From IMG/VR virus record IMGVR_UViG_3300042154_003393, positions 1 to 31,025 of that record: 31,025 nt of DNA. One strand, 5' to 3'. Made by a program: the position numbers and the translations under genes. Shown in pieces: positions 1 through 31,025 of the stretch. This stretch comes from a virus. Each line of letters opens with the position of its first letter. Position 1 is the first letter of the stretch. The notes beneath the pieces were generated by a model. It made no database searches, was not told the origin of the DNA, and saw only the letters and a list, made by a program, of their open reading frames with translations.

Positions 1-2
1 AC

Positions 3-635
3 TCATTAACATATCTTGCTAAAAAGTATAATAAAAAGTTGATACTATTTATGCCAGCATCTAAAGAAGCATCTGAGCATCAACTACGTGTTATTGAAGA
101 TGGAGCGACTCCTATATTCTTGAAAACTCCTGCTATGCCTACTATTAATGGTTGGGCAAAAGATTTTGCAAAAAAGATCGGTGCAAAATATTTACCATTC
201 GGTCTTAAACATGAACAAGTTGTAGCAGGCGGAGTTAAGATATTTCATGAAGCATTTAAAGATAAAAATATAGATGAATTGTGGAGTGTATTCTCAACAG
301 GCGTATTATCTAGAACGCTTCAGATTGCACTTCCAGATACTAAATTTAATGCAGTAGCAGTTGCAAGAAATGTGCAACCAGGTGAATTAGGTAGAGCTAA
401 ATTTTATGCGTATCATAAAGAGTTCCTTAAAGATTGTGACATCGATACTCCATTTGATTGTATCAAAACCTATGATGCAAAAGGTTGGGATTATATGAAA
501 CGTTATGGTCACTCTGGAAATTGGTTCTGGAATGTTGCTAGAAATATGCCTAAGCCTACAATTAAACCAAGTGATGTAGACTCTCAAAGAGAGTGGGGTG
601 ATAAGTCTGATATTATTAAGTACTTAGGAGAATAG
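3..635 (+). CDS. PLP-dependent (tryptophan synthase beta-like fold) enzyme, 5' partial
   Basis: The reading frame is open to the left edge, so the gene starts outside the window; the first in-frame start candidate (TTG at 39) is probably internal. The visible part carries a stretch like fold-type II PLP enzymes such as ACC deaminase or D-cysteine desulfhydrase: MPASKEASEHQLR, then GLKHEQVVAGG, then a small-residue turn STGVLSR that could hold the cofactor phosphate. The Schiff-base lysine would lie upstream, so catalytic competence cannot be judged. It precedes a pyrimidine-metabolism run but has no obvious role in it. Family assignment rests on motif memory and is moderate; the substrate is unknown. 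Confidence 0.5.
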   Translation, partial: SLTYLAKKYNKKLILFMPASKEASEHQLRVIEDGATPIFLKTPAMPTINGWAKDFAKKIGAKYLPFGLKHEQVVAGGVKIFHEAFKDKNIDELWSVFSTGVLSRTLQIALPDTKFNAVAVARNVQPGELGRAKFYAYHKEFLKDCDIDTPFDCIKTYDAKGWDYMKRYGHSGNWFWNVARNMPKPTIKPSDVDSQREWGDKSDIIKYLGE

Positions 636-671
636 TTTTACCATTTATTAATTCTGTTTTATATTTATTCC

Positions 672-977
672 ATGAATATACTAGAACAAGCAAACGAGAT
701 TATCTACAAGAGATCTGAAGAGAAAGCCCGTCAATATGGGCCAATGCAAGAAGGTATGCAAGAAGCAGCTAAAATTGCATCGTTATTAAGTCGTAAAGAA
801 CTAACTGCAGTTGATATGTATAACGCAATGATTGCATTAAAGTTATCAAGACAAGCTTACAACCATAAAGAAGACAATTTATTAGATTGTGTTGCGTATA
901 TTGCTTCACTAAATGATTATCAAAACAATGTTCAAAATGAAGATACAAAAGTTACGAAACGTAAAGACCCCAAATAG
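672..977 (+). CDS. DUF6378-like phage protein
   Basis: A 101-residue protein. The N-terminal half (EKARQYGPMQEGMQEAAKIASLL) and the later segment TAVDMYNAMIALKLSRQAYN...DNLLDCVAYIA match the pattern of the small phage family DUF6378: an R/Q-YG motif, a DxxNxMIALKLSR helix and a D-N-x-x-D helix. Members often sit among nucleotide-metabolism genes, as here, directly before dUTPase. The acidic D/N residues resemble a MazG-like all-alpha NTP pyrophosphohydrolase layout, but that is inference. The 3' end overlaps the dUTPase start in another frame. The start follows an AT-rich gap containing TATATTTATTCC. Confidence 0.6.
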   Translation: MNILEQANEIIYKRSEEKARQYGPMQEGMQEAAKIASLLSRKELTAVDMYNAMIALKLSRQAYNHKEDNLLDCVAYIASLNDYQNNVQNEDTKVTKRKDPK

Positions 978-1365
978 GGGCACAGAAGCATCAGCAGGAA
1001 TTGATTTTTATGTACCTGAGGATTTTGAAACTACAATACTAAAGCCAGGTGAATCAGTATTGATCCCATCAGGTGTTAGAGTACAAGTTCCTAGAGGCTA
1101 TGCTCTAGTAGCATTTAATAAATCAGGTGTAGCTGTTAAGCAAGGACTATCAGTAGGTGCTTGCGTAGTAGATGAAGACTATGAAGGAGAAGTTCATCTC
1201 CACATGATTAATACATCTGATAAAGATCAAACTATTGTTACAGGACAAAAATTAGTTCAGTTCGTTTTAATTCCAGTTGGTTACCTAGATATATTAGAAG
1301 TTGATGAATTACCAAACAGAAATACACAAAGAGGCTCAGGTGGATTCGGTTCTACAGGACTTTAA
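937..1365 (+). CDS. dut: dUTP diphosphatase (dUTPase)
   Basis: Hydrolyses dUTP to dUMP and pyrophosphate, keeping uracil out of DNA and feeding thymidylate synthesis. All five trimeric-dUTPase motifs are present in order: I TEASAGIDFYV, II PSGVRV, III VVDEDYEGEVHLHMIN (the Asp of the VVDEDY motif is the likely general base), IV GQKLVQFVLIPV, and the C-terminal glycine-rich V arm RGSGGFGSTG. Starting at ATG 937 gives 142 residues, the usual length, and begins just before the family's first strand. Upstream in-frame starts at 913 and 928 would overlap the previous gene more. The 3' end overlaps the dCMP deaminase start, suggesting coupled translation. Confidence 0.95.
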   Translation: MKIQKLRNVKTPNRGTEASAGIDFYVPEDFETTILKPGESVLIPSGVRVQVPRGYALVAFNKSGVAVKQGLSVGACVVDEDYEGEVHLHMINTSDKDQTIVTGQKLVQFVLIPVGYLDILEVDELPNRNTQRGSGGFGSTGL

Positions 1366-1768
1366 GCAAAAAATACTAAACAGAGTATTTATTAACATAG
1401 CTAAGGAAACTTCTACTCTGTCACACTGCGTTCGATCAAAAGTCGGCGCAGTTTTAGTTAAAGATGGCAATATAATATCATTTGGATATAATGGCACTCC
1501 TGCAGGTATGGACAACACTTGTGAGAAAGATGATGTCACTCTGCCCCATGTTATCCATGCAGAAGTTAATGCCATTCTTAAAGCAGCAAAAACAGGCAAC
1601 TCTGTAGATGGTTCCACTTTGTACTTAACACTTAGTCCTTGTTTAGACTGCTCTAAACTTATTTTGCAATCAGGAATAAAAAAAGTTGTATATTTGAATG
1701 TATATCGAAATACTCAAGGCATAGACTTTTTATCACAATTTATACAAGTAGAACAATATGGACAATAA
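1340..1768 (+). CDS. dCMP deaminase
   Basis: Converts dCMP to dUMP, the substrate for the ThyA encoded at 4042. The zinc site is explicit: HAEVNAI (His ligand and catalytic Glu) and PCLDCSK (two Cys ligands). The N-terminal pattern SHCVRSKVGAVLVKDGNIISFGYNGTPAG is that of ComE/dCMP deaminases, about 140 residues long. Starts at 1301/1304 would overlap dUTPase by more than 60 nt and add a non-conserved leader, so GTG 1340 is preferred (26-nt overlap). The 3' end overlaps the next gene by 11 nt. Family assignment is firm; the start is uncertain. Confidence 0.9.
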   Translation: MDSVLQDFKQKILNRVFINIAKETSTLSHCVRSKVGAVLVKDGNIISFGYNGTPAGMDNTCEKDDVTLPHVIHAEVNAILKAAKTGNSVDGSTLYLTLSPCLDCSKLILQSGIKKVVYLNVYRNTQGIDFLSQFIQVEQYGQ

Positions 1769-2405
1769 AATTTATTCGACCCCTACTAGTGCATTTGAAA
1801 ACTTATTTCATTATATCATAGATACAGGTGAAGACTTTGCTAATACTAAAGCTAAGTTCAATGTTTCTTTTACAGTCGATAATCCAGCAGATAAAGTAAT
1901 TACAACTCCTAGACGTAAGTTTAACCAAGATTATGCAGAATATGAATGGGAATGGTATGTTAAAGGAGATAGAGATGCTAAACAAATTGCAGAACGTGCT
2001 AAGATATGGAACCAAATGATGATACCATATACTACAGAGGTAAACTCTAATTACGGATACTTCTGGAATTATAATGAACAACTTAACAAAGTTATTAGCG
2101 AACTAAAAAGAAATAAAGAAACACGTCGAGCAATTGTTGTACATTATATTCTACACGAAATAGATAGATACAAATATGATACACCTTGTAATGACGTACT
2201 TAATTTCTATATCAAAAACGATAAACTACATCTTACAGTCTTTGCTAGATCCATTGATCTTGTGTTTGGTTTCTGTAACGACCAATACACATTTGCTAAA
2301 CTAATGGAATTAGTTTCAGAAAAGACAGGCTATCCAGTAGGTCAAATGCATTGGTTTATTACAAATCTACACGTTTATCCTAGGCATTACGACATGTTCA
2401 ACTAA
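1758..2405 (+). CDS. thymidylate synthase-family protein, probable dCMP hydroxymethylase
   Basis: A 215-residue TS-fold protein. The catalytic Cys is C144 in DTPCNDVLNF, followed by the phosphate-binding ARSID segment (R164, S165, D167). The residue that aligns with Asn177 of E. coli TS, which discriminates dUMP from dCMP, is Asp here (D175 in FGFCNDQYTF). The spacing C144-D175 is 31, identical to C146-N177 in E. coli TS and to C148-D179 in T4 dCMP hydroxymethylase. Asp at this site is a known determinant of dCMP use, so 5-hydroxymethyl-dCMP (or another 5-substituted dCMP) is the predicted product. It is shorter than T4 gp42 (246 residues). A separate canonical ThyA lies at 4042, so this is not the housekeeping enzyme. 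The exact product is inferred. Confidence 0.72.
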   Translation: MDNKIYSTPTSAFENLFHYIIDTGEDFANTKAKFNVSFTVDNPADKVITTPRRKFNQDYAEYEWEWYVKGDRDAKQIAERAKIWNQMMIPYTTEVNSNYGYFWNYNEQLNKVISELKRNKETRRAIVVHYILHEIDRYKYDTPCNDVLNFYIKNDKLHLTVFARSIDLVFGFCNDQYTFAKLMELVSEKTGYPVGQMHWFITNLHVYPRHYDMFN

Positions 2406-2422
2406 ACAAAAAAATAAAGGTT

Positions 2423-2917
2423 ATGATATTCGAAACTAAAATGGAGAGAGAGCATATTGAAAAAAGACTCTCTCAATTGTCAAGAAAAACTTACAATCAA
2501 TTTGTTTGGTGGAGACGCTATCAACAAAGGCAAACCCTGCATCCTTATCGCACTCTTTATGAGAAGATACTTAATGGTGATTATGAAACATCTGACTACT
2601 ATTATCAGGCAGAACACGAAAACTATTTACTTGAAGACGCTACTCAGCATTTAAAGAGTTACGAAGAAAAATTAGACAAGATAAGTTTATTTAGAGCCAG
2701 ATACAAAAAGCTTCATGAAGACTTCCTAAAAGAAGAAACAGAGATAATTAAAAACATGAAGAAAGACTTCAAGAAAGAATTTAAAGTATCTGAAGAAGAG
2801 TTAGATTCTATCATGGAATCTTTTAATGGTACAACATTAGAGCTCTATGAATACATGAAAGAGTTAAAGGGAACAGTTACTCAAAACCTTAAACCTATGC
2901 CAAAAATAGCTTTATAA
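2423..2917 (+). CDS. hypothetical coiled-coil protein
   Basis: A 164-residue, highly charged, mostly helical protein that I do not recognise. The N-terminal third is rich in aromatic and basic residues (FVWWRRYQQRQ); residues about 60-135 are a Lys/Glu-rich probable coiled coil. No signal peptide or membrane segment is visible. It is preceded by AAAGGTT seven bases before the ATG-proximal region and lies 17 nt after the TS-like gene, so it is probably in the same transcript. It is followed by an AT-rich gap with a T run that may end that transcript. Confidence 0.6.
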   Translation: MIFETKMEREHIEKRLSQLSRKTYNQFVWWRRYQQRQTLHPYRTLYEKILNGDYETSDYYYQAEHENYLLEDATQHLKSYEEKLDKISLFRARYKKLHEDFLKEETEIIKNMKKDFKKEFKVSEEELDSIMESFNGTTLELYEYMKELKGTVTQNLKPMPKIAL

Positions 2918-2968
2918 AAATATTTTTTTCTTTAATTTTATTATTATATATTTATCAAAAGAAAGGTT

Positions 2969-3544
2969 ATGGAAGTCAAAGCAAAAAATTCCTTTTTTCA
3001 AAGTCTGAAGAGGTTAACGTGGGAGTCTAGTCTTATTTATAGGACTTATAATACCATAGTGAAACAACTTCCTGAGTTCTTTAAGAACGTATGGAGGTTT
3101 CGCCGTGAGTTGTGGTCTCATAGATGGTGGGATCATAGCTTTACTCTAATGATGCTGAGAAAGTCTGTAGAAATACAGGCTAACGGAATGGAAACAAAAG
3201 GTTATGAAGTTAAAGAGTCCAGTGATAAAAAGATAATAAAAATGAGGAGGCTCTGTCAAATTATTGATAACATAGTTGATTCAAACTATATCATGATGGC
3301 GGAAAAAATTCACGGACAAATTAACTATAAACCACTCAGATTTATAGAAACAGGAAATGAAGACTTTTATATGCTAGCTGATGATGACACTCCTGAAGAG
3401 AAAGATCATCAAAGAAAAGTATATAAAGAAGCTCATAGGTTAGAGCAAAAAGAGTGGAAAGAGTTTTGCGAGATCATCCATGGAAAGAAGTATAAGGAAT
3501 ACAAAGATTGGGATGGATCAGATCTTAGAACCTGGTGGGACTAA
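2969..3544 (+). CDS. conserved phage hypothetical protein, Trp-rich
   Basis: A 191-residue protein of unknown role. The segment LWSHRWWDHSFTLMMLRKSVE and the conserved-looking ending DLRTWWD are the most distinctive parts. A middle region (NGMETKGYEVKESSDKKIIK) followed by long charged helices resembles hypothetical proteins of large T4-like marine phages, but I cannot name a family. No signal peptide or membrane helix is visible. The start follows an AT-rich intergenic stretch with TATATATTTATC and a GAAAGG ribosome-site-like motif at 2961-2966, so a new transcript may begin here. Confidence 0.65.
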   Translation: MEVKAKNSFFQSLKRLTWESSLIYRTYNTIVKQLPEFFKNVWRFRRELWSHRWWDHSFTLMMLRKSVEIQANGMETKGYEVKESSDKKIIKMRRLCQIIDNIVDSNYIMMAEKIHGQINYKPLRFIETGNEDFYMLADDDTPEEKDHQRKVYKEAHRLEQKEWKEFCEIIHGKKYKEYKDWDGSDLRTWWD

Positions 3545-3555
3545 AATAATATACT

Positions 3556-3747
3556 ATGTTTATAATTTATGCTATCGCTTTCACTCTATTAGCAGCACTT
3601 GTATGGCTGTGGGTAGGAGGTATTGACTATATGAAGAAAAAACACCCAGATTATAAAGGAGAAGATTTTTTAGATGAAAGAGAAGCTGTAAATAGAGTAG
3701 CAGGTAGGGAGATGGCCGATGAAAACATCTACGACGAAATATACTAA
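3556..3747 (+). CDS. small single-span membrane protein
   Basis: A 63-residue protein with one N-terminal hydrophobic helix (residues about 2-22, ending VWLWVGGIDY) followed by a charged, acidic soluble tail. No lipobox is present. The 3' end overlaps the next small membrane protein by 29 nt, so the two are probably co-translated. Function unknown. The short N-in/C-out or signal-anchor topology is typical of phage membrane accessory proteins. Confidence 0.6.
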   Translation: MFIIYAIAFTLLAALVWLWVGGIDYMKKKHPDYKGEDFLDEREAVNRVAGREMADENIYDEIY

Positions 3748-4042
3748 ACAATTAAATATGGTAAAGGTTTTAACTACGGCTGTCATAGTAGCTATGGCAA
3801 TGCTATTTATTCAAGTTTATTTTACATCATCTTCACAAAAGCAACTAAAAGAAGTTCAATCAATTTGTGATAGTTTACAAACTAGAGTATTACAAGCAGA
3901 AAATTTTGCAGATAGTATTAAAAGTGAATTATTTGTATATGAAACTCAATTAAATCGCTATTATATTGCTCTTGAGATGTTAGAAGATGAAAACTATGCA
4001 GCAGCATCTGAATTTAATAAGCGCTTATCAATGACTGAATAA
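3719..4042 (+). CDS. membrane-anchored coiled-coil protein
   Basis: A 107-residue protein. A basic N terminus precedes one membrane helix (residues about 16-36, VKVLTTAVIVAMAMLFIQVYF), then a heptad-like helical region from about 40 to 95. This is the layout of an inner-membrane spanin-like or scaffold protein, but it sits far from the endolysin and no partner lipoprotein is adjacent. The start overlaps the preceding gene and the stop overlaps the ThyA start in a TAATG junction. I cannot assign a function. Confidence 0.6.
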   Translation: MKTSTTKYTKQLNMVKVLTTAVIVAMAMLFIQVYFTSSSQKQLKEVQSICDSLQTRVLQAENFADSIKSELFVYETQLNRYYIALEMLEDENYAAASEFNKRLSMTE

Positions 4043-5118
4043 TGAATAATATAGACCGTCAGTATAAAGAAATATTAGAACATATCTTACATTTTGGTAT
4101 AGATAAGAAAGACCGTACAGGTACAGGCACTAAATCAATCTTTGGTTGGCAAATTAGGCACAATATGAAAGAAGGCTTTCCATTGCTAACTACAAAAAAG
4201 ATGGCGTGGAAAACTATGGTAACAGAGTTACTATGGTTCCTAAGAGGTGATACTAATATCAAATACCTTGTTGATAATGGTTGTCATATTTGGAATGGTG
4301 ATGCAATTAAGAACTATGAAAAATATAACGGCGAAATTGATTGGGGTCCGTTTGTTACAAAGGAAGAAGCATTTGTAGAAAAAATAAAAACAGATGATGA
4401 GTTTGCTAAACAGTGGGGGGAGTTAGGACCAATCTATGGTAAGCAATGGAGAAACTGGAATAGTAGAAGCGTATTCTATAAAGGTACTGAACACGTAGAC
4501 CAAATCGCAAACCTAATCTCAGAACTCAAAATAAATCCAGATAGTAGAAGATTAATGGTTAGTGCTTGGAATGTAGGTGAATTAAATCAAATGGTACTTC
4601 CGCCTTGTCATTATGGTTTTCAAGTTTATACGAGAAAGTTGAGTTTAAAAGAAAGGTATAGCATTGCCAAATACGACTGGCCGCCAGATGGTTTACATAA
4701 TGTAGCTATAAATCGTTTAGAACAACGAAACATTCCAAGAAGAGCAATCTCTCTAATGTGGAATCAACGTTCAGTAGATACATTCCTTGGTCTACCATTC
4801 AATATTGCTTCATATGCACTACTACTTGAGATTATTGCTAAAGAAGTAAACATGGTGCCTGAAGATTTAATTGGTAATTTAGGTGACGTTCATTTGTATA
4901 ATAACCATATTGAACAAGCTAAAGAACAAATTACTAGAACTCCATATGAATTACCTAAAGTTCAAATAACTGAAAGGAATTGGTATATGCATGAAGCAGT
5001 TAAAGAACATCTTGGAGAAAAAACATTTAGCGAAAAAATACTAAGTTACAGACCAGATTGTTTTGAGTTAATAAATTATCAATCGCATTCAAAAATAAAA
5101 GCTCCCTTAAGTAATTAA
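4042..5118 (+). CDS. thyA: thymidylate synthase ThyA
   Basis: Methylates dUMP to dTMP using methylene-tetrahydrofolate. The hallmarks are DRTGTGTKSIFG near the N terminus, the folate/substrate loop GPIYGKQWRNW, the catalytic cysteine C189 in LPPCHYGFQVY, NQRSVDTFLGLPFNIASYAL with the dUMP-selective Asn N254 intact, and GDVHLYNNHIEQ. At 358 residues it is longer than E. coli ThyA (264). Extra residues lie at about 95-125 and at 199-236, where a basic insert (KERYSIAKYDWPPDG...) separates the catalytic Cys from the phosphate-binding RS-D segment. It completes a dCMP to dUMP to dTMP route with the deaminase at 1340. It ends 4 nt inside the convergent gene on the other strand. Confidence 0.97.
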   Translation: MNNIDRQYKEILEHILHFGIDKKDRTGTGTKSIFGWQIRHNMKEGFPLLTTKKMAWKTMVTELLWFLRGDTNIKYLVDNGCHIWNGDAIKNYEKYNGEIDWGPFVTKEEAFVEKIKTDDEFAKQWGELGPIYGKQWRNWNSRSVFYKGTEHVDQIANLISELKINPDSRRLMVSAWNVGELNQMVLPPCHYGFQVYTRKLSLKERYSIAKYDWPPDGLHNVAINRLEQRNIPRRAISLMWNQRSVDTFLGLPFNIASYALLLEIIAKEVNMVPEDLIGNLGDVHLYNNHIEQAKEQITRTPYELPKVQITERNWYMHEAVKEHLGEKTFSEKILSYRPDCFELINYQSHSKIKAPLSN

Positions 5119-5762
5119 TAGATTTTATTCAATACGAATATGTCTGTAAATATTGAATTTAAAGGACTATTTGAACTAAACTGAGCTGTAACATCTAAAA
5201 CATTTGTTACTGTAGTACTAAATGTTGTATTATTAATAGTATTAAAAGCAAATCCTTGCGGAGCACCGTTAGATTGTTTTGTAGTATGAAATACACCAAG
5301 TGAAACAATATCTGCTACTCCTGCTGCTCCAAGTTCTCTAATTGTAAAATTAATAGAGAGTTGCCAAATGTCATCAACTGCTGCTGACATAGTTTGTACT
5401 CCACTATCTGCTAAGATTACATTTCCTGTTTTAACTCTAATTCTTATAGTATCATTATTCTTAGAAGAAAACTGACCACCAAAATCCGCTCTAAAACTAT
5501 CTCCGACTCTAAAACCATTAGCAGGAACAGTTAATGTACCTATACCATCAGTACTATTTATTAAAGATAATTCTGATGTTGTAGCAGTTACAGGAGTGCT
5601 ATTTACTATTTGAGCATATAATCCATAGCTATTACCAGGAATATAGTTTACTGAATTTAATGTTGAGTATTTAGTTATTCCTCCTTGAACTGTCGCAAAT
5701 AATTCTGTTCCATCTAAAGGTAAATTTGCTGCTGGTAATCCTGATATTGGTAAATCTGGCAT
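5115..5762 (-). CDS. putative virion-associated (tail/fibre-like) protein
   Basis: A 215-residue protein that begins PISGLPAANLPLDGTELFATVQGG, a motif I associate with phage structural and fibre proteins of Bacteroidota phages, in which a short N-terminal adaptor precedes a beta-rich Thr/Ser/Asn/Val-rich body. The rest is low in charge and rich in predicted beta strand, suiting a trimeric jelly-roll or decoration domain. No signal peptide is present. It is on the reverse strand, 1 nt after a small upstream partner, and converges on thyA with a 4-nt overlap. The structural role is inferred from composition and the N-terminal motif. Confidence 0.5.
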   Translation of the reverse strand: MPDLPISGLPAANLPLDGTELFATVQGGITKYSTLNSVNYIPGNSYGLYAQIVNSTPVTATTSELSLINSTDGIGTLTVPANGFRVGDSFRADFGGQFSSKNNDTIRIRVKTGNVILADSGVQTMSAAVDDIWQLSINFTIRELGAAGVADIVSLGVFHTTKQSNGAPQGFAFNTINNTTFSTTVTNVLDVTAQFSSNSPLNSIFTDIFVLNKIY

Positions 5763-5763
5763 T

Positions 5764-6012
5764 TTATACTTCTTTTATTCCTGTTACAAATATTTTTGAT
5801 CCGTCTTCTTGTAAAATATAATTTAAATCTTCTTGTTGAAGATAACCTATATTTCCAATTACTTTAGTTTTTGATTTTCCTCCACACATTCGTATCTGTT
5901 CAATATCACAAAGATGTTGTCTATAAGCACTAACCTGCTCATTTAAAGACATTTTTCTAATGTGATTTAGTTTTACAAAGTGCAACCACGGTATTTCTTC
6001 TACTAACATCAT
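5764..6012 (-). CDS. hypothetical small protein, virion-operon partner
   Basis: An 82-residue protein on the reverse strand, immediately upstream of the fibre-like protein and probably co-transcribed with it. It contains SLNEQVSAYRQHLCDIEQIRMCGGKSK and a beta-rich C-terminal part, with no membrane segment. The two consecutive ATG codons (6012 and 6009) are equally possible starts. The upstream strand reads TATTTATTTATATATG, an AT-rich promoter-like stretch. Unrecognised. It could be a chaperone or adaptor for the neighbour, which is pure context inference. Confidence 0.5.
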   Translation of the reverse strand: MMLVEEIPWLHFVKLNHIRKMSLNEQVSAYRQHLCDIEQIRMCGGKSKTKVIGNIGYLQQEDLNYILQEDGSKIFVTGIKEV

Positions 6013-6093
6013 ATATAAATAAATATCAACCTAATACACTATTACTATAAACATTTTTATCATACGATAATAAAATTTGCTTATATTTGATAT

Positions 6094-6294
6094 ATGACGT
6101 ACGAACAAAGACGGGACTTATTACTTAAAACAATGAAAAAACAAACAGATCACTGGCTTAAAGAAGATCAATATGCAGAGTGGGAAAAAAAGAATAGGCC
6201 TAAGCATTCGTATACTTTTACACCTAAAAGGTATATGAGGACAAAAGATATTTATAATAAAGAATGTTTAGAACATTATTATCCACAACGATAG
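6094..6294 (+). CDS. hypothetical small basic protein
   Basis: A 66-residue, strongly charged protein (KKQTDHWLKEDQYAEWEKK) with a Tyr/Pro-containing C terminus. No membrane segment, signal or known motif is visible. Its last 31 nt overlap the start of the endonuclease gene in another frame, suggesting coupling. A TATATTTG box (the Bacteroidota -7 consensus) ends four bases before the ATG. Either the mRNA is nearly leaderless or the true promoter or start lies elsewhere. Confidence 0.5.
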   Translation: MTYEQRRDLLLKTMKKQTDHWLKEDQYAEWEKKNRPKHSYTFTPKRYMRTKDIYNKECLEHYYPQR

Positions 6295-6908
6295 TTCTTT
6301 TCCTTAGTGTGTCATTAAAGGCACAAGATACAGTGAGATTGTTCCATAAAGAGTATATTACTGTATTTTCAAAATCTTTAAAGTATCCTGTACTAGTTGA
6401 ATGGTGGGTGACAAAGAATAAGGTTCAATGTGACAAAGCCATACCAAGACATGATAGATTTGTACCAGACCCACTTCTGGCCGCCTATACCGATTTAGCT
6501 AGTGATTATATCAAATCAGGTTTTGATCGTGGCCATATGGCTCCAGCAGCTGATAATCAGTGTTCTGGTAAAGATGCTATGATAGAGTCTTTTTATTTCT
6601 CTAATATGGTTCCACAATATGGACAATTAAATAGAGGGGATTGGAAGACTTTAGAAATGCGTACTAGAGAATTAGCTAAATCATTAGATTCAGTTAAAGT
6701 ATGGACAGGCTCAGTAGGAGAAAAAAGAAAAATAGGTAGAGTATCGGTTCCTGATAAGTGTTGGAAAGTTATTTATATAAAGAGCAAAAATGAATGGAAA
6801 GCTTATATATTTAATAATGATCAGTCTAAAGCTGATGGAATTGAAAATAATGAAGTAGATATAAAAGAAATAGAAAAATTAACTAACTTTAAATTTAAAA
6901 TAAATTAA
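6264..6908 (+). CDS. secreted DNA/RNA non-specific endonuclease (NUC1/NucA family)
   Basis: A 214-residue beta-beta-alpha-metal nuclease with a cleavable signal peptide (residues 1 to about 20, ending SLKAQ). The signature DRGHMAPAAD is at 88-97, with H91 the expected general base. The metal-binding asparagine N123 lies in the classic PQYGQLNRGDWKTLE arrangement. The family degrades DNA and RNA without sequence preference, usually in the periplasm or outside the cell. In a phage this could clear extracellular or periplasmic DNA, salvage nucleotides, or act on incoming DNA; which one is unknown. It is directly followed by a thioredoxin (1-nt gap), which could keep or set its disulfide state, though only C56 and C100 are obvious cysteines. 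Confidence 0.9.
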   Translation: MFRTLLSTTIVLFLSVSLKAQDTVRLFHKEYITVFSKSLKYPVLVEWWVTKNKVQCDKAIPRHDRFVPDPLLAAYTDLASDYIKSGFDRGHMAPAADNQCSGKDAMIESFYFSNMVPQYGQLNRGDWKTLEMRTRELAKSLDSVKVWTGSVGEKRKIGRVSVPDKCWKVIYIKSKNEWKAYIFNNDQSKADGIENNEVDIKEIEKLTNFKFKIN

Positions 6909-6909
6909 T

Positions 6910-7167
6910 ATGCAAGTTTTGTATTTCACAGCACCTTGGTGCGGACCGTGTAAGATGTTTAAACCAGTTGTAGAAATGGTATCTGGAGAATTGGGAGTTA
7001 ATATAAACTACATTAATGTTGATTATGATGCTTCTTTTGCAGAAAGATATTCTGTAACATCAGTACCTACTTTGATCATACTAGATGGACAAGGTCAAGT
7101 AGCATACAGAAACTCAGGAGTTATGGCAAAAGATCAACTTTCTAGAGTTTTGAACCAATTTAAATGA
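6910..7167 (+). CDS. thioredoxin
   Basis: An 85-residue minimal thioredoxin fold. The redox motif WCGPCK is at residues 10-15, with the conserved cis-Pro segment VTSVPTLIIL downstream. There is no signal peptide, so it acts in the cytoplasm. The length is shorter than E. coli TrxA (108) because the first beta/alpha element is missing, as often seen in phage thioredoxins or glutaredoxins. Possible roles are electron donor for a ribonucleotide reductase encoded elsewhere, or redox control of phage or host enzymes. It begins 1 nt after the endonuclease stop. Confidence 0.95.
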   Translation: MQVLYFTAPWCGPCKMFKPVVEMVSGELGVNINYINVDYDASFAERYSVTSVPTLIILDGQGQVAYRNSGVMAKDQLSRVLNQFK

Positions 7168-7181
7168 TATTTATAAATGTT

Positions 7182-7325
7182 ATGAAAAACCGCCTAATAG
7201 AGTTTTCTTTAAAGTTTATAATTATAGCGCAATTATTTGGATTGGCACTAGGAGTATCTTTAATAGCTTTAGAATTTTTAGGAAGAGAAGATTTAATAAG
7301 AGACATAATCAAAATAATACTTTAA
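7182..7325 (+). CDS. small single-span membrane protein (47 aa)
   Basis: A short gene, read directly. ATG at 7182 gives a 47-residue protein with one hydrophobic helix (residues about 10-30, FIIIAQLFGLALGVSLIAL) flanked by basic N-terminal residues and a charged C terminus (GREDLIRDIIK). The start follows ATATTTATAAATGTT, like other gaps in this genome. It sits between thioredoxin and endolysin with no overlap. Possible lysis accessory or regulator; function unknown. Confidence 0.5.
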   Translation: MKNRLIEFSLKFIIIAQLFGLALGVSLIALEFLGREDLIRDIIKIIL

Positions 7326-7375
7326 TTGTTTTTGAATCTAGGTTGTAAATAAATTAAGTAAATTATTTATATACT

Positions 7376-7975
7376 ATGGACATAAGCAAACTTAAAGGGC
7401 ATATCCCTGATGCTGTTATTACACAGCTACCAGACACAATTGCTAAATTTGAATTAAACACTCCACTTCGTTTAGCACATTTTCTTGCTCAAGCAGGCCA
7501 CGAATCCGGTGGATTTAAAGCAGTTAACGAAAATTTAAATTACGGAGCAAAAGGTCTATTGAGTATATTCAAGAAGTATTTCCCAACAGAAGAAAAAGCT
7601 AAATTGTATGAGCGCAAGCCAGAAAAAATTGCTAATCTAGTTTATGGAGCTAGAATGGGTAATGGCCCTGAAGCTTCTGGAGAGGGTTATAGATTTCGTG
7701 GCAGAGGCTATATTCAATTAACCGGAAAAGATAATTATAAAGCATTCGATGCAGTAGTAGCCGAATCAATCATTGATAATCCAGATTTAGTTGCAACAAA
7801 GTATCCTCTACTTTCTGCTGCATGGTTTTTCCATAAAAATGGTCTTCATAAAATTGCAGATCAAGGTGCTACAGATGCTGTAGTTACTTCAGTTACCAAA
7901 AGAGTAAATGGTGGTACCATAGGTCTTCCTGACAGAATCAAGCATTTCAAAGAGTATTATAGCTTATTGAAGTAG
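7376..7975 (+). CDS. GH19 (chitinase-type) endolysin
   Basis: A 199-residue lysozyme-like peptidoglycan hydrolase of glycoside hydrolase family 19. The catalytic glutamates are probably E43 in GHESGGF and E52 in NENLNYGAKG, nine residues apart as in loop-less GH19 enzymes. The substrate-cleft motif FRGRGYIQLTGKDNY follows at about 107-121. There is no signal peptide, so export to the murein would depend on a holin, consistent with the small membrane proteins directly downstream. It starts a probable lysis cassette extending to about 10818. The upstream gap ends in TATTTATATACT right before the ATG. Confidence 0.93.
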   Translation: MDISKLKGHIPDAVITQLPDTIAKFELNTPLRLAHFLAQAGHESGGFKAVNENLNYGAKGLLSIFKKYFPTEEKAKLYERKPEKIANLVYGARMGNGPEASGEGYRFRGRGYIQLTGKDNYKAFDAVVAESIIDNPDLVATKYPLLSAAWFFHKNGLHKIADQGATDAVVTSVTKRVNGGTIGLPDRIKHFKEYYSLLK

Positions 7976-8021
7976 TTTAGTTTCATAATGGTTGTACATT
8001 TATTAATTAAAAGTATAACAA

Positions 8022-8297
8022 GTGAAATCAAAACAATCTTTTTTTATCAAGTTGTTTAAAGACAACAATGATATTAATGAAAAGTCTGTAGTAGGCTTTT
8101 TAGCTTTCGTAATGATGGTAGGATTTGCATTAGCAGATATTGTAACCGGATATTTAGGTAAGCCATTAGTAATTAATGATTTTATATTCGATGCATTCAT
8201 GTGGTTAGTATTAGGATGCTTTGGTATAGCTTCAATTGATAAGTTTGTAAATAAAAAAGCTGGAGCTAAAGAAGAGCCGGTAGAGGAGGAGTTATAA
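8022..8297 (+). CDS. putative holin (two-helix membrane protein)
   Basis: A 91-residue protein directly after the endolysin. A charged N terminus (FKDNNDINEKS) precedes two membrane helices (about 25-45 and 55-75), then a basic/acidic tail ending KEEPVEEEL. This class II-holin-like layout, plus position, suggests the pore that releases the endolysin. The start codon is GTG at 8022; no better ATG is available. The stop overlaps the next start (TAATG). Several other holin-like proteins occur in this window, so which one triggers lysis cannot be decided from sequence. Confidence 0.6.
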   Translation: MKSKQSFFIKLFKDNNDINEKSVVGFLAFVMMVGFALADIVTGYLGKPLVINDFIFDAFMWLVLGCFGIASIDKFVNKKAGAKEEPVEEEL

Positions 8298-8422
8298 TGG
8301 CAAAAAAATCACCGAAACCAAGACCTATGAAGTCTAGAAGGAACGGCCTTAAAGATCGTAAATTAATTGATCAAAATATAAAGGTTATAAAAAATATAGA
8401 AAACCATATAAAAAAAGATTAA
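8297..8422 (+). CDS. very small basic protein (41 aa)
   Basis: A short gene, read directly. ATG 8297 overlaps the previous stop (TAATG), and its own stop overlaps the next start (TAATG). The 41-residue product is extremely Lys/Arg-rich (MAKKSPKPRPMKSRRNG), with a helical second half. It has no hydrophobic segment. The perfect TAATG junctions at both ends support translation. Function unknown; nucleic-acid or membrane-surface binding is possible from charge alone. Confidence 0.5.
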   Translation: MAKKSPKPRPMKSRRNGLKDRKLIDQNIKVIKNIENHIKKD

Positions 8423-8691
8423 TGAAAAACGTAGTATCAAAACTAATTCCTTTAATAACTAAATTTAAAGGTAAAAAGAAAATTGTAATCATCTTATCAG
8501 TAGTAGCAATTGCCGCTGGAATATTTGCTGTTCAAAAAGGATATATTGCTGAAGAATCATTGAATTTTGAAGCAATTATTAATGTTGTAAGCGATGCTTT
8601 TCCAGATACTCCTATTAATAGTGTAATTGTTCCTGTAGAGCCTATAGATACTTTAGCTATTGAAGTTGTAGATACTGTAGTAACTCAATAA
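8422..8691 (+). CDS. small membrane protein in lysis cassette
   Basis: An 89-residue protein. A basic N-terminal segment (KFKGKKK) leads into one membrane helix (about 21-39, IVIILSVVAIAAGIFAVQ), followed by an acidic, Pro/Val/Thr-rich extracytoplasmic-type tail. N-in topology is suggested by the positive charges. It is linked by overlap to the gene before it and ends right at the start of the PAS protein. Possible holin/antiholin or spanin-like accessory; unrecognised. Confidence 0.55.
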   Translation: MKNVVSKLIPLITKFKGKKKIVIILSVVAIAAGIFAVQKGYIAEESLNFEAIINVVSDAFPDTPINSVIVPVEPIDTLAIEVVDTVVTQ

Positions 8692-9807
8692 ATGAAAAAT
8701 CTATCTAAAGAAGAATTACTAAGTAGGCTTGAAGCGATTAATCGTAGCAATGCTATCATCTATTTTGACCTAACTGGAAAAATTTTAGGTGTTAATGCAA
8801 TATTTTTAGAAGCAATGGGATATGGTGCAGATGAGCATGCAGAACTTATTGGTAAGCACCATAGTATTTTTGTATGTGAAGATTATGCAAGATCATTGGA
8901 ATATGAAAAGTTCTGGGATATATTAAGAAGTGGTAAATACTATCAAGGAGAATTTGAAAGAAGGAAAAGAGACGGTAGTCTTATCAACTTACAAGCAACA
9001 TACAATCCTATTTACGATGAGAGTGGTACAATTACTAAAGTAATGAAAGTTGCTACTGACATTACTATGATTGTAAATAGTAAAAAACAGATAGACGCAA
9101 TTAATAAGAGTACTGCAACTATTACTTTTGATATTAATGGTTTTATTGTAGATGCTAATTCTGTGTTTTTAGAAACCATGGGATATAGATCAAATGAAAA
9201 AAGCCAAGTGATAGGAAAGCATCATAGTATTTTTGTAACTTATGAGTATTCAAAATCAGATGAGTATAGTAAGTTTTGGAAATCCTTAAAAAGCGGCAAG
9301 TTTTTTGACGGAATATTTGAAAGAAAAAAAGTGGATGGCTCTACTATCTATTTACAAGCCACCTATAATCCAGTCTTTGACAGCAAAGGAAATGTTACAA
9401 ATGTAATCAAAATTGCTACTGATGTTACTGAAGCTGTCAATAGTAAAAACAAGATAGATGCCCTATCAAAAGATTTACAAATTGAATTGGATAACTCTAA
9501 AAAACTGAAAGACGCAATTGAAATAGAAAAAAATGCTGCGTTAAATGATTTAGATGTGGTAATGAAAAAAAGTCAATCCGAGTTAATTAAGGTGATTGTA
9601 AAAGTTGCATTAGCAGTTATTATTGGCGTAGGTGTTGTAACAACTACATTGTATTGGATGGCAATGCTTACTGGTAAGGATACACAGATTATTGGCTCTA
9701 CTTGGAGTAACATGTTTAGTGTATTATTGACAAATGCGTTTTCAATAGTTGGAACAATTATGGGTATAAAATACGCCACTCAAGAAGGTAGTAAAAATCA
9801 AAAATAA
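8692..9807 (+). CDS. tandem PAS-domain protein with two-helix membrane tail
   Basis: A 371-residue protein. Two PAS domains lie at about 15-125 and 134-245. They are recent-looking duplicates, each with IGKHHSIF (53 and 174, a 121-residue period), a FW-x-LxSGK segment, ATYNP and K-x-ATD-T endings. This subtype is known from PAS modules at the front of methyl-accepting chemotaxis proteins. A coiled coil follows (about 250-298), then two membrane helices (about 300-325 and 340-360) and a short Lys-rich tail. No kinase, GGDEF or chemotaxis signalling domain is present. The membrane tail resembles the neighbouring holin-like proteins in size and layout. It sits inside the lysis cassette, which suggests a redox, oxygen, light or ligand input to a membrane lesion or to superinfection sensing; that is inference. 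The cofactor is unknown. Confidence 0.85.
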   Translation: MKNLSKEELLSRLEAINRSNAIIYFDLTGKILGVNAIFLEAMGYGADEHAELIGKHHSIFVCEDYARSLEYEKFWDILRSGKYYQGEFERRKRDGSLINLQATYNPIYDESGTITKVMKVATDITMIVNSKKQIDAINKSTATITFDINGFIVDANSVFLETMGYRSNEKSQVIGKHHSIFVTYEYSKSDEYSKFWKSLKSGKFFDGIFERKKVDGSTIYLQATYNPVFDSKGNVTNVIKIATDVTEAVNSKNKIDALSKDLQIELDNSKKLKDAIEIEKNAALNDLDVVMKKSQSELIKVIVKVALAVIIGVGVVTTTLYWMAMLTGKDTQIIGSTWSNMFSVLLTNAFSIVGTIMGIKYATQEGSKNQK

Positions 9808-9808
9808 C

Positions 9809-10111
9809 ATGGCACCAAAAAAAACAGCGGTAGAATCATTGGCAGGAACAATTAAACCTCCAATCTCATTTAAAGAATTTAGCAAAGATCCTGTTAAAGG
9901 ATTATTATTTATTGTATTAATTGCAATTGGATATCTTTATGTTGATATTAAATTATCAAATAAAGAAATAGTAACTAAACAAGACGCTAAAATTGTAGTA
10001 TTAGAAACCAAAGTTGATATATTATCAAATCAACTTCGTAGATCTGATAGCGCTTTAGCTTCTGCTGTTTCTAAAATTACATTGTTACAAGAATTAGGTA
10101 AAATTAAATAA
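9809..10111 (+). CDS. putative inner-membrane spanin (i-spanin-like)
   Basis: A 100-residue protein. A cytoplasmic N terminus (about 30 residues) precedes one membrane helix (about 30-48, GLLFIVLIAIGYLYV) and a periplasmic-type coiled coil (about 50-98, with TKQDAKIVVLETKVDILSNQLRR). This is the i-spanin architecture, and the very next gene (1-nt gap) encodes an outer-membrane lipoprotein. In Gram-negative phages such pairs fuse the inner and outer membranes at the end of lysis. Assignment rests on topology and gene order only, because spanins share little sequence. Confidence 0.55.
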   Translation: MAPKKTAVESLAGTIKPPISFKEFSKDPVKGLLFIVLIAIGYLYVDIKLSNKEIVTKQDAKIVVLETKVDILSNQLRRSDSALASAVSKITLLQELGKIK

Positions 10112-10112
10112 T

Positions 10113-10514
10113 ATGAAAAAATTATTACTATTATCTTTTTTATTTTTATTTAGTTGTAAAAACCAAGATCAAGAGGTTATAACTAAACAAATGATAGAAG
10201 TAGATAATATACTTGAAAGTAGCCAAAAACACTTTGATACAGCAGTTCTAGTTTACCACCAATCAGATTCAACTGCTAAAGAACAAGTAGTTAAAATAGT
10301 TAAAGAAATAAGCTATTTAAATACTGAAGTTGAAAAATATAAAGAAGTATTAAGTAAACAAACAATAGCTACTGAAAAAATTGTATATAAAATAGATACT
10401 GTTTATATTGAGACTAAAAAGAATTTTTGGGGTAAAGAAAAAACAAATACTACTATAAAATCTGATAGTGTAATCACTGAAAAAATAGATACAAGTCAAA
10501 ACCAATTAAAATAA
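10113..10514 (+). CDS. lipoprotein, putative o-spanin
   Basis: A 133-residue lipoprotein. The signal peptide ends in the lipobox LFSC with lipidated Cys15. The mature part is helical and charged in the middle (about 20-95), then Thr/Ser-rich. It follows the i-spanin-like gene by 1 nt. A lipoprotein partner in this position fits a two-component spanin. At 118 mature residues it is longer than typical o-spanins, and it lacks the Pro-rich character of lambda Rz1, so another periplasmic role is possible. Confidence 0.55.
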   Translation: MKKLLLLSFLFLFSCKNQDQEVITKQMIEVDNILESSQKHFDTAVLVYHQSDSTAKEQVVKIVKEISYLNTEVEKYKEVLSKQTIATEKIVYKIDTVYIETKKNFWGKEKTNTTIKSDSVITEKIDTSQNQLK

Positions 10515-10518
10515 AGTT

Positions 10519-10818
10519 ATGTTTTCAGAAGGTGGATTAACAATGATTCTAGGGATATTTGCGGCTTTAGGGTTTATAATGATGTCTGTTTATTTTACGT
10601 ATAAACTATTTGCACAAAATACTCAAGAAATATTAGTTAGATTTATATTAATGATATTTACTGCTTTAGTTGCTTTATTTATTGTTGATAAAACTATAGC
10701 TTGGAAAATTAATTTAATATCTCCTGAGCAAAATAAAGAGTTATTTGATCTAATAAAGACGCTAGTACTAATGATCTTTAGTTATTATTTTGGCACTAAG
10801 GAGAAAAGCAGTAAGTAA
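10519..10818 (+). CDS. holin-like membrane protein
   Basis: A 99-residue protein with three likely membrane helices (about 7-30, 40-62 and 78-92). It ends LIKTLVLMIFSYYFGTKEKSSK, in which a last hydrophobic helix runs into a short Lys-rich tail, a pattern common in phage holins. It ends the lysis-type operon, with a 4-nt gap from the lipoprotein and about 60 nt before the TonB receptor. It could be the holin, with the 8022 product an antiholin or pinholin, or the reverse. Confidence 0.6.
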   Translation: MFSEGGLTMILGIFAALGFIMMSVYFTYKLFAQNTQEILVRFILMIFTALVALFIVDKTIAWKINLISPEQNKELFDLIKTLVLMIFSYYFGTKEKSSK

Positions 10819-10841
10819 TAATTAATAATTTAGTAATATTA

Positions 10842-10874
10842 AGATATCATTTGGAATAAATTTCCAAAATATCT
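10842..10874 (+). repeat. imperfect inverted repeat upstream of TonB receptor
   Basis: The two arms AGATAT-(CA)-TTTGGAA and TTTCCAAAATATCT can pair as 6 bp plus 7 bp with a 2-nt bulge around a short AT loop. It lies 6 nt before the ATG of the TonB-receptor gene and about 25 nt after the preceding stop. It may be an operator, an RNA hairpin controlling translation, or a weak terminator without a T run. The sequence also contains TATCATTTG, one base from the Bacteroidota -7 box. Confidence 0.45.
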
Positions 10875-10880
10875 ATTTAT

Positions 10881-13130
10881 ATGAAATTAAAAACGTTATT
10901 ATTTTTACTATTCCCGGTTCTGTCATTTTCTCAAGACACAATTTTTAATCAAAAACTAGACAATATTACAATTCGTTCTGTACAAAAGAAAGAATCCAAT
11001 ATTGCCGTTGTTAATAGTATCAGAAATAGTTCTGTTATATCTGATGGTCTTTCTATTGAATTTATAAAAAAGACTCCTGACCGTAGTGTAGGTGACGCAC
11101 TCAAAAGAGTTAATGGTGTTACTATACAGAACGATAAATTTGTATTGGTTAGAGGTTTAGCAGACAGATATAACTCTGCTATGTTGAATAAAACCATTTT
11201 ACCTTCAACAGAACCTGATCGTAGAGCATTCTCATTTGATATTATTCCCTCAGGACTTATAGATAATATCATAGTAGCAAAGTCAGCTACAGCTAATTTA
11301 CCCGGTGATTTTGCAGGAGGTATTGTTCAAATAACTACAAAAGATGTGTCCAATGATTTTTTCTCATTAGGCCTCGGAATGAACTACGGGGCCGTATCAA
11401 CTTCCCAAAATTTCAAATTGGTGGATTATACGACCGTCCCCACTCAATTTCCATCCACATACACTTACCGCGTAAGCACAAACACAGAGAAAAGGAATTA
11501 TACAAGCCTTATAAAGTCTCCAGACGCCAAACAATTTAAATCCATTCCTAACTTAAATGGATCAATGTCTTTTGGTTTAAAAAGAAATAAGTGGAACTTT
11601 TTATTTAGTTCAACAACAAGAAATACATTCCAATTAAACTACATTGATAGACAAGATTATCAATCTTCAACTGAATTAGCTTACAAATATAAAGATACTT
11701 CATTTAGTAAGGTGCAATTATTAAATGCACTAACTAATATTACTTATACAGGAAAGAATAAGTATAGTTGGAAAACATTATTTAATCATCAAGTTGAACA
11801 AACGTATTTAACTCGTAATGGTGAAAATTATGATAATGTTCAAGATGTAAGAAGTACAGCATCTAACAATATAATTAAAACATTGATCAATTCACAATTT
11901 GATGGCAAGATTAAAACTTTTGATTTTAATGTAGGATATAACTTAATGATAAGAAAACAACCAGACTATAGAATTAATCCAATAACTAAATCATTAGGTG
12001 TTAATGAACCTTATGCAACAGCATGGAGAGATACTTATCGTTTCTGGAGTGATATGGATGAAAATGGTTTAAATGCTAGTGTGAATAAACAACTAGGTAA
12101 TTTTAAAATGGGTTCAAGCTATATTAAAAAATATAGAACTTTCAAAGCTAGAATCTTTAGATATACTTCTATAGACATGTTAGATGAAATTACTAACAAC
12201 ACAGACAAGTATTCAGCAGATTTTGATTTAGCGAGTGCGTATGCTTTATATGAAGGCGAGTTAAATGGTTGGAAAGTAAATGCAGGTTTAAGAACAGAAT
12301 ATAATTTGTTTAATGTTAATACTGCAGATTTTAGTGGACAAAAAGTTGATGTAAATAGGAAGTACTTAGACTTTTTACCGTCGGTAAACTTTTCTTATGA
12401 ATGGGATAAATTCAAATATAGAATATCTGCTAGTAAAACATTAGCAAGACCTGAATTTAGAGAAGTGGCTAATTTTGCTTATTATGATTTTGTACGTAAT
12501 GCTCAATTATTGGGTAATACTAATTTAGAAAAAACAGATATATACAATATTGATATTAAATTAGAATACTATCCTAAACAAGGTGAAAATATATCTGCCG
12601 CTTTCTTTATTAAAGACTTTAAAAAGCCAATTGAACAAATAGTAGCAGATGGATCTGTACCATCAAACCTATTATTAACTTACTTGAACCCAGATCAAGC
12701 ATTAGTTGCTGGATTTGAAATAGAATTTCGTAAAAAAATAACTAATTGGTTAGATGCTTATACTAATACTTCTATAGTTAAATCTGAAGTTATTGTTAAT
12801 GGAAGAAAAAGACAATTACAAGGACAATCTAATTATGTTGTAAATGGTGGATTGAATTTACATAAAGGAAAAAATACGTTTAACATTTCTTATAACAGAG
12901 TTGGAGATAGAATATCTGCGGTAGGTTTTCAAGGATACGATGATATATTTGAAAACTCTAGAGATGTTATAGATTTAGTATTCTTACGTAAAGTAGGTAA
13001 AGGAGAAATAAAATTAGCAGTAGGTGATATACTTGCCCAACCATCTGTTTATTATCAAAAATCAAGAGGCAATTTAATTAAAACAAATAACGAACAATCA
13101 ATTTCATTAACATTTAATTTGAATTTATGA
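10881..13130 (+). CDS. TonB-dependent outer-membrane receptor
   Basis: A 749-residue protein. The signal peptide ends VLSFSQ (about residue 18). A plug domain spans about 35-155, with characteristic segments TPDRSVGDALKRVNGV, VLVRGLADRYNSAML, PSGLIDNIIVAKS and LPGDFAGGIVQITTKD. The rest is an alternating aromatic beta barrel ending in SLTFNLNL. Such receptors import scarce nutrients (metal chelates, vitamins, glycans, phosphorus compounds) across the outer membrane, powered by host TonB-ExbBD. Many Bacteroidota homologues carry an extra N-terminal CarboxypepD_reg-like domain; it is absent here. The gene overlaps the next lipoprotein by 4 nt. Substrate unknown. A TonB receptor on a phage-like genome is unexpected; it could feed the infected cell, mask the receptor or exclude other phages. 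Confidence 0.93.
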   Translation: MKLKTLLFLLFPVLSFSQDTIFNQKLDNITIRSVQKKESNIAVVNSIRNSSVISDGLSIEFIKKTPDRSVGDALKRVNGVTIQNDKFVLVRGLADRYNSAMLNKTILPSTEPDRRAFSFDIIPSGLIDNIIVAKSATANLPGDFAGGIVQITTKDVSNDFFSLGLGMNYGAVSTSQNFKLVDYTTVPTQFPSTYTYRVSTNTEKRNYTSLIKSPDAKQFKSIPNLNGSMSFGLKRNKWNFLFSSTTRNTFQLNYIDRQDYQSSTELAYKYKDTSFSKVQLLNALTNITYTGKNKYSWKTLFNHQVEQTYLTRNGENYDNVQDVRSTASNNIIKTLINSQFDGKIKTFDFNVGYNLMIRKQPDYRINPITKSLGVNEPYATAWRDTYRFWSDMDENGLNASVNKQLGNFKMGSSYIKKYRTFKARIFRYTSIDMLDEITNNTDKYSADFDLASAYALYEGELNGWKVNAGLRTEYNLFNVNTADFSGQKVDVNRKYLDFLPSVNFSYEWDKFKYRISASKTLARPEFREVANFAYYDFVRNAQLLGNTNLEKTDIYNIDIKLEYYPKQGENISAAFFIKDFKKPIEQIVADGSVPSNLLLTYLNPDQALVAGFEIEFRKKITNWLDAYTNTSIVKSEVIVNGRKRQLQGQSNYVVNGGLNLHKGKNTFNISYNRVGDRISAVGFQGYDDIFENSRDVIDLVFLRKVGKGEIKLAVGDILAQPSVYYQKSRGNLIKTNNEQSISLTFNLNL

Positions 13131-14317
13131 AAAAGCTAATTTTATTTTTAGTAATTATCGGTTTATTTGCTTGTAAAAAAGAACCTATAGATCCACCTAT
13201 AAATGTACCTACTGACAAAACAATTACGGGTAACATTACAATAACTACAACTCTTACTTCTGACAAAGAATGGACTCTAAGAGGATACGTTTATGTTAAA
13301 GAAGGTGCTACATTAATTATTCAAGCAGGAACTGTAATTAAAAGTGATATTGCAGAAAAAGGTGCTTTATGTATCGAAAGAGGTGCAAAGATTATTGCAG
13401 AAGGAACAGCAACAAAACCAATCATTTTTACCTCAGGAAAAATCGCCGGCGAGAGGTCTCCTGGTGACTGGGGTGGAATTGTAATATTAGGCAAAGCAAA
13501 AACTAATCGTTCATCAGAACCAACTATTGAAGGTGGTATTGGTCGTCCATTTGGTGGTAATGATGATGGAGACAACAGTGGTATTTTGAAGTATGTTCGT
13601 ATTGAATATGCAGGAATTGCCGCATTACCTAACTCAGAAATTAATGCACTTACTTTAGGTGGTGTAGGTTCTGGTACTATAATTGAAAATGTACAAACAA
13701 TCTATGCTAACGATGATGCATTTGAATTCTTTGGCGGAACTGTTTCTCCAAAAAATCTTTATGCGTATGCTACAGCAGATGATGACTTTGACTTTGATTT
13801 TGGTTACACTGGAACTGTAACAAATGGTATTGCAAAACGTGATCCTTTGTTTGTAGACAACGGTGACGCAGGTAATGGTGTAGAATGTGATAATGATGGT
13901 GTGGGCTCACTGGCACAACCATTTACGCATCCTAAATTAATTGGAATGGTATTAGTTGGACCTAATAATCAAACCGCATTAGCGAACCACAATCTAGGTT
14001 TAAGGTTTAGAAGAGCTACACAATTTACAGTAAAGAATAGTGCTATCTACGGTTGGATAAAAGGTGGATTAAGTTTAGAAAGTAATGAAACAGCTCAAGC
14101 AATAAAAGACGGTGTATCTATATTTGAAAATAATTCAGTAGGTGCATTCAATCCAACTCAAAACTTTATTAGTAAAGCAACAACAATCCTAACTAATGAT
14201 CAACTTAAAACACTAGCTTTAGGAAAAGGTAATAAAGAGATTGATGTTATTATTCCTGAATTAGCTATGCCTACTTGGATCAATGGTTGGACTAAATTTC
14301 CTAGTAAGGGACAATAA
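13127..14317 (+). CDS. TonB-receptor partner lipoprotein, beta-helix-like
   Basis: A 396-residue lipoprotein. The lipobox LFAC has lipidated Cys16, followed by KKEP, which resembles the Bacteroidota lipoprotein surface-export signal (Lys plus acidic residues after Cys). The mature part starts with Thr/Ile-rich turns (ITGNITITTTL, GYVYVKEGATLIIQAGTVIKS) typical of right-handed beta-helix or passenger-like folds, and contains Asp/Gly-rich stretches (NDDGDNSG, DDDFDFDFGYTG) that could bind metal. The start overlaps the TonB receptor stop (ATGA), so the pair is co-translated. Proteins of this look sit next to TonB receptors in Bacteroidota genomes and may capture the ligand; no ligand can be named. 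Confidence 0.75.
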   Translation: MKKLILFLVIIGLFACKKEPIDPPINVPTDKTITGNITITTTLTSDKEWTLRGYVYVKEGATLIIQAGTVIKSDIAEKGALCIERGAKIIAEGTATKPIIFTSGKIAGERSPGDWGGIVILGKAKTNRSSEPTIEGGIGRPFGGNDDGDNSGILKYVRIEYAGIAALPNSEINALTLGGVGSGTIIENVQTIYANDDAFEFFGGTVSPKNLYAYATADDDFDFDFGYTGTVTNGIAKRDPLFVDNGDAGNGVECDNDGVGSLAQPFTHPKLIGMVLVGPNNQTALANHNLGLRFRRATQFTVKNSAIYGWIKGGLSLESNETAQAIKDGVSIFENNSVGAFNPTQNFISKATTILTNDQLKTLALGKGNKEIDVIIPELAMPTWINGWTKFPSKGQ

Positions 14318-14343
14318 AAAAAGTGGTTCACTATAAAGATTAA

Positions 14344-14376
14344 TTGTATCCAATAAACAAATCTATCTTATATTTG
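14344..14376 (+). promoter_or_regulatory. Bacteroidota-type promoter (TTG-N22-TATATTTG)
   Basis: A TTG (-33 element) at 14344-14346 and TATATTTG (the -7 consensus TAnnTTTG) at 14369-14376 are separated by 22 nt, inside the known 17-23 nt range for Bacteroidota sigma-ABfr. It lies 25 nt upstream of the small lipoprotein gene at 14402. It implies that host RNA polymerase reads this gene, probably early or constitutively, and supports a Bacteroidota host. Confidence 0.75.
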
Positions 14377-14401
14377 TATTGAAACAAATCAAAATAGAAA
14401 A

Positions 14402-14608
14402 ATGAAAAAGATGGTTATCGCTATGGCAATGCTTGTTATGCTTGCCTCTTGTGGTGGTTCTGGTGAGACTCCTGCCACTGATTCACTTGTAGCTCCTGTA
14501 GATTCAGTAGTAGCTCCAGTTGACTCTGTAAATGTAGTAACTGATTCTGCTCAATTAAATGATGCAGTAGGTGCCGGTCAATCTGCACACGAGATTCCAG
14601 TAAAGTAA
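14402..14608 (+). CDS. small lipoprotein
   Basis: A 68-residue lipoprotein with lipobox MLASC (Cys17), then GGSG and an acidic, Thr/Ser/Val-rich tail containing a duplicated APVDSV unit (residues about 31-42). The first codons are less AT-rich than the rest of the window. It has its own strong promoter and is followed by a GC-rich hairpin stretch, so it is an independent unit. Short abundant lipoproteins made from early promoters can mask receptors (as T5 Llp does) or act as immunity proteins; that is only an analogy. Confidence 0.7.
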   Translation: MKKMVIAMAMLVMLASCGGSGETPATDSLVAPVDSVVAPVDSVNVVTDSAQLNDAVGAGQSAHEIPVK

Positions 14609-14614
14609 TTACTA

Positions 14615-14666
14615 TGGGCTGTCGAGGGAAACGCTCGGAACGACTACCGTTGAAACGTCTTTTTAC
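14615..14666 (+). other. GC-rich structured segment / possible weak terminator
   Basis: This non-coding stretch after the small lipoprotein gene is clearly richer in GC than its surroundings. It can form CGAG-GGAAACG-CTCG (or GTCG...CGAC). Further on, CGTT-GA-AACG is followed by TCTTTTT, resembling a short terminator. The first hairpin and this terminator could form one small RNA with the lipoprotein transcript. No known RNA family is recognised. Confidence 0.35.
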
Positions 14667-14687
14667 ATAAAATCAAATACTTATTAT

Positions 14688-14924
14688 ATGAAAGTTCTCT
14701 GTATAAATGGATATGAAGATGTGCTTACTGAAGGTGAAGTTTATACCGTAGCTCAAGTAACTGTTAGTAACAATTTTATATTAGAAGAAGTTAGTGTTCC
14801 AGAAGGATACACATCATTTAACTCTAATAGATTTGTTCCTCTTATTACAAGTGATGAAGATTCATTAGATGAAACTTTTTTAGAACACAAACCTACCGCA
14901 GTATTTTACTGTGTAGATCTTTAA
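14688..14924 (+). CDS. hypothetical small beta-rich protein (SH3-like family)
   Basis: A 78-residue protein. The N-terminal pattern KVLCINGYEDVLTEGEVYTV...NNFILEEV...SFNSNRFVPL matches a widespread family of small phage and bacterial proteins with an SH3-like barrel (KVxCIN, LTEGxxYxV, SRFVPL), followed by an acidic tail. No role is known. It lies just before the tmRNA gene; the ATG follows ACTTATTAT. Confidence 0.6.
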   Translation: MKVLCINGYEDVLTEGEVYTVAQVTVSNNFILEEVSVPEGYTSFNSNRFVPLITSDEDSLDETFLEHKPTAVFYCVDL

Positions 14925-14929
14925 AATAT

Positions 14930-15317
14930 GGGGATAACCGGTATCGATCCGAATGTTGAGGTAATACTACATGCAGGCATTTGAGTATACTGCCTTAGAA
15001 GATACTAAACAATAAACGCTGAAGAATTATCTTCATTCACTTTCGAAGACGCAATGTCTTTCGTTGGTGCTGACTACGCAGTAGCTGCCTAGTCAAACTC
15101 GGGTGAGTAACCTAGGAACAGAACTACTCCGAGTATTCACGATCGACTCGTTAAATAAGGACTGTAGATTGTTTTCTTGATAGTCATAAAATCAAGTGGT
15201 GGATCCGACCATAACAAGTCAGCCCTTACGGTGCAGCGCAAGCAGTACTAAGCATGTGAGACGTTAGTATTATTGTCTCTTTCGGAGACGTGGGTTCGAA
15301 TCCCACTATCTCCACCA
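14930..15317 (+). ncRNA. ssrA: transfer-messenger RNA (tmRNA), one-piece, CCA encoded
   Basis: The 388-nt gene has a perfect tRNA-like domain. GGGGATA at the 5' end pairs with TATCTCC at the 3' end, giving the alanyl-tRNA-synthetase identity pair G3-U70. The T arm is GTGGG-TTCGAAT-CCCAC, with discriminator A and encoded CCA. The D-like loop shows the tmRNA consensus AACCGGTATCGATCC. The tag frame most likely resumes at GCT 15018 and ends at TAG 15090-15092, encoding 24 residues ending DYAVAA, the hydrophobic protease-recognition tail. Bacteroidota tags are usually about 9-13 residues, so this one is long. tmRNA with SmpB rescues stalled ribosomes. Phage-borne copies are known but uncommon. 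The resume codon is inferred. Confidence 0.96.
15018..15092 (+). other. tmRNA tag reading frame (24 residues)
   Basis: Within the tmRNA, the motif AATAAAC precedes GCT at 15018. From there the frame reads 24 sense codons to TAG. The beginning AEELSSFTF and the ending GADYAVAA are visible; the final AVAA fits tags read by ClpXP-type proteases. The long, Phe- and Ser-rich middle is unusual. Confidence 0.75.
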
Positions 15318-15324
15318 AAAATAA

Positions 15325-15641
15325 AAATGTGGCCGAATAAATCCTTGAGAGGGATTAAGGCACTAATAAGATAGCTGAAAAGCTATTGAGTTGGGTTTCA
15401 CAGACAGATGAGTTAAAACCACCAACACTAAAGGTAGAATGCGCAACCTAAAAGTGCTCTGGATACGCCGAAGAAAATCATGACGATCTCCGCAGGCGTT
15501 GTTGGTAGTCAATCCAACTAGTCTCAACACTTAGACTGATCATCTTTGTGGACTATGGGTGAAAAGGGGTCTGTCCATGGATTATGGGTAATCGTTATTC
15601 CCATCAATTTATAGGGAGGTCAGAAATGACTTCCCTTTTTT
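15325..15641 (+). ncRNA. unclassified structured RNA ending in a strong terminator
   Basis: About 310 nt between tmRNA and tRNA-Thr carry no ORF but are dense in helices. Examples are AATCC/GGATT, ATAGCT-GAAA-AGCTAT (a GNRA-capped hairpin), the nested CACT-AGGT...ACCT-AGTG, ACGCC...GGCGT, and a longer-range ACCACCAACA/TGTTGGTAGT. Near the 3' end are CTATGG/CCATGG and ATGGGTAAT/ATTCCCAT. GC content is higher than in neighbouring coding DNA. It ends in the terminator at 15614. The RNase P signature GAGGAAAGTCC, group I core signatures and SRP motifs were looked for by eye and not found. It could be a new or divergent phage RNA (large ornate phage RNAs such as GOLLD and ROOL also sit beside phage tRNAs but are longer). 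The 5' boundary is only approximate. Confidence 0.55.
15614..15641 (+). terminator. Rho-independent terminator
   Basis: The 9-bp stem GGGAGGTCA / TGACTTCCC (one G-T pair) has a GAAA tetraloop and is followed by six T residues. It ends the structured RNA, and its T run stops only 2 nt before the 5' end of tRNA-Thr, so the tRNAs need read-through or their own promoter. Confidence 0.9.
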
Positions 15642-15643
15642 AT

Positions 15644-15715
15644 GCCCCTTAAGCATTGCTGGCGATGCGCGTGACTTGTAATCACGATAACTCAGTTCGA
15701 TTCTGGGCGGGGGCT
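15644..15715 (+). tRNA. tRNA-Thr (anticodon TGT)
   Basis: Read by hand. The acceptor stem GCCCCTT pairs with CGGGGGC (six pairs including one G-U; the seventh is a mismatch). The D arm is GCAT...ATGC, the anticodon arm CGTGA-CTTGTAA-TCACG carries anticodon TGT, and the T arm is CTCAG-TTCGATT-CTGGG. CCA is not encoded. The discriminator is T, which is atypical for Thr, and the T7-C66 mismatch is also unusual, but the cloverleaf is otherwise complete. It would decode ACA/ACG, frequent in this AT-rich genome. Confidence 0.85.
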
Positions 15716-15727
15716 CTGAATCAAGAT

Positions 15728-15801
15728 TGATCCTTAGCTCAGTTGGTTAGAGCAACAGACTCATAATCTGTGGGTCCTCGGTTCAAGCCCGAGAGGGTCA
15801 A
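15728..15801 (+). tRNA. tRNA-Met (anticodon CAT) or tRNA-Ile2
   Basis: The acceptor TGATCCT/AGGGTCA has all seven pairs (one T-G). The D arm is AGCTCAGTTGGTTAGAGC, the anticodon arm ACAGA-CTCATAA-TCTGT, and the T arm CTCGG-TTCAAGC-CCGAG, with discriminator A and no encoded CCA. The paired T1-A72 and the lack of three G-C pairs at the anticodon stem base argue against an initiator tRNA. A CAT anticodon could instead be lysidine-modified tRNA-Ile2; sequence alone does not decide. Confidence 0.93.
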
Positions 15802-15803
15802 CA

Positions 15804-15817
15804 AGGCTACTGTTCTT
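15804..15817 (+). repeat. left arm of 11-14 bp inverted repeat flanking the 15841 gene
   Basis: CTACTGTTCTT at 15807-15817 is exactly complementary to AAGAACAGTAG at 16125-16135. Adding the next bases gives 13 of 14 matches. The left arm starts 2 nt after the end of tRNA-Met and lies just upstream of the ribosome site AAGGAG. It is likely to form a long-range stem closing the mRNA. Confidence 0.7.
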
Positions 15818-15840
15818 TGACATATAAGGAGAAACAAATC

Positions 15841-16116
15841 ATGGAAACACTATCATTCGTTTTAGGGATAGCATTCGTTGTGGTTATAGCTTTGGCTATA
15901 GTTGCTACTTATGCCTTCGTTAAGGTAATAAAAGTGAAAAATCAATTAGATAATATTCAAAGACAACTTGATTCAGTTGTAGGAGAAATTTATCAGAATA
16001 TAGCTGAAGAAAATAGACACTGTCATTCAAGAATTGATGGTTTTGAAAAAGACATCTATTCACAATTGGATTCAAGACTAGATAAATTAGAAACTAAATT
16101 AACAAACAAAAAATAA
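15841..16116 (+). CDS. small membrane-anchored coiled-coil protein
   Basis: A 91-residue protein. The start is set by ATG 15841 with a good Shine-Dalgarno AAGGAG nine bases upstream, rare in this window; the longer frame from TTG 15817 would place that site inside the gene. One N-terminal membrane helix (about 3-28, VLGIAFVVVIALAIVATYAF) is followed by a coiled coil (KNQLDNIQRQLDSV...LDKLETKL). No lipobox. It lies between tRNA-Met and a bidirectional terminator, flanked by a 310-nt-spaced inverted repeat. Function unknown; a membrane-tethered scaffold or i-spanin-like role is possible. Confidence 0.7.
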   Translation: METLSFVLGIAFVVVIALAIVATYAFVKVIKVKNQLDNIQRQLDSVVGEIYQNIAEENRHCHSRIDGFEKDIYSQLDSRLDKLETKLTNKK

Positions 16117-16124
16117 AATAGTTG

Positions 16125-16138
16125 AAGAACAGTAGTCT
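16125..16138 (+). repeat. right arm of inverted repeat flanking the 15841 gene
   Basis: AAGAACAGTAG (16125-16135) is the exact reverse complement of 15807-15817. It lies 8 nt after the gene's stop codon and just before the bidirectional terminator. Confidence 0.7.
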
Positions 16139-16143
16139 TTTAA

Positions 16144-16180
16144 TAAAAAAAGCCGGTAGAAACCGGCTCTCTTTTGTTTT
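16144..16180 (+). terminator. bidirectional Rho-independent terminator
   Basis: The 7-bp stem AGCCGGT-AGAA-ACCGGCT (16151-16168) is flanked by an A-run on the left and CTCTTTTGTTTT on the right. It can therefore end both the forward transcript from 15841 and the reverse transcript from the holin at 16198-16368, which converge here. Confidence 0.85.
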
Positions 16181-16197
16181 AAATAAAGTGTTTTTAA

Positions 16198-16368
16198 TTA
16201 CGCAGCTTTTTTCTTCTCCCAAAGAGACCAACCAGCACCAAATAAAGTCATAACACCACCAAGAACTTCTTGGAATAGGCTCTCATCAATCAAACCTTTT
16301 GCAACAACGATACCGCCGACAAAAGTAAGAGCGTGTCTGATAAGGCCTAGTAATTCAGTTTTTTTCAT
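16198..16368 (-). CDS. Pam3-gp28-type putative phage holin (56 aa)
   Basis: Read directly on the reverse strand: 56 residues. The pattern LLGLIRHALTFVGGIVVAKGL, then EVLGGVMTLFGAGWSLWEKKKAA, is that of the small two-helix family annotated as Pam3-gp28-like putative holins. An Arg-His pair at the first helix and WSxWEKKK at the end are typical. It stands alone, away from the endolysin at 7376, and on the opposite strand, so it may be a secondary holin or a membrane protein of different use. It converges on the bidirectional terminator. An inverted motif CTTGT-GGT-ACAAG lies about 30 nt upstream of its start. Confidence 0.75.
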   Translation of the reverse strand: MKKTELLGLIRHALTFVGGIVVAKGLIDESLFQEVLGGVMTLFGAGWSLWEKKKAA

Positions 16369-16397
16369 TTCTAATGATTTAAGTTAAAAATATATAC

Positions 16398-16413
16398 CTT
16401 GTGGTACAAGAAT
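16398..16413. promoter_or_regulatory. short palindrome upstream of the reverse holin
   Basis: The segment around 16400 contains CTTGT-GGT-ACAAG, a 5-bp inverted repeat with a 3-nt centre, in the gap between the divergent holin (16368) and the 16506 gene. Its position suits a small operator, but its size makes chance likely. Confidence 0.25.
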
Positions 16414-16482
16414 AAATATCTTTCTAAATCAATAAAATGAATCACTCTAAAGATCAATTATATCAATATCAAAAGATCTTTT

Positions 16483-16490
16483 TATATTTG
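16483..16490 (+). promoter_or_regulatory. TATATTTG -7 promoter box
   Basis: An exact Bacteroidota -7 consensus (TAnnTTTG) lies 15 nt before the ATG of the 16506 gene. No TTG is found at the proper -33 distance, so it is only half of a promoter by sequence. Confidence 0.45.
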
Positions 16491-16505
16491 AATAAATAAA
16501 ACGTT

Positions 16506-16724
16506 ATGATATTAACTATTTACATTATCAGCATAATTTACTGCATATATAAAATGTATACAAGTTATGCTAAAAGAAATGAAGATCCTTTATATGCATC
16601 TCCTGCATTAGAAACATTAGCTATATTAGTAATGGCACCAATATTAATGGCAGTTGATGTTAGCTTTACTTGGGTAAGAAAGTACAAAGAATATAAACAA
16701 GAAAAACAAGATAGAATTTATTAA
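16506..16724 (+). CDS. small membrane protein
   Basis: A 72-residue protein with two likely membrane helices (about 2-20, ILTIYIISIIYCIYKMY, and about 34-56, ALETLAILVMAPILMAVDVSF), then a basic tail (VRKYKEYKQEKQDR). No family recognised. It ends 4 nt before the tRNA-like RNA at 16729 and follows a -7 box, so it may share a transcript with the RNA cluster. Confidence 0.6.
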   Translation: MILTIYIISIIYCIYKMYTSYAKRNEDPLYASPALETLAILVMAPILMAVDVSFTWVRKYKEYKQEKQDRIY

Positions 16725-16728
16725 TCAT

Positions 16729-16885
16729 TGTCAGGTGGTGAAAGAGTAGCTACGCGGCATACACACCCACTCGTCTCGTGGGCGCTGAAAAACAAGATAG
16801 GTATTTAGATATGGGTTGACCACAAAGCCGGCTATTTTGTCTAATACTGAATTGCAGCATGGAGGTTCGACTCCTCCCCTGACAG
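16729..16885 (+). ncRNA. unclassified 157-nt RNA with tRNA acceptor stem, D-arm-like and T arm
   Basis: The 5' TGTCAGG pairs perfectly (7 bp) with 3' CCTGACA, followed by discriminator G. A canonical T arm GGAGG-TTCGACT-CCTCC immediately precedes it. The 5' side continues TG-GTG...CGC, a D-arm-like segment aligning with that of the adjacent tRNA-Leu. The centre is about 105 nt instead of the usual ~35. It holds the hairpin CCCAC-TCGTCTC-GTGGG (16766-16782) and the 9-bp helix 16792-16800/16832-16840. U1-A72 and G73 resemble tRNA-Gln, but no anticodon arm with TTG/CTG can be folded. It could be an intron-bearing or expanded tRNA, a decayed tRNA, or a tRNA-mimic RNA. It lies 8 nt before tRNA-Leu. 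Confidence 0.6.
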
Positions 16886-16893
16886 CTCTTTAA

Positions 16894-16980
16894 ACCTGGA
16901 TGGCGAAATCGGTATACGCGCAAGACTTAAAATCTTGTGAGCAGAAAAAGCTCGTGTGGGTTCAAGTCCCACTTCAGGTA
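16894..16980 (+). tRNA. tRNA-Leu (anticodon TAA)
   Basis: Class II tRNA, 87 nt. The acceptor is ACCTGGA/TTCAGGT (one G-T), the D arm TG-GCG...CGC, the anticodon arm CAAGA-CTTAAAA-TCTTG with anticodon TAA, a long variable arm GAGC-AGAAAAA-GCTC, the T arm GTGGG-TTCAAGT-CCCAC and discriminator A. CCA is not encoded. TTA is a very common codon in this AT-rich genome, so it should help late translation. The next gene starts 15 nt downstream. Confidence 0.97.
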
Positions 16981-16994
16981 CTAAAATAATAGTT

Positions 16995-17246
16995 ATGCAA
17001 AACAACCCAATCGACAAATGCGTAATGTGTGGTAAAGACACACCATACAGATTTAATGATCACATCGATACTAGAATAGGATATGTTGAAGGTGCTGGTC
17101 AAGGATGTTATCAACCTCATATGTGTAGCCAAGAACGTAGTAGAAGACTAATTACAGTTAGTGAAGAATTAATTTATTCAACACCTAATGATCAAGAATT
17201 AGGAGGTAAAGTAAGAGAAATTTATTGGAGCTCTAAAAAAATATAA
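16995..17246 (+). CDS. small Cys-containing hypothetical protein
   Basis: An 83-residue protein, starting at ATG 16995; the longer frame from 16956 would begin inside tRNA-Leu and is rejected. The N-terminal CVMCGKDTPY (a CxxC pair) and later GAGQGCYQPHMC provide four Cys that could bind zinc. A recurring phage motif DTRxGYVEGxGQ is visible. No membrane segment. The small-phage-protein zinc-binding role is inferred. A 3-nt gap separates it from the next gene. Confidence 0.6.
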   Translation: MQNNPIDKCVMCGKDTPYRFNDHIDTRIGYVEGAGQGCYQPHMCSQERSRRLITVSEELIYSTPNDQELGGKVREIYWSSKKI

Positions 17247-17249
17247 ATT

Positions 17250-17384
17250 ATGATTTTAGCATTATTTGTAGTAGTAGCTATATTATGGATTGCTTATGAA
17301 GTATGGAGAGCCCCATTAATAGATGATAATTACAATACAATAGTACCAGCAAAAAAACTTAAAGATTTATTTAAAAACAAATAA
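17250..17384 (+). CDS. small single-span membrane protein (44 aa)
   Basis: A short gene, read directly: ATG 17250 to TAA 17382-17384, 44 residues. An N-terminal membrane helix (about 2-18, ILALFVVVAILWIAYEV) is followed by a short polar tail. It sits neatly between its neighbours (3 nt before, 1 nt after), which supports it being real. Function unknown. Confidence 0.5.
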   Translation: MILALFVVVAILWIAYEVWRAPLIDDNYNTIVPAKKLKDLFKNK

Positions 17385-17385
17385 T

Positions 17386-17619
17386 ATGCAGGATCAAAGA
17401 ATGAAAGTCAACATAGACTTAAAAAAGACCACATCAATAGTATGCGAAGAATGTTCTAATACAACATTTCAAGAAGCTCTTATGCTTCGTAAGGTTAGTA
17501 AGTTTTTAACAGGTGAAATGCAAGACGGAGTCATTCCTATTGCAACATTTGTATGTACAAAATGTGGACACGTTAATAAAGATTTTTATCCTAAAGAATT
17601 AGCTAATGAGCAAGAATAA
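17386..17619 (+). CDS. zinc-ribbon phage protein
   Basis: A 77-residue protein with two CxxC pairs (CEEC near residue 20 and CTKCGHVN near residue 57) making a zinc ribbon. LRKVSKFLTGEMQDG in between is a conserved-looking stretch that I associate with small proteins of T4-like phages. The role is unknown; nucleic-acid or protein binding is likely from the ribbon. The 3' end overlaps the next gene by 14 nt. Confidence 0.65.
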   Translation: MQDQRMKVNIDLKKTTSIVCEECSNTTFQEALMLRKVSKFLTGEMQDGVIPIATFVCTKCGHVNKDFYPKELANEQE

Positions 17620-17872
17620 AGATATATACGGAACAATAACAACGTATAATGATTCTAATAGTAGAATAGTAATTAAAACTGATTCTATTGTAGATTCAAT
17701 AGTAGATAAGTTTATAGATCGTTCTAGAGTAGGTAAAGAAAAATATGGAGTTACCTTAGATCGTGAAGACTGGTCTTTAGAACAATGGATAGAAGCTGCA
17801 ATTGAAGAGCACATGGATGCTATTCTATACCTACAGAAAATTAAATCTATTATTACAGGTAAAAAGAAATAA
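17606..17872 (+). CDS. MazG-like hypothetical phage protein
   Basis: An 88-residue protein. The core SRVGKEKYGVTLDREDWSLEQWIEAAIEEHMDAILYLQKIK is a widespread phage motif; EExxDA at the end resembles the metal-binding helix of all-alpha NTP pyrophosphohydrolases (MazG/dUTPase-2 fold), though the domain is very short. It overlaps the preceding zinc-ribbon gene, and its stop overlaps the nuclease start (TAATG). Nucleotide clean-up is a plausible but unproven role. Confidence 0.6.
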   Translation: MSKNKDIYGTITTYNDSNSRIVIKTDSIVDSIVDKFIDRSRVGKEKYGVTLDREDWSLEQWIEAAIEEHMDAILYLQKIKSIITGKKK

Positions 17873-18777
17873 TGCCCAAACCTAATTTAAACATCAATTG
17901 GGCTACCCAAACTCCTGTATCCTATTCTCAATATTCTATTTATAAGCAATGTGAATATCAATGGTATTTGACTTATATAAAGAAAGAGAGTTCATTTAAG
18001 CCTTCCATCTATTTAGTATATGGTACTGCAATGCACGAGACTATACAAGAGTATCTTAAACTTATGTATGAAAAGTCTGGTAAAGCTGCTGATGAACTTG
18101 ATCTAGATAAGATTCTTGAAGATAGACTTATAGAGAATTATAAACAAAGTTTAGTAGACAATAAGAATGAACATTTTAGTAATAAAGATGAGTTAAAAGA
18201 ATTCTTAGCGGATGGTCAAGCTACATTAGATTGGTTCAAAAAGAATAGATCTAAATACTTTTCAAGAAAGACATCCGATCTAGTAGGCATAGAAATTCCT
18301 ATCTTACTCCCAGTAATAGATGATATTCCTGGAGTTCTTATGAATGGATCTATAGACTTTATAATATATGAAAAGGCTGTAGATAAGTATACTATCTATG
18401 ATATAAAGACATCAACTAAAGGATGGTCTGATTATGAAAAAAAGGATCAGACTAAAATTAATCAAATACTTCTGTATAAAAGGTTTTATTCTAAAGCGAT
18501 GAATGTGCCAGAAGAAAAGATTGATGTTAAATTCTTTATAGTAAAGAGAAAAGTGTTTGTTAATCCAGACTATCCAACATACAGAGTTCAAGAGTTTATA
18601 CCAGCTAATGGAAAGAAAAAAGTGCAAGATGCATTTGAAGACTTCTCTAAATTCATAAGAGAGTGTTTCAATCCTAATGCCAAGCATAATAAGGAAAGAT
18701 CATACGCAAAGAATACTAATAGTTGTAAGTTTTGTCCGTATACAAATAAACCTGACTTGTGCAATAAAACTACATAA
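17872..18777 (+). CDS. PD-(D/E)XK nuclease (RecB/Cas4-like)
   Basis: A 301-residue nuclease. An N-terminal SYSQYSIYKQCEYQWYL segment leads to the metal-site motifs: H in YGTAMHE (about residue 56), D in NGSIDFIIY, D-x-K in YDIKTSTKG, and the QINxxxLYKRF helix. The C-terminal CKFC...C (residues about 284-299) could form a partial Fe-S or zinc site with the early Cys, as in Cas4/AddB-type nucleases. Such proteins trim DNA ends in recombination or packaging. No Cas1/Cas2 or helicase is nearby, so it is a stand-alone phage exonuclease-like protein. Confidence 0.85.
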   Translation: MPKPNLNINWATQTPVSYSQYSIYKQCEYQWYLTYIKKESSFKPSIYLVYGTAMHETIQEYLKLMYEKSGKAADELDLDKILEDRLIENYKQSLVDNKNEHFSNKDELKEFLADGQATLDWFKKNRSKYFSRKTSDLVGIEIPILLPVIDDIPGVLMNGSIDFIIYEKAVDKYTIYDIKTSTKGWSDYEKKDQTKINQILLYKRFYSKAMNVPEEKIDVKFFIVKRKVFVNPDYPTYRVQEFIPANGKKKVQDAFEDFSKFIRECFNPNAKHNKERSYAKNTNSCKFCPYTNKPDLCNKTT

Positions 18778-18837
18778 AATATTTTTTTATTTACATATTT
18801 ATTTGTATATTCTTGTATATTTATTATAAAAGAAAAT

Positions 18838-19056
18838 ATGGTAAATAAATCAAAAAGAGTTATAACATCGGTAAAAATACCGGAGACTCTATATGAAGAC
18901 TTTAAAGTAACATCTGTTAAGACTAAAATAAATTTACAAGATATAGTTGAAAGAGCTATGTTTATGTATCTTACAGACTCTGGATTTAGACAAAGTATTC
19001 ATGAACAATATAATACACACTATACAGGATCTAGTTTAATTGAAGCAATAAAATAA
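18838..19056 (+). CDS. ribbon-helix-helix-type small protein
   Basis: A 72-residue protein. KRVITSVKIPETLYEDFKVTSVKTKINLQDIVERAMFMYL has the RHH arrangement: a short beta strand with basic residues, then two helices with a hydrophobic core. It is likely a dimeric DNA-binding regulator. It starts after a 60-nt AT-rich gap with a T run and TATTTAT elements, and sits directly before the glycan operon (7-nt gap), so it may regulate that operon; this is inference. Confidence 0.65.
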   Translation: MVNKSKRVITSVKIPETLYEDFKVTSVKTKINLQDIVERAMFMYLTDSGFRQSIHEQYNTHYTGSSLIEAIK

Positions 19057-19063
19057 GTTATAT

Positions 19064-20506
19064 ATGATAAATGGTTATATTCCTCAAGCACAAAGAAAAA
19101 AAATTCTTTTTCTATGTGATGATATTAGAATGACAAGCGGAATCTCTACAATGGCTAGAGAAATAGTTGTAGGAAGTTCTCATGTATTTAATTGGGTAAA
19201 TGTAGGTGGAGCAATTAATCATCCTGATCAAGGAAAAAAGTTAGACATATCTACTGATACAAATAGAATCATGGGCATAAATGATTCTTCTGTTTTTATT
19301 TATCCTACTAATGGGTATGGAAGTCCTGAATTAATTAGACAATTAATTGAAATAGAAAAGCCGGATGCTATTTTCTTTTTTACAGATCCTAGATATTGGG
19401 TTTGGTTATTTCAAATGGAAAATGAGATTAGGAAAAAAATACCTATGGTGTATTTAAATATTTGGGATGATCTTCCTGCTCCATTATACAATGAATCATT
19501 TTATGACTCTTGTGATACTTTAATGGCTATATCAAAGCAAACTCTTAATATTAATAGAATGGTATTAGGAGATAAAGTAAAAGGAAAAATTCTTAAATAC
19601 GTTCCTCATGGAATTAATGAAAAGATATTCTATCCTATTACTGAATTTATGCAAAATCAGAATGAGGCTTTAGAAAAAAAGAAAAAAGAAATATTCGGTG
19701 ATTTTAAACCTGAGTTCGTAGTATTCTATAATGCCAGAAATATTAGAAGAAAATGTACTTCTGATTTAATTGCCGCGTATGCAATGTTCTGTGATAAGAT
19801 AGGAAAAGAAAAGGCTAGCAAATGTGCCCTATTAATGCATACTCAAAGAGCAGATGAAAATGGAACTGACTTAAATGCAGTAGTAGATTTAATATGTAAT
19901 CCAGAATATCAAAAAGTATATTTCTCAGATGCAAGACTTAATGCAGAAGAAATAAACTTGCTTTATAACATGTCTGATGTGACTGCTTTAATTTCATCTA
20001 ATGAAGGTTGGGGATTATCTTTAACAGAATCTATGATGGCAGGTAGAATGATTATAGCTAATGTTACAGGAGGAATGCAAGATCAAATGAGATTTGAAGA
20101 TGAAGATGGTAAGTGGATTGACTTCAATGATAAATTCTGTTCAAATCATTTTGGCAAATATAAAAACCATGGAGAATGGGCGTTACCAGTATTTCCTACT
20201 AATATTAGTATTGTAGGATCTATACCTACTCCTTACATTTATGATGATAGATGTGATTTTAGAGATGTTGCTAAAGCAATTGAAGATTGTTATAATTTAT
20301 CTCCTGATGAAAGAAGTAGAAAAGGTATGTCAGCTAGAGAGTGGGTATTATCTAATGAATCTATGATGAGCGCAGCTCATATGTGTGATAATGTTATATC
20401 TACTATAAATGAAACTATTGATACATTCAAACCTAAAAAACAGTTTGATTTAATTAAGACAGAAAAATTAGAAAGAAAAAAAATTGTACACCCTTTAGTT
20501 TATTAA
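19064..20506 (+). CDS. GT4-type glycosyltransferase
   Basis: A 480-residue GT-B protein. The N-terminal Rossmann region (KKILFLCDDIRMTSGISTMAREIV) contains the glycine-type acceptor loop. The C-terminal donor motif NEGWGLSLTESMMAGRMIIANVTGGM has the E(x7)E signature of retaining GT4 enzymes. It transfers a sugar from a nucleotide donor to a growing glycan. It is the first gene of a long same-strand glycan region, 1 nt before the next glycosyltransferase. Donor and acceptor unknown. Confidence 0.85.
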   Translation: MINGYIPQAQRKKILFLCDDIRMTSGISTMAREIVVGSSHVFNWVNVGGAINHPDQGKKLDISTDTNRIMGINDSSVFIYPTNGYGSPELIRQLIEIEKPDAIFFFTDPRYWVWLFQMENEIRKKIPMVYLNIWDDLPAPLYNESFYDSCDTLMAISKQTLNINRMVLGDKVKGKILKYVPHGINEKIFYPITEFMQNQNEALEKKKKEIFGDFKPEFVVFYNARNIRRKCTSDLIAAYAMFCDKIGKEKASKCALLMHTQRADENGTDLNAVVDLICNPEYQKVYFSDARLNAEEINLLYNMSDVTALISSNEGWGLSLTESMMAGRMIIANVTGGMQDQMRFEDEDGKWIDFNDKFCSNHFGKYKNHGEWALPVFPTNISIVGSIPTPYIYDDRCDFRDVAKAIEDCYNLSPDERSRKGMSAREWVLSNESMMSAAHMCDNVISTINETIDTFKPKKQFDLIKTEKLERKKIVHPLVY

Positions 20507-20507
20507 T

Positions 20508-21812
20508 ATGAAACAGTTGTGCGTAATTAGTTGTCCTATTGACACGTATTCAGGTTATGGTGCTAGATCTAGAGACTTTGTTAAAGCTCTATATGAATTA
20601 AAAAAAGAAGAGTATGATATTAAAATCATATCTCAACGTTGGGGAGTTACTCCTTGGGGATATATTAAAGACAATAAACAAGAATATAGTTGGTTAGAAC
20701 CTTTAATTCTACAAGTTCCTCAATTACCAAGACAACCAGATATTTGGATTCAAATCACTGTACCAAACGAATTTCAATCTATAGGAAAGTATAATATAGG
20801 TTTAACCGCAGGTATTGAAACAACAATTTGTGATCCTAGTTGGATTGAAGGAGTTAATAGAATGAACATAACTTTAGTATCTTCAGAACACTCTAAAAAA
20901 GTATTTCAACAATCTACATTTGAAAAAAGAGATCAACAAAATCAAGTTCTTGGAGTAGTGAAACTTGAAAAGCCAGTTGAAGTTTTATTTGAAGGAGTAG
21001 ATTTAAATAAATACTTTCATATTGAAGATGAAGATCTTGAAGAAACAGACGTAGTGCTTGAATTAGACGAAATCAAAGAAGAGTTTTGTTTTCTATATGT
21101 AGGACATTGGCTTCAAGGAGAAATTGGTGAAGATAGAAAAAATACTAGCTTAATGCTAAAAACATTTCTAGAAACATTTAAAGGTAAAAAAAATAAACCT
21201 GCATTAATAATGAAAACATCTGGTGCAGGATCTAGTATAATGGACCGTGATGAAATGCTTAAAAAGATAGATGCTATTAAAAATACAGTTGATGGAGATT
21301 TACCTAGTGTATATTTACTTCATGGTGAATTAGATGATAAAGATATTAACAATCTTTACAACCATCCTAAAGTTAAAGCAATGTTTAATCTAACTAAAGG
21401 TGAAGGATTTGGTAGACCTTTATTAGAGTTTACACTTAGTAAAAAACCAATTATAGTATCTGCTTGGTCTGGACATATAGATTTTCTTGATCGTGAATTC
21501 TGTTGTTTAATTGGCGGAGAATTAAAAAATGTTCATCCATCTGCCCAAGTACAAAATATGATATTGGCAGAGTCTATGTGGTTTAGTCCAGATATTAATG
21601 AGGCAAGTGCTTACCTAAAAAATGTTTATGAAAAATATTCTAAATATGAAGAATTTGCTAAACGACAGTCTCATATATCTAAAACTAAATTCTCATTTGA
21701 TGAAATGAAAAACTTACTTGCTAGCTATTTAGATAGAATACCAAAACAAGTAGGACTACAACTTCCTCAATTAAAGAAGATTGAACTTCCTAAACTTAAA
21801 AAAGTAGACTAA
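20508..21812 (+). CDS. GT4-type glycosyltransferase
   Basis: A 434-residue GT-B protein. The N-terminal segment CVISCPIDTYSGYGARSRDFVKAL and the donor motif GEGFGRPLLEFTLSKKPIIVSAWSGHIDFL show the E(x7)E arrangement of GT4. The C-terminal Lys/Pro-rich tail (QLPQLKKIELPKLKK) is low-complexity. It follows the first GT4 by 1 nt and overlaps the next start (TAATG). The pair probably acts on successive sugars of one glycan. Confidence 0.85.
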   Translation: MKQLCVISCPIDTYSGYGARSRDFVKALYELKKEEYDIKIISQRWGVTPWGYIKDNKQEYSWLEPLILQVPQLPRQPDIWIQITVPNEFQSIGKYNIGLTAGIETTICDPSWIEGVNRMNITLVSSEHSKKVFQQSTFEKRDQQNQVLGVVKLEKPVEVLFEGVDLNKYFHIEDEDLEETDVVLELDEIKEEFCFLYVGHWLQGEIGEDRKNTSLMLKTFLETFKGKKNKPALIMKTSGAGSSIMDRDEMLKKIDAIKNTVDGDLPSVYLLHGELDDKDINNLYNHPKVKAMFNLTKGEGFGRPLLEFTLSKKPIIVSAWSGHIDFLDREFCCLIGGELKNVHPSAQVQNMILAESMWFSPDINEASAYLKNVYEKYSKYEEFAKRQSHISKTKFSFDEMKNLLASYLDRIPKQVGLQLPQLKKIELPKLKKVD

Positions 21813-22054
21813 TGACATCAAGTGAATTTACAATATGGTTAAAAGGATTTGTAGAAGCTTGTAATGACTTTGCTCCTACACCTAAACAATGGGATAGAAT
21901 AAAAGAAGTTCTAGAAAAAGTATCTGATAACAAAAGCTTTTCTATAGGAGTAGGTGGGACTGGTTTTCTAAATGCATCTGGGAGAACAGACGTCACTTCA
22001 TTACCATCAGGAACAAATATAACATATACAACAAAACAACAACTCAATGACTGA
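21812..22054 (+). CDS. conserved small phage protein
   Basis: An 80-residue protein. The start EFTIWLKGFVEACNDFAPTPKQWDRIKEVLEKV is a short conserved helical module common in marine phage genomes. The second half is Gly/Ser/Thr-rich and disordered. No catalytic motif. It overlaps the next gene by 8 nt. Role unknown. Confidence 0.6.
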   Translation: MTSSEFTIWLKGFVEACNDFAPTPKQWDRIKEVLEKVSDNKSFSIGVGGTGFLNASGRTDVTSLPSGTNITYTTKQQLND

Positions 22055-22493
22055 TAATTTAATAACATGCCCAAAGTGTAAAGCGCCCGAGTCCTGTTAC
22101 ACTCAGCCTGTAAATGAATTTCACAAAGCTTATGTTTGTCTATCTTGTGGTTTTCAAACAAATGATTTAATGTGTGAAGGTGAATTTAACTTTGAAGAAT
22201 ATGAAAATGAACTTCCTGAGCTTTATAGAGATATAAAACAAACTGATGAAGATGGGAGAGTTTGGTATCCTAATGTAATTAATATAGAAGGTAAAGGAAC
22301 TGTATTTGCCAATGGTACTTCAAAAGAAGAATGGGAGTGGAGTTCTATTAAAAGTGTAAAGCTTACTAAAGAAGAAAAAGAACTTCCTAAATTTAAAGGA
22401 AAAAAGTACAAATCAGATTCTAAGACACTAAAAAGTTTTGGTAAAGATTATTTTGAAGCTTGTGAATATATTGGCTTCTTTGATATAAAATAA
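22047..22493 (+). CDS. zinc-ribbon phage protein
   Basis: A 148-residue protein. An N-terminal zinc ribbon (CPKC...CLSCGF, residues about 8-36) is followed by an acidic region (ENELPELYRDIKQTDEDGRVWYP) and a Trp-rich WEWSSIKSVKL stretch. Similar hypothetical proteins with CPKC and ELYRDIxxxDxxGxxWYP occur in T4-like marine phages. Role unknown. Confidence 0.6.
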   Translation: MTDNLITCPKCKAPESCYTQPVNEFHKAYVCLSCGFQTNDLMCEGEFNFEEYENELPELYRDIKQTDEDGRVWYPNVINIEGKGTVFANGTSKEEWEWSSIKSVKLTKEEKELPKFKGKKYKSDSKTLKSFGKDYFEACEYIGFFDIK

Positions 22494-22498
22494 ATGTT

Positions 22499-23098
22499 AT
22501 GCCATCAATTAGTTATGCTATAACCGCCTGTAACGAGCACAGGGAACTATCATTTCTATTAGAAGTTTTACGTAATAATATACGTCAAGAGGATGAAATC
22601 GTGGTCCAATTAGACTCTAATGCGACTAAGGAAGTTAGAGAGGTTGCTAAAGACTATATAGAATTCCCTCTTAATAAAGACTTTGCCTCATTTAAAAATA
22701 ACTTGAGTAAACATTGCACTAAAGATTACATCTTTCAAATAGATGCAGATGAATATCCACATCAGTATTTAATTAGCAACTTGGCAGATATATTAGAATA
22801 CAATCAAACAATTGATGTACTTTTAGTACCTAGAATAAATACTGTATCAGACTTAACTGAACAACATATTCAAAAATGGGGATGGAGAATTGATGAAAAA
22901 GGATGGGTCAACTTTCCTGATTATCAATGGAGGATATGGAAAAACAATAGTAAGATTAAATGGATAAATAAAGTACATGAGAGACTAAGTGGTTTTGAAG
23001 AGTATTCGCTACTGCCTCAAGAAGAAGGTTACTGCTTATTTCATCCTAAAGATATAGTACGACAAGAAAAACAAAATCAGTTTTATAATACAATCTAG
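22499..23098 (+). CDS. short GT2-family glycosyltransferase
   Basis: A 199-residue GT-A protein. It starts ISYAITACNEHRELSFLLEVL, the GT2 nucleotide-binding strand and loop, with VQLDSN and the DxD-like QIDADEYP metal site. The C-terminal part contains WRIWKNNSKIKWINKVHERL and FHP, seen in small phage and bacterial GT2s related to the WaaE/lgtF type. It is likely an inverting transferase in the glycan pathway. Shorter than most GT2 proteins, but the catalytic half is complete. Confidence 0.75.
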   Translation: MPSISYAITACNEHRELSFLLEVLRNNIRQEDEIVVQLDSNATKEVREVAKDYIEFPLNKDFASFKNNLSKHCTKDYIFQIDADEYPHQYLISNLADILEYNQTIDVLLVPRINTVSDLTEQHIQKWGWRIDEKGWVNFPDYQWRIWKNNSKIKWINKVHERLSGFEEYSLLPQEEGYCLFHPKDIVRQEKQNQFYNTI

Positions 23099-23100
23099 TT

Positions 23101-24462
23101 ATGACAAAATCAGAAACGTATCAAGATTTAGAAGGATATCAATTTACAGAAAAAGAAATTCTTAGATTAGTACAAAGATATATAGAAGAAAAACATTATA
23201 AAAAAAGTTGGGAAGCAGGAAAAGATTGGGTTCAATATGCAGGACCATATTTCTCATCTGATGAATATGTAGCAGCAGTTAAAAGTTTACTTACTGAATG
23301 GTTGGTATTAGGAGCTGAGGCAAATAAATTTGAAACTAAATTTCCTAAAAAATTTGGTAAAGACTATGGACTACTAGCCAATTCAGGATCTAGTGCAAAC
23401 CTATTAATGATGCTAGCTATGACATCTAAAAGAGGTCGTAACTTACCTAAAGGCACAAAAGTAATTACACCTATCGCAGGTTTTCCTACTACTATCAATC
23501 CTATATTACAAGTGGGATTTACACCTATCTTTGTTGATATTGAACTTGAAACTCTTAATCTAGATCTTGATCAAGTAGAACAAGCTTGTATAAATAATCC
23601 TGATGCAAAAATTATTACATTTGCTCACGTATTAGGAAACCCTCCTAATATGAATAAGTTAATGAAGATTATTGAAAAGTATGAATTAATTTTATTAGAA
23701 GACTGTTGTGATGCATTAGGATCTTTTTATGAAGGAAAACCTTTAGGATCGTTTGGTGAATTAGCAAGTTGCTCATTCTATCCAGCACATCATATGACTA
23801 TGGCAGAAGGTGGATTCGTTGCATGTAAAGATGAACAAACTGAAAGAATCATTCGTAGTTTTAGAGAATGGGGTCGTGGTTGTTATTGTATAGGTAAACA
23901 AAATTTATTAGAGAAAGGATCTTGCGGTTGCAGATTCAATAATTGGCTACCAGCATTACCAAATGATTTGTTTGATCACAAATATGTGTATGAAGAAATT
24001 GGATATAATTTAAAACCTATCGAGCTTCAGGCATCAATGGGATTGGTGCAAATGGAGAAGCTAGAAGAGATTGGACAAAAAAGAAGAGAAAACTATAAGA
24101 ATCTATTTAGTGCATTTAAAAAGCATGAGCAGTACTTCCATTTACATGAAGCGCAGTCTGGTGCAGATGTAGATTGGTTTGCGTTCCCAGTAACTTTAAA
24201 GGATGATGCTCCATTTAAAAGATCAGATATTTGTCAGTTCTTTGAAGCAAATAAAATACAAACAAGACCTTACTTTGCAGGTAATATAATGTTACAACCA
24301 GCATATGAAGGACTTATGGATCCTAAAGATGTAATAGAGAAATTTCCTGTAGCAAGAAAAGTTACAACAGATACATTCTTTTTAGGAACATCGCCTGTAA
24401 TTAATAAAGAAAAGATAGACTATATAGAAACTATTCTTAATAAATTTATTAATCAATTATGA
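23101..24462 (+). CDS. PMP-dependent nucleotide-sugar 3-dehydrase (E1/RfbH-like)
   Basis: A 453-residue DegT/DnrJ/EryC1-fold protein in which the usual PLP lysine is replaced by His: H230 in FYPAHHMTMAEGG. This is the mark of 3-dehydrases. Cysteines C203-X57-C261-X1-C263 match the [2Fe-2S] ligand spacing of CDP-6-deoxy-L-threo-D-glycero-4-hexulose-3-dehydrase (E1), and the distance from C203 to H230 (27) also matches. The fourth Cys (C275 or C277) is displaced by a short insertion. The reaction removes the C3 hydroxyl of a 4-keto-6-deoxy nucleotide sugar on the way to 3,6-dideoxyhexoses. E1 needs an E3 reductase, not seen in this window. Because GDP-mannose dehydratase follows, a GDP-sugar substrate (ColD-type) is also possible. 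Confidence 0.85.
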   Translation: MTKSETYQDLEGYQFTEKEILRLVQRYIEEKHYKKSWEAGKDWVQYAGPYFSSDEYVAAVKSLLTEWLVLGAEANKFETKFPKKFGKDYGLLANSGSSANLLMMLAMTSKRGRNLPKGTKVITPIAGFPTTINPILQVGFTPIFVDIELETLNLDLDQVEQACINNPDAKIITFAHVLGNPPNMNKLMKIIEKYELILLEDCCDALGSFYEGKPLGSFGELASCSFYPAHHMTMAEGGFVACKDEQTERIIRSFREWGRGCYCIGKQNLLEKGSCGCRFNNWLPALPNDLFDHKYVYEEIGYNLKPIELQASMGLVQMEKLEEIGQKRRENYKNLFSAFKKHEQYFHLHEAQSGADVDWFAFPVTLKDDAPFKRSDICQFFEANKIQTRPYFAGNIMLQPAYEGLMDPKDVIEKFPVARKVTTDTFFLGTSPVINKEKIDYIETILNKFINQL

Positions 24463-25439
24463 GTAATAAAAAAGCCTTAATTACTGGGATTAATGGACAA
24501 GACGGTGCATATTTAACAGAATTTCTTTTGGAAAAAGGATATGATGTATATGGAATATTAAAACGTAATTCTGTTTCTGAAAATCAAACATCAAGACTTA
24601 ATACGATTTATTCTAAAATAAAAAGTAATTTAGAATATGCAGACATGACTGATATATCGTCTCTTTACAGAGTAGTCAATAAAATAAACCCAGATGAAAT
24701 CTATAATTTAGCTGCGCAATCTCATGTAAGAATATCATTTGATCAACCTATTTATACAGTTAATGCTACTGGCATGGGTGTATTAAATTTAATGGAAGTT
24801 GTGAAAGAAGTTTCACCACTTGCTAAAGTGTACCAAGCATCTTCATCAGAAATGTTTGGAAATTGTATTGATCAAGATGGTTTTCAAAGAGAAGATACTC
24901 CGATGAATCCAGTGTCTCCTTATGGATGTTCTAAATTATTTGGATATAACATAACTAGAAATTATAGAAATTCTTATAATTTATTTGTATCAAATGGAAT
25001 TTTATTTAATCATGAATCTCCAAGAAGAGGTACCAATTTTGTTACAAATAAAGTAGTAAAAGAAGCTGTTAAAATAAAATTAGGATTATCTAATGAATTA
25101 GTTTTAGGTAATTTAGATGCATCAAGAGATTGGGGACATGCAAAAGATTATGTAAAAGCAATGTGGTTAATTCTTCAATTAGATAAGCCTGGAGATTATG
25201 TATGTGCAACAGGAATATCTCACACTGTTCGTGAACTTGTAGAATATGTTTTTAGTAGATTAGACATGAACTGGGAAAACTATATTAAACAAGATCAAAA
25301 ATTTTTTAGACCAGAAGAATTAAATGATCTTAAAGGAGATCCAACTAAATTAAAAAAAGATACAGATTGGAAACCTGAATATACTTTTGAATCTATGTTA
25401 GATGAAATGATTGAGTATTGGCAAAAAGAATTTAAATAA
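24459..25439 (+). CDS. gmd: GDP-mannose 4,6-dehydratase
   Basis: A 326-residue extended SDR that makes GDP-4-keto-6-deoxy-D-mannose. NAD(P)-binding TGINGQDGAYL, GILKRNSVSEN, NLAAQSHVRISFDQP, the SSSEMFG active-site strand, SPYGCSK (Y-x-x-x-K), FNHESPRRGTNFVTNKV and LGNLDASRDWGHAKDYV are all hallmark Gmd motifs. It overlaps the 3-dehydrase stop by 4 nt. The product is the precursor of GDP-fucose, -rhamnose, -perosamine or -colitose; neighbouring genes decide which. Confidence 0.96.
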   Translation: MSNKKALITGINGQDGAYLTEFLLEKGYDVYGILKRNSVSENQTSRLNTIYSKIKSNLEYADMTDISSLYRVVNKINPDEIYNLAAQSHVRISFDQPIYTVNATGMGVLNLMEVVKEVSPLAKVYQASSSEMFGNCIDQDGFQREDTPMNPVSPYGCSKLFGYNITRNYRNSYNLFVSNGILFNHESPRRGTNFVTNKVVKEAVKIKLGLSNELVLGNLDASRDWGHAKDYVKAMWLILQLDKPGDYVCATGISHTVRELVEYVFSRLDMNWENYIKQDQKFFRPEELNDLKGDPTKLKKDTDWKPEYTFESMLDEMIEYWQKEFK

Positions 25440-25470
25440 TCATACTAAAAAATTATTTAAATTTTATAAA

Positions 25471-26427
25471 ATGAAAAAAGCTTTAATTACTGGAATTCAT
25501 GGTATGGTTGGTAGTCATATGGCAGACTTCCTTTTAAATAAAGGATATGAAGTATATGGAACCTCTAGAAATATAGATGTTAAACATTCTAATATAGAAG
25601 CTTGTAAACATAAAATTCATTTACTGCAAGCGGACTTAAGTGATAAAAAATCAATAGCTAATGCAATAGAATTAAGTAATCCTGATGAAATTTATAATTT
25701 TGGAGGAGTATCGTTTGCTCCAAATAGTTGGACCTTCCCAGAATATACTGCTGATGTTAATGGTGTAGCAGTATTAAAAATATTAGAAATAATAAAAAAT
25801 ATTAATCCTAATATAAAATTATATCAAGCATCTAGTAGTGAAATATTTGGAAATTTAAAAAATATTATTGCTAATGAAGATACAACATTAAATCCAAAGT
25901 CTCCTTACGGGTGTGCTAAATTATATGCTCAATGGATAATAAAAAATTATAGAGAATCTTATGGAATATATGCATGTAATGGAATTAGTTTTAATCATGA
26001 ATCAGAAAGAAGAGATCCTAAATTTGTTACAAGAAAAATAACTAAATCTGTAGCTGAAATTTCATTAGGTAAAAAAGATTTTATTGAATTAGGGAATATA
26101 AATGTTAGCAGAGATTGGGGATATACCCCAGATTTTATTGAGGCTATGTGGATGATGCTACAAGATAAAATATCAGATGATTATATAATTGCAACTAATA
26201 AGTCTCATACATTAAAATATCTTTTAGAAATAGCTTTTAATACTGTTGGAATATCTAATTATAAAGATTATATAAAAATAAATCCTGAATTCATCAGACC
26301 AAATGAAGTTGATAATTTAAAAGGCGATTATAGTAAAATAAAAAACAAACTTGGTTGGGAGCCTAAAACAAGTTTTGAAGATATGATTAAATTAATGGTT
26401 AATAACGATTTAAAATTACTACAATGA
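25471..26427 (+). CDS. SDR nucleotide-sugar dehydratase/reductase (Gmd-like paralogue)
   Basis: A 318-residue SDR related to its upstream neighbour: TGIHGMVGSHM, NFGGVSFAPNSWTFP, SSSEIFG, SPYGCAK, FNHESERRDPKFVTRKI and NINVSRDWGYTPDFI. The start at ATG 25471 begins directly before the Rossmann strand; the upstream ATG at 25411 would add a non-family leader overlapping gmd. The glycine loop GIHGMVGSH and changed substrate-site residues suggest a different step, such as reduction or epimerisation of the Gmd product (RMD/GDP-4-keto-6-deoxymannose reductase) or a second dehydration. Tandem paralogues on one transcript suggest successive reactions. Confidence 0.8.
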   Translation: MKKALITGIHGMVGSHMADFLLNKGYEVYGTSRNIDVKHSNIEACKHKIHLLQADLSDKKSIANAIELSNPDEIYNFGGVSFAPNSWTFPEYTADVNGVAVLKILEIIKNINPNIKLYQASSSEIFGNLKNIIANEDTTLNPKSPYGCAKLYAQWIIKNYRESYGIYACNGISFNHESERRDPKFVTRKITKSVAEISLGKKDFIELGNINVSRDWGYTPDFIEAMWMMLQDKISDDYIIATNKSHTLKYLLEIAFNTVGISNYKDYIKINPEFIRPNEVDNLKGDYSKIKNKLGWEPKTSFEDMIKLMVNNDLKLLQ

Positions 26428-27641
26428 AAATAGTTAAAATAGGAGATCACTACGTATCTGATTTTGTACATTCAGAAGAAGACTATAAAAATAAAAAGAA
26501 ATATAGTTTAGACTTAGAACTAGATGAAACAATAGGTGCAGCAAAACTTATTGAAATAGCTCCTTCTAATACTATGTGGGGTAAATATTGGTACAGATCT
26601 AGTATTAATACTACTATGACCAAAGAACTTGGAGATATAGTAAAAGAAATAACCTCTAGAATTAAATGGAATAAAGAAGATATTTGGTTAGATATAGCTT
26701 GTAATGATGGAACTTTATTAAAACAAATACCGGAAGGATTTATAAAAGTAGGAATTGATCCTGCTGATGATACCTTTTTACAAGAGTCATCTAAACATGC
26801 AAAAGTTGTTCAAGATTATTTTAGTTATAATGCTTATAGTAAATTAAATTTAAATAAAAAAGCAAAAGTAATTACTACTATTGCTATGTTTTATGATCTT
26901 ATAAATCCTGATCCTTTTATTGAAGATATAAATAAAGTATTAGATGACAATGGTATTTGGGTTTTACAAATGTCATATACTCCGTTAATGATTCAGCAAT
27001 TAGCATTTGATAATATATGTCATGAACATGCTTATTACTATTCACTAAATTCAATTAAAAAATTATTTGAAAGACATAAATTAAAAATAGTAGATTGTAC
27101 ATTAAATGACGTTAATGGTGGAAGTTTTAGAGTATATGTCCAAAAAGAAACCGCTAATATTACATCATTTGGCACAAGTCCTTTAAGAGACGTTTGTAAT
27201 TTTAGAATTCAATCTTTACTTAACTATGAAAATACTAGTTTTGACATAGGTAAAAAAGAAGTGTGGGATAAGTTTATGTCTGATATAGAAGATTTAAAAA
27301 ATCAAACTGTAAATTTTATTAAGCAAGAAAAAGCTAAAGGAAAAAAAATATGTGGTTATGGTGCATCTACTAAGGGAAATACTTTATTACAATGGTTTGG
27401 ATTAGATCATACGCTAATTGATGCTATAGCAGAAAGATCACCTTACAAGTATGGATTAAAAACAATTGGAACAAATATCCCAATTAAATCAGAAGATGAA
27501 GTTAGAGCAATGAAACCTGATTATATGATAGTTTTGCCTTGGCATTTCATATCAGAATTTATTAATAGAGAGAATAAGTTTTTAGAAAATGGAGGTAAGT
27601 TTATTGTTCCTTGTCCTAAATTTGAAATAATTTCAAAGTAA
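26424..27641 (+). CDS. sugar C-methyltransferase (TylC3/NovU-like)
   Basis: A 405-residue SAM-dependent methyltransferase. Residues about 90-200 form the methyltransferase core (IWLDIACNDGTLLKQIPEG, then VGIDPA). FDNICHEHAYYYSLNSIKKLFE and DVNGGSFRVYV are the signature regions of sugar C-methyltransferases. The C-terminal domain GYGASTKGNTLLQWFGL...AERSPYKYG matches Methyltransf_14. The N-terminal zinc-binding CxxC part of homologues is not obvious here. It would add a methyl branch to a keto-deoxysugar, consistent with the 3-dehydrase and Gmd upstream. It overlaps the previous gene by 4 nt. Confidence 0.85.
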   Translation: MKIVKIGDHYVSDFVHSEEDYKNKKKYSLDLELDETIGAAKLIEIAPSNTMWGKYWYRSSINTTMTKELGDIVKEITSRIKWNKEDIWLDIACNDGTLLKQIPEGFIKVGIDPADDTFLQESSKHAKVVQDYFSYNAYSKLNLNKKAKVITTIAMFYDLINPDPFIEDINKVLDDNGIWVLQMSYTPLMIQQLAFDNICHEHAYYYSLNSIKKLFERHKLKIVDCTLNDVNGGSFRVYVQKETANITSFGTSPLRDVCNFRIQSLLNYENTSFDIGKKEVWDKFMSDIEDLKNQTVNFIKQEKAKGKKICGYGASTKGNTLLQWFGLDHTLIDAIAERSPYKYGLKTIGTNIPIKSEDEVRAMKPDYMIVLPWHFISEFINRENKFLENGGKFIVPCPKFEIISK

Positions 27642-27645
27642 ATTA

Positions 27646-28440
27646 ATGTATAGTAATTTTTTAATGGGAGGTAAGTTAGGGGATTTTTTACATGCAATGT
27701 TTGCTGTTAAGCACTTGTGTTTAAAAAATAATACTAAAGCAAATGTATACATGTACAATATAGGATGGGAATTTGGAATACAAAATACATATGCAGAATT
27801 AACTCCTATAATGGCTCAACAAGATTATATAAACTCATTAAATATTCTTACGGAATATGAATTAGATCCTATACAAACTCCTGAAAAAAATTCTCTTATA
27901 AAAATATATAATGATAAGTTATTATCAGAAGGATATATAGATCTTGGAACATATGTAAACTCTCCTTATATATATAAAACATGCTGGTCTGAATTATATA
28001 GTAAAACTTTTGATTTTTCTATTAGTGGAGAATACAATTGGATATCCTATGATAAAAAAATAAATGAATTATCAGATAAAGTATTAATTCATCGTAGGTA
28101 TAATCCTATTAGATTAAATCATTATTTTCCTCATAATCAAATATTAGAAGAGTATAAAGATAAAGTTATTTTTATATCATCATCAGAAAAAGATTATAAA
28201 GAATATGGAAAGAATATTCCATTTTTAAAAGTTTCTACATTAGATGAATGGTTTACTTGTATTAACTCTTGTTCACTTATGGTATCTAATCTATCTTCAC
28301 CTGCGGTTATAGCTCATGCTATGGATAAATTAAGAATAATAGAACTTCCTAATATTATAGATGCCGCCCATTGTATTGGAGAAGAAAAATATTCTAAAAA
28401 AATCTATTGGTATATGGATGAAAAATATAATAATCTATGA
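27646..28440 (+). CDS. putative GT-B (GT9-like) glycosyltransferase
   Basis: A 264-residue protein. It starts LMGGKLGDFLHAMFAVKHL, the glycine-rich N-terminal loop of heptosyltransferase-like GT9 proteins (GDx(I/L)). VSNLSSPAVIAHAM, late in the sequence, is a GT9-like donor-site stretch (S-x-S/P-x-x-H). The overall size is smaller than typical heptosyltransferases. It overlaps the next gene by 4 nt. The assignment is from these loops only. Confidence 0.55.
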   Translation: MYSNFLMGGKLGDFLHAMFAVKHLCLKNNTKANVYMYNIGWEFGIQNTYAELTPIMAQQDYINSLNILTEYELDPIQTPEKNSLIKIYNDKLLSEGYIDLGTYVNSPYIYKTCWSELYSKTFDFSISGEYNWISYDKKINELSDKVLIHRRYNPIRLNHYFPHNQILEEYKDKVIFISSSEKDYKEYGKNIPFLKVSTLDEWFTCINSCSLMVSNLSSPAVIAHAMDKLRIIELPNIIDAAHCIGEEKYSKKIYWYMDEKYNNL

Positions 28441-29279
28441 AAAAGTTTTTAATAAGTACGCATGGTTTTGATATGGGAATAGGAGGTTTAAAAGTTCTTC
28501 ATAAGCTATGCCATCTATTAAATGAACGAGGAGAAGATGCATATCTAATTCCTTTAGACTTTAATCAACCATTTGGTGTATATGAAAATTACAATACTAA
28601 AATGGTAACACAAGAAGTGTTAGATAATTTAGATGATGTTATTGTAATATATCCAGAAAGTTGGTATGGAAATTATTTAAATGCAAAAAATGTAGTAAGA
28701 TGGATGATTGGTTTTCCAAGTGAGGTACATATTAATACGTGGTCTGATAAAGATTTGTGGTTTTGGTATCTTCCATTTTATATGACAGAAAAATATAATA
28801 AAGATAAAGATAATATTTTATATATAGGAGAACAACATAGAGAAATATTCTATAATAGAAATTTAAATAAATCAGGATCTTGTTGGATGTTAAGAAAAGC
28901 ACAAGACTATATAAAGCCAGAACAATTTATACATCCAGAAAATAGTACATTTATACCATATCAATCAGGAGGAGATCTAGTAGGATTATCTAATCTATTT
29001 AACTCTAAAAATATTTTTTATTGTTATGATAACTATACATATATTAGTATACAAAGTTTAATGTGTGGCACAGATACTATAGTAGTTCCTCATAATAAAA
29101 CTAAAGAAGATTTTTTTAAAGGGTATGAATTAAATAAATACCTAGCATACGGACTAAATGATTTAGATAGGGCTAAAAGTATAAGGAATGAATTTAATGA
29201 TCATTTAGATAGTATAGAACAAAATACAATAAAACAATTAGATATATTCATAGATAAATGTTATGATTACTTTAAATGA
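28437..29279 (+). CDS. putative GT-B glycosyltransferase
   Basis: A 280-residue protein. FLISTHGFDMGIGGLKVLHKLCHLLNERGEDAYLI resembles the N-terminal Rossmann strand and acceptor loop (G-x-GG) of GT4-type enzymes. A late SIQSLMCGTDTIVVPH stretch corresponds to the E/S-x(n)-G-T-x-V-V donor region, lacking the classic E(x7)E. Overlaps at both ends (4 and 17 nt) place it in the glycan operon. Function by fold only. Confidence 0.55.
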   Translation: MKKFLISTHGFDMGIGGLKVLHKLCHLLNERGEDAYLIPLDFNQPFGVYENYNTKMVTQEVLDNLDDVIVIYPESWYGNYLNAKNVVRWMIGFPSEVHINTWSDKDLWFWYLPFYMTEKYNKDKDNILYIGEQHREIFYNRNLNKSGSCWMLRKAQDYIKPEQFIHPENSTFIPYQSGGDLVGLSNLFNSKNIFYCYDNYTYISIQSLMCGTDTIVVPHNKTKEDFFKGYELNKYLAYGLNDLDRAKSIRNEFNDHLDSIEQNTIKQLDIFIDKCYDYFK

Positions 29280-30273
29280 TTTTAGTTTTTTAATAGTTAC
29301 TCAAGCAAAAGATATGAATAGGCTTTTAGGAGCTTATCAATCAATAAGATTTAATTATCCTGATAACGAAATTGTAATAGTCTATGAAAATAATTCTGAT
29401 ATAAAAATAGATCCTAAAGATTCTAATTTAGTAGAAGTATATACTAATAAAAGAGTTTATGTTAGTGGTGGATATAATTTAGCTCTTAAGAATTGCAGTA
29501 AAAAGTGTTTTGTTTTCTTTCATGATGATACTTTTTTAGCAAAGAATTTTTTAGAAAATATAATACCTCACATATCAGAAACACAGTTTTGTAATTTTAC
29601 AACAGTGGAACCTCCTTTATATAATGATCCAAACACTTTCCAAAAACCTATAATGAATTTTGGTAGGTCAATGGATGTTTTTAATATAGATAAGTTTAAT
29701 GAATTTTGTGAAGACCATGTAAAAAAAATTCCTAGTTCAACTATAGATTCTCCTTTTGGAGGATTTTTTATGGCTGGATATAAAAGTTCTATTGATAGTG
29801 TAGGAGGTTTTGATGAGTATTTTCAACCATATTTTTATGAGGATGGAGACTTAATGATAAGACTTCATCAAGCAGGATATAAGTTTATTCATGTATTAAA
29901 TAGTTTAGTTTATCATATGGGAAGTTTAACTTCTAGATCTGGTCAAGAAGGAATAGACTCTAGTAAAACTACCGCTGGTTTATATATAAAAAAATGGAAA
30001 ACTACATGGGAATATATGAGACAGTATACCTTAGCTAATGGTATACCATACAAAAGAATACCCGTAGAAATAAAAGGAGAAAACTGCACTCCTCAATTAC
30101 AAGAGTTTATAAAACTAATAAATGAACCAGGAAGTGATATAAGCGTACAGTTTGATATGAGATCATTACAAAATCAGGATTTTGAATATCTACAAACTTT
30201 ACCCTATATATTACAATCCATAGAAGAAAAAGGTGAATATGAATTAGGGAATTTAAAAATTAAATATAAATAA
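29263..30273 (+). CDS. GT2-family glycosyltransferase
   Basis: A 336-residue GT-A protein. FSFLIVTQAKDMNRLLGAYQSIR begins the fold, FFHDDTFLAKNFLENI carries the metal-binding D-D, and GGFDEYFQPYFYEDGDLMIRLHQAGYKFIH contains the ED catalytic-base motif of inverting GT2 enzymes. It overlaps the previous gene by 17 nt. The donor sugar is unknown. Confidence 0.85.
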   Translation: MITLNDFSFLIVTQAKDMNRLLGAYQSIRFNYPDNEIVIVYENNSDIKIDPKDSNLVEVYTNKRVYVSGGYNLALKNCSKKCFVFFHDDTFLAKNFLENIIPHISETQFCNFTTVEPPLYNDPNTFQKPIMNFGRSMDVFNIDKFNEFCEDHVKKIPSSTIDSPFGGFFMAGYKSSIDSVGGFDEYFQPYFYEDGDLMIRLHQAGYKFIHVLNSLVYHMGSLTSRSGQEGIDSSKTTAGLYIKKWKTTWEYMRQYTLANGIPYKRIPVEIKGENCTPQLQEFIKLINEPGSDISVQFDMRSLQNQDFEYLQTLPYILQSIEEKGEYELGNLKIKYK

Positions 30274-30274
30274 A

Positions 30275-31025
30275 ATGAGTAAAATTATTATTTCAAGTTT
30301 GATGAGAGCAAAGAATAAGCAATCATTTTTTGCATTACATCAAATACAATCAAAAATAAATAATTTATATCCAGACGTTAAAGTTGAATTTCATGTTATA
30401 TGGGATTCTATAGGAAATGAATTAGGTCTTAAAGATGATGAACACTGGTCTGAAGTTATTGATAAAGAAATAAAATATCTTTATTCTTATGATAAAAAGT
30501 TTTTTAATGATTATGTAAAAACAGCGTATGGACTAGATTATCAAGAAAAATTTTCTGTTTATTTAGGTATTTATCATGTTTTAATAGGACACTATTTAAG
30601 AAGAGTAAAGCTAGAGGATTATTATTTAGTCTATGATGATGATATTATAATTCATGATGATTTTAAATTACCTTGTGATGTTATACTATCAAAAACACCT
30701 ATGTTTATAGCAGAACCTGCAAATGCAAATTGTGATAAAGTTTTATTTAGAAAATTTGTAGAGATATATGGATTAGAATTTCAAGATATTTACTTAACAA
30801 AAAATCCAAATGCGTATGGGTTTAATTCAGGATTCCAAGGTTTTGATCTTACTATTTATGATGATTTTTTATCTGCGGATAGATTTCAACTTCTTATAGA
30901 TTTCTTTGAATTTAAATCTATATATGATGAAAATGGAGAAGAGATATGGGATAACACAAGATTTTTTATTGATACACAACAACAATCTTTTTATGGTTTA
31001 GCAAATTGTGCTTTATCTAAAAAGA
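30275..31025 (+). CDS. GT-A-like glycosyltransferase, 3' partial
   Basis: ATG 30275, open for 250 codons to the window edge. The N-terminal IIISSLMRAKNKQSFFALHQI and the acidic YYLVYDDDIIIHDDF (a DxD-type metal site near residue 125) fit a GT-A fold; later NSGFQGFDLTIYDDF resembles the donor-binding G-F-Q-G region of small glycosyltransferases. It begins 1 nt after the previous gene and is the last seen member of the glycan operon. Confidence 0.65.
   Translation, partial: MSKIIISSLMRAKNKQSFFALHQIQSKINNLYPDVKVEFHVIWDSIGNELGLKDDEHWSEVIDKEIKYLYSYDKKFFNDYVKTAYGLDYQEKFSVYLGIYHVLIGHYLRRVKLEDYYLVYDDDIIIHDDFKLPCDVILSKTPMFIAEPANANCDKVLFRKFVEIYGLEFQDIYLTKNPNAYGFNSGFQGFDLTIYDDFLSADRFQLLIDFFEFKSIYDENGEEIWDNTRFFIDTQQQSFYGLANCALSKK

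Follow-up and report, generated by a model that had tools for sequence, protein, structure and literature searches.

The window analysed here is an entire IMG/VR record, a linear fragment of 31,025 bp, in which two adjacent and intact genes encode an outer-membrane receptor and a lipoprotein. Positions, strand and the basis of each assignment are as follows.

7376-7975, + strand: endolysin (GH19-like), upstream neighbour and part of the phage context (phrog_181, 2.5e-66; PF00182)
10821-10840, + strand: putative Pho box ATTAATAATTTAGTAATATT, 11-bp direct repeat of the TTAAYA type, ~41-60 nt before the receptor start codon (position weight matrix built from bacterial promoters only)
10881-13130, + strand: TonB-dependent outer-membrane receptor, 749 aa, short form lacking the N-terminal CarboxypepD_reg domain (Pfam, AlphaFold, PDB fold matches, homologues)
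10881-10934, + strand: predicted signal peptide of the receptor, MKLKTLLFLLFPVLSFSQ (read from the sequence)
10956-10973, + strand: TonB-box-like motif LDNITI, family consensus LxEVxV (alignment of phage and bacterial receptors)
11046-11321, + strand: Plug domain, aa 56-147 (PF07715)
13127-13130, + strand: ATGA, in which the receptor stop overlaps the lipoprotein start (open reading frames; comparison of phage and bacterial pairs)
13127-14317, + strand: beta-helix outer-membrane lipoprotein of the ElpS/FII type, 396 aa, lipobox cysteine C16 at 13172-13174 (C16 invariance, AlphaFold)

In Pfam, the receptor matched the Plug domain PF07715 (4.6e-7) and the barrel domain OMP_b-brl_3 (2.4e-23). Its AlphaFold model (pLDDT 86, with values below 50 at residues 10-38 only) has the plug-and-barrel fold of TonB transporters, and a Foldseek comparison with the PDB returned, at E 1e-25, TonB-dependent transporters of known structure, among them two that are partnered with a surface lipoprotein (8bmx, 9gbc). 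The sole match in NCBIfam was TIGR01782 (TonB-Xanth-Caul) with 177.6 bits, which is under the cut-off of 310. Having a Plug domain, a large beta-barrel, a signal peptide and a TonB-box-like motif, the protein is a TonB-dependent receptor, and its initial annotation as a complete one was borne out by Pfam, AlphaFold and Foldseek.

The same annotation had described a 396-residue lipoprotein overlapping the receptor gene by 4 nt, and both the length and the overlap were confirmed in the open reading frames. The lipobox reads LFAC, its cysteine C16 is invariant across 54 homologues, and 72 invariant columns are common to the phage and bacterial proteins. The predicted fold is a parallel beta-helix (pLDDT 91). 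No match to the lipoprotein was found in Pfam, PHROGs, NCBIfam or the PDB sequences, and a fold search yielded nothing in the PDB under E 1e-3 and generic beta-helix proteins only (tailspikes, PL6 lyases); therefore, no enzymatic function is claimed. The ATGA overlap suggests that translation of the lipoprotein is coupled to that of the receptor.

The neighbours that had been named initially, i.e., the endolysin, a tmRNA (14930-15317) and three tRNAs, were all found again. The gene order endolysin, w8022, PAS protein (91%), receptor, lipoprotein, w14402 and w14688 is the same in an independent contig (L073), and a 162-kb contig (G006) carries homologues of 29 of the 45 window genes in largely collinear order, together with the capsid protein Gp23 and a terminase. 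Because independent contigs match the order of the window on both edges of the pair, a chimera at 10880 or 14320, against which a check of contig continuity had been advised, is very unlikely. Among 30 pair-bearing contigs tested, a terminase was present in 15 and a T4-like Gp23 capsid protein in 13, and no Gp23 was found in 14 control bacteria and archaea (0/14). PhoH occurred in 11 of 15 large contigs; as most control bacteria had it too, it was not used as phage evidence. One Gp23 capsid gene match, at G005:C1:113418-114815 (the contig of L033), reportedly contains two in-frame TAA codons, possibly reflecting an intron, a frameshift or an assembly error.

That the pair is host DNA, brought in by a chimeric assembly, by a prophage in host DNA or by a mis-binned chromosome, would agree with the frequency of the family on Bacteroidota chromosomes, where a homologue was present in 196 of 296 sampled genomes. 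However, the genes on either side of the pair follow each other identically in independent contigs, Gp23 and terminase share contigs with it, and the phage copies form a separate clade having its own 4-nt overlap (see below), which leaves this explanation with a negligible probability. Host contamination and chimerism were thus rejected on the strength of contig collinearity and phage hallmark genes, and the reading as a real, phage-borne pair was upheld.

Approximately 100 IMG/VR contigs bear the pair, which answers the initial suggestion to look for it in other phage genomes; the largest of them are 326, 221, 202, 181, 171 and 162 kb in size. Scans of viral contigs resulted in 21 receptor loci and 121 lipoprotein relatives, 80 of which were kept, and a wider viral scan using the family alignment mostly returned the same contigs again. 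Two faecal 'Bacteriophage sp.' records, both short and without annotation (MT837092, MT838075), were excluded from the phage count. Both of these unverified records (L104, MT837092.1; L103, MT838075.1) contain a receptor and a lipoprotein of the family and may be bacterial fragments.

The exact 4-nt overlap between receptor and lipoprotein genes was conserved in 54 of 55 distinct phage pairs, whereas an overlap of any length occurred in only 7 of 81 bacterial pairs. Of the full-length distinct phage receptors (n = 47), 22 have the short form, like the window receptor, and 25 the long form. The receptor had a dN/dS ratio of ~0.13 and the lipoprotein one of ~0.11 (~0.12 overall), and therefore both phage proteins are under purifying selection. 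In other phages (L002, L024, L037) the pair is flanked by different genes than in the window, and the pair therefore behaves like a cassette.

In a tree of 70 lipoprotein sequences, the 31 phage representatives formed one clade with an SH-aLRT support of 98. Its sisters are three freshwater Cytophagaceae loci, one of which lies on a 2.5-Mb chromosome contig, and outside the phage clade and these sisters the tree is bacterial throughout. The lipoprotein search was biased to close relatives, and more phage lineages may exist. The Cytophagaceae receptor carries the extra CarboxypepD_reg domain. The pair was probably acquired once in the phage clade of the window, from a freshwater Cytophagaceae-like host, and has since been retained by selection across a broad group of T4-like phages.

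A search for chromosomal homologues in Bacteroidota had also been advised, and it placed the relatives beside genes for phosphate uptake and its regulation. The closest chromosomal relatives (L242 and L243, with 71% and 70% lipoprotein identity, respectively) have the gene order receptor, lipoprotein, alkaline-phosphatase-superfamily enzyme and PiT phosphate transporter, and near the former a second PiT, a Porin_O_P phosphate porin (OprP), a metallophosphoesterase and a glycosyltransferase are also found. In 37 of 79 other bacterial loci, a PiT, DUF47 or OprP-like porin gene lies at a distance of at most 8 kb, and in the same set a PhoR-like gene was identified in 25 and a PhoB-like gene in 21 loci; about half of these 79 loci have no recognised phosphate gene inside 8 kb. 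PhoB-PhoR adjoins the pair in two further genomes (L316, L317), and in another (L324) the pair is located beside pstSCAB. At some Bacteroidota loci (L203, L208, L213, L221 and similar ones), the beta-helix lipoprotein is tandemly duplicated or fused, with open frames of 860 to >2,300 aa.

When 56 non-redundant upstream regions of bacterial receptors were searched for motifs, the best solution, which came from random starts, was GTTAACATTGccgTAACATT, an 11-bp direct repeat of the TTAACA type. The resulting matrix scored at least 8 bits upstream of phoB in 15 of 18 cases, compared to 40 of 342 other genes, and also marked the promoters of metallophosphoesterase (17/19) and porin (8/19) genes. 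This enrichment at phoB, metallophosphoesterase and porin promoters fits a Pho box. The bacteria-derived matrix was then applied unchanged to the phages with a cut-off of 6 bits. Scores of at least 6 bits were obtained for 17 of 31 phage receptor upstreams, the other 14 being under the cut-off, versus 3 of 199 control intergenic upstreams from the same contigs (Mann-Whitney p = 2e-13). The site in the window scored 7.7 bits and its own shuffles at most 3.2. The repeat is retained in phages at 64-73% receptor identity, usually 70-80 nt ahead of the start. Computational prediction of Pho boxes in phage genomes is known to be unreliable and calls for binding tests (PMC10976474). By the repeat upstream of it, the phage pair would qualify as a PhoB-regulated phage gene set, and its control by PhoB is a prediction from the promoter sequence.

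Pairs of this kind have been described in bacteria. In F. johnsoniae, the TonB-dependent transporter Fjoh_0545 and the lipoprotein FII, Fjoh_0546, form PUSIV in the PhoBR operon beside phoBR and oprP, and respond with a log2FC of 8.0 and 9.9 to Pi depletion only (PMC8115612). The domains reported for them (pf07715, pf14905; PMC8115612), the pectin-lyase-like fold of the lipoprotein, the adjacency and the PHO association are the same as for the window pair, which was likened to them through domain architecture and gene order, not by direct sequence comparison. Fjoh_0545/0546 differ in being chromosomal and in having an N-terminal CarboxypepD_reg domain (pf13715), and their operon is paralleled by the two loci in which PhoB-PhoR lies next to the pair. 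In Caulobacter crescentus, the surface lipoprotein ElpS (CC0170) and the TonB receptor CC0171 are, like the window pair, such a combination; they belong to the response to phosphate starvation and are connected with phosphatase activity outside the cell (PMC2996285). The sub-threshold TIGR01782 match of the window receptor is a likeness to CC0171, whereas ElpS differs by its link to a type II secretion system and its release from the cell. The identity between ElpS and FI-FIII, lipoproteins of F. johnsoniae, is reported as ~31-36% across about half the length of the latter (PMC8115612). By the adjacency of its genes and its phosphate-linked chromosomal homologues, the window pair appears to belong to the same PHO-regulon class of TonB-dependent transporter and ElpS/FII lipoprotein. 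The lipoprotein may capture a specific ligand, as the initial annotation had proposed; ElpS/FII lipoproteins have been associated with phosphate starvation and with phosphatase activity. BtuB-BtuG and XusA-XusB are also two-part TonB transporters with a surface lipoprotein and are represented among the PDB fold matches of the receptor (8bmx, 9gbc), but they transport B12 or siderophores and their lipoproteins have no sequence match to the window family.

Taken together, the pair is most probably a phosphate-acquisition system of the phage, copied from an outer-membrane PHO-regulon system of Bacteroidota and presumably under the control of the host PhoB. Infection of a phosphate-limited cell would meet active PhoB, which would bind the upstream Pho-box-like repeat and activate the phage promoter. 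Receptor and surface lipoprotein would then be co-translated during infection, exported and placed in the outer membrane, where the host TonB-ExbBD would energise uptake by the phage receptor. The substrate brought into the periplasm would be phosphate or phosphorus-containing organic molecules. The phage copies supply only the outer-membrane step, and host phosphatases together with PiT or Pst would complete the uptake and feed phage DNA synthesis. The benefit to the phage may be that the phosphorus supply is kept up after shutdown of host transcription, as has been proposed for cyanophage PstS.

Other functions of the pair were considered as well. Phage-expressed surface proteins often mask or exclude, as Llp of T5 does on FhuA, and TonB receptors commonly serve as phage receptors, so the pair might replace or cap a host TonB receptor that is used by the phage itself or by competing phages. 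The fold search indeed returned FhuA bound to T5 pb5, a match that is not specific, since it was one among many TonB transporters. Receptor masking or superinfection exclusion needs neither a promoter of this type nor transporter features, yet the Pho-box-like promoter is kept, as are the TonB box, the plug and the 72 invariant lipoprotein columns shared with bacteria. It explains less than phosphate acquisition and is considered unlikely.

The initial annotation had named iron and phosphorus as possible nutrients. Both the surroundings of the chromosomal homologues and the expression data published for the family point to phosphate, which favours phosphorus, and iron is disfavoured, the neighbours of the relatives being phosphate genes. 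Many TonB receptors with similar folds carry siderophores or B12, and the TonB receptor of the megaphages Mar_Mega_1 and LR745206 was called SusC and read as carbohydrate uptake (PMC9723777). However, searches of Pfam and NCBIfam gave neither a SusD-like partner (PF07980/PF14322) nor a match to a SusC-specific model, and the lipoprotein is a beta-helix; a SusCD carbohydrate system was rejected on these domain searches. As the chromosomal relatives adjoin phosphate transporters and PhoBR, and the corresponding F. johnsoniae pair responds to phosphate and not to N or Fe depletion, import of a carbohydrate, iron or a vitamin is less probable still than masking. The 634-kb megaphage LR745206 has a distant pair (37% lipoprotein and 27% receptor identity) in which the lipoprotein is upstream of the receptor, and which falls outside the phage clade of the window.

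Phosphate acquisition by the phage would combine two kinds of gene already known, the phage phosphate auxiliary gene and the TonB transporter pair. The best-known phosphate genes of phages are those of marine cyanophages, whose PstS acts at the periplasm and inner membrane. Like the window pair, PstS is a host-derived phosphate-uptake gene in a T4-like phage, and it is under host PhoBR (PMC10976474). PstS, however, works in the periplasm as the binding protein of an ABC transporter in the inner membrane, whereas the window pair would serve an outer-membrane, TonB-driven step in phages of Bacteroidota. What would set the window pair apart is this energy-driven step at the outer membrane, its presence in phages of another phylum and on ~100 contigs, and a promoter motif common to the host PHO regulon. 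The open-access literature searched contained no description of T4-like phages of Bacteroidota that carry a PHO-regulon TonB pair of the outer membrane behind a host-type Pho box, although earlier reports may exist; on phage TonB receptors, only the megaphage paper (PMC9723777) was found there. The matrix also provides a sequence-level Pho-box model for Bacteroidota, of which none was found in the same literature.

It seems somewhat more plausible than otherwise that an old, large clade of T4-like Bacteroidota phages carries PhoB-switched, TonB-driven phosphorus uptake as a coupled two-gene cassette that has changed its place in the genome, and by which the phage would set outer-membrane nutrient permeability following the phosphate state of the host. 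If the pair works as proposed, viruses help the infected cell to gather phosphorus for virus DNA, and freshwater Bacteroidota phages would offer a testable case of tuning infection to phosphate. The megaphage 'SusC' genes would thereby be re-read.

Several further features of the window were observed. The phage tmRNA encodes the tag AEELSSFTFEDAMSFVGADYAVAA and adjoins tRNA-Thr and tRNA-Met genes. In the lysis-gene region, positions 8692-9807 encode a C-terminally membrane-anchored protein with two tandem PAS domains, which is the protein with 91% identity in L073. Two thymidylate-synthase-type genes (1758-2405 and 4042-5118) are accompanied by a dUTPase (913-1365) and a dCMP deaminase (1301-1768); the shorter of the two might encode a deoxypyrimidine hydroxymethylase and, if so, the phage DNA may be modified. 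Positions 19064-30273 contain a long series of glycosyltransferase, sugar-nucleotide (dehydratase/epimerase-like), aminotransferase and methyltransferase-like genes, which is probably a surface-glycan cassette.
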